Assembly: GCA_013178165.1 (NCBI GenBank)
Contig: JABLXG010000030.1
Span: forward strand, 1 to 40,897
DNA from: Anaerolineae bacterium
Lineage (GTDB): Bacteria; Chloroflexota; Anaerolineae; Aggregatilineales; Ch27
DNA: 40,897 bases
Direction: 5' to 3'
Shown: positions 1 to 40,897 of the stretch, piece after piece
Position numbering within the stretch: position 1 is the stretch's first letter
How the letters are laid out: each line of letters begins with the position of its first letter
Position numbers and translations under genes: made by a program
Notes under the pieces: generated by a model
The model's database searches: none
What the model was told of the DNA's origin: nothing
The model's input: only the letters and a program-made list of their open reading frames with translations

Positions 1-117
1 TTGGAGCTGGCCCAGCAGTACGCCGATGCTTTTCTCGACTACTATCACCACCGGCGCCCGCATCTCTCACTCGACATGCTCACGCCCGCTCGTTTCGCTG
101 AGTCGCATTTGCCTTGA
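1..117 (+). CDS. IS transposase, C-terminal end (partial)
   Basis: The first 38 codons read through to a TGA at 115-117 and encode the end of an integrase-core (DDE, rve-type) transposase. The stretch DYYHHRRPHLSLDMLTPARF is the typical C-terminal signature of IS3/IS481-like enzymes, in which a Y-x-x-x-RPH-x-x-L core is followed by TP-x-x-F. The enzyme cuts and rejoins IS ends. The 5' part lies outside the window. The stop codon lies inside the terminal inverted repeat (100-119), so gene and element end together. The start of a transposase next to the matching repeat at the other end of the window (40779-40897) probably belongs to the same IS family. The exact family cannot be fixed from this fragment. 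Confidence 0.8.
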   Translation: MELAQQYADAFLDYYHHRRPHLSLDMLTPARFAESHLP

Positions 118-119
118 GA
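100..119 (+). repeat. IS terminal inverted repeat, right end
   Basis: The 20 bases here match the reverse complement of 40779-40798 at 17 of 20 positions: GAGTCGCATTT is identical, three bases differ, then TTGAGA is identical. The repeat overlaps the transposase stop codon. The similarity may continue outward to about position 130 with a small gap, so the outer boundary is uncertain. No clear target duplication was found. Confidence 0.75.
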
Positions 120-417
120 GAATGCGGCGATTTGCCAGAGCGGGGAATGTGTGCTACATTGCTCGCACTTCCCCGCAAGGGGAAACAAAAAACGCCGTTG
201 GCGGCGGCGTTCTCTGTGGCAGGCTGGGCGACCTGCTGTAGTTTGTACCCTACTATATACAGACTATAGCACAGGTTCTGCAGCACTGCAAGTTGTCTTT
301 GCAGCGCTTTTGCGCCTGATTGGCCTGGGCGGGCACGGCCCTGGCCTCTCCATGTCGCCCTTCAAGCCTGAATTGAACTGAATAGCCGTCCGGGCTTTTC
401 TCAAATGAGAAGAGGCG
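118..417. other. Non-coding stretch after the IS end
   Basis: I see no convincing gene here. The stretch holds a small perfect hairpin at 169-184 (TTCCCC, loop GCAA, GGGGAA), a minus-strand terminator-like hairpin at 191-211, and then unstructured sequence up to the next reading frame. Short open frames on both strands show no ribosome binding site and no recognisable motif. Confidence 0.5.
191..211 (-). terminator. Intrinsic terminator candidate (minus strand)
   Basis: Read on the minus strand, AACGCCG and CGGCGTT form a perfect 7-bp stem around a 7-base loop and are followed at once by a run of T. It would stop transcripts running leftward into the IS. No minus-strand gene lies directly upstream, so it may insulate against antisense or operon read-through. 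Confidence 0.6.
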
Positions 418-2052
418 GTGGTCGTCCCGGTCGTGGAAAGTTGGCACGCTTTCGACCGTTACGCCGCCGCCCCTTCCGGGGGATGCTCATCATCGTCGGG
501 CCCGTCCTCTGATGAGCGGCGATACCCGCACCAGCCCGGACGCCGGTCTTTTTTGGCGGAAAGGCTGCGTCGCGCTGTGTGCGTATCTGTATGCTACCAG
601 AAAGAATCAAGGCAGGCAAACCCCGCCGATCGGGCTGAAGCCACGATCCGGCAACTGGTAGCGATGCTGGAGGAGGGCCGCGGCGACCGGGTGTTCATTG
701 CCGCGGCGCTGGCGCGTTACGCCAGCTACCACCCGCTGATTGAGCCGCTGGTCCGGGGACTGGCGGCTAATTTTAACGATGAAGAACGAACATTTGTTCT
801 AAGTCGGCTGTGTCAGGCGCGGGCGAATAGGCGACCGGCGCCCCCCGCGGGCGAGGAGCCGCAGGAGGAGGATACTGCGCCACGGGTGGTGCATCACTGG
901 GACGCCGACTATGCCCGTCGCGTGCGCGGTCTGCCGCCGGAAACAGAGGAGCGGCTGCCGCTGGAAGTCCGGGTCGATCCGGAACTGGGCCGTCTGGCCA
1001 TCGGGCTGAATCTGGCGGCGGAGCTGCGGATCTGGCTGGTGCTGCGCCACTACTTCGGCGTTCCCGGCTGGACTGACCGCCAAACGCTTTACGCGGCCCT
1101 GGAGGCGGCGGGCATTCGCCATTCGCGGCGGCATTTTAATCGCCTGCTGCAGCAGGGGGCGGACATCTTTTGGGGACTATCCGGGGATGGACGGGTCTGG
1201 CTGCGCGGCTATATTCGTGTAGTGAAAACCATCACCCGTCTAGGACTGAGTACGAACCCGAATTTGCTAAGCACCAATTACCCCGGCGTTCGCCCTGTCT
1301 ACCTGCGTCTTGATGACTCGCTGAAAGTTTTCAAGGCGCGTTTATACGCGGCCTGGCTGGCTCACCGTGAGAACCCCAAGATCGCCCGCGCTACGCTGTG
1401 CAAGCTGTTTGCCTGCACCCGCGAGACGTTATGGGGCTGGGAAGCCATCCTGGCCCGGATCATCAGCGTGATCCCTTCCTACACACAAACGGCGGTCGAT
1501 CCCCGTGAGGATGACCGTATTGTTGACTATTTGCCAGCGCATGCCTACGCCTACCTGACCCGCCACAATGAAGTACGCATCCGCTGGCAGAGCAGCAATG
1601 TCTACCGTGTCCGGTTAATCCGCCAGCATCCGCACAAGGGACAATCCCGTAAGGCGCGGGTTGCGGCGGCGAAGGAAGTCCGCGCCTTCCGACCTGCTGA
1701 GAACCGTGCTGGAAGCTGCCCGGAAAGGCAGCTCGCCTTTGGCAGGGACCACTGGGAGGAGCGGCGCTACTTCGCCAGCGTGAATGACTGGGCACGGTTC
1801 CTGCGCCGGGGACGAGAGCGCGGGCAGGCTATCGAAGACCTGATCACGCCGGAGACCCCGCGCTATCTATTCCGGGGCGTGGACCGCAATGAGCATGTCC
1901 TGTACGAATTGACGCTTGATGGTAGGCCGTGTACCAGTGCTAACGAGCGGATTTCGATCCGGCAGGAATGTGTGTGGTGGCGGGCTGAGCGGCGCTACAG
2001 GTTGGCGCGGTGGTGTGGGATGGGTAAAGTGACTACAGGAAAGGCAGGATAA
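418..2052 (+). CDS. Uncharacterised accessory protein with HTH-like segment
   Basis: I do not recognise this protein. The frame is open for 544 codons from a GTG at 418, but the first 60-80 residues are low-complexity (Ser/Gly/Arg/Cys), so the real start is probably further in; ATG 664 is one option and neither has a good ribosome binding site. From about residue 70 the protein is helical and basic. A segment around residue 330 (KIARATLCKLFACTRETLWG) reads like a helix-turn-helix, and the C-terminal third is rich in Arg and Trp. No enzyme motif, signal peptide or membrane segment is visible. It stands alone between an IS end and a convergent sugar/nucleoside operon, and would lie near parAB if the molecule is circular. 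A replication or other DNA-binding role is possible but is only a guess. Confidence 0.6.
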   Translation: MVVPVVESWHAFDRYAAAPSGGCSSSSGPSSDERRYPHQPGRRSFLAERLRRAVCVSVCYQKESRQANPADRAEATIRQLVAMLEEGRGDRVFIAAALARYASYHPLIEPLVRGLAANFNDEERTFVLSRLCQARANRRPAPPAGEEPQEEDTAPRVVHHWDADYARRVRGLPPETEERLPLEVRVDPELGRLAIGLNLAAELRIWLVLRHYFGVPGWTDRQTLYAALEAAGIRHSRRHFNRLLQQGADIFWGLSGDGRVWLRGYIRVVKTITRLGLSTNPNLLSTNYPGVRPVYLRLDDSLKVFKARLYAAWLAHRENPKIARATLCKLFACTRETLWGWEAILARIISVIPSYTQTAVDPREDDRIVDYLPAHAYAYLTRHNEVRIRWQSSNVYRVRLIRQHPHKGQSRKARVAAAKEVRAFRPAENRAGSCPERQLAFGRDHWEERRYFASVNDWARFLRRGRERGQAIEDLITPETPRYLFRGVDRNEHVLYELTLDGRPCTSANERISIRQECVWWRAERRYRLARWCGMGKVTTGKAG

Positions 2053-2086
2053 GGCGGGATAGGGCAGGACTCTTTTTCCTACCCAC

Positions 2087-2104
2087 AAGCGTGCTGGCAC
2101 GCTT
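2087..2104. terminator. Hairpin between convergent genes
   Basis: AAGCGTG and CACGCTT form a perfect 7-bp stem with a CTGG loop, 34 bases after the stop of the plus-strand gene and about 105 bases beyond the end of the minus-strand operon. The T-tract is short in both directions, so it would be a weak bidirectional terminator. Confidence 0.5.
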
Positions 2105-2209
2105 TGATTAACTGTTTGAGCGTTGGATTGGGGCAGGAAGGCGAGAAAGAAGGCACTGCCAATGGCGGACCGTAGCAACACGGTTTTGGAAGCAGGACTG
2201 TCTTACGGA

Positions 2210-3226
2210 TCAGTTTGGCAACTGCTCCAGATAGCCTGTGACCCGCTCAAGGAAGAAGTTCTCAAAGCGCGTGTTATCCACCGAAACTGAGACAGAATGG
2301 ATTGCCTCAGCCGTTGTTGTGTCTTCCTCACGTATGTGAAACAGATTGCCTTCCCCCGAAAAACGCAGGTTATGCGGCTTACAGACCAGCCAGTGGGTAC
2401 TGGATTCAAAGAGAGAGGACAGAGCCAGAGGGTCATGCAGATATGCTGCTGAATCTGGGGGAACGGGATTCGGGTACCCAGGATTCTCTAAAAGTGCATG
2501 ATGAACCTGTCGCTCCCAGATATTAAGCATCCGGGCCAGAGCCTGACCGAAGGCGGATTGCGTGTCCTTAATGCGCTGGACGTGCCTGCGATGTAGCGGC
2601 GTGCAAAACGTAATCTCTGCTGTTACCCAGGTCATTGAGAACCCGGCACGCGCTACGATGGCCGCAGCAGTGACATCTGAGGCTGTGTTATGATCGACGG
2701 CGGCCGGAGGGAGGTTATTAGCCTGTAGGAACACATGCCAGGGGGCAGGTAGGGTCTCAGGGTGTACCAACCCACCCATGACGGTCAGATGTTGAACCCT
2801 CTGCGGAAACTCTGGATCTTTTTGAACAGCTACAGCAACATTGGAAAATGGGCCAACAGCGACAAGGTGATATGACCTTTGCTTCGCTTCGGAAATTAAC
2901 CAATCTGCGGCAGGGATTTCATAGATACGCGCATCCTGACCGACGGAGGGCACGTCTAATAGTCCCTGCCCTTCATGTCCAAGCCAGGTAGGCATGTGTC
3001 CCGGTCCCAGGGGGGTAGACCGTCCCTTAAACACGGGAATATCCGGGCGACCAGCCAACCCCAGCAGACGAGCTGCGATCTGCGCTCGGGTATCAACATC
3101 GCCATCAACAACAGTGACCCCGATTACATCTATTTCTGGTGAGGCGAGGGCTAACGTGAGGGCAAGCGCATCATCGATATCGGTCCCGATATCAGTATCA
3201 AACACGATCTGCGTCGTGGGAGACAT
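2210..3226 (-). CDS. Nucleoside hydrolase family protein (cytosolic)
   Basis: The inosine-uridine-preferring nucleoside hydrolase (IUNH) family splits the N-glycosidic bond of (deoxy)ribonucleosides into base and sugar, using a Ca2+ held by an Asp cluster. The hallmark DTDIGTDIDD lies at residues 10-19, VMGG is present mid-protein, and the C-terminal Ca2+-ligand motif appears as HDPLAL. The usual E/D-F-N-x-x-x-D-P-E-A-A segment reads DHNTASDVTAAA, so substrate preference may differ. I place the start at 3226 because an AGGAG lies 12 bases upstream, inside a longer alternative frame starting at 3262. There is no signal peptide. It is the last gene of the seven-gene minus-strand operon and one of three paralogues in a row. 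The real substrate, nucleoside or another N-riboside, cannot be told. Confidence 0.85.
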   Translation of the reverse strand: MSPTTQIVFDTDIGTDIDDALALTLALASPEIDVIGVTVVDGDVDTRAQIAARLLGLAGRPDIPVFKGRSTPLGPGHMPTWLGHEGQGLLDVPSVGQDARIYEIPAADWLISEAKQRSYHLVAVGPFSNVAVAVQKDPEFPQRVQHLTVMGGLVHPETLPAPWHVFLQANNLPPAAVDHNTASDVTAAAIVARAGFSMTWVTAEITFCTPLHRRHVQRIKDTQSAFGQALARMLNIWERQVHHALLENPGYPNPVPPDSAAYLHDPLALSSLFESSTHWLVCKPHNLRFSGEGNLFHIREEDTTTAEAIHSVSVSVDNTRFENFFLERVTGYLEQLPN

Positions 3227-3290
3227 AGAGTTTCTTTTCTCCTCGGCAAGACAGGCAGACAAAGTACGAGAGCCTGTAATCCGCTTCTTC

Positions 3291-4382
3291 TTACTCTACC
3301 AAGCGGGGAGGCTGGATCAGTAGATCGTTTAAGAGTTTTTCAATCTGTTCCCTGGCCCCCAGTTGAACCAGAAAACCATGGTTTCCCTGCGGGGAATCTA
3401 TCCAGCGATTACTACCATTCGCCGACACTTCGTTATATCCGCCAGGGCAGATTGCCCACAGCTCTGAACTGCCCTGAACAGCAACATAGACCGTTATGAG
3501 GTCCCAGCTACTCCGCCCCGCACCGCGATTGAAAAGCCAGTATGCCCGCCTGACAGGATTATCTTCCGGGGTATCGGTCTGAAGCGGAACGCCTGTCACA
3601 ACATCCACGCCTGCTTCAAATCCCACGAAAATGATCGGTGTGGGCCAGTCGGGAATTACATCATAAGTGGCTACAGAATCCAGCGCAAAGTTGTACTCCT
3701 TTCCGGCTGGATGCTGGCTTGAATCAGGATAGTGCCCTCCCATAACAACCAACTGGCGGACTTTAGCCGCTACCAAGTCACTGCCGTTCAGTACGCTATG
3801 CGCGTCAGATTCCGAACGAAGCAAGGCTCTGAGATTAGTGAGGAATCCGACACTCACAATTGTGACACTGCCATTCGGTTGCTGGGCTAAGATCTCACGA
3901 TACAAGTCAACTGCTTCAGGGACACCAACGATGTCATTGGGAAAATCAAAAGCTAGCTCAAAGGTGTACCTTGATTCAGGAGAAACGACAGGTTCCCAGG
4001 CTACCCCAACAGGGATATCAGGGCGACCATAATATGTGTTGATCGTATCGACTGCACGCGGAGCAAAGCGGTTACCGCTAGAGATCATCACGCCCAGAAT
4101 TTCTGCCTGTCCTTTATCGGCCATTGCATGCAAGATGGCCAGCGCCCCGACATCGTCCACATCTTCAGCAAAATCAGTGTCCAGAATGACCGGCACAGGG
4201 TACTGGAGCGGTGGAGTGACGGTCAATGGCCGCGGACAAGGTGATCTATCTCTGTTAGCCTGCTGAAACAGGATATATCCTCCAGCGCCGAGGCAGAGCA
4301 CTATGCCGATAAAAATCAGCAAGCGAAATCGGGGCCATCTGCCACCTTTCCGCTGAAGCGTTGCTGTCGGCGATTTCGACAT
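3291..4382 (-). CDS. Membrane-anchored nucleoside hydrolase-like protein
   Basis: This is a divergent IUNH-fold protein of 363 residues. A basic N-terminus precedes one hydrophobic segment (about residues 20-39), then a Pro-rich linker and the catalytic domain. The Asp signature DTDFAEDVDD is at 68-77, VVMGG and EYNFALDS follow, and WDLIT occupies the position of the C-terminal Ca2+ ligand. The N-terminal anchor with a basic flank inside predicts that the domain faces outward, so it would act on substrates before uptake. It lies between two cytosolic paralogues in the same operon, 51 bases after the upstream gene. The sequence is closer in style to IUNH-like proteins of unknown substrate than to characterised purine or pyrimidine hydrolases. 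Confidence 0.75.
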   Translation of the reverse strand: MSKSPTATLQRKGGRWPRFRLLIFIGIVLCLGAGGYILFQQANRDRSPCPRPLTVTPPLQYPVPVILDTDFAEDVDDVGALAILHAMADKGQAEILGVMISSGNRFAPRAVDTINTYYGRPDIPVGVAWEPVVSPESRYTFELAFDFPNDIVGVPEAVDLYREILAQQPNGSVTIVSVGFLTNLRALLRSESDAHSVLNGSDLVAAKVRQLVVMGGHYPDSSQHPAGKEYNFALDSVATYDVIPDWPTPIIFVGFEAGVDVVTGVPLQTDTPEDNPVRRAYWLFNRGAGRSSWDLITVYVAVQGSSELWAICPGGYNEVSANGSNRWIDSPQGNHGFLVQLGAREQIEKLLNDLLIQPPRLVE

Positions 4383-4433
4383 CGGGCATCTCCCTGATAC
4401 ATGCTTACTGGCAAAGCCTGGTGAGACATCCTG

Positions 4434-5312
4434 TCATCGCTGAAACACAGAGAAGAAACGCTCAAAGAAACGCGCACTGTCAACTGTTGTGGCGATTTGA
4501 TGGCGCCCTTCACCACCCGGCTGCCAGTACGTCAGGCCAAGCAGTCGCTCGCTGACCAGCTCAACATCGATCCGACCCGATTCAAAGCGGCAAAGATCGG
4601 GTTCAAAAATTGTGAGTCCGGCCAGCGGGTCATGGAAAATGATCCGATCGCGTTCTTCAAACCAAATTTCGGCAAAATCCAGCACCGGTCGCAACAAAGG
4701 AGTATTAAACTGTCGGCGCACCGCCACAGGATCCATCGCGACTTGGAGCGTTACATCAAGGCCAACGGCTCGGATTGGCACCGGACTCTTAAACACGATA
4801 GCCGCCGCATGAGGATCAAGCATAATATTCCATTCAGTCAGCGGGAGATCCGGGATGGGGTTAACGAAGCGTCCACCCATCATGACCATCCCCTTAAGCA
4901 GGGTAGGGATCTCCGGATCACTGGCAAAAAGGAGCCCAATGTTAGTGAGCGGACCGATGGTGAGCAACACAATCTCGCCGGGATGCTGGCGGATGGTCCG
5001 ACGCAGAAAATTAAGCGCCTCGCCGGTTTCGTAATCAACCGTATGTTGCCATTTAGTTAGAGCCTTGGCCTGCTGCGCAACAGGCTGTCGTTGCTCAACG
5101 AGTAGTGGCTGTTCTACACCGGGGAAAATGGGGATGTCCCTCCCGGCCGCCTGGCAGAGCACACTGGCTAACATCGCACGCTTGGTGCTTTCGCCGCTGA
5201 CCGTGGTGATACCCAATAATTCACACTCCGGTTGGGCGAGCAAGTAGGCAAGGCAGACCGCATCATCAATGTCAGAGCCAATGTCTGTGTCAAGGATAAT
5301 TTTCGTAGTCAT
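4434..5312 (-). CDS. Nucleoside hydrolase (IUNH family)
   Basis: This is the most canonical of the three paralogues, 292 residues long, which is close to the usual family length. DTDIGSDIDD is at residues 8-17, followed by IGPLTNI, MVMMGG, the substrate loop EWNIMLDPHAAAIV and the C-terminal FHDPLAG. All Ca2+ ligands and the Glu-Trp-Asn contact segment look intact, so hydrolysis of ribonucleosides is well supported. The ATG is preceded by GGGAGG at good spacing. There is no signal sequence, so it acts in the cytosol, presumably on what the upstream ABC transporter imports. The gene follows the secreted propeller gene by about 42 bases in the same operon. Confidence 0.9.
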   Translation of the reverse strand: MTTKIILDTDIGSDIDDAVCLAYLLAQPECELLGITTVSGESTKRAMLASVLCQAAGRDIPIFPGVEQPLLVEQRQPVAQQAKALTKWQHTVDYETGEALNFLRRTIRQHPGEIVLLTIGPLTNIGLLFASDPEIPTLLKGMVMMGGRFVNPIPDLPLTEWNIMLDPHAAAIVFKSPVPIRAVGLDVTLQVAMDPVAVRRQFNTPLLRPVLDFAEIWFEERDRIIFHDPLAGLTIFEPDLCRFESGRIDVELVSERLLGLTYWQPGGEGRHQIATTVDSARFFERFFSVFQR

Positions 5313-5354
5313 ACAGTTGGCCTCCCTTATGGATGAATCGACTTTGTCTGGCGC

Positions 5355-6488
5355 TTAGTCATTCAAGACGCCTATCGCTTCCCAGAGGTCATAGGTCCAC
5401 TCGGCCTGCACACACTCCGGGGATGCGGCGCAGCTATCAGAAAAAACAATCCGCAGCACCGCTGGATCAGGAAGGGTTCCCTGCGGTGTACGGGCAATTC
5501 CACCATTGTGATTACGAGCTAACCCGGTGATCTCGGGTGAGATTTCGCCCTCGACTGTCCACCGACCGCCACCCCGCCAAATACGCTCTGCAGAGATGCT
5601 GACCAGTTGGAGGCTTTGCCCGATGTAATTCGGATAATCACGTGGGTAGGGGTGCTGCTCGCGGACAACATAGAATCGGTCGTGCTGTGGGACAAAAACG
5701 ACGTCGATGTTGTTAAGATAATCACTGCGGCCATTGTGGCCCGTCAGCCCAAGGTTGGTCAGAGACATAGCTTCACCTTCGTAAGACGGGCCGCTATCCA
5801 TGTCACTCAGATCAAGAATCTGGCGAAAGGTGATTGTTGCATCGTGTCCCTTGGTATAGAACAACAGCACCCGTCCACCGCCCAGTGAGATGGCGGAAGG
5901 CTGACCGACGCCCCATTGGTGGCCATCATAGGCAATGACAGGCGTTGGATATTTGACCCAGGAATCAGTCGCCGGATCGTTAGCGAAAGCCACACCGATC
6001 TGGTTATGGAGGCTGGCATCAACATCGTTCCCCAGGTAGAACAGCGCATAGGAGTAAGCCTGGCCCTGATACCGAAACTCTCCGGTGATCACGGAGGGAT
6101 CACAGACGTGATAGCTATCCCACGCTCCGGCTGGCCCAGCCGACAATACCGACCTGGATACAACAACAGCATCACCAACACGCTCAGTGTAGTAAATGTG
6201 GTCTTTGATCTGGCCCTCCACATTGTTGTGGCAGGTCCAGATGCGCTCGATTTCTCCATCAACCATCACTGAAGGTGCGTAAGTGTAGAACTGCCCGGCG
6301 GGGTTATAGACTTCGTTGATGGTTGTGATTTGCCACCCAGGCACAACCCCGGCTGTAGGCGCGGCTGTTGGCGTTAGCTCAGGCTGGCTGATCGCGATCA
6401 AAGCGGCATTGTTCTCAATGGTCATTGCCAGAACCACCAGGCTATAAGCCGCAATCAAATGGATCAATAACTTTCGGTTCTGGCGCAT
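5355..6488 (-). CDS. Secreted beta-propeller protein, glycosidase-like
   Basis: The protein starts with a basic and hydrophobic signal-like segment (about residues 1-28) and a Pro/Thr-rich linker, then shows repeated short beta motifs such as YTYAPSVMVDGE, DHIYYTE, CDPSVITG, VGQPSAISLGGGRVLLFYTKG split over successive blades, and VVFVPQHDRFYVVREQ. This pattern is that of five-bladed propellers of GH43/GH32/GH117-like folds. The Asp after HVC (CDPSV) and other acidic residues could be catalytic, but I cannot assign the triad. Its start codon lies three bases after the permease stop, so it is translationally coupled to the transporter genes. It probably binds or trims a glycoside outside the membrane. 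It could also be a non-catalytic binding propeller. Confidence 0.6.
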   Translation of the reverse strand: MRQNRKLLIHLIAAYSLVVLAMTIENNAALIAISQPELTPTAAPTAGVVPGWQITTINEVYNPAGQFYTYAPSVMVDGEIERIWTCHNNVEGQIKDHIYYTERVGDAVVVSRSVLSAGPAGAWDSYHVCDPSVITGEFRYQGQAYSYALFYLGNDVDASLHNQIGVAFANDPATDSWVKYPTPVIAYDGHQWGVGQPSAISLGGGRVLLFYTKGHDATITFRQILDLSDMDSGPSYEGEAMSLTNLGLTGHNGRSDYLNNIDVVFVPQHDRFYVVREQHPYPRDYPNYIGQSLQLVSISAERIWRGGGRWTVEGEISPEITGLARNHNGGIARTPQGTLPDPAVLRIVFSDSCAASPECVQAEWTYDLWEAIGVLND

Positions 6489-6491
6489 TGC

Positions 6492-7394
6492 TCAGCCTTT
6501 CACACCAGAACCCATGATGCCGCTGATGTAGTAGCGCTGGAACGGAAGAATAAGCAGCACCGGCACGAGCAGGGCCAGGGTGGTGCTGGCAAACATCTGT
6601 TCCCACAGGTAGATCTGTTGCTCCACACCGATGATCGAGACTGCCACCTGGACCACGCGCATCTCAGGCACAGGCGCTACCAGCAGTGGCCAGAAGAAAC
6701 TATTCCACTGTCCCAGAAAGATCAGCACGCTGGCGCTGATCATGACCGGTGTGGATAGCGGCAGCACGATTCGGGTGAAGACCTGAAACCAGGAGGCGCC
6801 GTCTACCCGCGCAGCATCCAGGATTTCCTGCGGAATCTCCGAAAAGAACTGCCGAAAAAGGAAGATGACAACCCCGCTGGACAGCGCGGGAACGATCAGG
6901 GCTTGCCATGTGTTGAGCCAGCCCAGACTGCTGATCAAAATATAGGACGGAATAATGTTGATGTCGCCGGGAACCATGAAGCTAAAGACCACAAAGCCAA
7001 ACAGGATGTTCTTTCCACGAAAGTCTAGCCGCGCAAAAGCAAAACCGGCCGCCGCGCAGATGGCCACGCTCAGTACTACCGTCACAATTCCCAGAAAGAA
7101 TGTGTTGAGCAGGGCTTGTCCAAAGCCCTTTTCGAAGATGGCGACATAACCTTCGAGCGTAAACTGCTCAGGGATGAAAGCGCGCCACGAGAATGGCAGT
7201 ACGTTTTTCCATACTGTCTCACGGGTGGTGAAGGAGGACGCGATAATCCACGAGATCGGGAGAATCACCATGATCGCGATGGTGATCAGCAAGAAATAGG
7301 TCGTCAGCAGCCGCCAGAGCTTATTCAAGCGGCTGACAATCACCGTGCGTGTAAGCGTTCCGGAAACCGGGCGGGAGGCGCTGTAGGTGGACAT
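6492..7394 (-). CDS. Carbohydrate ABC transporter permease (MalG type)
   Basis: This is the second inner-membrane permease subunit of a CUT1 carbohydrate importer, 300 residues long. Six hydrophobic segments are visible, starting with LLTTYFLLITIAIMVILPIS. The cytoplasmic EAA loop that docks the ATPase reads DAARVDGASWFQVFTRIVLP, with the conserved Gly. The start at 7394 is chosen because AGGAG lies 8 bases upstream; a longer frame to 7457 would overlap the preceding gene. It pairs with the permease at 7411-8286. No ATP-binding subunit is encoded in this operon, so a shared ATPase encoded elsewhere must energise it. Confidence 0.92.
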   Translation of the reverse strand: MSTYSASRPVSGTLTRTVIVSRLNKLWRLLTTYFLLITIAIMVILPISWIIASSFTTRETVWKNVLPFSWRAFIPEQFTLEGYVAIFEKGFGQALLNTFFLGIVTVVLSVAICAAAGFAFARLDFRGKNILFGFVVFSFMVPGDINIIPSYILISSLGWLNTWQALIVPALSSGVVIFLFRQFFSEIPQEILDAARVDGASWFQVFTRIVLPLSTPVMISASVLIFLGQWNSFFWPLLVAPVPEMRVVQVAVSIIGVEQQIYLWEQMFASTTLALLVPVLLILPFQRYYISGIMGSGVKG

Positions 7395-7410
7395 GACGCT
7401 TTCTCCTAAG

Positions 7411-8286
7411 CTAGTGCTGAGGCCGCAGCACGGCAAATTCGACCAGCACCACGACAATCACGATAATAAGCAGCACAGAGACCATAGCGGCGGCTGTACC
7501 AATGTCGCCGTAAACAAACCCACGACGCCAGGCTTCATACATGACCAGATGGGTGGAGAGTTGGGGGCCGCCACGTGTCAACAGATACACAGGGGCAAAG
7601 AGAGTGAAATTGGTTACCGTGTCGGTGACGAGAACGAAGGCAATCACCCGGCGCAGAAGTGGCAACTTGATGTAGAGAAAGGTCTGGAAGGCATTGGCGC
7701 CATCGATGTAAGCCGACTCAAGTACATCCTGGGAAATTGCCTGTAGACCGGCGAGAAAGAACAGACTCCAGTATGGCACGCCGATCCAGCTAATGATGCC
7801 AATGATTGACCAGAGCGCCTGGCTGGGATGGCCCAGGAAAGGCTGGCGCGGAAGCCCGATCGTCTGTAACAGACCATTGACCAGGCCATAGTTGCGATCC
7901 AGTGCAAGCCCCCAGGCGATCGCCGTGACATTCATTGAGATGGCCACGGGAATGAGGTAAATAGCGCGGAAAACTGCAATGCCTGGCACGCGTTGATTGA
8001 TAAGCTGAGCCAGCAGGAGCGCCAGGGCAACCTGCAGCGGATTCACCACCAGGCTGAACGCCAGTGTTGTGCTGAACGATTTGGCCACCACCGGGTCTGC
8101 AAAGATGTCGGCGAAGTTGTCTAGCCCGACGTATATTCGCCCCCCGGTAAGGCTAAGGGCATTGGAATAGAATGCCTCCCGGAAGCCAGCGATCATGGGG
8201 ATATAGCGGAACACAATGAGCAGAACAATAGCCGCAAACAAAAACAGGTATGGAGCCAGGTTAACCCGTTTCACCTGTTGTATCAT
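7411..8286 (-). CDS. Carbohydrate ABC transporter permease (MalF/UgpA type)
   Basis: This is the first permease subunit of the CUT1-type importer, 291 residues with six predicted membrane segments (the first around LAPYLFLFAAIVLLIVF). The EAA loop reads SAYIDGANAFQTFLYIKLPL. The start at 8286 has TAGGAG 7 bases upstream; a 35-residue upward extension lacks support. It lies 171 bases after the binding-protein gene, across an inverted-repeat hairpin, and 16 bases before the second permease start. Together the pair forms the translocation pore for the ligand of the 8458-9729 binding protein. Confidence 0.92.
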   Translation of the reverse strand: MIQQVKRVNLAPYLFLFAAIVLLIVFRYIPMIAGFREAFYSNALSLTGGRIYVGLDNFADIFADPVVAKSFSTTLAFSLVVNPLQVALALLLAQLINQRVPGIAVFRAIYLIPVAISMNVTAIAWGLALDRNYGLVNGLLQTIGLPRQPFLGHPSQALWSIIGIISWIGVPYWSLFFLAGLQAISQDVLESAYIDGANAFQTFLYIKLPLLRRVIAFVLVTDTVTNFTLFAPVYLLTRGGPQLSTHLVMYEAWRRGFVYGDIGTAAAMVSVLLIIVIVVVLVEFAVLRPQH

Positions 8287-8405
8287 TGGCTGTCTCCTAT
8301 AAGAGTTCTGGACATGCTCATCTATGGCAATGGCGTGAAATATTGTGGCACGACAACCCTTAATGGTTGAAAAACAGAAATTTAGCCTCAAGACTTTTGA
8401 GAACT

Positions 8406-8429
8406 GAGGGGCAGGCTACCCTGCCCCTC
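8406..8429. promoter_or_regulatory. Intercistronic hairpin between binding protein and permease
   Basis: GAGGGGCAG and CTGCCCCTC form a perfect 9-bp stem with a 6-base loop, 28 bases past the stop of the binding-protein gene. On the minus (transcribed) strand there is no T-tract after it. It therefore looks like an RNA-stabilising or partial-attenuation element that keeps binding-protein mRNA in excess, as in other binding-protein-dependent transporters. Confidence 0.6.
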
Positions 8430-8457
8430 GTTTTGTGCACCATGATCGGGACCAGAG

Positions 8458-9729
8458 TTACTGGCGATACTTGTCCATTTCGCGCTCAATGCGGTCTGCA
8501 GCAAAGGAGAGTGTCTCGGCCACATCTGCGCCATTGCGAATGTCCTCGAATGCGTCGGAGAGAATTTCCTCATATTCGAGGTAACCAACGGTCAGCGGGC
8601 GCGGTTCGGTATACTGCGCTTCATTGGCTGCCACCACGAAGGCCAGATTAGGCCAGTCCTGGTTGGCCGGATCATTGATCATGGCCTCAAGCATTTCCTC
8701 GTGGGCAGGCCAAACGCCCCATACGTCATACCAGATCTGCCCAGCTTCCAGACTGGAGGCAAACTTGACGAATTCGATCGCTTCTGCGGTGTGCAGGCTG
8801 TTGGGGTTCACACCAAGATGCCAGCTGTCGCCGGGGACTTTAATCTCGCCACCCTCCCAGTACGGGTGTGGCGCGGCTCCCCATTCGAAGTCCAGCGGGT
8901 CGTTGATGAACTGGCCGATCATCCAGCCGCCATCAACATACAGGGCCAGCTGGCCGTTCCGGAACAGTTCCCCGGTGCTGATCGAACCCTGAGGCGAAAC
9001 CTTCCAGGTGTTATGGAGATCGTAGAACCAGGTAAAGGCCTTGATCCACTCTTCTGAGTCGATGATGCCTTTCACGGTCAGGCCATCTTCGCCAATGACT
9101 GGGGCTGGTAGACTCTGGGCAATCGGCTGGAGCTGATAGATACGGTTGTACTGTCCGAATTGCAGACCCCAGACGTCGTTAACCCCGTCTCCGTTCTCAT
9201 CGCGGGTTACCTGGCGCGCAACTTCGGTGACTTTCTCCCACGTCCACCGCTCATCAGGTGCTGGCGGGGTAATCCCAGCGGCCTTCAACAGATCGGCGTT
9301 GTAATACATCACCTGGGTCGAGTTCCAGATCGGCGGGGCCAGGAGTTGACCATTGTAGAGACTGGAAAGATACAGGGCATCCACCCATTCGTCAATTTGC
9401 TCTTGGGAGAAGTAATCATCCAATGGGAGCAGCCATCCCCGGTAGCCGTACGAAGCCACCACCGGCGCGTCTACACTGACAATGTCAGGCTCAGGTGCGC
9501 CGGAACCCAGGCGGATCTGATTCTGCTGGAATACTTCGCGGAAAGTCACCTTATCGACGCGAACCTCGATATTGGGGTTGAGTTCCGTAAAGCGCGCAGC
9601 AACTTCCTCAGCGCCTGGCAGATCGGTGATCCAGCTTAGCTGCACCTTTTCCTGGGCATTGGTCGAGATCGCAGGAACGAGCAGTGAGGCGAGAACCAGG
9701 ATCGTAAACAAGACTTTTCGACTGGACAT
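8458..9729 (-). CDS. ABC transporter extracellular sugar-binding protein
   Basis: This is a 423-residue family 1 solute-binding protein (MalE/UgpB-like). A Sec signal peptide covers about residues 1-25, with likely cleavage after TNA and no lipobox Cys. The body has typical features: the early PNIEVRVDKVTFREV strand, GAPEPDIVSVDAPVV, YYNADLLKAAGI, TWEKVTEVARQVT and FRNGQLALYVDGGWMIG. It captures the ligand outside the membrane and hands it to the two downstream permeases. The ATG at 9729 is preceded by AGGAGG at 5-base spacing, the strongest ribosome binding site in the operon. It is the first operon gene. The company of nucleoside hydrolases suggests a nucleoside- or riboside-like ligand rather than maltose, by context only. 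Confidence 0.93.
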   Translation of the reverse strand: MSSRKVLFTILVLASLLVPAISTNAQEKVQLSWITDLPGAEEVAARFTELNPNIEVRVDKVTFREVFQQNQIRLGSGAPEPDIVSVDAPVVASYGYRGWLLPLDDYFSQEQIDEWVDALYLSSLYNGQLLAPPIWNSTQVMYYNADLLKAAGITPPAPDERWTWEKVTEVARQVTRDENGDGVNDVWGLQFGQYNRIYQLQPIAQSLPAPVIGEDGLTVKGIIDSEEWIKAFTWFYDLHNTWKVSPQGSISTGELFRNGQLALYVDGGWMIGQFINDPLDFEWGAAPHPYWEGGEIKVPGDSWHLGVNPNSLHTAEAIEFVKFASSLEAGQIWYDVWGVWPAHEEMLEAMINDPANQDWPNLAFVVAANEAQYTEPRPLTVGYLEYEEILSDAFEDIRNGADVAETLSFAADRIEREMDKYRQ

Positions 9730-10049
9730 GCGCTCCTCCTTAAAGTTTGAGTCACGATTGCGGAATCTCTGCCTGAATTGTGGCCGGACAAAGGTACAGA
9801 GATAGGCAGACTTTGACCTCTTTTCGTAGGAATGATCCTCACGGCCAGGCTGAAGTGCTGCGGCCTATCCTGTAACGCGCTACCATGGTGCATAATTACA
9901 CTAGCATAGGTGCTGAAAGCTAAACTATGGCTGTAACGCCCTTCTAGTGTCACCATAGTGCCAGAGTGTGCCATGTGGCTTTGCCCAATTTGCTGTGAGT
10001 GCTGTTGCTAAGATGCTGCAGTCCTGTTGAGCCAGCCTAAGGCGCTATC
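9730..10049. promoter_or_regulatory. Divergent control region with nested repeats
   Basis: This 320-base gap separates the ABC operon from the divergent response-regulator gene. It holds a direct repeat CTGTAACGC at 9870-9878 and 9931-9939, and two interleaved inverted repeats: ACACTAG 9898-9904 with CTAGTGT 9944-9950, and ACTATGG 9924-9930 with CCATAGT 9953-9959. These could be binding sites for a regulator acting on either gene. I could not pick a convincing -35/-10 pair. Confidence 0.45.
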
Positions 10050-11288
10050 ATGCCGGTGTTATTCCACGACTTTGCCACATATGTTGCGGATGCTTACCAG
10101 AATCTCTACGATCTGGTTTACCTCCGCACGCATCCACTGATACCTGTGATCTTCCGGGATGATGCGCTGAGCCTGAAAGAACGCGGCTGGAAGCTCCACC
10201 AGATATTGCTTGACGCGGTTGAAGAACTCGCCCCAGGGCCTAATACTCCCCCGTTTTCACATGCCTGGCGACGTTACCAGTTGCTAACTCTCCGCTACAT
10301 CGAAGGGCTGGACTCACAATCTGTTGCCAAGCGACTGTCGATTAGCCGGCGGCAATACTTCCGCGTACAGAAATCTGCAATTGATGATGTCGCCAGAATC
10401 CTTTGGGACCGCTATATAGGAGCGCTTTCTTCCGTCGAGCCGGGCGAAGAACACACCCTACTACCTCCAGACAAAGAGGCAGGGTATCAGCTTCTGAAAG
10501 TGGAAACATCCCGAATCAGGGAAGATCAGCCGCAGACCAACATTCCCCAGGTGGTCCGTGATGCGTTGGAAGTGCTGAGTGATGTGTTTAGAAAACGAGA
10601 GTTAGAAGCCGTTGTTGCCCTTGGAGACAATTTACCGGAGATTGCCATTGATCGCGGCCTGTTGCGCCAGGTGCTACTTGGCGCCCTTGGTTATCTGGTT
10701 GAACGCATTCACAAAGCCACCCTGCACTTATCTGCCAGCGATCAGGTGAACCACATTGCACTTACCGTGGAGAGTCAGCCGCCTATACTGCTTACGTCTG
10801 AGGTCCAGGCAACGGCTGAACAAAAGGTGCAGTCATTGGCTGAGATTGCCGCATTAGGTAACAGCCGCATCTCTTTATTGACTTCAGCAGAGTCGTTGCA
10901 CGGTTTTGAATTGCAGTTACCGCCTGTGCTCCGCACAACGATACTGGTCGTAGACGATAATGAGGACGTGCTCGATCTGTTCAGGCGCTGGCTGATCTCG
11001 CATCGGTATCAGGTTCTTGTCGCCAGAACTGCGGAGGAAGCACTTGATCAAGCTCGGCGCTTTCGGCCAGCGGTGATTACCCTTGATTTGATGATGCCGC
11101 AGCAAGACGGGTGGGATTTGATGAGAATGTTACGCCAGACCCCTGAAACAGGCGATATTCCCATTATCGTATGTAGTGTGCTTAAGCAAAGGGATTTGGC
11201 CCTCCTGCTTGGGGCTGCGGATTTTCTAGAAAAGCCGATTACAGAAGAGGATCTACTTGACGCGCTTGACGCGCTTAACCTGAACTGA
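10050..11288 (+). CDS. Response regulator with HTH, degenerate ATPase-like and receiver domains
   Basis: This 412-residue protein has an unusual order. Residues about 70-120 (LLTLRYIEGLDSQSVAKRLS and on) resemble a sigma-70 region 4-type helix-turn-helix. The middle (AIDRGLLRQVLLGALGYLVE through to ELQLPP) looks like a worn histidine-kinase ATPase domain that has lost its G boxes. The C-terminus is a full receiver with ILVVDDNEDV, the phospho-acceptor Asp in TLDLMMPQQDG, and the Lys in EKP. It probably receives phosphate from the hybrid kinase encoded tail-to-tail (8 bases between stops) and acts on DNA through the N-terminal HTH. Its gene diverges from the binding-protein operon, which is a natural target. 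No strong ribosome binding site is seen before ATG 10050. Confidence 0.75.
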   Translation: MPVLFHDFATYVADAYQNLYDLVYLRTHPLIPVIFRDDALSLKERGWKLHQILLDAVEELAPGPNTPPFSHAWRRYQLLTLRYIEGLDSQSVAKRLSISRRQYFRVQKSAIDDVARILWDRYIGALSSVEPGEEHTLLPPDKEAGYQLLKVETSRIREDQPQTNIPQVVRDALEVLSDVFRKRELEAVVALGDNLPEIAIDRGLLRQVLLGALGYLVERIHKATLHLSASDQVNHIALTVESQPPILLTSEVQATAEQKVQSLAEIAALGNSRISLLTSAESLHGFELQLPPVLRTTILVVDDNEDVLDLFRRWLISHRYQVLVARTAEEALDQARRFRPAVITLDLMMPQQDGWDLMRMLRQTPETGDIPIIVCSVLKQRDLALLLGAADFLEKPITEEDLLDALDALNLN

Positions 11289-11296
11289 GACATCAC

Positions 11297-13513
11297 TCAC
11301 CAGCGAGTGGAGATTGGCGGTTGCTCTAACTGGGCCAGGGGAAGAGCGATGGATGTATTCAGAATGCCCTGAATCCACTGGATAAGCTCCCCTGGCGAGG
11401 TTCCTGCAGCTTTGTAAACAGTCATTGGCCCGCGAAGCACTTCGAGCGTGTCCATTTCGTCCTGCCCAGAGACAAATACAATAGGGATGTTTCTGGTTTT
11501 GGGGTTTGCACGGATCCGCTCCATAACCTGGAAACCGTCCATATCAGGGAGTTTAACATCCAGCAAGATCAGGTCGGGGTGAAAATGCCCGACCATTTTC
11601 AATGCTTCCTGTCCCGAATAAGCGGTTAGCACCTGATGGCGTCGAAGGGGATGGTCAAGCATACGGCTCATAAGCCGGACAAAGTCTCGTTCGTCATCAA
11701 CAACAAGCACCCGGTCAATATCTTCTTCGAAGCGACGGAGTACCATCCATAAGGTTTGCTGCGAGATAGGCTTAACCAGGTAGCCCTCAGCAGTGGCATG
11801 CTGACGCAGGCGCTCCTCACCGGGCAAAGGACAGGCCATAAGTGTTGTACTTGGCAAGCCCCATTCTTGAGCAAGCCGATCTAGCTCCTGCGCTGAGCGG
11901 GGATTAGAAGAAGTGTCGAACAGCACAGCTTGTGGAACCATCTTTTCTGCAACCTGCCGGCCTTGTTGGTAATCCTCCACAATCATGGTTCGGTAGCCCT
12001 GGATATATCGTTCAATCAAGCCGGCGGCAGCGGGACTGCGTGTGATGGTCAGGAGTAACCGGCTCTGATCAGGCCTGGTAGAATCTCGCTTACTTTCCTG
12101 GGGGCTGTCCTGCATTTCGGGACGTGGCCGCGTACCGTGGCGAATCGGCAGTGTGAAATGGAAAACGCTACCCTTACCCAGTTGACTCTCGACCCAGATG
12201 CGCCCACCATGCAACTCCACCAGATGGCGGCTAATGGTCAACCCTAATCCTGTGCCCTGGTGACGCCTTTGGGTAGTACCATCGACCTGGTGAAAGGCCT
12301 CAAAGATTCTGGATAGCTCTGTGGGAGGAATGCCAACACCGGTGTCTTCGACGCTGAACTGCAGTTCATGGTTCTTCCTGCGGACTCTGACGGTGACACT
12401 GCCCTGTTCAGTGAAGCGCGCCGCGTTATTCAGAAGGTTGAAAAGCACCTGCCGGATACGGACAGGATCAATGGTCATGACAGGGAGGTCTGGTTCAATT
12501 TCCACCCGTAATTCGAGGCCATGCTGTTCAACAAGCTGCCGCGCAGCGTGGACGGCCTCTTCCACCACCGTGGCGACTTCGACTTCTTCGGTCGACAGGC
12601 CCAGTCGTGCCGCCTCGATCCTGGCCAGGTCAAGAACATCGTTTACCAGCCCCTGGAGATGGAGCGCATTGCGATAGACGATGACGAGATCGCGCTGATA
12701 GGCTGGCGGTAGTGGAACTCCATAGTGTTCTGGGGATTGGACCATGGCTTCGGTGAAACCGACAATAAGATTCAATGGGGTGCGCAGCTCATGGCTGATA
12801 TTCTGTGTGAATTGCTGCTTAAGCCGTCGGGCCTCGTTTGCCTGATCGCGGGCAATAGCCAGGGAATAGTTGGCACGCTCCAGATTGTAAGTGGTTGTAT
12901 CTAGCGCTTTTAGCGCCCGTTTCAACTCAGCCTGGCGTTCCTGGGCAAGCGTTTTATTATGTTCGGCCTCTCTATAACCGTTCAGTGCCCATTCAAGTGC
13001 AACATTGAGGCCGTGTCTGGAGAGGAGTATGGCTATCGCGATAAATAGGTATTTGGCTGTCAGCGTGATGTTACCGGAAGAAGCTGTCCCTGACACGGTT
13101 GGCTCCAAAATGATCAGGAACAATACACTGAGACCGGAGATGACGAGCAATTGACGTTTTCCCAGCAGGGCGTTGGCAAACACCACGGGAATCAGCAACA
13201 GGTAGAGCGAATCAGCAGTCCCGAGCGTGATGGCGGCACAGACGGTACTACCCAATGTGCCCGTGACGAACATCTGGTAGGCTCCTGACAGACGCTTATA
13301 GTGCATTGTCAGTCCGGCAAGTACGCTCAGAACCAGAATAAGGCTCCCCGCCCAGGAGGACACAGACACTCTGGCTGCGTTTGTTGGCCAAGCTGTCCAG
13401 GCCAGCCAGAGATAGCTCACCGCACCAGTAAACAAGGCGATGCCCATAAAGGTTTCAGCTTTGAGATCAGCAATCTGGGCTTCCAGGTCAAATTGGGCCG
13501 ATGCGTTGTTCAT
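11297..13513 (-). CDS. Hybrid sensor histidine kinase
   Basis: This is a 738-residue membrane sensor kinase. About six hydrophobic segments span residues 22-165, then a coiled linker (180-235), the dimerisation/phosphoacceptor helix SHELRTP with His241, and an ATPase domain with [11 protein letters not shown] (N box), DTGVGIPP (G1) and GTGLGLTIS (G2). Two receiver-like domains follow. The first is degenerate ([19 protein letters not shown]) and the second complete ([24 protein letters not shown]). I place the start at 13513 because GAGGAGG lies 7 bases upstream; the longer frame to 13687 has none. It converges with the response regulator gene and is the obvious partner for it. The membrane domain has no recognisable ligand pocket, so the signal is unknown. 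Confidence 0.9.
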
Positions 13514-14150
13514 GGCCAGCCTCCTCACCGCAGGTATTCCTGTTCTCCTGCGATGGGTCCTCATCCTTTTCTGGTGAGTCGGTTCCAAGTATAACGGGGT
13601 ACTCTCGATCGGGCGTCTGCCCAGAGCGAACATCCCTGCTGTGAGTTCCTGGTATTGTACATCACGAAGCGATACCTCTGGCTGCACTCGTTATGTACAA
13701 CAGGCCAGAACGGTTCAGGTTCTAAAGGTCGCCTTGCCGCACAACCGCACTGCTTTCAGTCACAAGCCAGCTCTTTTATCTCCGTGACCTTACACCCGTG
13801 CGGTATGTGGTAATGGGACGACTGCATGTACGATGCTGGAGGGCGAGGAACGGTTGATCAAAGAGGTGGCGCAGCCCAGTCTGCGGGTGCTGCCGGTGGA
13901 TCATCTGTGGGGTAACCTTCTTGCTGGGGGAATGGTAGCCCATAAGGACGGTGCAAGTACCCTGCTCGGAGGTGGTTTGGGGCGCCAGGGTGAGGAGAGG
14001 GGATGGACAGGGGAACAGCAAAGAGGCTTTGTGAACGCTACAACTGCAATCTGGGCCTGTAGTGAGTCCACAAATCTATGTCCGCTCATTTCTAGAACAA
14101 ACAAGCTTCTTGGGTAGTCAAAGGCATCGAACCAGTAAACCGATAAACGA
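13514..14150. other. Long non-coding stretch, possible degenerate gene
   Basis: Between the kinase start and the terminator of the second operon I find no supported gene. Overlapping frames at 13833-14117 (plus) and 13776-14104 (minus) are open but lack ribosome binding sites and show no family motif. The way several frames each carry part of a protein-like sequence suggests decayed coding DNA, perhaps an old transposase. That is a weak impression. Confidence 0.35.
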
Positions 14151-14205
14151 ACACCAACCTTCCAGCAAGGGTCGCTTGAAGCAAGTCTTGCCGGGAGGTT
14201 GGTGT
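14151..14205 (-). terminator. Long hairpin after the ribose-type operon
   Basis: ACACCAACCT at 14151-14160 pairs perfectly with AGGTTGGTGT at 14196-14205, and an inner pair GCAAG/CTTGC extends the stem. It lies about 20 bases beyond the stop of the last minus-strand gene (14224). The T-tract is poor, so it may serve as mRNA 3' end protection as much as a terminator. Confidence 0.55.
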
Positions 14206-14223
14206 AATTGTGGCAAGGCAGGA

Positions 14224-14946
14224 TCAGGCAATACCAAGGAGTGCAGCTAGATTACCGCCAACAATCTTCTCGTAACCTGTACGGGAAGGCGTAGCGCGCT
14301 CCATCTTCTTAAATTCCCATTCGTAGTCTACAAAGGGCGAATCTGTCCCCCAGATGACTTTTTCAGGACCGAGCCGTTTGACAGCTTCGGCGATCTCGAA
14401 GATCGGAGCACGGGACGTCTCAAGGTAGAGGTTCGGTAGCTCCTTAGCATAGTCAATCGCTTGGTCGACTGACCAGAAGAAGCCCATATGGGCCATCATC
14501 AGTGGTACCTGTGGAAAAGCCCTGGCCATTTCCGCAAATTCCGGTGGGGAGTTGTACAAGTCACTGGCCCCATGGACAATGATGGGAATATGCAAATCGC
14601 GAGCTGCGGAGAATAGCGGATCAACCAAGCCGTGATCGGAGAGATGAAAACCATTGATCGTTGGATGCAGCTTAAGACCCTTAAAACCCCAGTCCTCGAC
14701 ACATTTACGTATCTCTTCCACTGCATCTGGCTGCCAGGGATTAACAGAACAATACGGAATCAAGCGGTCGGGGAATTGATCATAGGCTTCCTTGATCGGA
14801 TCGTTGGTGAAGTTCCCTTCCAAGAAAGGGAAAATCACAGCTTTATCCACACCAGCAGCATCCATCTTGGCAACTAGATCAGCACCCAATTGCTTTGCCC
14901 CATGCCGAATTCCGATGTGATTATGAGCATCAATAACCAGGGTCAT
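14224..14946 (-). CDS. Amidohydrolase 2 family metal-dependent hydrolase
   Basis: This is a TIM-barrel hydrolase of 240 residues (Amidohydrolase_2, PF04909-like). The first strand carries the metal-binding HNH at residues 8-10 (DAHNHIG). Later come GLKLHP, IIVHG and AHMG His ligands and the terminal GTDSPF Asp that activates water. Members hydrolyse lactones and amides or decarboxylate ring acids. The start at 14946 has AGGAGG at 8-base spacing; the longer frame to 15036 would run into the permease gene. It is the last gene of the ribose-type operon, 34 bases after the permease stop, so it probably acts on a breakdown product of the imported sugar, for instance an aldonolactone formed by the SDR dehydrogenase. 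That pathway link is inferred. Confidence 0.85.
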   Translation of the reverse strand: MTLVIDAHNHIGIRHGAKQLGADLVAKMDAAGVDKAVIFPFLEGNFTNDPIKEAYDQFPDRLIPYCSVNPWQPDAVEEIRKCVEDWGFKGLKLHPTINGFHLSDHGLVDPLFSAARDLHIPIIVHGASDLYNSPPEFAEMARAFPQVPLMMAHMGFFWSVDQAIDYAKELPNLYLETSRAPIFEIAEAVKRLGPEKVIWGTDSPFVDYEWEFKKMERATPSRTGYEKIVGGNLAALLGIA

Positions 14947-14980
14947 GCCAGCAACCTCCTTTAGATAGTGAGTAACGAGT

Positions 14981-15979
14981 TTAGTGTTCGCGACGCAATG
15001 CACCGATGGCCATTGCCAGCAGGATGAACGCCCCATTCAGGGCGTAGCGATACGGCGCACCTAGGCCCATGAGAGTCAGGCCATTGCCGAGAAACGACAC
15101 GAAGAGCGCACCAATCACGGTGCCAAGAATGTTCATTTTGCCGCGTGGTGAAGCTAATGTACCAAGGTACACAGCAGCAAATGCGTCCAGCAGATAAGGC
15201 TCAGCACCACGCGGAGCGGCGATCCCAGTCCGCGAAACTAAAGCCACCCCAGCCACAGCTGCCATTAGAGCGCTGATGATGAAACCCGTACCAAAAACAC
15301 GCCGTACGTCCAGACCGGCCAGGTAAGATGCACGCACATTACTACCCACTGCGTTAGCATAACGACCAAAGGCGGTAAAGTTCATCAGTCCATAAGCTAT
15401 TGCAAACATGACAATGGCCAATACGATGAGGGCAGGTATAGGGCCGATCGATTCCTGCCCTAAGAAAAAGAAATCCGCCGTGACTGCGCGTGGCAATGTG
15501 AACAAAATCTGCGGTTCAGACCCCCGCGTATAGATTAGCTCCCCGCTTCTGATGATGAACATCATACCGAGCGTACCGATGATGGCTGGCACGCCCAGAT
15601 AGGCCATCAAGAATGCATTAAGGCTGCCAATCAACAACGCTAGCGCTAGCGGTCCTAAAAAGGCAAGCCAAACTGGCTGATCGTGAATTATCAAGGCTGC
15701 AGCCATTAGGCCTGTGACATCTGCAATCTGAGCAACGCTGAGATCAACCCCGCGCAAGGCCATTGCTATGGTCAACCCCATTGACATCACGACCAGGATT
15801 GTGCTCTGTCGCAGCACCCCTCCAACGTTAGCTGGGCTAAAGAAGTTTGGCTTGAGAATCTGGAAGATGCTAAGCACCAACAGCATGCCAATGATGGAGC
15901 CGTAAGTCCGCAAAAAGTTCACCAGCTGCTGGCGAAGCACCGGTTGTCGGCTGGCTTGAAGTACCGGTTGAGTCTGCAT
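14981..15979 (-). CDS. Ribose-type ABC transporter permease
   Basis: This is a CUT2 permease (RbsC-like, BPD_transp_2) of 332 residues with eight to ten hydrophobic segments. Family marks are MALRGVDLSVAQIADVTGLM after the second helix, LGVPAIIGTLGMMFI, the conserved FGRYANAVGSN loop and VYLGTLASPRGKMNILGTVIGAL. A lone CUT2 permease would homodimerise. Here the upstream gene already encodes a permease domain fused to the ATPase, so the two probably form a heterodimeric pore. It lies about 20 bases after the fused gene. Confidence 0.92.
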   Translation of the reverse strand: MQTQPVLQASRQPVLRQQLVNFLRTYGSIIGMLLVLSIFQILKPNFFSPANVGGVLRQSTILVVMSMGLTIAMALRGVDLSVAQIADVTGLMAAALIIHDQPVWLAFLGPLALALLIGSLNAFLMAYLGVPAIIGTLGMMFIIRSGELIYTRGSEPQILFTLPRAVTADFFFLGQESIGPIPALIVLAIVMFAIAYGLMNFTAFGRYANAVGSNVRASYLAGLDVRRVFGTGFIISALMAAVAGVALVSRTGIAAPRGAEPYLLDAFAAVYLGTLASPRGKMNILGTVIGALFVSFLGNGLTLMGLGAPYRYALNGAFILLAMAIGALRREH

Positions 15980-15999
15980 ATCAGACGGTCCTTTTGCTG

Positions 16000-18621
16000 T
16001 TAGAAGATCGTGACCTGGCCGATCTCACGTTTATGTACCACACCTAACAGGATAGATAAGATCAGGATGCTCCCCTGGATACCCGGTAGGGCCAGATTAG
16101 AGACGCCCATCAGGATCAGGCCGTTTGATAGCGAAGCTAGAAACATTGCAGCGATAGTCGTCCCGATCATGTCAAGTTCACCAGTACGGGAGAGCGTGCT
16201 TCCGAGAAAAGCGGACGCCAGAGCGCTGATCAGGAAGTCCATGCCAGTTGCCAGCGCAGATGCTCCATAGCTATAGGAAGCTAAGATAACCCCTGCAAAC
16301 CCCAGCACTGTACCACCGATAGCAAATGATTGCAGGAGAGCTCGTCGCTGGCTGATTCCACGTAGTTTCGCTGCTGCAAGATTTTCTCCGACGGCGTACA
16401 TGTGCAGCCCAGTTCGGGTGCGCTTGAAAAAAGTTTGTAGTGTAGCCACCATCAGCATCAGGATCACGAGCACAAACGGTAGGGGACCGATATATCCCTG
16501 CCCGAGGAAAAAGAAGACCGGTTGATCGTACAGAGTTAGGGCCTGCCCGCCGTTGTATAGCAGGGTTATACCCATGACTACAAACATAGTTCCCAGGGTG
16601 GCTACAAAAGGAGGCATACGGAAGAGAATCACCAACAGCCCATTGACAATGCCAGCAATCAAGCCAGCCACACTACCAGCGATCACGGCAACCCCAGTGC
16701 CCAGACCCTGGATAATAGTGCCAGCGGCAAAGTTGGAAGTGAACTGACTGACAGCGCCGGCGGACATGTCAAATCCGCCGGCAATAAGTACGGCAGTTAG
16801 ACCTAATGCGATGAAGGTCAATATACTGCCTTGCTTCAGAACATCGAACAGGTTACCTGGTGCAAAGAAGGCCGGTGCGCTCAGGCCGATCACTAACAAA
16901 GCGAGGAGCATCCCAACGGCAGTTCCCCACTGGGAGAGCAACTTGCCTAGCTGGAACTGCGACAGGCGTCCTGCGCGACTGTTTAAGGGTTGTGGCTGTG
17001 CCATCTGTTCGGGTCTATCGGATTTTGTGGCGTCGGCTGAATCGTGACTCGATCCATTATTGTTATTGTCTCCGCCAGTGGCCCAATAAAGTAGGTCATG
17101 CAAGTTCACTTCACCTCGCTCAAAGCACTTGATGACCTTGCCTTTAAGCATTACCGCTATCCGATCGGACATACCAATGAGTTCTTCAAAGTCGGACGAG
17201 ATGAACAACACTGCCGCACCCCGTCGGGCGAGATCGGTCATTTGTTTATAAATTTCGACCTTGGCCCCAACATCTACACCAGTTGTCGGTTCATCGAAGA
17301 TAAAGACCTTGGCATTACCAGTGAGCCAGCGGCCAATTACCACTTTTTGCTGGTTGCCACCCGACAGGTTACGCGCAAGTTGGTTCAGGTTGGGCGTGGC
17401 AATCTGCAGTTTTTTGACCAGATCAGCTGCAACACTACGCTCCTGCCGGAGTTTCAGCACACCCATAGTGGTCCACGCTGAAAGATTGGGGAGCGTAAGA
17501 TTTTCCCGAACGGACATATCTGTGATTAAGCCCTCGCTACGTCTGTCTTCCGGGATCAGGGCCAGACCTTGGCGTTTGGCAGCTCTAGGTGAACGAGGGT
17601 CGGACTTCTGGCCGGCTAGGTAAACTTCACCGCTAGTACGGTTCAATGCTCCAAAGACAGCCAGTGCCATATTTGTACGCCCAGCACCAACGAGGCCCGC
17701 TACGCCCAGGATCTCGCCCTGACGCAGAGTCAGGCTCGCGCCATGTAGGGCATCACCCTGCGAGAGATTCCTGATCTCCAAGACAGCCGGGCCGATAGGT
17801 AGTTCTTCCTTAGGGTACAACTGTCGCAGATCACGGCCCACCATTAAGCGGATGATCGCGGCACGCGATGTATCGCCAATTGCCATAGTTCCGGCCACCT
17901 TGCCATCGCGCAGGACCGTGATCCGATCCACAAGCTGGAAAACCTCATCAAGATGGTGGGAGATATAGATGATGGTCACGCCCTGAGTGCGTAGGTTCCG
18001 GATGATTTCAAAGAGCCGATTTACCTCATTGCTACTGAGCGAAGCAGTTGGTTCGTCAAGAATCAGGATACGAGGCTTGCGTAGGAGAGCAGCAGCAATT
18101 GCAACCTGCTCACGTTGGGCGACACTCAGATCCCGGATGAGGGCATCAGGGCCGAAATTGGCCCCCACTATTTTCAGAACTTCGGCTGTAGCCGTGCGCA
18201 TCTCCGCCAGGTTTAGTAACCCTGCTCGACCGACATACTCGTGACCCAGAAAAATATTTCGGGTGACATCGAATTGTGCTACGAGCTGGTGATCCTGGTG
18301 GATGATCGCAATACCGTGACTCTCTGCATCCTGTGGGCTGGTGATACGGGTCTCCTGCCCATCTACCAGAATCTGCCCTTCATCAAGTGTATAGACGCCA
18401 GTCAGGATTTTCACCAGGGTGGACTTGCCAGCGCCGTTTTGTCCAACTAGAGCGTGGATCTCGCCACGTATGACACTCAAGTTGACATGGTCAAGGGCCA
18501 GAACTCCTGGGAAGGTTTTGCAGATGTTCCGGCATTCCAAGACGTTATCGCTCCCGGGTTGAGGAAACGCTGATATCGCATCATCGCGTAAGCGCTTCTG
18601 TTCATCCAAGATTGCTGGCAT
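16000..18621 (-). CDS. Fused ribose-type ABC ATPase and permease (RbsA-RbsC fusion)
   Basis: An 873-residue fusion joins a tandem RbsA-type ATPase with an RbsC-type permease. The first ABC half (about residues 25-260) has GQNGAGKST, an LSVAQREQVA signature and ILILDEPTAS. The second half has a reduced P-loop (GLVGAGRTN), a canonical LSGGNQQKVVIG signature and IFDEPTTGVD, the asymmetry normal for RbsA. A polar linker rich in Asn, Ser and Asp (around residues 530-575) leads to the permease with MSAGAVSQFTS, MPPFVATLGTMFVV and LRGISQRRAL. The frame is unbroken and the linker looks natural, so this is not a sequencing error. The start at 18621 has AAGGTG upstream; a 17-residue extension is less likely. 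It supplies both ATPase sites for the transporter. Confidence 0.92.
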   Translation of the reverse strand: MPAILDEQKRLRDDAISAFPQPGSDNVLECRNICKTFPGVLALDHVNLSVIRGEIHALVGQNGAGKSTLVKILTGVYTLDEGQILVDGQETRITSPQDAESHGIAIIHQDHQLVAQFDVTRNIFLGHEYVGRAGLLNLAEMRTATAEVLKIVGANFGPDALIRDLSVAQREQVAIAAALLRKPRILILDEPTASLSSNEVNRLFEIIRNLRTQGVTIIYISHHLDEVFQLVDRITVLRDGKVAGTMAIGDTSRAAIIRLMVGRDLRQLYPKEELPIGPAVLEIRNLSQGDALHGASLTLRQGEILGVAGLVGAGRTNMALAVFGALNRTSGEVYLAGQKSDPRSPRAAKRQGLALIPEDRRSEGLITDMSVRENLTLPNLSAWTTMGVLKLRQERSVAADLVKKLQIATPNLNQLARNLSGGNQQKVVIGRWLTGNAKVFIFDEPTTGVDVGAKVEIYKQMTDLARRGAAVLFISSDFEELIGMSDRIAVMLKGKVIKCFERGEVNLHDLLYWATGGDNNNNGSSHDSADATKSDRPEQMAQPQPLNSRAGRLSQFQLGKLLSQWGTAVGMLLALLVIGLSAPAFFAPGNLFDVLKQGSILTFIALGLTAVLIAGGFDMSAGAVSQFTSNFAAGTIIQGLGTGVAVIAGSVAGLIAGIVNGLLVILFRMPPFVATLGTMFVVMGITLLYNGGQALTLYDQPVFFFLGQGYIGPLPFVLVILMLMVATLQTFFKRTRTGLHMYAVGENLAAAKLRGISQRRALLQSFAIGGTVLGFAGVILASYSYGASALATGMDFLISALASAFLGSTLSRTGELDMIGTTIAAMFLASLSNGLILMGVSNLALPGIQGSILILSILLGVVHKREIGQVTIF

Positions 18622-18719
18622 TTCTATCACCTTGTGAAATAATAGGGTTGGATTGTCTGATCTATGGGGCATCCCCTCATCAGTCCTGAGGGGATGCCCC
18701 CTACCCGCGAGACTATCAG

Positions 18720-19775
18720 TTAGGGAAGCACCGGATGGATGACCAGCACTTCCTGAGTCTGCGGCCAGCGTGCTTCTACGTCCGCCCGTGCGATCCGAAG
18801 ATCGTCCCAGACGGTCTCACCCCAACGAAGCTCCGCTGATTCCACCGCGTTGTAGCGTGTAGCCAGCCAGCAGTCAGTGAAGGTCTGGCTTGGGAATTCA
18901 GTCACGCCCTCATTCAGGGCTTTTAGCACAGTCTCAGCAGCAAGTTCCCCAATACGCGGAACATCCTGAACCACCGTTGCAATGAAGGGGCTGTCTTCTT
19001 CCATGAGCATCTGGAAGCCGATGCGATCACCATCGATTGATGCGACCTTGATCTCTGTACGGCCAGCCCTGCGGATGGCTTCCACAGCACCAGAGACTAA
19101 CAGATCATAAGCACCCCATACTGCTGCGATGCTGCCTGGCTCAGGGTTAGCAGTAAGGATGTCTTCCATCTGAGTTTGAACCCTGGCAGGGCTGTGCTCA
19201 GTGGGCATCTCATGCAACGTAACCTGCGGATAGTCGACAACCATGGCTTCTAGGATACGCTTACGTGTCTCTAGCAGCGGAGCGCCAGGCACCCAGAAAA
19301 CGTAGATATCACCAGCGTAGTCAATGCTGGAAAGCAGCGCGCGATTCATCATCTCGGCCATCAGCGATTCATCACCGCCGATTTCAGTGAGAACACCAGG
19401 GGTTACCGAACCAACCGACGTAGTGACAACAGGAATACCAGCTTCAACGGCTTTGGCCACTACAGGTGCTAGCTGTTGGGCATCACCAAGCTGGATGATG
19501 AGGGCATCGACGCCAGAGTTGATCAGGTTCTCGATGTTCTCATTATGCTTGCGCGGATCAGTTTGGCCATCTGCCACGATCAGCGTGTGCCCCCCAGCGT
19601 CAGCAACACGCTGCGCCCCAGCAATGATGTCGCGGTTATAGTCATTTGTAATCTCACGCGAGGCCAAGCCAATACGATAGGTTGTTCCTTGGCTACTTAC
19701 GCTGGCAGGCACCAGTGACAGCACAATCATCAGAATAACTACCAAGCCGATGAGACGCCCAAATTTACGTGACAT
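18720..19775 (-). CDS. Ribose-type periplasmic sugar-binding protein
   Basis: This is a 351-residue peripla_BP_4/LacI-type sugar-binding protein. A Sec signal (residues 1-28, ending SVSSQG) has no lipobox Cys. The mature part begins YRIGLASREITNDYNRDIIAGAQ and continues with VADGQTDPRKHNENIENLI and GVDALIIQLGDAQQLAPVV, then the typical GIPVVTT and ASIDGDRIGFQMLMEE segments. It delivers the sugar to the fused ATPase/permease and the second permease encoded downstream. The start at 19775 has GAGGAG about 10 bases upstream; that site overlaps an alternative ATG at 19793. It is the first gene of the operon, about 125 bases after the SorC-type regulator gene on the same strand. Confidence 0.92.
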   Translation of the reverse strand: MSRKFGRLIGLVVILMIVLSLVPASVSSQGTTYRIGLASREITNDYNRDIIAGAQRVADAGGHTLIVADGQTDPRKHNENIENLINSGVDALIIQLGDAQQLAPVVAKAVEAGIPVVTTSVGSVTPGVLTEIGGDESLMAEMMNRALLSSIDYAGDIYVFWVPGAPLLETRKRILEAMVVDYPQVTLHEMPTEHSPARVQTQMEDILTANPEPGSIAAVWGAYDLLVSGAVEAIRRAGRTEIKVASIDGDRIGFQMLMEEDSPFIATVVQDVPRIGELAAETVLKALNEGVTEFPSQTFTDCWLATRYNAVESAELRWGETVWDDLRIARADVEARWPQTQEVLVIHPVLP

Positions 19776-19900
19776 GGTTTTCTCTCTCCTCATTTGTGCG
19801 ATAACTACTCGCTAAAGTGGATGCAATCTCCTACTTTTATTGCTATTGCTGTCAATGCACCTCCTTTTTGCCAGAGCTAGTGATGTCTAGAATTCAGGGG

Positions 19901-20869
19901 TTAATTTTGAACGGCTGCTGGCTGGACACCCTGCAACTCAAGAATTACTTGAGCAGTGAAAGCATCGGTAATGAGTACATTGCAGAACTGACCGTGCAGC
20001 GCACCAAGAATGGCTCTGGCTTTACGTAGACCACCAGCGACGCCAACCGAAAGTGGTTTCTTACGGAGATCTTCCAACTCAACAGCTATTGTTCGCTCTG
20101 CGATATCGGAGAGGCACGGGTTACCGTTGATGTCGATAAAACGCCCACAGATATCGCCTGCAACGCCTCGTTGTTTGAAGTGCTCCAACATCTCTAAAGT
20201 CACATAACCAGCCTTAAACGGGGAAGATTGCTCTGAAAGATCACCAATGCCGAAAACGGCAAAGTTGGATTGACGGGCTAGTGCCAGCGCTTGAGCAATC
20301 TTGGAATCAGTGAGCAGACTCTGTTTGATATCCGGACGATCCACAAACATCGGAGCGGCCAGAAGTACTGGGGTTCCCCCACATGCTTCAGCCATACGGT
20401 GGATGACAAACTCAGCGTGGGTTGGGTATGTCGTGACATTGAGACTACCGTTGAGACCAACTACAGTTACGCCTCTGACGTTTACCGGCTCCATATGCAG
20501 TGCACACTGGTAGACCGTTGTACTCCAGGATAGGCCAATGATGTCTCCGGATTTTAGCCGGCGTTGGATGAAATCAGCTGCCGCTTTACCAATGGCTTCT
20601 TTGATCGCCTCATCGGTCTCAGTGAGTGGTTCAACAACAATAGCCTCTTTGAGCTTAAACTCTGTTTCCAGTAAATACTCTAAATCTGACGCATAAGCGG
20701 TTGGCGCATGGATCTTAATCTGGACGATTCCAAGCTCCTGAGCGCGCTGGAGAATACGGCCAACGCTCTGACGTGAGATGCCAAGGCGATCGGCGATTTC
20801 GTTTTGTGTCAGGCGATTCTTGTAGTAGAGCGTGGCTACCTTGACCAGCAGCCGGTTTTCATCACTCAT
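19901..20869 (-). CDS. SorC/DeoR-family sugar-responsive transcriptional regulator
   Basis: This is a 322-residue regulator. The N-terminal winged HTH (about 19-45, LTQNEIADRLGISRQSVGRI) is followed by a sugar-phosphate-binding domain of the SorC type (PF04198), marked by GLSWSTTVYQ, VVGLNGS, FGIGDLSEQSSPFKAGY, GDICGRFID and VGVAGGLRKARAILGAL. These proteins release or alter DNA binding on sensing a phosphorylated sugar. The start at 20869 is preceded by GGGGAT; the extension to 20962 would run through the operator. It sits between the ABC operon and the divergent dehydrogenase and presumably controls both. Its operator candidate is at 20926-20960. With the neighbouring FGGY kinase broken, the inducing sugar phosphate would have to come from elsewhere. 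Confidence 0.9.
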   Translation of the reverse strand: MSDENRLLVKVATLYYKNRLTQNEIADRLGISRQSVGRILQRAQELGIVQIKIHAPTAYASDLEYLLETEFKLKEAIVVEPLTETDEAIKEAIGKAAADFIQRRLKSGDIIGLSWSTTVYQCALHMEPVNVRGVTVVGLNGSLNVTTYPTHAEFVIHRMAEACGGTPVLLAAPMFVDRPDIKQSLLTDSKIAQALALARQSNFAVFGIGDLSEQSSPFKAGYVTLEMLEHFKQRGVAGDICGRFIDINGNPCLSDIAERTIAVELEDLRKKPLSVGVAGGLRKARAILGALHGQFCNVLITDAFTAQVILELQGVQPAAVQN

Positions 20870-20925
20870 CGCATCCCCAGAGTTTTGGCGGCTTGCTTGA
20901 TTTTTCGCCAATACCCTAATATACT

Positions 20926-20960
20926 CTGAGCAAATGCTCAGAACCTGAGCAAATGCTAAC
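20926..20960. promoter_or_regulatory. Tandem operator candidate for the SorC-type regulator
   Basis: CTGAGCA, AA, TGCTCAG at 20926-20941 is a perfect inverted repeat. Nineteen bases further on, CTGAGCAAATGCT is repeated exactly at 20945-20957 and then diverges. The sites lie about 57 bases upstream of the regulator start and 160 bases upstream of the SDR start, a good place for shared control and autoregulation. Confidence 0.7.
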
Positions 20961-21074
20961 ATGGTTCCAGAAAACTGTCAACGCCTTGGACATATCGTGA
21001 AAAATAGCACAATTGGTTAGTTGGATAGTTAATAGATGTACCTGCGTTTTCATCCAGAATTTGTGCGATACAGG

Positions 21075-21093
21075 GGCTAGGTGCCACCTAGCC
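21075..21093. promoter_or_regulatory. Perfect inverted repeat just upstream of the SDR ribosome binding site
   Basis: GGCTAGGTG, C, CACCTAGCC is a 9-bp perfect inverted repeat around one base. It ends 26 bases before the SDR start and just before AAAAGGAGAA. With a one-base centre it cannot form a simple hairpin loop efficiently, so a protein-binding site is more likely than an RNA structure. Confidence 0.5.
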
Positions 21094-21119
21094 ATGGACA
21101 AGCAAAAAGGAGAATAAGC

Positions 21120-21887
21120 ATGAAAAACCAATTTGATCTGACGGGGCGTGTTGCATTAGTCACTGGAGGTGGCGGTGGCATTGGACGAGAAATTGTCCGG
21201 CTTTTCGCTGCCTACGGTGCGGATATAGCCATCGCTGACATTAACGCATCCGCTGCTGCGGAGGCGGCCGTAGAAGTCCGTAGTATAGGCCGCCAGGCAA
21301 TTGCCATTCAGACAGATGTCACCAAGTCTGTAGAAGTTGATGACATGGTACACCAGGCCGTGGCAGCGCTCGGCAAGATTGACATCTTGGTTGCCAATGC
21401 TGGTATCTGTATCAATACCCCAGCCGAAGAAACCTCTGATGAGGATTGGCTGCGTGTCATTAACTTGAATCTTAATGGTGTATTTTGGTGCTGTCGCGCT
21501 GTTGGACGACACATGATTGGGCGCGGAACCGGCTCAATTGTCAATATAGCGTCCATGTCAGGGACAGTAGTAAACCGACCGCAGCCTCAAGCAGCCTACA
21601 ACGCTTCCAAAGCTGCCGTGATGCATCTTACCAAGTCGCTAGCTATCGAATGGGTGGACAAGGGCATCCGGGTAAATTCAGTTTCTCCTGGTTATACCAG
21701 TACTGAACTAACCAAGCGAGGCCTCAATACCGATAACTGGGGCGAAATCTGGATGGATATGACCCCTATGAAGCGGCTAGCTACTCCGGAAGAAGTCGCT
21801 TATGCAGCCCTGTACCTTGCATCAGATGCTGCTAGTTACTGCACAGGTACGGACCTGATTTTGGATGGTGGTTATTCATCTTGGTAG
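21120..21887 (+). CDS. Short-chain dehydrogenase/reductase, polyol or sugar type
   Basis: This is a classical SDR of 255 residues. The NAD(P)-binding TGGGGGIG is at 15-22, Asp40 in IAD suggests NAD preference, VANAG is at 91-95, and the catalytic set is Ser147, Tyr160 and Lys164 (YNASK). The C-terminus ends with the usual LILDGGYS. Such enzymes oxidise sugars or sugar alcohols. The ATG at 21120 has AAGGAGAA upstream. It is transcribed away from the SorC-type regulator and the ribose-type ABC operon and is followed 80 bases later by the remains of an FGGY kinase, so dehydrogenase and kinase once formed a catabolic pair for a pentose, pentitol or related sugar. Confidence 0.9.
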   Translation: MKNQFDLTGRVALVTGGGGGIGREIVRLFAAYGADIAIADINASAAAEAAVEVRSIGRQAIAIQTDVTKSVEVDDMVHQAVAALGKIDILVANAGICINTPAEETSDEDWLRVINLNLNGVFWCCRAVGRHMIGRGTGSIVNIASMSGTVVNRPQPQAAYNASKAAVMHLTKSLAIEWVDKGIRVNSVSPGYTSTELTKRGLNTDNWGEIWMDMTPMKRLATPEEVAYAALYLASDAASYCTGTDLILDGGYSSW

Positions 21888-21967
21888 GGCAAAAGAAGTC
21901 TCGACCAAGTGTACTGAGGAGGACTCGCTCGACATGGAGTGATCAGATTTCCACGGAAGGAGGACCT

Positions 21968-22113
21968 ATGGCAAAACTGCTACTTGGTATTGATGTAGGA
22001 ACTTATAGCTCCAAAGGTGTGCTAGTTGAACCAAGCGCCCAGTTTCTACGGACACATGTTGTAGAACACATGCAGAGCAAGATGCAGACAAGGTGTGGTG
22101 GGCTGACATAAAT
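21968..22113 (+). pseudogene. FGGY-family carbohydrate kinase, broken remnant
   Basis: An excellent ribosome binding site (AAGGAGGA) precedes ATG 21968. The product begins MAKLLLGIDVGTYSSKGVLV, the N-terminal phosphate-binding segment of xylulokinase/ribulokinase-type FGGY kinases. After about 34 residues the frame is lost; in another frame EQDADKVWWADI follows, which is the family's AEHDA-x-x-VWWAD motif, so a short deletion with frameshift happened here. Coding similarity stops exactly where the IS481-type relic begins at 22114, and I see no remainder of the gene beyond it. A normal FGGY kinase has about 500 residues, so this copy is dead. Confidence 0.85.
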
Positions 22114-22432
22114 TGTACTACTAGGTTTCTTGGCGAACAGCATCCAAATAGGTATTGACCCGTATCAATAGGGCACTTGCCCAGGTTGCGATAGCTGTGA
22201 TGCGGACGCTTTGTAGTGCACCGGCCAGGCGTCCAGGTCGCGCTGTAAAGCCCCTACCGTCTTGTAGACGGTGGGGCGAAAGACCAAGCGAAAGAACTTG
22301 TCCAGCGCCTGGACCAGCTCCAGTACGCTCAACCGTTGATGTGCCAGTTTCTATTCGGCAGTTATAGGTCTCTCTCCTTTTTGCTGCTGCTATTGTCTAT
22401 CCGATCTGTTCTGAGAGAAACCTAGTTGTACA
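22114..22432 (-). mobile_element. IS481-type relic with terminal inverted repeats
   Basis: The two ends are 27-base imperfect inverted repeats: 22114-22140 begins TGTACTACTAGGTTTCT and the reverse complement of 22406-22432 begins TGTACAACTAGGTTTCT; 22 of 27 bases agree. Between them, on the minus strand, lies only the C-terminal part of a transposase (22151-22341). At 319 bp it is an internally deleted, non-autonomous copy. It sits at the break point of the FGGY kinase gene. I found no obvious target duplication. Confidence 0.8.
22151..22341 (-). pseudogene. IS481-family transposase C-terminal fragment, frameshifted
   Basis: On the minus strand one frame reads FFRLVFRPTVYKTVGALQRD followed by LDAWPVHYK, then a frame change gives RPHHSYRNLGKCPIDTGQ. 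Joined, these match the C-terminal block of IS481 transposases (DLDAWLVHYN-x-x-RPH-x-x-YRN-LGK-x-PI). At least one frameshift and the missing catalytic core make it inactive. Confidence 0.8.
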
Positions 22433-22591
22433 TTTCCAAGTATTACAACATGGTGTGATTGTTTTTATCCACGATCACTCGATAACTACAGGAGCAGCCC
22501 GTCAGTGTGTGGTATCAATGCCTTATTACTTCACTGGCTGTCCCAACCACACGAAACGGGGCGCTTTCATATTCAATCACTACAATTCACA

Positions 22592-22625
22592 AAAATGCGG
22601 GATACTATGTAGTATCCCGCATTTT
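22592..22625. repeat. Long palindrome upstream of the integrase gene
   Basis: AAAATGCGGGATAC and GTATCCCGCATTTT form a perfect 14-bp inverted repeat around TATGTA. The core ATGCGGGATA recurs directly at 22693-22702, where it contains the GCGGGA just before the integrase start. It may be an integrase-binding or recombination site, or a hairpin terminator with T4 on the plus strand that shields the island from upstream transcription. Confidence 0.6.
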
Positions 22626-22707
22626 GGATTATAATCAGCCTTAACCCTTCGCGTAGCCGGGGCGCCGGCAACCCCCAATGGCCGCCTTTTTTATGCGGGA
22701 TATCTTT

Positions 22708-23601
22708 ATGGAGCTCTATCTGGAAGCCTTTTTCGCCTGGCTGGGTGACGTCTCGACCAACACCCGCCGGACCTACACCAACGACCTGCGCCACTTCAGC
22801 CGCTGGTTCGAGGCGCAGCACGGCCAGCCGCCAGAACTGGCTGACCTGACTACGATGACGGTGGTGCTGTACAAAGCGGCCCTGGTCGACAAGCTGCGGC
22901 TCAAGCCTTCCAGTGTCAAGCGCCGGCTGTTGACCCTCAAGCGCTTCTGTCGCTGGGCAGCCGAGCAGGGCTACATCAAGGAGCTACCGGCCAAGGGGGT
23001 CAAGATCCCGCCGGTGCCCCCGAGCGGGCCGCGCAGCCTCGACCGGGCGGCGGTGCGGGCCTTGCTGCGGGCAGCGCGGCGGGATCCGCACAAGTTGGCC
23101 CGGCGCAACTACGCCATCCTGCGGGTCTTGCTGGACACCGGGATCCGGGTCGGCTCGCTGGTGGCGCTGCGGCTGGGGGATATTCGCTGGACAGAGAAGC
23201 GCCGGAAGGCTACCCTGCGGGTGCTGTATGGCAAGGGCAAGCGCTCCAATACCATCCCCCTGCCCTACACCACCCGGGCCGCCCTGGAGGACTACCTGGC
23301 GGTCCGGCCAGCGAGCGGGGACGACCACCTCTTCCTGTCCAGCCGGGGCACAGCCCTGGACACCGACACCGTCAGGCACGTGATTAACAAGTATGCCAGG
23401 CAGGCGGGCCTCGACCCGGGCGAGGTCTCCCCACACATGCTGCGCCACACCCTGGCCAGGATGCTACTGGCGAACGGCTCTCCCCTCACCGAGGTACAGG
23501 CCATTCTGGGGCATGCCCATATTACCTCGACCGCCATCTACACCCAGCCCAGCGAGGAAGAAAAGGCCAACGCCCTGGAGCGCGCCGCAGAGGAATTCTG
23601 A
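22708..23601 (+). CDS. Tyrosine recombinase / integrase
   Basis: This is a 297-residue phage-integrase/XerD-type recombinase. The N-terminal SAM-like core-binding domain (ELYLEAFFAWLGDVSTNTRR and on, residues 2-90) is followed by the catalytic domain with Arg147 (TGIRVGSL), Lys176 (GKGKR), HMLRH at 243-247, His269 (LGHAH) and the nucleophile Tyr278 (AIYTQ). All active-site residues are present. ATG 22708 follows GCGGGA at about 7 bases and begins exactly at the domain start; ATG 22678 and 22693 are alternatives. It cuts and joins DNA at specific sites and marks the left edge of the defence island, directly after the IS relic. It could mobilise the island or resolve multimers of a replicon. 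Codon use is clearly GC-rich compared with the preceding 1 kb. Confidence 0.93.
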   Translation: MELYLEAFFAWLGDVSTNTRRTYTNDLRHFSRWFEAQHGQPPELADLTTMTVVLYKAALVDKLRLKPSSVKRRLLTLKRFCRWAAEQGYIKELPAKGVKIPPVPPSGPRSLDRAAVRALLRAARRDPHKLARRNYAILRVLLDTGIRVGSLVALRLGDIRWTEKRRKATLRVLYGKGKRSNTIPLPYTTRAALEDYLAVRPASGDDHLFLSSRGTALDTDTVRHVINKYARQAGLDPGEVSPHMLRHTLARMLLANGSPLTEVQAILGHAHITSTAIYTQPSEEEKANALERAAEEF

Positions 23602-23649
23602 GGTGACACGGCAGAGGAAATCGGCGAGCAGGTCATGTTAGCGCAAGGC

Positions 23650-23678
23650 AGGCCTATTTCTAGTGCAGGCAGTATAAT
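23650..23678 (+). promoter_or_regulatory. Promoter candidate for the defence operon
   Basis: A perfect TATAAT lies at 23673-23678, 95 bases before the DUF499 start. The -35 region (AGGCCT at 23650) is poor. It lies within the 172-base gap between integrase and ATPase genes, the only sizeable gap ahead of the cassette. Confidence 0.4.
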
Positions 23679-23773
23679 GCTCTACGCATGTTGTAAATTA
23701 GAATACTTCCACGTGGGTACCTGATACAGGAAAGCGGTCTGTTGACCCCTGTGAAGTTGGGGGAGGATAGGAC

Positions 23774-26700
23774 ATGTTATCTATTTTCCGCGCCTGCGAA
23801 CCGCGCACAGAAGTCCTATCAGGAGAGTTGCGGGAGGAGATCTTCGCGGCACGATTGCGGGATGTTATAGAAGGCCAGGCTGACGCTGTTTACCAAGACC
23901 CAACCATTTTCTTTGACAATACCTATCCCACAGAGGGCCTAGTCACGCTGTTGGGTGAAGCACTTGGCCGCCTGTCGGGGGCTAAACCAGCTAATAATGC
24001 CATTATCCGCCTGGAGACTGCCTTTGGTGGCGGCAAGACCCACAATTTGATTGCTCTCTATCATGCTGCCTCTGGCCACATCCCCCCAGCGAATTTCCTG
24101 GATCCTCAGCTCGTTCCACCCCCAGGCGCAGTGCGTATCGCCGGTGTTGTTGGTTCAGACCTGGATCCCACAATGGGCCTTCAACATGGTCATGTGACCA
24201 CTTATACCCTGTGGGGAGAAATCGCCTACCAGCTAGGCGGCGCCCAGGCGTATGAGTATGTCCGCCGTAGCGAAATCGACCGCACGGCCCCAGGCACCGG
24301 GCTTCTGGAAGAGCTGATCGGTGATCAGCCGACCCTGATTATGCTTGACGAGGTGGCCCGCCATCTGCGTGCGGCCAAGACGGTGCCCACCGCTACTGGC
24401 CGATCCGACCTGGCCGAACAGACGGTCGCTTTCCTCATGTCGCTCTTCGAGTTCGCAGCCAGCAAAAAGCAGGCGGTCATCGTGCTGACTCTGGCCGACG
24501 AGTCAGACGCATTTGGCAGAGAGACGGAGGAACTCCGGCAGGAAATCGCCAGGGAACTTGCAGAGACCAGGCGACTCTCTGCACGGCAGGAACTCGTGAT
24601 CACCCCCACCGTAGAGACCGAAATTGCCGCTATCGTCACTCACCGTCTGTTCAGACACATTGATCGTGCAGCGGCGGCCCACACGGCGCGCGCCTATATG
24701 GATTACTACCGGCAATGTGTGGCCCACAACGCCAATCTGCCCCAACGCGCGCTGCGCGCCGAGTATGCGCTTGAGATCGAAGCGAATTACCCCTTCCATC
24801 CCGACTTGCTGACCGCTCTTAACCGCAAAGTCTCCACCATCCCGAATTTTCAGAAGACGCGCGGCGCGCTACGCCTGCTCGCTATGGTAGTCCGCCAGCT
24901 ATGGAACTACCCCCAGGACGGGGTCTACCTGATACATCCCTTCAATGTGGACCTGGGGCATGAAGGTATCGCCAACGACCTGACGGGTCGCCTGGAGCGC
25001 CCGCGCTTCAAGCAGATCATCGAGGCGGATATTGTCAGCCACCTGGCCGGCTCGCAGGCGCACGCCCAGATTCTTGACGAAGCGATCGGCGGCGTTCCCT
25101 TCACCCAGCGCGTAGCCACCACCGCGTTCATCCACAGCCTGACCCAGGGCGTCGCTTCTGGCATCGATCCCGCCGATCTCACGCTGGCTGTGCTCACGCC
25201 CGATGATGACCCGGCACTGATCCAGCGCGCTGCGGATCGTCTGCTTGACAAGGGCTGGTACTTCGAATACGACGGCCACCGTTATCGCTTCAAGCCCGAG
25301 GTCTCGCTCAACAAGATCATCGAAGACGAGATGGGCGCGGTCGGTCTGGTCACGGCGAAGATGGAGCTTGATCAGCGCATCCGCCAGGTGTGGAAGAAAG
25401 GGTTCTTGAAGCCGGTCTTCTTCCCCAGCGAGCCAGCCGATGTCGATGATGACGCCGGCGCGCCGAAACTGGTCATCGTCCATTACGACGCGGCAGTCAC
25501 TGCCACGCAGAGCACAACCCCGCCCGACCTGGTCGTGCACCTGTTCAACCATACTGGCGTGCAGGAAGGCTACCGCATATTCAAGAACAACCTGGTTTTC
25601 CTGGTGGCAGATAGCGATCAGGTCGAGAACATGGTGGCCCACGCCCAGCGCTACCTCGCCATCCGCCGTATCCTCAACGATAATGAACGGCTGAACGACT
25701 TCTACGAGGATCAGCGCCAGAAACTCAAGCGCATGGGCGATGCGGCTGAGCTGGACGTGCGTGTAGCGATCACAAAGGCCTATCGCTGGCTGTACTACCC
25801 CAGCGGTGACGCCCCTCAGACCCACAGCAACCTGGCGCGCGAGCAGTTGCAGCCCCAGGATCAGGGCAAAGTCAATGTAGACCAGAGCGAAGTGGTGCTG
25901 CACATCCTGAAAACCCTCGAGAAGGTGCAGACGCAGGACTCGCCCTCTCTCTCGGCCAAGTTTGTCAGGTCCAAAGCCTGGGACGCAGGGAAAAACCACC
26001 TGAGCACCGAGGACTTGCGCCAGGCCTTTGCCCGCAAGATGAACTTGCGCATGCTGCTGGATGTCAACCAGCTTAAGAAAACCATCCGCAACGGTGTCGA
26101 GCAGGGGGTGTGGATCTACTACGACGCGCGCGAGCAGGTAGGCTACGACGCCGAGTCGCCGTTCCCTGTGATTCAGATCAATGACGAAACGTTCCTGTAC
26201 GACCCCGACGAGTACAAACGGCTCGGCTGGCCGATCCGTGGTAAGGAACCAGCCCCCCCGCCCGACGAACGTTGCCCCATTTGCGGGAACCTGGTGACAG
26301 AGTGCACCTGTGGCAGGCTGTCCACCACGCTGCCGAGGCAGCTGAAGGGCGAAGGCGTACCCCGTCAGGCTTTTCAACGTATTTACGACCTCTGCACGGA
26401 TCAGGGGATCACCCGGCTCCACACGCTGACCATCGACATCCAGGGCACTCACCAGCAGGGCGCGAACGAAGTGCGGGCGCTTGGGCTGGCCATCCCCCAG
26501 TTAGGGAAAGGGAACTTCCGGGTGGAGCAGAACCTGACGGTGGAGTTCGATGGTGGCGAGTACTTCCAGATCAGGTTTAAAGGTGGCTGGGATCGTTATA
26601 AACGCCTCAAGCAGGTGACCGATGCCTTTGCCCAGGAAGGACGCAAGCTCAACGTCGTCATGACCCTGCGTGCCGATTTGCCCGATGGGCTGGAAGTGCA

Positions 26701-26800
26701 GGGGGACCAATTCCGGACGATGTATGAAGTGTTCGACCAGCTCGGCTTTGGCTCCATAGTCGTTACCGCTGACCCCTTTGACGAGGATGCTCGGCCATGA
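23774..26800 (+). CDS. DUF499-type AAA ATPase of a methylase/helicase defence cassette
   Basis: This is a 1008-residue P-loop protein of the DUF499 type. The opening PRTEVLSGELREEIFAARL and FFDNTYPTEGL are characteristic. Walker A is GGGKTH at 85-90 and Walker B LIMLDE at 188-193, and a sensor-like VIVLTLADES follows. Around residues 833-847 CPICGNLVTECTCG is a four-Cys zinc knuckle. The C-terminal part (FRVEQNLTVEFDGGEYFQIR and on) is unassigned. DUF499 proteins occur next to DUF1156 methylases and SNF2-type helicases in predicted anti-phage cassettes; the ATPase is presumed to be a motor or a sensor. ATG 23774 follows GGGGAGGA at good spacing. The stop overlaps the next start (ATGA), so the ASCH gene is translationally coupled. 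Confidence 0.88.
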   Translation: MLSIFRACEPRTEVLSGELREEIFAARLRDVIEGQADAVYQDPTIFFDNTYPTEGLVTLLGEALGRLSGAKPANNAIIRLETAFGGGKTHNLIALYHAASGHIPPANFLDPQLVPPPGAVRIAGVVGSDLDPTMGLQHGHVTTYTLWGEIAYQLGGAQAYEYVRRSEIDRTAPGTGLLEELIGDQPTLIMLDEVARHLRAAKTVPTATGRSDLAEQTVAFLMSLFEFAASKKQAVIVLTLADESDAFGRETEELRQEIARELAETRRLSARQELVITPTVETEIAAIVTHRLFRHIDRAAAAHTARAYMDYYRQCVAHNANLPQRALRAEYALEIEANYPFHPDLLTALNRKVSTIPNFQKTRGALRLLAMVVRQLWNYPQDGVYLIHPFNVDLGHEGIANDLTGRLERPRFKQIIEADIVSHLAGSQAHAQILDEAIGGVPFTQRVATTAFIHSLTQGVASGIDPADLTLAVLTPDDDPALIQRAADRLLDKGWYFEYDGHRYRFKPEVSLNKIIEDEMGAVGLVTAKMELDQRIRQVWKKGFLKPVFFPSEPADVDDDAGAPKLVIVHYDAAVTATQSTTPPDLVVHLFNHTGVQEGYRIFKNNLVFLVADSDQVENMVAHAQRYLAIRRILNDNERLNDFYEDQRQKLKRMGDAAELDVRVAITKAYRWLYYPSGDAPQTHSNLAREQLQPQDQGKVNVDQSEVVLHILKTLEKVQTQDSPSLSAKFVRSKAWDAGKNHLSTEDLRQAFARKMNLRMLLDVNQLKKTIRNGVEQGVWIYYDAREQVGYDAESPFPVIQINDETFLYDPDEYKRLGWPIRGKEPAPPPDERCPICGNLVTECTCGRLSTTLPRQLKGEGVPRQAFQRIYDLCTDQGITRLHTLTIDIQGTHQQGANEVRALGLAIPQLGKGNFRVEQNLTVEFDGGEYFQIRFKGGWDRYKRLKQVTDAFAQEGRKLNVVMTLRADLPDGLEVQGDQFRTMYEVFDQLGFGSIVVTADPFDEDARP

Positions 26801-27720
26801 AAACCCTCTCGATCCGCCAACCCTGGGCCGAATTGATCCTGCAGGGGCGCAAGACAATCGAGCTGCGCACCTGGCGCACGAACTATCGCGGCCCGTTGTT
26901 GATCCACGCGGGCGGGAATGTTGAGTACGATGCCTGCGCCGCTTACGGTCTTGACCCTGAGGTGCTTGTGCGCGGGGCGCTGGTGGGCACGGTTGAGGTT
27001 GTGGACATGGTGACGTTCAACCACGCCAGCTTTGCTGCGCTGCGCAACGAACATCTCGACCCGGGCGAGTGGCCCGGCGATCTCGTCGGCTGGCGGCTGG
27101 CCAACCCCTGCCGCCTGCCCGCCCCGATCCCCCTGCGCGGTCGCCTGGGCCTGTTTGAAATCCCGGATGAAGTGCTTGCGGGCAACGCCCCCGTACCACA
27201 TTACCTGACCCCCCGGCAACCCGCTGGCCCACCGTCGCCGCGCCCGCTCCCTCCCCCACCTGCCGGGCCACCGCCGCATGGGTATGACCCGACCAGGCCC
27301 TTCGAACTGCATGTTGAGCCACGTGACGCGCATGGTTACGCCCTGACCCTCTACCAGTGGCCGGTGAAGGCTAATGGAGTCCCGGCGGAAGCCAGGCGGA
27401 TCGTCACCCTGAGCGGCGTGAACCTGCTGGCGGTGGTCGATCACGTGCTGGAGGCGCTGCGCCGCACCGGCTACAGGACGACCGATCTCTCATCCCGGCG
27501 GCACAAACCCTTCCGCCTGGATGAAGAAACCGGCCTGCGCCTGGGACTCCTGTTCCTGACCATCGCCCCGCTTTCCCGCCTGGACCGCATCGAAGCGATC
27601 TCGCGCGAGCTGCGCGCCATGCCCTCCGAAGAGGCCTATTACTGGTATAGTAAATGCACCGACCCGCGCGCCAGCGGGCGTGCCCAGCAGGCACTGCGCA
27701 CCCTGTTGGCGGCTGAGTAA
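26797..27720 (+). CDS. ASCH-domain protein of the defence cassette
   Basis: This is a 307-residue two-part protein. Residues 1-125 form an ASCH/PUA-like domain: TLSIRQPWAELILQGRKTIE with the RTW and YRGPLLIHAG strands. These folds bind RNA or modified bases. A Pro-rich linker (about 135-160) leads to a C-terminal domain of unknown function (HGYALTLYQWPVK, then EAYYWYSKCTDPRASGRAQQ). It starts inside the stop of the DUF499 gene (ATGA), so the two proteins are made together. A role in recognising modified or foreign nucleic acid is plausible from the fold but is inference. I know related proteins beside DUF499 genes only vaguely. There is no signal or membrane segment. Confidence 0.8.
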   Translation: MKTLSIRQPWAELILQGRKTIELRTWRTNYRGPLLIHAGGNVEYDACAAYGLDPEVLVRGALVGTVEVVDMVTFNHASFAALRNEHLDPGEWPGDLVGWRLANPCRLPAPIPLRGRLGLFEIPDEVLAGNAPVPHYLTPRQPAGPPSPRPLPPPPAGPPPHGYDPTRPFELHVEPRDAHGYALTLYQWPVKANGVPAEARRIVTLSGVNLLAVVDHVLEALRRTGYRTTDLSSRRHKPFRLDEETGLRLGLLFLTIAPLSRLDRIEAISRELRAMPSEEAYYWYSKCTDPRASGRAQQALRTLLAAE

Positions 27721-27811
27721 GGGCGTGTGCAGGCTGGACTGTTTCCTTTTTTCAGCTAGAATCAGACATGCGGATAATCGAGGAATATGCTGAAGAAAGG
27801 AGAGATTGCGG

Positions 27812-28063
27812 ATGATTACGGTAACTGTCGGAAAGAGAGGGCAGATTACGCTGCCCAGCGCCGTCCGCCGGCGGACGGGCATCCAGGATGGCGACCGCAT
27901 GGCCATCTCGCTCGAAGGGGACCGCATCGTCTTGCTGCCGCTCGGCAAAACGCTGCTCGATCTGCGCGGTAGCATCGCGGTAACCGCCCCGCAAGACTTC
28001 GCGCAGATCCGCCGGCAGGTGCTCCAGCAGCGCGCAAGAAGGGCAGACGCCCATGAAGGGTGA
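27812..28063 (+). CDS. vapB: AbrB/MazE-type antitoxin of a VapBC pair
   Basis: This is an 83-residue swapped-hairpin (SpoVT/AbrB) DNA-binding protein: ITVTVGKRGQITLPSAVRRR then GIQDGDRMAISLEGDRIVLL. The C-terminal tail should wrap the toxin. The start at 27812 has AAAGGAGA about 8 bases upstream. Its 3' end overlaps the PIN gene by 11 bases, the usual layout that keeps antitoxin ahead of toxin. It represses its own promoter in known systems. It lies between the ASCH gene and the methyltransferase gene, so it is embedded in the defence operon. Confidence 0.88.
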   Translation: MITVTVGKRGQITLPSAVRRRTGIQDGDRMAISLEGDRIVLLPLGKTLLDLRGSIAVTAPQDFAQIRRQVLQQRARRADAHEG

Positions 28064-28472
28064 GACGATCTTCGCCGACACCAACCTCTTCCTGCGCTTC
28101 CTGACCAACGACGTGCCGGAGCAGGCCGACGCCGTAGAACGGCTGCTGCGCCGTGCGGCTGCGGGGGAATTGCGGCTGGTGACCAGCGCTCTGGTCGTGA
28201 GCGAGATCGTCTGGACGCTGGAATCGTTCTACGGCCTGCCCAAGAAGGCCGTGCGCGAGCATGTCCTGGCCATCCTGAACACGCCCGGCCTGGAGGTGGC
28301 CGAGGCGGATACCCTGCTGCAGGCCACCATCTGGTATGAAGAGAAGAACGTGGACTTCGTCGACGCTTTCAACGCTGCCTGGCTGCTGGATGGCGGGCTG
28401 GAGCGCATTGCGACCTTCGACCGCAGGCATTTCGCCCGCTTCAAGGGCATTTCGGTGCTGGTGCCTGGGTAG
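28053..28472 (+). CDS. vapC: PIN-domain toxin ribonuclease
   Basis: This is a 139-residue PIN-domain RNase. The acidic centre is complete: Asp9 (FADTN), Glu51 (VVSEIVWTLE), Asp101/Asp104 (NVDFVDAFNA) and Asp123 (ATFDRRH). VapC toxins cut tRNA or rRNA when freed from VapB. The ATG lies within the antitoxin gene. It is followed after 68 bases by the methyltransferase start. Position within the cassette suggests that it could act as a guard that kills or stalls the cell if the cassette is lost or disturbed; that is inferred. Confidence 0.9.
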   Translation: MKGETIFADTNLFLRFLTNDVPEQADAVERLLRRAAAGELRLVTSALVVSEIVWTLESFYGLPKKAVREHVLAILNTPGLEVAEADTLLQATIWYEEKNVDFVDAFNAAWLLDGGLERIATFDRRHFARFKGISVLVPG

Positions 28473-28539
28473 CGCTGGCTGAGGCCCGCCTTTATTCTGG
28501 CCGATGGCGGGCCGTTGTGAGACTCCGGGAGAAAACCTC

Positions 28540-31476
28540 ATGCCTGACCCCCGCCCCCCCGTCCTGATTGAAGACTGGTTGCCCTTTGAGGCCGTCGGCG
28601 CTGAGAGCCAGCGCGAACGCGGCGCGAGCAGCGCCCTGCCGCCGCTGTACTTTTTGCATGTATGGTGGGCGCGCCGCCCGCTGACCGTCAGCCGGGCGGC
28701 GATCCTGGCGGGCGCCCTGCCGCAGTGGTCGCCCGACTGGCCGGAGCCGCTGCGACGGCGCTTCCCCGACGAAGGGAGCTACCGCGACTGGTTCGTGCAC
28801 CTGCTGGGCATTCGGGGCAATCCGATTGAAGGGCGGAAGCGGACAGTAGAGGCCAAGAACTCAGGAGAGTGGGAGAAAGACCCCTACCGTGGCGCGCCGC
28901 GCGCCTTCACCGTCAACCCGTCCCCCGAAGACCTGGCGCTGCTGCGCGACCTGCTGGAAATCACCTGGGGGACGCGCGACGTGACGGTGATGGACGTGAC
29001 GGCGGGCGGCGGCTCGATCCCCTTTGAGGCGCTGCGCTACGGCTTCACCACCTGCGCCAACGAGCTGAACCCGGTCGCGTCGGTCATCCTCAAGGCCACG
29101 CTCGACTATCCGGCGCGCTATGGGGTTGGACTGGCGGCAGATATTCAGCAATGGGGCAAACGCTGGTACGAGTTGGTCAAGGCGCGGCTGCAACCATATT
29201 TCACGCCGTTGCCACCCGGCGCAGAGGGCGCGGCCTACCTCTGGGCGCGGACGGTCGCCTGCCCGGTCACCGGCAAACCCGTGCCGCTCTCGCCCAACTG
29301 GTGGCTGAGCCGGGGCAAGGATAAGGTCGCCGTGCAACTGATCGCCGACCCCGCCCGGGACGCGCCGCAGTTCGTGATCAAGCGCGGCGACGCGATCGAC
29401 TTTGACCCGGACGCGGGCACGGTCAGCCGGGGCGTGGGCCTTTCGCCCTGGACGGGCGAGGCGATCCCCGGTGAGTACATCAAGGCCGAGGCGCAGGCCG
29501 GGCGCATGGGGCAGATGCTCTATGCGGTGGCCGTCAAGCGCACGGGCGGCTTCGACTTCCGCCCCCCGACCGCCGACGACCTGGAAGGCGTGCGCCGCGC
29601 CGAGATCGCGCTGGCCGAGCGCCTGCCCGCCTGGGAGGCGGCGGGGCTGGTGCCGAGGGAGCCTTATCCCGAAGTCAGCAACGACCCGCGCCCGCTGATC
29701 TACGGGATGCCGACCTGGGCCGACTTCTTCTCCCCGCGCCAGCTGCTGGCGATGCTGACCTTCCTGGAGACCTTGCGCGAGGTCGGGCGCGAGCTGCGCG
29801 CGAACATGGACGCGGATCGCGCGGCGGCGGTGGAGACGTATTTGGGGCTGGCGCTGGATAAGTGCCCGAACTACAACTGTCTTCAGTCGCGTTGGCATCC
29901 GCCGCGTGCTGTTATTGCACCTGTTTTTGATCGCCACGATTTCAGCTTCAAATGGACTTACGCTGAGTTTGACGCGGCGGCTAACCTTCTCCCGTGGGGC
30001 GTCACTCAGGTCGTGGATGCGTATACGGGTATGGCTGAGCTTGCCAGCCCTGCGCAATATCCGTTGTGGCGGGCTGAGGGCGTACCGCCGTTTGAGCGTT
30101 TGGCAATATGGCAAGAGTCAGCGACCGATCTAGCCCAAGTCCCCAGCGGCAGCCTGCACAACATCACCTTCGACCCGCCCTACTACGACAACGTGATGTA
30201 CGCCGAGCTGGCCGACTTCTTCTATGTGTGGCTCAAGCGCTCGGTGGGGCATCTCTTCCCGCAGTTCTTCGCCGATCACCTGACCAACAAGGACGATGAA
30301 GCGGTCGCCAATGTCGCCCGCTTTGAGGGTATGGGCCGCAACAAGCGCGCCCTGGCCGAGCAGGACTACCAGCGCAAGATGGAGGCGATCTTCCGCGAGT
30401 GTCACCGTATGCTGCGCGACGACGGCGTGCTGACGATCATGTTCACGCATAAAAAGGTCGAGGCCTGGGATACGCTGGCCAGCGCGCTGATCAACGCCGG
30501 CTTCTCGGTGCAGGCGTCGTGGCCGGTCCACACCGAGAGCGAGCATTCGCTGCATCAGGCGAAGAAGAACGCCGCGCAGAGCACCATCCTGCTGGCCTGC
30601 CGCAAGCGCCAGGCCTCCGGCGAGCCGGTCTGGTGGGACGACATCCGCGGGCAGGTGCAGCGCGTCGCCCGCGAGAAGGCGGCGGCGTTCGCGGCGCAGG
30701 GCGTCGGCGGCGTGGACCTCTACATCAGCACATTCGGCCCGGCGCTGTCGGTCATCTCGGCGCACTGGCCTGTGCTCACCAGCGCGATCGATGAGCGTAC
30801 GGGCCAGCCGGTGCCGCTGCGCCCGGAGACGGCGCTCGACCTGGCGCGTGAGGAAGTGATCAAGCTGCGCAAGCGGGGCCTGCTGCTGGGCCGCGACATT
30901 CAGTTTGACCCGTTCACCGACTGGTATATCATGGCCTGGGATGCCTTCAAAGCGGTCGAGTTCCCCTACGACGAGGCGCGCAAGCTGGCGATTGCCCTGG
31001 GCGTGGACATGGACGGCGAGGTGCGCGGGCACAAGAACCTGGTGGCGCGCAAGGGGAGCAATGTGGTGCTGCAGGCGCCGGTGCAGCGCCGCAAGCGCGG
31101 GATGGTCGATCCCGATCTGTCGGTTTTTGAGAGCATGATTGATGCAGTCCACACGGCGCTGCTGGTACTGGGCGAGGACGGCACGTACGCCTGCGAAGCG
31201 TTCCTCAAGCGCTCCGGCCTGCTGAACGATGGGCAGTTCCGGCAGTGTATCCAGGCGCTGATCAACGCGATCCCACGCACGAAAGTGAAGGGGGAATGGG
31301 TGCGCGTGGAGGCGGAGTTGCTCGAACGGCTGCGGGCGAACTTCTATCCTGATCTGGAAGTCCCGCCGGAAGAAACGCCGCCCGCGCTGCCGCAACAGTT
31401 GGGGCTGTTCGATCAGGCGGGCACGGGTGATGCGGAGTTCGAGGACGAGGAGGACTTCGGGGAGGATGACGCATGA
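28540..31476 (+). CDS. DUF1156-type DNA methyltransferase
   Basis: This is a 978-residue DNA methylase. The N-terminal DUF1156-like part includes PPLYFLHVWWARRPLTVSRA (residues 35-54). SAM motif I is MDVTAGGGSIPFEALRYG (151-168) and the catalytic motif IV is DPPYYDN from residue 545, the order used by N6-adenine/N4-cytosine methylases with a long insertion between them. LRDDGVLTIMFTHKK follows. The start at 28540 is preceded by GGGAG; a longer frame from 28504 is less likely. The stop overlaps the helicase start (ATGA). The enzyme presumably marks self DNA for the cassette. A stretch at about 29880-30125 uses T-ending codons unlike the GC-rich rest. Confidence 0.9.
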   Translation: MPDPRPPVLIEDWLPFEAVGAESQRERGASSALPPLYFLHVWWARRPLTVSRAAILAGALPQWSPDWPEPLRRRFPDEGSYRDWFVHLLGIRGNPIEGRKRTVEAKNSGEWEKDPYRGAPRAFTVNPSPEDLALLRDLLEITWGTRDVTVMDVTAGGGSIPFEALRYGFTTCANELNPVASVILKATLDYPARYGVGLAADIQQWGKRWYELVKARLQPYFTPLPPGAEGAAYLWARTVACPVTGKPVPLSPNWWLSRGKDKVAVQLIADPARDAPQFVIKRGDAIDFDPDAGTVSRGVGLSPWTGEAIPGEYIKAEAQAGRMGQMLYAVAVKRTGGFDFRPPTADDLEGVRRAEIALAERLPAWEAAGLVPREPYPEVSNDPRPLIYGMPTWADFFSPRQLLAMLTFLETLREVGRELRANMDADRAAAVETYLGLALDKCPNYNCLQSRWHPPRAVIAPVFDRHDFSFKWTYAEFDAAANLLPWGVTQVVDAYTGMAELASPAQYPLWRAEGVPPFERLAIWQESATDLAQVPSGSLHNITFDPPYYDNVMYAELADFFYVWLKRSVGHLFPQFFADHLTNKDDEAVANVARFEGMGRNKRALAEQDYQRKMEAIFRECHRMLRDDGVLTIMFTHKKVEAWDTLASALINAGFSVQASWPVHTESEHSLHQAKKNAAQSTILLACRKRQASGEPVWWDDIRGQVQRVAREKAAAFAAQGVGGVDLYISTFGPALSVISAHWPVLTSAIDERTGQPVPLRPETALDLAREEVIKLRKRGLLLGRDIQFDPFTDWYIMAWDAFKAVEFPYDEARKLAIALGVDMDGEVRGHKNLVARKGSNVVLQAPVQRRKRGMVDPDLSVFESMIDAVHTALLVLGEDGTYACEAFLKRSGLLNDGQFRQCIQALINAIPRTKVKGEWVRVEAELLERLRANFYPDLEVPPEETPPALPQQLGLFDQAGTGDAEFEDEEDFGEDDA

Positions 31477-34400
31477 CCTCGCTGCGCGAAGTCGAGTGGC
31501 AGATCTCCTACGGCCCCTCGGATGACCGGCTGAACCGCTTTTACATCCCGGCGCTCCAGCGCAGCGTGCAGTACGACCGCAGCACGGGCTTCTTCAGCAG
31601 TTCGGCGCTGGCAGTGGCGGCGGCGGGCGTGGCCGGGCTGATCGCCAACGGCGGCAGGATGCGGCTGCTGGTCGGGGCGCAGCTCAGCCGCGAGGATGTG
31701 GAGGCGGTTACCCGCGGCGCGGCGCTGGAGGGAATCGTCGCTGAGAAGCTGATCGCGGCGCTGGAGGAGCCGGTGGAGGATTTGCTGCGCCGCCGCCTTG
31801 AGATTCTGGCCTGGATGATCGCGCGGGGCACGCTGCAGATCAAAGTTGTCCTGCCGCGCGATGCGCATGGGCTGCCTGTCCCGGCGGATCAGGCCCAGGA
31901 CTATTACCATCCTAAAGAGGGGGTGTTCACCGACGCGGCGGGCAATCAGGTCGCCTTCAGTGGCAGCATCAATGAGTCGATGACCGGCTGGCAGCGCAAC
32001 TATGAGCAGTTCAGCGTCTACTTCTCGTGGGACAGCAGCCAACCTTACCTGCGGCAGGTCGTGCACCGATTCAACAATGTCTGGGAAGGTCGCGAGCGAG
32101 GCTGGATCGCCTTCGATATCCCCCAGGCGGCACGCCAGTCGCTGTTGCGGTTCGTGCCAGCCAATGCCCCCGAACACGATCCGCTGGCTCCGCCGCCAGT
32201 CATTGCCGTTCCACCTCCCGATCTGGAAGCGCAGCTTCGCCGCGAGCGCCTGATCTTCCAGTTCATCCGCGACATTCCCTACTTTCCCAACGCCGGGCAG
32301 CTCGGCGCGGCGACGTGCACGATCACGCCCTGGCCGCACCAGATGCGCGTGGCGCAGCAGATCATCGAGACCTATCCCAGGCGCTACATGCTGTGCGACG
32401 AGGTCGGGCTGGGCAAGACCATCGAAGCCGGGCTGGTGCTGCGGCAACTGGTCATTTCCGGTCGGGTGAAGCGCTGCCTGCTGCTCGTGCCGAAGTCGGT
32501 CGCGCGCCAGTGGCAGGAGGAGCTGTACGAGAAATTCGTGCTCGATGTGCCGCTTTTCGATGGCAAGCGGTTCTGGAACTACGCGGGGGAAGCGCTGGAA
32601 TACAACACCGGCAATCCCTGGGACGCTTTTGACATGATGATCGCCTCCAGCCAGCTTGCCAAGCGCCGCACCCAGCAGGAGCGCGTGACGTCCGCGCGCC
32701 CGTGGGACCTGGTGCTGGTCGACGAAGCACACCATGCCCGCCGGCGCGACTTCCTGCAGCCCATCTACCGCCCGAACCGTCTGCTCGAACTGCTCACCGC
32801 TCCTGACTTCAGGGCCAACGCCATCCTCTTAATGACCGCTACGCCGATGCAGGTCCACCCGCTGGAAGTGTGGGACCTGCTCAAGGTATTGGGTCTGGGC
32901 GGCAAGTGGGGCGCAGACGAGGGAAACTTCCTGCGCTTTTATTCTGAACTGATGAAGCCCTTTGACGAAATCGACTGGGATTTCGTATTTGAGATGTTGA
33001 ACGACTATCGGGAATACAGCGGGCAAATCGATCCAGAGTTTGAGGAGGAGATCGATGACGCGCTGGGGGTCGTGGACGGGGCCAGGCTGCAGCAATTGCT
33101 GAATGCTCCCCACCCCTCGCGGGAGGTACGTTCACTGCCGGAGAATGCAAAACCCTACATTGTCAAGATGGCGCGTCGACACACGCCATTGCGGGCATTG
33201 ATGTTCCGCAATACGCGTGACTTGCTGCGGGAATATGTCCGGTGCGGACTGTTGAAGGAAAATGTCCCCACCCGTGATCCGCAACTGGTCTGGATACCCA
33301 TGCGCCCTGACGAGATGGCGCTCTACCAGCGTATCGAAGAGTACATCTCCGATTTCTACCGGAAGTATGAGAATGAGCGCAAGGGCCTGGGTTTTGTGAT
33401 GACGGTCTACCGCCGCCGCCTGACCAGCAGCTTCTATGCGGTCCAGAAAAGCCTGGAACGCCGACTGGATTACCTGCGCGGGCGCGCTGTGCAGGTCTTT
33501 GACGATGACGACCTTGAGCAGGCCTATCTCGAGCAGGATGACACTGAGGAAATTGTGGATGAAAACCAGCGCGCGCTGTACAAGGATGAGATTGACTACG
33601 TAGAGACGTTCATCCGCGATCTTCAGCCACTTGTACCCCAGGATTCCAAAACCGACCAGCTTATCCAGGACCTGAATGATCTCTTCCGGAAGCGTGAGAC
33701 AGCGCTGGTTTTCACCCAATATACCGACACCATGGATTACCTGCGCGACAAACTGCGCCAGGTGTACGGCAATCAGGTGGCCTGCTATAGCGGTCGTGGC
33801 GGTGAGGTCTGGAATGGCATCGCCTGGGTCAGTATTGCCAAGGAAGAAATCAAGCAAAAGTTCCGGGAAGGGAAAGAGGTCAAGATTCTGGTCTGCACCG
33901 AAGCGGCTAGCGAAGGTCTGAACCTGCAAAGCTGCGGTGTCTTGATCAACTACGACATGCCCTGGAATCCGATGCGGGTGGAACAGCGCATCGGCCGTAT
34001 TGACCGTATTGGTCAGGTGTACTCTGAAGTCTGGATTCGTAACTACTTTTACGAAGAAACAGTTGAAGCGCGGGTGTACCAGGCTCTGGCCAGGCGCATC
34101 AACTGGTTCAAAGGGGTTGTTGGCGATCTGCAGCCGATTCTGGCCCGGGTCGGGCAGGCTATTGAACGCGTGGTGATGACTACACCTGACGAGCGAGAGC
34201 GCGTGCTGGCCGGAGAACTTGATGAAATCGAGCGGAAACTCGATCAAAAAGGGGATATTCTGAATGTCTATGAGAGTAGTGAGAGCGTTCGTCCCGGGGT
34301 AGGGATAGCTGCTCCGATTACGCTTGACGAACTTGAGCGCTGTTTTCTAGAAAGCTCGTTCTTTGCTCACCAGTTCATCCCTCACCCGGACATTAAAGAG

Positions 34401-35135
34401 GCTTACCTGATCAACGCTGCCGGTGAGCAGGCCGTGGTAACCTTTAAGCCAGAGCTTTTTGATCGTTTCCCTAATTCTCTTCAACTGTTGTCCTATGGCA
34501 ATCAGACGCTGGATGCCCTGCTTGACCAGGACTCACTCCCTGAGCGTGACGTGTATCTTGGGATCGCTCGTTTCTCTTCAGACAATATCGTGCCGTTGAA
34601 GGCCTACTATGGTTTGAATCAGGATGGGCAACCGGTCCTGCTCCGGACACTGCAAGATCTCTTGGGGGCACTCAAGAACACCCATGAAGCCGGTACATGG
34701 ACTCAGGAAGCCCGCCAGCGAGCTGAAGAGGATTTTGAGAAGTATGTACAGGACGCCCGCAAAAAATACACCAGCGTTACAGATCTGCGCCTATCTGCCA
34801 CAGCCGCGGCGCTAGTAGAGCAAGCCGTTCGGATTGTTTTTCAGGCTACCCTGCTCGATCTATTGCTGGATGGGAACTTCAGCACAGCAGAAGACGCTTG
34901 GCACGCCATCACAACAGGCAACCAGCTGACCCAGAATCTGGTACGTCACGGGTATCCATTTACAGCCTTACTGGAACTGGCTTCGAGACAGAAGCATAGA
35001 GCAAGCGTACCCAGGCTAGAACTCGACGTTTTCAGCAATGCAGGCCCAGATCAACTTAAGAGGATGTTTCGTGATGTACGGCAAGAGGGAGAGACATTGC
35101 TTAAGCGTTGGAAAAAGATGCAGAAACACGGATAG
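31473..35135 (+). CDS. PLD-like nuclease fused to SNF2/RapA-type helicase
   Basis: This is a 1220-residue fusion. The N-terminal phospholipase D-like domain (about 1-195) carries HPKEGVFTD and then FSGSINES, matching HxK...D...GSxN of PLD nucleases. An SF2 helicase follows: DEVGLGKTIEAG near 309, VDEAHHARRR near 416, TATPMQ near 456, a long insertion, then TALVFTQYTDT, EAASEGLNLQ and QRIGRIDRIGQ near 837. The C-terminal 300 residues are helical and unassigned. It is the effector-like member of the cassette, probably translocating on double-stranded DNA and cutting it. It shares an ATGA overlap with the methylase. Codon use becomes less GC-rich in the second half. Confidence 0.9.
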   Translation: MTSLREVEWQISYGPSDDRLNRFYIPALQRSVQYDRSTGFFSSSALAVAAAGVAGLIANGGRMRLLVGAQLSREDVEAVTRGAALEGIVAEKLIAALEEPVEDLLRRRLEILAWMIARGTLQIKVVLPRDAHGLPVPADQAQDYYHPKEGVFTDAAGNQVAFSGSINESMTGWQRNYEQFSVYFSWDSSQPYLRQVVHRFNNVWEGRERGWIAFDIPQAARQSLLRFVPANAPEHDPLAPPPVIAVPPPDLEAQLRRERLIFQFIRDIPYFPNAGQLGAATCTITPWPHQMRVAQQIIETYPRRYMLCDEVGLGKTIEAGLVLRQLVISGRVKRCLLLVPKSVARQWQEELYEKFVLDVPLFDGKRFWNYAGEALEYNTGNPWDAFDMMIASSQLAKRRTQQERVTSARPWDLVLVDEAHHARRRDFLQPIYRPNRLLELLTAPDFRANAILLMTATPMQVHPLEVWDLLKVLGLGGKWGADEGNFLRFYSELMKPFDEIDWDFVFEMLNDYREYSGQIDPEFEEEIDDALGVVDGARLQQLLNAPHPSREVRSLPENAKPYIVKMARRHTPLRALMFRNTRDLLREYVRCGLLKENVPTRDPQLVWIPMRPDEMALYQRIEEYISDFYRKYENERKGLGFVMTVYRRRLTSSFYAVQKSLERRLDYLRGRAVQVFDDDDLEQAYLEQDDTEEIVDENQRALYKDEIDYVETFIRDLQPLVPQDSKTDQLIQDLNDLFRKRETALVFTQYTDTMDYLRDKLRQVYGNQVACYSGRGGEVWNGIAWVSIAKEEIKQKFREGKEVKILVCTEAASEGLNLQSCGVLINYDMPWNPMRVEQRIGRIDRIGQVYSEVWIRNYFYEETVEARVYQALARRINWFKGVVGDLQPILARVGQAIERVVMTTPDERERVLAGELDEIERKLDQKGDILNVYESSESVRPGVGIAAPITLDELERCFLESSFFAHQFIPHPDIKEAYLINAAGEQAVVTFKPELFDRFPNSLQLLSYGNQTLDALLDQDSLPERDVYLGIARFSSDNIVPLKAYYGLNQDGQPVLLRTLQDLLGALKNTHEAGTWTQEARQRAEEDFEKYVQDARKKYTSVTDLRLSATAAALVEQAVRIVFQATLLDLLLDGNFSTAEDAWHAITTGNQLTQNLVRHGYPFTALLELASRQKHRASVPRLELDVFSNAGPDQLKRMFRDVRQEGETLLKRWKKMQKHG

Positions 35136-35209
35136 GGGGTTCTCTGTCCTCGCGGAAGAATTGTCCATCAGTGAGTTTAGGAAGCCCGTTCAGGTGATCG
35201 GGCGGAAAG

Positions 35210-35249
35210 CCTGGCGTATAATGGACGTAAAGTGACGAGGATGTGACGA
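35210..35249 (+). promoter_or_regulatory. Promoter candidate for the second antitoxin/toxin pair
   Basis: TATAAT at 35217-35222 lies 28 bases before the antitoxin start, and GAGGAT provides a ribosome binding site. No good -35 hexamer at standard spacing is visible. It lies within the 114-base gap after the helicase stop, which would allow separate expression of the pair. Confidence 0.4.
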
Positions 35250-35471
35250 ATGACCATCAGCGAGATTGTGAAACAGGCGCAAGCCCTCAGTCAGCAAGAT
35301 CGTAAGGAATTGATCAAGCTCCTGATTGATTCACTGGACGTGGAGACTCCGCCGGCGCTCCGTCGCCGACGTTTATCTGAGCTGCGCGGCCTGGGCAAGG
35401 AAATCTGGCAGGATATCGACGCTCAGGAGTATGTCAATCGTCTGCGTGACGAGTGGGATCGCCAGCAGTGA
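35250..35471 (+). CDS. Small antitoxin-like protein (second TA pair)
   Basis: This is a 73-residue helical protein. Its start MTISEIVKQAQALSQQDRKE followed by LIKLLIDSL is a pattern common to small addiction-module antitoxins that precede PIN toxins. The C-terminal half is charged and probably binds the toxin. Its last codons overlap the toxin start (GTGA). It is not of the AbrB type, so this pair is not a copy of the VapBC pair at 27.8 kb. Confidence 0.75.
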   Translation: MTISEIVKQAQALSQQDRKELIKLLIDSLDVETPPALRRRRLSELRGLGKEIWQDIDAQEYVNRLRDEWDRQQ

Positions 35472-35932
35472 AGATCAGCACGGCTCTGGCTGGTGTTCGA
35501 CAGCTATACATTGAGACCGCCCCGCTGATTTATTACGTGGAACTGAATCCAGACTATACCGCCAGGATGGATGCCATTGTGGCTGCCATCGAAACGGCCT
35601 CTATTGAGGCGGTCAGCTCAGTGATCACGCTGGTTGAGGTATTGAGCCATCCAATGAAAGTGGGTGATCAGCGCCTGATCCAGGAATATCGTGACATTCT
35701 GGTCAACAGTGGTGAGTTTCGCCTTGTCCCTGTGACTGCCCGGATTGCCGAGTATGCCGCCGAAATGCGTGCGCGTTACAACCTTCGTACGCCGGACGCA
35801 CTGCATGTGTCTTCAGCAGTTCTTACAGGCTGCGACGCTTTCCTGACCAACGATGCCGGTTTGGAACGCGTTACAGAGATCCGGATCCTGGTTTTGAACG
35901 CCCTGGAACTCGACGTGCCGTCAGAGCGCTGA
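35468..35932 (+). CDS. PIN-domain toxin (second TA pair)
   Basis: This is a 154-residue PIN-domain protein. I choose the GTG at 35468, which overlaps the antitoxin stop by four bases (GTGA), over an upstream ATG at 35453. The acidic positions are Glu16 (YIETAPLIYYVE), Glu57 (TLVEVL), Asp110 (TPDALHVSSA) and Asp129 (FLTNDAGL). The first is normally Asp, so metal binding at the catalytic site could be altered although Glu may still serve. The expected activity is RNA cleavage upon antitoxin loss. It ends about 100 bases before a convergent gene. Confidence 0.82.
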   Translation: MKISTALAGVRQLYIETAPLIYYVELNPDYTARMDAIVAAIETASIEAVSSVITLVEVLSHPMKVGDQRLIQEYRDILVNSGEFRLVPVTARIAEYAAEMRARYNLRTPDALHVSSAVLTGCDAFLTNDAGLERVTEIRILVLNALELDVPSER

Positions 35933-36029
35933 CGGTGCGGAAGTCTGGTGAGAGAGGGTGATTTCTTCAAAAGACGCTCTTCTACCCTGACCTGTTTCCT
36001 GCCATCCCCCAGAACCGTTCCAGAACCCC

Positions 36030-36752
36030 CTACCCTGCCCCGCTAGAGAGCAGCAGCACGATCAGGGCGGCACTGACCAGCACTGCCACGATCCCCAGCG
36101 CCAGCAGCAGACGGGCGTGCAGTTGCTGCTCCTGCTCGCGCTGGCGGGCAGCGGCCTCTCGTTCGCGTTCGATGGCTTCCAGTTTGCCGCGCAGCTCGCC
36201 CAGCGCCTGGCGGGTAGCTACCAGATCGTCCCCCTGGGTCAGGTAGTATGCCCGCTCTGGTTCCAGAATCTCCAACTTGCCGCGCAATTCGCCCAGAGCG
36301 GTAAGTGTGGCTGACAATTCCTGACGAGTGGCAGTGTGGGCAGCCCGCTCCTCAGCCAGATCAGCCTGCAAGGCGTCTACGCGGTCGTTGAGCAGGGCGA
36401 TCTCGCGGGTGAGGGCCTGGCGTTGTTGCAGCAGGGCCTGTTGCGCTTCTGACTGCGGCACGAGCGGGCCGGGTACGACGCCGGGAGGAGCGGCGGGCAT
36501 CGGCGGCAGGTCGGCCCAGTTCTGAGCCTGCATGCGGGTCAGGGTGGCGTGAATGTCTGCCCAGGCGGTATTGCGAGCGCGCAACTCGGCGACCAGGGCC
36601 AGGATGCGGGCGTCGCGGTCGTCGAAGTAGCGGCGCTGGCTGTTGTCGCCACCCTGGGCGGCTGGCGACAGGAAGGCGGCAAATTCACGCGACCAGACCT
36701 TGATCGCGCTGACGCTGACATTCAACCACCTGGCCAGTTCGCCGGTGCGCAC
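36030..36752 (-). CDS. Tail-anchored MerR-like DNA-binding protein with coiled coil
   Basis: This is a 240-residue protein. Residues 1-70 (TGELARWLNVSVSAIKVWSR then RRYFDDRDARILALVAELRA) form a MerR-like winged helix. A Pro-rich spacer leads to a long coiled coil (about 110-210) with two copies of ALGELRGKLE. One hydrophobic helix (215-235) near the C-terminus anchors it in the membrane, so DNA is held at the inner face. I place the start at GTG 36752 because AGGAG lies about 7 bases upstream; the longer TTG-initiated frame would cover the operator. It is divergent from the four-TM protein gene and close to parAB. A role in segregation, replication control or membrane tethering of the replicon is inferred. 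Confidence 0.75.
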   Translation of the reverse strand: MRTGELARWLNVSVSAIKVWSREFAAFLSPAAQGGDNSQRRYFDDRDARILALVAELRARNTAWADIHATLTRMQAQNWADLPPMPAAPPGVVPGPLVPQSEAQQALLQQRQALTREIALLNDRVDALQADLAEERAAHTATRQELSATLTALGELRGKLEILEPERAYYLTQGDDLVATRQALGELRGKLEAIEREREAAARQREQEQQLHARLLLALGIVAVLVSAALIVLLLSSGAG

Positions 36753-36765
36753 CGTATTACTCCTG

Positions 36766-36803
36766 ACGGATAATTTATCCGTATATAGCTTTGAAGCGGA
36801 TAA
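36766..36803 (-). promoter_or_regulatory. Operator for the MerR-like gene
   Basis: ACGGATAA, T, TTATCCGT at 36766-36782 is a perfect palindrome 14 bases upstream of the GTG start. A third half-site CGGATAA lies at 36797-36803. A minus-strand promoter may use TATATA (36782-36787) and TTGCCG (36807-36812), spaced 19 bases, so the sites flank or cover it. Autorepression is likely. Confidence 0.6.
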
Positions 36804-36828
36804 AAACGGCAAAAACGGTTTTGTTCGC

Positions 36829-36857
36829 TTGCGGTGGCCGTCTTTTCATGCTACACT
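36829..36857 (+). promoter_or_regulatory. Sigma-70-type promoter with extended -10
   Basis: TTGCGG at 36829-36834 and TACACT at 36852-36857 are 17 bases apart, and TGC directly precedes the -10. This is the best promoter match in the window. Transcription would start near 36864 and run toward the four-TM gene. Confidence 0.65.
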
Positions 36858-36863
36858 GCCCGT

Positions 36864-37015
36864 AACTAAACACAAGGCCGAGCAGTGCGCCACCACTCCC
36901 GGCCTGACCACAACCCACACGCTTGCGCCGGTTGCGGTACTGCCAGTATACCAGCAAAGCCCCCTGCCTTACAACGCATGTCCGCCCGCGCACCCGATCT
37001 TCGCGCGGGCTTTTT
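36864..37015 (+). ncRNA. Candidate small RNA or attenuated leader
   Basis: A roughly 150-nt unit runs from the promoter at 36829-36857 to an intrinsic terminator at 36984-37015. Inside it AGGCCG (36875-36880) can pair with CGGCCT (36900-36905). No open frame with a ribosome binding site is apparent. It could be a free small RNA, as used in plasmid copy control, or a leader whose terminator limits expression of the gene at 37046. I do not recognise a known RNA family. Confidence 0.45.
36984..37015 (+). terminator. Intrinsic terminator upstream of the four-TM gene
   Basis: GCCCGCGC (36984-36991) pairs perfectly with GCGCGGGC (37003-37010) around an 11-base loop and is followed at once by five T. 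It ends 30 bases before the start codon at 37046. Confidence 0.8.
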
Positions 37016-37045
37016 GCCAGCCCTCATAGAGTTCAGGAGTATGTG

Positions 37046-38128
37046 ATGATGACCGTTCAACCTTCCCAACCTGCGGCATTGACCGCCACACAGCGCCGGG
37101 CGCTGGAAGTGCTCGCCCCACTCTCCGAAGAAGAGCGCCTGGACGCCCGCGACCGCGCTCGCCGCGCCGTGCTCCGCAAGATCGGCCCGCAGCCCAGCCG
37201 CGAACAGTTCAACAGCGCCGGGCCGCGCCCTCTCCGGGAGCAGTTCGACGATTCCACGATCAGCGAATATCCGGCCTGGATGACCCGCGCCATCAGCGTC
37301 ATGCTGCTGATCGCTTTTCTTGGCGCGTTTGCCACCAGCGCATTCTCCGTTTTCAGCGCCGGGCGCGATCATTACCTGGTGGCGATGGGCCATGGCGCAG
37401 GTATCGAGTGGCAGGCCGTGATCGTCGGTCTGGCGGTCGTTCTGCTGGCGGAATTCCTGACCATTGCCAGCGTGCTGGCCGCCCGGATTCTACTGGCCGG
37501 GCGGCGACTCTGGCAGCTGGTGATGCTACTGCCGATCACCGCCGGTGTGGTGATGGCCGTCACCGCCAACGCTGTCATCGCCCGTCCGGTCGGATTCTGG
37601 CCCTGGCTGGTCACGGTCACACCGCCGGTTTCAGTGGTGTTTCTATCGCTGATTCTGGAACAGATCGCCCTGACCGACATCAAGCGCCGCCACGCCAACG
37701 AGCGTGCTTTTCAGGCTGCGCTACGAGAGTGGAAGCTACAAGCTCAGGCGGATGAGCAGGCTTATCAGGCTGCTATGCGCGAGTGGGAGCAGCGCGTGGC
37801 CCATCCAGAACAATCGCCGCACTGGATGCAGGCTTACGCCAACAGCCTCAAAGAAGCGCTACGGGAGGTCAATGGCCGGGGACGTGGTCGGGCCGAACGG
37901 CTGGAATACATGGCGAATCTGGGCGGCGCAGAGTGGTCGGCACTGGTGATGCGCGAGCTGCAGGCCGACCGCTGGTTTGAGGAGGTAGCGGATGAGGCAA
38001 ATTTTACGTCGGCGGGGGTAGCCCCGCAGCCCTTCCCCACCGTCCTGCCGGAGCGCCAGACTACTCCGCCAGATGCGGCACTACTCCCGACTTTGCCGCT
38101 TGCGCTGAAGGGCAACGGGGCGCACTAG
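37046..38128 (+). CDS. Four-TM membrane protein with coiled-coil tail
   Basis: This is a 360-residue protein I do not recognise. A charged cytoplasmic N-terminus (1-80) precedes four hydrophobic segments at about 82-103, 124-149, 155-179 and 185-208. A Glu/Arg/Ala-rich coiled coil follows (about 210-300) with the near-repeat FQAALREW / YQAAMREW, then a Pro/Thr-rich tail. CAGGAG lies 6 bases before ATG 37046; ATG 37049 is equally possible. Together with the tail-anchored protein encoded divergently it could form a membrane platform for the replicon. Its end overlaps a -1-frame zinc-finger coding stretch (37996-38268), which raises the possibility of a longer frameshifted product. Confidence 0.75.
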   Translation: MMTVQPSQPAALTATQRRALEVLAPLSEEERLDARDRARRAVLRKIGPQPSREQFNSAGPRPLREQFDDSTISEYPAWMTRAISVMLLIAFLGAFATSAFSVFSAGRDHYLVAMGHGAGIEWQAVIVGLAVVLLAEFLTIASVLAARILLAGRRLWQLVMLLPITAGVVMAVTANAVIARPVGFWPWLVTVTPPVSVVFLSLILEQIALTDIKRRHANERAFQAALREWKLQAQADEQAYQAAMREWEQRVAHPEQSPHWMQAYANSLKEALREVNGRGRGRAERLEYMANLGGAEWSALVMRELQADRWFEEVADEANFTSAGVAPQPFPTVLPERQTTPPDAALLPTLPLALKGNGAH

Positions 38129-38268
38129 ATGGGTCGGGTCGCCCACGCAAATGGAAGGTCTGTCCACAATGTGGTCGCCACTTCAGGACACGCAATCCGG
38201 CCAAAATCTATTGTTCGGCTGCCTGTCGTGTGGCCGCGTATCGGGCCACCGAGCAGCCCGCGCTGTAA
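37996..38268 (+). other. Startless zinc-finger coding stretch in the -1 frame
   Basis: This frame is open from 37996 to TAA 38266-38268 and ends with KVCPQCGRHFRTRNPAKIYC then SAACRVAAYRATEQPAL, a clear CxxC...CxxxC zinc-binding module. It contains no ATG, GTG or TTG start, and it is in the -1 frame relative to the upstream four-TM gene, with which it overlaps by 133 bases. Within the overlap, A-AAT-TTT (37999-38005) fits the X-XXY-YYZ slippery pattern in the correct phase. Either a programmed -1 shift appends the finger to the membrane protein, or an old frameshift separated them. Confidence 0.55.
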
Positions 38269-38275
38269 CGCCCTG

Positions 38276-38408
38276 TGTCCCAAAGCAGTTAGGGTACAGC
38301 GCCGATCTGTGGGACAGCTGTAAAGCACTACCGGGACAGTGCAGGACTGTCCTGGTGTCCCATTATGTCCCCTCAGAGCGGTTCTGGCGGGCAAACGCTC
38401 TGGGGACA
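38276..38408. repeat. Cluster of TGTCCC hexamers (iteron-like)
   Basis: TGTCCC or its complement occurs six times in 133 bases: plus at 38276, 38356 and 38366; minus at 38311, 38333 and 38403. An ACTGTCC variant lies between. The cluster is in the non-coding gap ahead of parA and the first parS-like palindrome, a typical place for an origin, partition site or autoregulatory operator. Confidence 0.55.
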
Positions 38409-38485
38409 GACACAGACGGCCAGGGCAGGATAAATACCCGTTGTAAGGGGCAATTTGCCGCTGGTGTCTGTATGCTTGATGCTGA

Positions 38486-38509
38486 GATTCGGACCAATTG
38501 GTCCGAATC
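38486..38509. promoter_or_regulatory. parS: parS candidate 1, perfect 24-bp palindrome
   Basis: GATTCGGACCAA is followed directly by its reverse complement. The same 24 bases recur inside parB at 40451-40474. It lies 109 bases upstream of the parA start, where ParB binding would serve both centromere function and repression of the par operon. The sequence differs from the common chromosomal parS (TGTTTCACGTGAAACA). Confidence 0.75.
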
Positions 38510-38617
38510 CTGGCCGGGAACAGCGACTCGCACAGCGGGCCGGGGTACGCTAGAGTCTCTGGCAGTACAGTATTTCGCCCCCCGTGCCCGGACAACGCGA
38601 TAAGGAGTGCAGCGCTG

Positions 38618-39505
38618 ATGCACACGATCATCGCTGTGGTGAATGAAAAAGGCGGCGTGGGCAAGACCACGACCGCGATCACGATGGCCGCCGGGCTGGC
38701 CCGCCGCGGGCACACAGTCGCCCTGGTGGACTGCGATCCCCAGGGCCATGTCGCCAAGTATCTGGGTTTGCCGGAAGAGTCGGGGCTGTTTGATCTGCTG
38801 GTCAACAACCAGCCCATTGCCGGCCTGCTGCGCCCGGTTCCTCCTACAAAATGGGCGGATCCTGACGGTGGCAACGGCCAGCTGGTGATTCTGCCGGGCG
38901 ACCAGCGCACAACCTCGGCGGGTCACCTGTTGACCGCCGAGCAAGCCCCGGTGACCATCCTGCGTGACCGGCTGGCGCCATTGCGTGGTGCGGATTTCAT
39001 CGTGCTGGATACCAGCCCGACCGTGACCCTGCTGGTGGCCATGATCTACGTCGCTGCTGACCGCATCCTGATTCCTACCCAGCCGGAACTGGGTAGCGTC
39101 AACGGCGTGACCAAGGCGCTGGCACGTATCAAGACCGCCCGCGAGCGCGGCGCACCGGTACGCCTGCTGGGCGTCCTGCCGTTGATGCTGCGCAATACCA
39201 ACGAGCACAACGCCAACCTGGCTGAACTGATGCGACTGCTGGAGCCGGAAGCCTGGGAAGAATATGAGGAGGCGGTGGCCTCGCTGGGGAATTCGGAGAA
39301 TCTGACGGTGGAGCGCTTCCTGATGGGGCGGCACCACGAAGGCAAGATTGGCTCGCTACTCTCGCCGATCGCCCAGTCTACCATCTGGCCGGAAACGCCG
39401 GCTTACCAGCAAACAATCTTCACCTATGCCACGCCTGGCAACAAGGCCCGCCAGGCCGCCGAACGACTGATTGACCAGATCGAATTCAAACTGCGGGGGG
39501 GATAA
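38618..39505 (+). CDS. parA: ParA-type partition ATPase
   Basis: This is a 295-residue Walker-type ATPase. The deviant P-loop KGGVGKTT is at 11-18 with the signature Lys, the A' motif DCDPQGH at 38-44, and the Walker B-like FIVLDTSP near 127-134. It lacks the N-terminal HTH of large plasmid ParA (type Ia), so repression would fall to ParB. ParA forms ATP-dependent gradients on the nucleoid that move ParB-parS complexes. TAAGGAG lies about 10 bases upstream of ATG 38618. parB follows after six bases in the same operon. Confidence 0.92.
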   Translation: MHTIIAVVNEKGGVGKTTTAITMAAGLARRGHTVALVDCDPQGHVAKYLGLPEESGLFDLLVNNQPIAGLLRPVPPTKWADPDGGNGQLVILPGDQRTTSAGHLLTAEQAPVTILRDRLAPLRGADFIVLDTSPTVTLLVAMIYVAADRILIPTQPELGSVNGVTKALARIKTARERGAPVRLLGVLPLMLRNTNEHNANLAELMRLLEPEAWEEYEEAVASLGNSENLTVERFLMGRHHEGKIGSLLSPIAQSTIWPETPAYQQTIFTYATPGNKARQAAERLIDQIEFKLRGG

Positions 39506-39511
39506 ACCACT

Positions 39512-40678
39512 ATGGGAAGACGCCGAGACAAACGCGATCGCCAGAGCGCCAGCAGCATCCGCCCGGAGGACGCCTCCCGCCCGCAGGTCGATGACGACTT
39601 CATCGACGCTTTCCTGGGCATCGGGGCCGAGCTGCAGGCGGAAGTCATCGAGCCGGTGGGCGTCCCCATCCGGGATATCCTGCCCGACCCGGTTCAACCG
39701 CGCCGGGCTATGCCACCCGAATTACGCGACGCTTGGCTGCGGGGCGAACCCGCGGATAAGGTGCTTGAGCGCTGGGAAGTCCTGGCCCACGCTGCGGCCA
39801 TTGACGCCCAGATGCCGCTGCGCTGGAAGCACATCATCGACCAGGAGGACGACCCCACGCCGCTCAATGAGGGCGGCCCGGATCGCGACCGGCGCGAGTT
39901 GCCGGCGGTGGCCGAGCACTGGCTGGACCTGGTGCGGCTGGCGGGCAGCATCCACCAGACCGGGCTGGAGCAGCCGATCACTGTCTACCGGGATGGCAAA
40001 GGCTATCGGCTGATCGTCGGCGAGCGGCGGTTGCTCGCTTACCATCTGCTGGACAAACTGGGTTACGAAGGCTACACGCACATCCCGGCCATCAAACGGG
40101 CCGAGCCGGGTGTCTGGCGGCAGGCCTTTGAGAACGGGGCGCGCCAGAATCTCAACGCCATCAGCAAGGCTCGCCAGCTGGCGCTGCTGCTGATGGCCCT
40201 GAATCCCGGAGCCTGTGCGCCCTTCGACGGCAAAGGCCAGCCGGGCCAGGAGTGGTATGCCCAGGCGGCCAGTTTGCGCGTGCCGTATGGCCGGGCGGAG
40301 GCGGTGACCACCGTGCTTGGCCTCAAGAACCCGCGCCATTTGCGCCGTTACCGCGCCCTGCTGACCCTGCCGGGCGCGGTCTGGGAACTTGCCGATGAGC
40401 ACGATTGGACGGAGGGCCGCCTGCGGGACATGATCGCCGAGGCGGGCGGCGATTCGGACCAATTGGTCCGAATCGCACGGCGGGAAGCTGGCCTGGAACA
40501 GCCCGTGCGTGAGCTCCGCGATCCGCTGCTGCGCTCGGTGGAGCGGGTGATTGCCCGGCTGAACACGCTCAGCCAGATCACGCCCAACCGCGACTGGACG
40601 TACCAGCAGCGGGAGATCGTGCGGCGGGCTATTCAGGAAGCCCGGCGGCGGCTAGACGAGCTGGAGCGCGAACTGTAA
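39512..40678 (+). CDS. parB: ParB-type partition DNA-binding protein
   Basis: This is a 388-residue ParB/Spo0J-type protein. The N-terminal domain has IRDILPDPVQPRR, a roughly 70-residue acidic insertion, then SIHQTGLEQPITVYRDGKGY and the CTPase-type motif GERRLLA (usually GERRxxA). A central helical HTH region (about 210-290, ISKARQLALLLMAL, YGRAEAVTTVLGLKNPRHLR) should bind parS. The C-terminal helix is charged and would dimerise. A 28-bp palindrome lies inside its own coding sequence, encoding DSDQLVRI. It starts six bases after parA. Confidence 0.88.
   Translation: MGRRRDKRDRQSASSIRPEDASRPQVDDDFIDAFLGIGAELQAEVIEPVGVPIRDILPDPVQPRRAMPPELRDAWLRGEPADKVLERWEVLAHAAAIDAQMPLRWKHIIDQEDDPTPLNEGGPDRDRRELPAVAEHWLDLVRLAGSIHQTGLEQPITVYRDGKGYRLIVGERRLLAYHLLDKLGYEGYTHIPAIKRAEPGVWRQAFENGARQNLNAISKARQLALLLMALNPGACAPFDGKGQPGQEWYAQAASLRVPYGRAEAVTTVLGLKNPRHLRRYRALLTLPGAVWELADEHDWTEGRLRDMIAEAGGDSDQLVRIARREAGLEQPVRELRDPLLRSVERVIARLNTLSQITPNRDWTYQQREIVRRAIQEARRRLDELEREL
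40449..40476. promoter_or_regulatory. parS: parS candidate 2, perfect 28-bp palindrome inside parB
   Basis: The 24-bp palindrome seen at 38486-38509 is repeated exactly at 40451-40474 and extended by two more complementary base pairs on each side. It lies within the parB reading frame. Exact conservation of 24 bases in coding DNA at a second place argues for a protein-binding site. Confidence 0.75.
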
Positions 40679-40692
40679 ACCGGCTACGAACT

Positions 40693-40708
40693 GGCGACAG
40701 ATGTCGCC
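40693..40708. terminator. Inverted repeat after parB
   Basis: GGCGACA, GA, TGTCGCC is a perfect 7-bp inverted repeat 15 bases after the parB stop. No T-tract follows, so it may be a weak terminator or, with its two-base centre, a protein site. Confidence 0.4.
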
Positions 40709-40778
40709 GCCGGTCGGCCCGACTTGCGGTATGGTAGCAGGGGAAGAGCAAGCCTCAAGCCTCGGAGCGACGCAGTAT

Positions 40779-40798
40779 TCTCAATAGAAATGCGACTC
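40779..40798 (+). repeat. IS terminal inverted repeat, left end
   Basis: TCTCAA, three bases, AAATGCGACTC is the inverted counterpart of the repeat at 100-119 (17 of 20 identical). It precedes the transposase start at 40854 by 55 bases, the normal spacing for an IS left end that contains the promoter. Confidence 0.75.
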
Positions 40799-40853
40799 CG
40801 TGATAAAGTTGTTGTGGTTGCGAGACAACCAACCCAATCACAGGAGCCGCACG

Positions 40854-40897
40854 ATGGACACTATAACACAGATTCAGGTGGCATGGGAATTGAAGAA
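40854..40897 (+). CDS. IS transposase, N-terminal start (partial)
   Basis: CAGGAG at 40841-40846 precedes ATG 40854, and the frame MDTITQIQVAWELK runs off the window end. The opening fits the HTH start of integrase-type transposases. Because the adjacent terminal repeat matches that of the IS whose end opens the window, this is likely another copy, or the other half, of the same element. Only 14 residues are visible, so the assignment rests mainly on the repeat. Confidence 0.6.
   Translation, partial: MDTITQIQVAWELK

Follow-up and report, generated by a model that had tools for sequence, protein, structure and literature searches.

Loci centred on DUF499 ATPases have been divided into three BREX-related (BR) subtypes, of which Type-2 carries an HKD-Snf2 helicase and a DUF3780 protein (PMC12839542). 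As described in that source, DUF3780 is in some proteins joined to an ASCH/PUA or RAMA reader, and a reader role has been proposed for DUF3780; because such ASCH-DUF3780 fusions were already in print in 2026, the novelty of the present case is limited. EVE domains encoded beside DUF499 systems have been proposed to discriminate modified bases (PMC7641849). Passages of PMC10853773 mention a different ASCH protein, joined to a REase and encoded beside Orc/Cdc6-type ATPases, and name neither DUF499 nor DUF3780.

Here, an ASCH fusion encoded next to a DUF499 ATPase was analyzed in a 40,897-nucleotide contig of an Anaerolineae bacterium of the phylum Chloroflexota (the whole stretch is hereafter called the window). 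We place at roughly 0.6 the probability that the protein made from this gene is the third subunit, checking substrates, in a BREX-related anti-phage system that resembles restriction-modification, with an ASCH reader tethered to a DUF7680 domain. The protein probably helps a restriction-like defence to tell foreign DNA from its own.

The ASCH-DUF7680 gene and its locus

The putative system would comprise a DUF499 ATPase, the ASCH-DUF7680 protein, a DUF1156 adenine methylase and an HKD-Snf2 helicase-nuclease. The locus contains the following features.

22678–23601, + strand: XerC/D-like tyrosine recombinase directly upstream (mobility; Pfam Phage_integrase, E 4.1e-36)
23774–26800, + strand: DUF499 AAA+ ATPase, its stop overlapping the ASCH-DUF7680 start (Pfam PF04465, E 5e-40; PADLOC HmaC, 358.6 bits; GGGKT and LIMLDE in the sequence)
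26797–27186, + strand: ASCH domain, residues 1–130 (Pfam PF04266, E 2.3e-8 at residues 4–88; fold match to TRIP4 ASCH, Z 15.2)
27187–27300, + strand: proline-rich linker, residues 131–168, probably flexible (pLDDT about 60 around residues 141–160; pTM 0.61)
27301–27711, + strand: DUF7680 domain, residues 169–305, remote DUF3780 homologue (Pfam PF24728, E 4.4e-38; profile comparison with DUF3780; predicted secondary structure)
27812–28063, + strand: AbrB/MazE-type antitoxin, cargo (Pfam MazE_antitoxin, E 2.7e-10)
28053–28472, + strand: PIN-domain toxin, cargo (Pfam PIN, E 3.8e-11)
28504–31476, + strand: DUF1156 N6-adenine-type DNA methyltransferase with DPPY in the sequence (Pfam DUF1156, E 2e-13; PADLOC HmaB, 255.4 bits)
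31473–35135, + strand: HKD (PLD-like) nuclease-Snf2 helicase fusion, its ATG overlapping the methyltransferase stop (Pfam Helicase_C, E 1.1e-19, and SNF2, E 3e-15; NCBIfam NF042964, 375.2 bits, below the cut-off of 1100)
31908–31973, + strand: HKD-like motif HPKEGVFTDAAGNQVAFSGSIN, near helicase residue 146 (pattern match)

The ASCH-DUF7680 gene is a 307-aa ORF (26797–27720, + strand). Its ATG (26797–26799) overlaps the TGA of the DUF499 ORF (26798–26800) in a 4-nt ATGA at 26797–26800, which bears out the preliminary description, where the start was placed inside the ATPase stop. The ASCH assignment made there also stands, with a score of 35.1 bits for PF04266 against a curated cut-off of 21.2. 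The C-terminal domain, which had been left unassigned, was found to be DUF7680, at 131.1 bits against a curated cut-off of 24; a literature search found no paper on this domain. The AlphaFold2 model of the fusion protein has a mean pLDDT of 91.4. The pLDDT near 60 in the linker and the pTM of 0.61 suggest that the two domains are probably joined flexibly.

The Pfam PLDc_2 match of the window helicase is weak (E 0.0049). Of the 52 helicase ORFs that reach 800 aa at DUF7680 loci, 48 show an HKD pattern. One of the four without it is at L059, and those at L042, L103 and L125 are additional helicases, either second ones or on the opposite strand.

The interval between DUF7680 and DUF1156 serves as a cargo site, exceeding 1.5 kb in 35 of 74 loci; in the window it holds the MazE-PIN pair, and a second PIN-domain gene follows the helicase at 35453–35932 (Pfam). 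Among ten ORFs scanned in this interval were GmrSD nucleases (two), a Schlafen/AlbA protein and an OLD-like nuclease (TOPRIM ATPase), noted at L073:10431-12143, L074:3274-5010, L086:10449-12158 and L057:7352-9568. DUF499-DUF7680 loci on cyanobacterial plasmids (L002, L003, L004 and L005) have insertions before DUF1156 or the helicase, with ThiF E1-like, multiubiquitin, HTH-ImmA, S8 peptidase, PIN or RelE genes; L003 is annotated solely as hypothetical proteins.

DUF7680, its partner ATPase and its relation to DUF3780

Genome contigs were scanned with a DUF7680 alignment, using a single short peptide pattern; of the 95 loci, the best 80 were combined with the window, 17 phylum-sample loci and four plasmid loci; removal of eight duplicates left 94 DUF7680 loci. 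Because one short pattern and the best 80 of 95 loci were used, close relatives are over-represented in this set, and an even sample of 400 genomes from the window's phylum provided a less biased check.

DUF499 is present at 91 of the 94 loci, lies −60 to +500 nt upstream of DUF7680 in 87 and overlaps it by four nucleotides, in frame, in 38, all three counts being from the set that includes the best 80 of 95 scanned loci. The three loci without DUF499 are two that start at a contig edge (L081 and L091) and one fragmented locus (L134). Coupling by start/stop overlap is thus common, though not universal, and the link to the ATPase proposed from the window turns out to be systematic. Among the 50 loci with all four genes, 49 have them on one strand and ordered DUF499-DUF7680-DUF1156-helicase. 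L064 departs from this, with a DUF1156 ORF that begins ahead of DUF7680, probably because its start is over-extended.

In the phylum sample, DUF7680 was found in 18 of 400 genomes. In seventeen of these, Pfam detects DUF499 no further than 5 kb away, and the eighteenth (G265) has a partial DUF499 detected with a custom profile. The same 400 genomes contain 109 DUF499 loci, in 92 genomes. Within 5 kb of these, 17 have DUF7680, seven have DUF3780, none has both and 85 have neither; the DUF7680 gene therefore marks a subset of DUF499 systems. As to whether an ASCH gene always accompanies this ATPase, the survey proposed in the preliminary description, the constant partner is DUF7680, and ASCH is a fusion of one lineage (see below). 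At L096:4318-5118, a 266-aa ORF joins the DUF499 N-terminus in frame to DUF7680, which looks like a deletion of the greater part of the ATPase together with any ASCH domain.

The position occupied by DUF7680 is that of DUF3780, which immediately follows DUF499 and precedes DUF1156 and the PLD helicase in 8/8 annotated plasmid loci (8 of 20 hits were examined). Profile comparison identifies a new link: DUF7680 is remotely homologous to DUF3780, which Type-2 BR loci carry as their third gene. Alignment of the two profiles with hhalign gave a probability of 28.7% in one direction (score 27.7, E 6e-4) and 89.4% in the other (score 41.6, E 2e-6, 107 columns); the score with match columns alone was 24.1. 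By comparison, 300 column shuffles of DUF3780 had a mean score of 12.3 (sd 2.3, maximum 22.8), the reversed alignment scored 15.4, and the highest score among 35 decoy segments from neighbouring families was 16.9. A first hhalign run, with a DUF3780 set that included two wrong-frame rows (L050 and L055), had returned 5.3%; these rows were taken out of the final DUF3780 alignment, and 44 HMM-aligned domains were brought in.

Searches with the Pfam models point in the same direction from one side. For the DUF3780 proteins L152 (E 0.006) and L143 (E 0.0076), the DUF7680 model ranks directly behind that of DUF3780 among 24,736 Pfam models, below its own cut-off, and the cross-match is colinear (69–164 to 46–140). 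The same model matches three of 25 DUF3780 proteins on viral contigs, with a best E of 0.027. From the other side, the Pfam DUF3780 model matched none of the 58 DUF7680 rows scanned at E 1; for this model (PF12635) there was likewise no match listed for the ASCH-DUF7680 protein of the window up to E 1 and none in the genome to which the window belongs (G000).

The AlphaFold2 models of the fusion and of a DUF3780 protein (pLDDT 91.4 and 84.4) have a common order of three strands, a long helix, a strand and four helices, the long helix being broken in the DUF7680 model; this agreement concerns the order of predicted elements. The order also agrees with the description of DUF3780 in PMC12839542. 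In addition, the motifs EE-x-YYW...RALRxLL and EERWW...GWRKAxRxAL occupy the same place. Profile similarity beyond the controls and the same predicted topology place DUF7680 within a wider DUF3780 superfamily. It is improbable that the two families are unrelated and converged on the same slot: the ordinary single-sequence scores are weak and the Pfam DUF3780 model misses the DUF7680 rows, but the profile score exceeds all shuffles and decoys, the Pfam cross-match emerged from the full set of models, and the predicted topology is shared.

Foldseek returned no match at E 0.001 or better for the DUF3780 model. Chain 8aj8_B, shared by both models over overlapping ranges in VIA-align (Z 6.5 and 5.6), was dropped since a Z under 8 is at noise level. 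The DUF3780 variants of three viral contigs (L180, L176 and L178) are short and lack the N-terminal FGF segment that is otherwise usual; they are perhaps closer to DUF7680 in build.

The ASCH domain and its possible roles

The ASCH fusion is present at 20 of the 94 DUF7680 loci and absent from 74 (the best 80 of 95 scanned loci included). Its recurrence at non-redundant loci, together with the high mean pLDDT of the model, indicates an arrangement beyond chance; the 74 relatives without ASCH show that the domain cannot be essential to the system. In the DUF7680 tree, all 20 fused rows fall within one group of 23 rows (SH-aLRT 88), which is from Chloroflexota where named. The three unfused rows in this group suggest one gain of ASCH and up to three losses, and two of them (L076 and L096) look degenerate. 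The fusion is thus a lineage-specific add-on of one Chloroflexota lineage.

The best fold match of the ASCH model is the ASCH domain of human TRIP4 (Z 14.7–15.2; at Z 15.2, rmsd 2.9 over 122 aligned residues, 25% identity), structures of which contain double-stranded DNA, namely two different 12-mers and an 11-mer. EOLA1, ZmASCH (Z 12.5–12.8, 17% identity), TTHA0113 and YqfB (Z 8.5) follow, and other PUA-fold matches include the modified-base readers THYN1, the McrB N-domain and YTH. In a Foldseek search with the fusion model, ASCH domains were the sole strong PDB matches, and the strong BFVD matches were ASCH-type viral proteins. Conserved residues are K19, R24, T25, W26 and R31 in 19/19 fused ASCH domains covering the site, and H86, W99 and R116 in 20/20. 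Human TRIP4 (ASC-1) has the K-x2-E-x-R-x-W and RG motifs in common with the window domain. Unlike the window protein, TRIP4 has no DUF7680 and attaches to its helicase through a zinc finger and a lasso peptide, as described in PMC10076317. Resemblance of the ASCH model to the TRIP4 domain that binds double-stranded DNA makes a DNA-reading role plausible.

A loading or processivity role like that of TRIP4 with ASCC3 is a possible, more tentative alternative. The ASCH domain would then bind duplex or exiting DNA and raise the affinity of the ATPase-helicase, with no reading of modifications. The fold match to a domain solved with double-stranded DNA is consistent with this; according to PMC10076317, TRIP4 raises the DNA affinity of the ASCC3 helicase about tenfold via its ASCH domain, which is needed for helicase stimulation. 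However, identity to TRIP4 is low, the PUA-fold matches also include modified-base readers, and the two roles can coexist.

It is highly unlikely that ASCH is an enzyme for modified nucleotides or bases and DUF7680 its scaffold, whether the enzyme is pictured as an amidohydrolase like YqfB or as a glycosylase-like defence enzyme. YqfB is among the fold matches, and the ASCH-like BapA is reported in PMC13160076 as a 5hmC DNA glycosylase in phage defence. Against this, the position of the YqfB nucleophile Thr24 (PMC6972931), mapped by K-x2-T-x-R spacing alone, is Glu (8) or Asp (11) in 19/19 fused domains, as in the K-x2-E-x-R of TRIP4. By this spacing the Lys-Thr-Glu triad of YqfB-type ac4C amidohydrolases is lacking, and the change at the nucleophile position makes a YqfB-type activity unlikely.

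Slimmer still is the chance that ASCH targets RNA as a back-up toxic arm, whether as a sensor or as the nuclease claimed for ZmASCH (the title of PMC5615036 names an RNase activity), since only the fold match, at 17% identity, points to RNA and the remaining core proteins belong to DNA-directed families. The nucleotide-signal sensor raised in the preliminary description was dropped, as no result supports it.

Two rhizobial plasmids encode a standalone ASCH protein, 44% and 38% identical to the window ASCH (L006:4799-10411 and L007:4664-10417). In both, it comes last in gene sets that look alike, after a protein of about 1000 aa (with CHAT in L006) and two unnamed genes; this is possibly a separate defence cassette.

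For the subunit with a tethered reader, the following sequence of events is proposed. DUF7680, as a divergent DUF3780 domain, would be the constant module, probably docking on the ATPase that is translated from the shared, coupled mRNA. A TRIP4-type ASCH domain would have been added once to its N-terminus, through the flexible proline-rich tether, in the Chloroflexota lineage. This domain is likely to bind double-stranded DNA, either to test how the DNA is modified or to deliver it, and the check would precede loading of the helicase-nuclease by the ATPase. TRIP4 with ASCC3, where ASCH increases the engagement of a helicase with DNA (PMC10076317), is a precedent for this scheme too. DNA without the self mark, or with a foreign mark, would be passed to the helicase-nuclease, and the DUF1156 enzyme would mark self DNA. 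If the fused ASCH reads base modifications, the way in which these systems tell self from phage DNA becomes directly testable.

Comparison with BREX-related and Hma systems

The DUF7680-linked ATPases form their own clade in the DUF499 tree, with 46 of 47 rows (support 99) and the long-branched L043 outside. A second tree, rooted with BrxC, was built from 53 of 97 DUF499 rows and eight BrxC rows, leaving out long-branched and many near-redundant rows; it resolved separate clades of 22 DUF7680-linked (99), 19 DUF3780-linked (100) and 12 other (100) ATPases. In this tree the DUF7680-linked group joins the others, which lack the third gene (99), and not the DUF3780 clade. Both trees were quick searches. 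As the DUF7680-linked ATPases sit outside the DUF3780 clade, shared ancestry of the whole system with Type-2 is not simple.

For the same reason, the DUF7680 loci look like an unnamed fourth BR subtype; the trees may also be read as an ancestral state that was later changed. A broader proposal, which we regard as tentative, is that these loci are a fourth separate subtype, that the DUF3780/DUF7680 adaptor is a universal plug for the ATPase, and that the reader plugged into it is exchangeable, being ASCH here and RAMA or nothing elsewhere. If true, swapping the reader would shift the DNA modification that a given engine attacks or tolerates. DUF7680, a Pfam domain for which the literature search returned no description, gains a testable place and partner and is united with DUF3780; an apparently unnamed clade is added to a large restriction-like defence family.

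Among described systems, Type-2 BR (DUF499-DUF3780-DUF1156-HKD/Snf2; PMC12839542; 'anti-phage-associated' in NCBIfam) is alike in its four functions, their order, the HKD-Snf2 helicase and a gene of predicted DUF3780 fold after DUF499. In the window, a DUF499 ATPase, a DUF1156 methylase and a helicase are found by Pfam in one locus, and an HKD-like motif, with the weak PLDc_2 match, lies N-terminal to the Snf2 helicase. Unlike Type-2, the window has no standalone DUF3780: its third gene carries the homologue DUF7680, which falls outside the Pfam DUF3780 model. Three of its core proteins score far below the NCBIfam cut-offs (253/1200, 207/1000 and 375/1100 bits), and its ATPase belongs to a clade separate from the DUF3780-linked one (SH-aLRT 99–100 in the quick trees). 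No ASCH-fused canonical DUF3780 was found at E 0.01 among the ORFs of 49 loci (L136–L184), of which L183 and L184 are loci with DUF7680. PglZ, which marks Type-3, was absent by Pfam from the nine window proteins scanned, the rest of the window having been read as translations.

Hma (HmaA helicase, HmaB methylase and HmaC ATPase in PADLOC), or Type-1 BR, resembles the window in that HmaC and HmaB are the top-scoring models for the ATPase and the methylase. All three Hma models match when applied without cut-offs, and the helicase scores higher with BrxH, PbeA and PLD_Helicase than with HmaA. Unlike Hma, the window has an N-terminal HKD nuclease on the helicase and the extra ASCH-DUF7680 gene. 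The archaeal loci in which EVE accompanies DUF499-COG1743-SWI2/SNF2-nuclease genes, as described in PMC7641849, also have a PUA-superfamily domain beside the same core genes; there EVE is a standalone gene, whereas in the window ASCH is fused to DUF7680.

Follow-up and report, generated by a model that had tools for sequence, protein, structure and literature searches.

The window analysed here is an entire contig (C30; 40,897 bp) from a 4.19 Mb assembly. It carries a divergent pair of genes for predicted membrane proteins with a parAB pair beside them, and the features of this region are as follows.

36033..36752, minus strand: MerR-type helix-turn-helix (HTH) protein with a long coiled coil and a C-terminal transmembrane anchor (MerR_1 match, start site)
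36766..36782, no strand: 17-bp palindrome ACGGATAATTTATCCGT (odd base at its centre), shortly before the MerR start
37046..38128, plus strand: four-TM protein gene, 0 frame, 360 aa (hydropathy, loop charges, AlphaFold2, family searches)
37980..37985, plus strand: AGGAGG, Shine-Dalgarno-like, 13 nt upstream of the slippery site
37999..38005, plus strand: in-phase slippery heptamer A_AAT_TTT (four-TM codons GCA AAT TTT)
38005..38268, plus strand: -1 frame extension over the four-TM 3' end, 87 aa plus stop
38012..38027, plus strand: hairpin GCGGGG-GTAG-CCCCGC, 6 nt downstream of the heptamer
38161..38226, plus strand: zinc-finger core CPQCGRHFRTRNPAKIYCSAAC with invariant cysteines, GSGRPRKWKV just before it
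38486..38509, no strand: 24-bp perfect palindrome GATTCGGACCAATTGGTCCGAATC, copy 1, upstream of parA
38618..39505, plus strand: parA (AAA_31, E=1e-28)
39512..40678, plus strand: parB (ParB_N, E=2e-6)
40451..40474, no strand: the same palindrome, copy 2, inside the 3' part of parB

The minus-strand protein matched Pfam MerR_1 (E=5e-8; 33.4 bits against a cut-off of 21.6) and belongs to the MerR family by this HTH domain. Its middle part is long, charged and helical, and its C-terminal hydrophobic segment is followed by 'SSGAG', which indicates that it is tail-anchored. The gene probably starts at GTG 36752 (240 aa), with AGGAG about 7 bases upstream, and not at TTG 36812 of the earlier ORF. With this start, ACGGATAATTTATCCGT stands directly before the gene, where an operator would be expected, and it is therefore a candidate operator of the MerR-type gene. 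The protein resembles KfrA and KfrC of RA3 (IncU), which, in the accessible parts of the reports, have an N-terminal DNA-binding head and a long alpha-helical tail and are tied to plasmid maintenance and the segrosome (PMC7783346, PMC7821693). In those parts KfrA is not described as membrane-anchored, whereas the window protein is tail-anchored; KfrA and KfrC also come without a frameshift, and by Pfam the window protein is MerR_1, with KfrA_N absent and no KfrA match at an E of 1. It is probably a second tether or the regulator of the module.

The divergent four-TM protein showed hydropathy peaks at residues 85-103, 125-143, 160-178 and 186-204. Its AlphaFold2 model was all-helical (pLDDT 70, pTM 0.48, with the TM region at low confidence), with confident N-terminal helices (14-46), a long helix at 184-252 that starts in the last TM segment, and three helices in the C-terminal portion; Foldseek returned no fold match for the model (best E=0.68). 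Positive loop charges predict that the N- and C-terminal parts are both cytoplasmic. An earlier note on this DNA, made from its letters, had described a tail-anchored MerR-like protein with a long coiled coil, divergent from a four-TM protein and adjoined by parAB. The MerR_1 match, C-terminal hydrophobic segment and helical middle of the first protein, the hydropathy and all-helical model of the second, the gene layout, and the AAA_31 and ParB_N matches downstream all agree with that description, as does the prediction that both membrane proteins have DNA-binding parts. The same note had raised a possible zinc-finger extension of the four-TM protein. The extension is real, and the end that the note gave to the module, 38268, is its stop codon; its probable entry by a conserved -1 frameshift was absent from the note.

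No family match was found for the four-TM protein in Pfam, NCBIfam or PHROGs, and searches of plasmid, phage and viral collections gave no relatives. By profile searches, the family is present in 33 of the 154 genomes of the window's order and rare outside it, and the named relatives are Chloroflexota/Anaerolineae MAGs. The surroundings of 44 four-TM matches were fetched and their genes marked by profiles within a radius of 7 kb. Slippery sites were analysed in 32 non-redundant members, a set defined by carrying a heptamer. Broken or distant pieces without a heptamer were left out (L041 first piece, L043, L111, L113 first piece and L114), and three named exceptions also stand outside the set: L047 (G246), L106 and L161 (G326, from outside the order).

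The extension in the window carries the pattern CPQC...CSAAC and is basic, with 13 K+R against 5 D+E. Its frame contains no ATG, GTG, TTG or CTG between the preceding stop and the finger. Across the family, 23 matches had a CxxC...CxxxC finger within -15 to +45 codons of the four-TM stop, and all 23 fingers lay in the -1 frame, far above chance; the other two frames held none. Sequencing error was dropped as the source of the finger's frame, as many independent genomes show the same -1 relation. We likewise rejected an in-frame extension: none was seen in relatives, and the 0-frame C-terminus (PLALKGNGAH) resembles the relatives' own ends.

The four finger cysteines were invariant among 19 aligned extensions, and in the AlphaFold2 model of the window extension the finger has a treble-clef-like fold, with pLDDT about 86-94 for this part. 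Four cysteines, knuckle, hairpin and helix, the elements of a treble clef, are thus present between alignment and model, with zinc binding predicted. The best PDB matches of the model were YacG and a DUF1470 protein, neither significant. DUF2116 ('probable treble clef') matched one relative at E=6e-4 (20.0 bits against a cut-off of 26.8), and a YacG match stood at E=0.02 (15.0 bits against 25.5), both under the curated Pfam cut-offs, so the finger was assigned to neither family. YacG, DUF2116 and CGNR-like treble clefs share CxxC...CxxxC, a beta hairpin and a helix with it, albeit through weak matches; unlike them, the finger here would be the frameshift-encoded tail of a membrane protein. In one subfamily the extension is still in the -1 frame, and the cysteines are lost while GR(P/K)RxY...RQRA is kept. 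Such extensions occur in L100, L106, L118, L119 and L123, for example FWEYSP..GRKRxYADxxxRQRAWYxR. Zinc is therefore not always essential, and the Cys-less forms suggest that the fold or the basic helix matters more than the metal. We infer that the finger binds nucleic acid, presumably DNA.

An in-phase X_XXY_YYZ heptamer lay inside the frame overlap in 32/32 analysed members, where synonymous-codon resampling expects 4.2-4.5, although the members are related to one another and counts across them are not independent trials. CCCTTTA accounted for 17, CCCAAAA for 7, CCCTTTT for 4, AAATTTT for 2 (the window and its G001 relative), and TTTTTTA and CCCTTTG for 1 each. Among 279 other ORFs of at least 250 aa from the same loci, which served as controls, 16 had an in-phase overlap heptamer and 4 had one together with a -1 extension of at least 30 aa. 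The 14 CCCTTTA/G members share the slippery Pro codon, down to its four-fold third base, in 91/91 pairs, compared with 45% in the rest of the gene; in the CCCAAAA group 15/15 pairs share the slippery codon, compared with 32%. Neighbouring genes use CCT for 11% of their prolines and TTA for 5% of their leucines. Conservation of the motif and of the frame relation across homologues thus exceeds chance, which is one mark of -1 programmed frameshifting genes. Because unlike heptamers (CCCTTTA, CCCAAAA, CCCTTTT, AAATTTT, TTTTTTA) appear to do the same job, selection seems to have acted on slipperiness and not on one inherited sequence, and their distribution over different subfamilies suggests that it did so repeatedly.

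At least 16 of the 32 members, the window among them, have no ATG, GTG or TTG able to start the extension. L101 and L102 fall outside these 16 for having an xTG at the stop, and a TGA stop creates an xTG in the -1 frame automatically. Slippery heptamers together with extensions that lack a start codon make it very probable that programmed -1 frameshifting yields two products from the gene. On this comparative evidence the extension and its slippery sites are almost certainly conserved features; that ribosomes slip here in vivo, and the rate at which they would do so, are inferences. The three exceptions retain parts of the pattern: L106 is intact and has the extension, with no perfect heptamer; L047 has its finger in the -1 frame farther downstream, with a shift-prone T_TTT ahead of the stop and no perfect heptamer; and the distant L161 has a -1 frame finger with a C_CCT tetramer only. 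Transcriptional slippage is an unlikely alternative, since a heptamer like CCCTTTA does not form a long homopolymer run.

A hairpin and a Shine-Dalgarno-like site are visible by eye in the window and in G001, and in the window both lie at the distances usual for known signals; downstream folding in the window (z 0.8) is not above shuffles. Family-wide, downstream RNA folding was barely stronger than that of shuffles (mean z -0.3 to -0.4), and Shine-Dalgarno-like sites numbered 16 against 11.4 expected from a synonymous null, not above chance. As for the heptamers, H_HH.U_UU.Y and V_VV.A_AA.R are among the most efficient -1 motif classes in E. coli (PMC4066793), and A_AAU_UUU and C_CCA_AAA fall within them; C_CC.U_UU.A, the commonest motif of the family, is not listed among the best E. 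coli motifs (PMC4066793).

These features can be assembled into a model. Most ribosomes would terminate at 38126-38128 and yield the 360-aa membrane protein, while a minority would shift into the -1 frame on A_AAT_TTT (37999-38005) and produce a longer form carrying the basic treble-clef zinc finger on the cytoplasmic side. As both forms would be membrane-anchored, how often ribosomes slip would decide what fraction of the subunits can hold nucleic acid. The finger-bearing subunits would hold the element's DNA, or a replication or mobilisation complex encoded by neighbouring genes in relatives, at the membrane, and the frameshift ratio would limit how much DNA, or which complex, is held there. 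A frameshift-made, two-form membrane protein of this kind is in our judgement the best overall explanation, and we hold it with good confidence. The tethering role taken by itself is less secure, with the odds slightly against it. Still more tentative is the idea of a translational rheostat: a membrane assembly would hold a replicating integrative element of Chloroflexota, and -1 frameshifting would determine how many of the assembly's subunits bind DNA relative to those that do not. If the idea is true, this frameshift-controlled protein would belong to a kind without precedent.

To our knowledge, conserved programmed frameshifts in bacteria are rare apart from those of insertion sequences, of phages and of a few housekeeping genes. 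In dnaX of E. coli, -1 frameshifting at a slippery motif yields two products from one gene. The genes for copA of E. coli and for insertion-sequence transposases likewise use X_XXY_YYZ or a related motif to obtain two products from one gene (PMC4066793, PMC5009743). The frameshift product of dnaX and copA is the shorter one and transposases gain a catalytic domain, whereas none of these genes gives a membrane protein a zinc-finger tail; nor are the stimulators known for them evident across the four-TM family. The nearest analogy is FseA (msi172-msi171) of the symbiosis-island ICEs, where in ICEMlSymR7A a frameshift rations a DNA-binding protein of the element (PMC10359603). There, too, a mobile-element gene lies over two frames, programmed frameshifting appends a DNA-binding domain to a shorter product, and the arrangement is conserved in many genomes (PMC10359603). 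FseA differs in its +1 shift, against -1 in the four-TM family, and in being a soluble transcription activator of excision with an HTH-type DUF2285 domain and neither a membrane part nor a zinc finger. No frameshifted membrane/zinc-finger gene of this type was found in the open-licence literature or in passages of two surveys; as far as we found, the apparent frameshift control of the four-TM family, common to about thirty relatives, is undescribed. The frameshift would span a whole mobile-element gene family and join membrane anchoring to a zinc finger, in an extension invisible to gene callers because it often has no start codon. It also opens a way to study how large integrative elements maintain and move their DNA in a phylum that is mostly uncultured.

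The neighbourhood of the gene bears on what would be held at the membrane. Within 7 kb of the 44 four-TM matches we found PrimPol/DUF3987 genes at 19, HUH-like genes at 16, RHH genes at 14 and tyrosine recombinases at 10, and the usual order in the largest subfamily was four-TM, HUH-like, RHH, PrimPol. Since these neighbours serve replication, mobilisation and integration, the four-TM gene is a mobile-element gene and not a partition gene. The HUH-like genes, near 16/44, and the RHH genes, near 14/44, in an order like that of relaxosome operons, would suit a reading in which the frameshift is real and the long form is a docking subunit that brings an HUH-protein/DNA complex to a transfer channel for conjugative mobilisation. 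We regard this as unlikely, although it fares best among the alternatives: the neighbours examined included no coupling protein or secretion genes, and the window has no HUH-like gene near its four-TM gene. The HUH-like family, moreover, is read as such from its motifs (HDRDT...LHTHVFVAG in the alignment), with no match in Pfam, NCBIfam or PDB, and its weak Rep_OBD match means that it may instead be a replication initiator.

The two divergent genes could also form a simple regulatory pair, a MerR-type regulator with its membrane target or sensor, in which the four-TM protein anchors no nucleic acid. The palindrome at the MerR start suits such a pair, and the divergent arrangement recurs in G001, whose MerR relative is 48% identical and likewise divergent from a four-TM gene. 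Yet most four-TM relatives have no MerR neighbour (one was seen in the window, in G001, in G246 and at no other place), and the conserved feature is the frameshifted basic finger, so that we consider a purely regulatory pair improbable.

A small gene of its own for the finger, overlapping the four-TM gene and translated by termination-reinitiation at the latter's stop codon, is very doubtful: L101, L107, L120, L092 and L093 do have xTGA overlaps with ATG or GTG, and possible starts precede the more distant G246 finger, but any TGA stop supplies such an xTG, the start-less members include the window itself, and coupling would neither conserve heptamers to the last synonymous base nor require one fixed frame.

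The tethering model also differs from that of the earlier note, which had proposed a membrane apparatus tied to the adjacent partition genes. A ParA-type ATPase and a ParB-type protein in one operon with a repeated palindrome, the marks of a ParAB system, are found in parAB and not in the four-TM gene. ParA_partition was the best NCBIfam match of parA (E=6e-25, under its cut-off), and parB was below the cut-off of TIGR00180. GATTCGGACCAATTGGTCCGAATC occurs twice in the whole genome, both times at parAB, and the pair is a good candidate for the centromere (parS). This adjacency to parAB and its two 24-bp palindromes favours the proposal, as does the interaction of coiled-coil DNA-binding plasmid KfrA proteins with segrosome proteins (PMC7783346). 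However, parA/parB homologues lay within 7 kb of only 1 of the 44 four-TM matches, that of the window; the genes thus occur mostly away from partition genes (43/44), as the note itself had said would speak against it. ParB homologues occur in 101 of the 154 genomes of the order, widely where there is no four-TM gene, which makes their absence beside it informative. A conserved ParAB membrane partner is therefore largely refuted and has very little probability left. What finds support is the note's wider idea of a role for the replicon beyond mere regulation, as relatives of the four-TM gene are accompanied by mobile-element genes for replication, mobilisation and integration.

The window and its relatives hold further genes of mobile elements. 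At 23774-35135 PADLOC identified an Hma-type defence cluster (HmaC ATPase, HmaB methylase, HmaA helicase), which adjoins a tyrosine recombinase at 22678-23601, indicating that the element carries anti-phage cargo. A diverged Hma set beside an 85%-identical recombinase is present on G001 C28. That contig also has two four-TM genes (L040 5623-7500 and L041 8976-9874) that belong to different subfamilies and lie about 22 kb apart; the second is split by a frame break. Defence-like genes lie near other four-TM loci as well (L107 5658-7670, PglZ; L093 1518-4595, TIR plus FGE-sulfatase). At 35250-35932 of the window an antitoxin-like ORF (weak Unstab_antitox match) overlaps a PIN-domain toxin-like gene.

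On G246:C8 (L047 1-18597) the first 4,462 bp are repeated at the end with a period of 14,135 bp and 98.9% identity, and the contig is thus a circular or tandem 14.1-kb element; its genes include four-TM, finger, MerR, CHC2 primase and recombinase. The unclassified window ORF at 418-2052 has a 36% identical relative in G246 (L049 1131-2207), and the two are perhaps replication proteins of related plasmids. Beside the L049 relative lie genes for a ParM-like actin ATPase and a MerR-like protein, as well as an ORF (L049 1-522) for a tail-anchored HTH coiled-coil protein.
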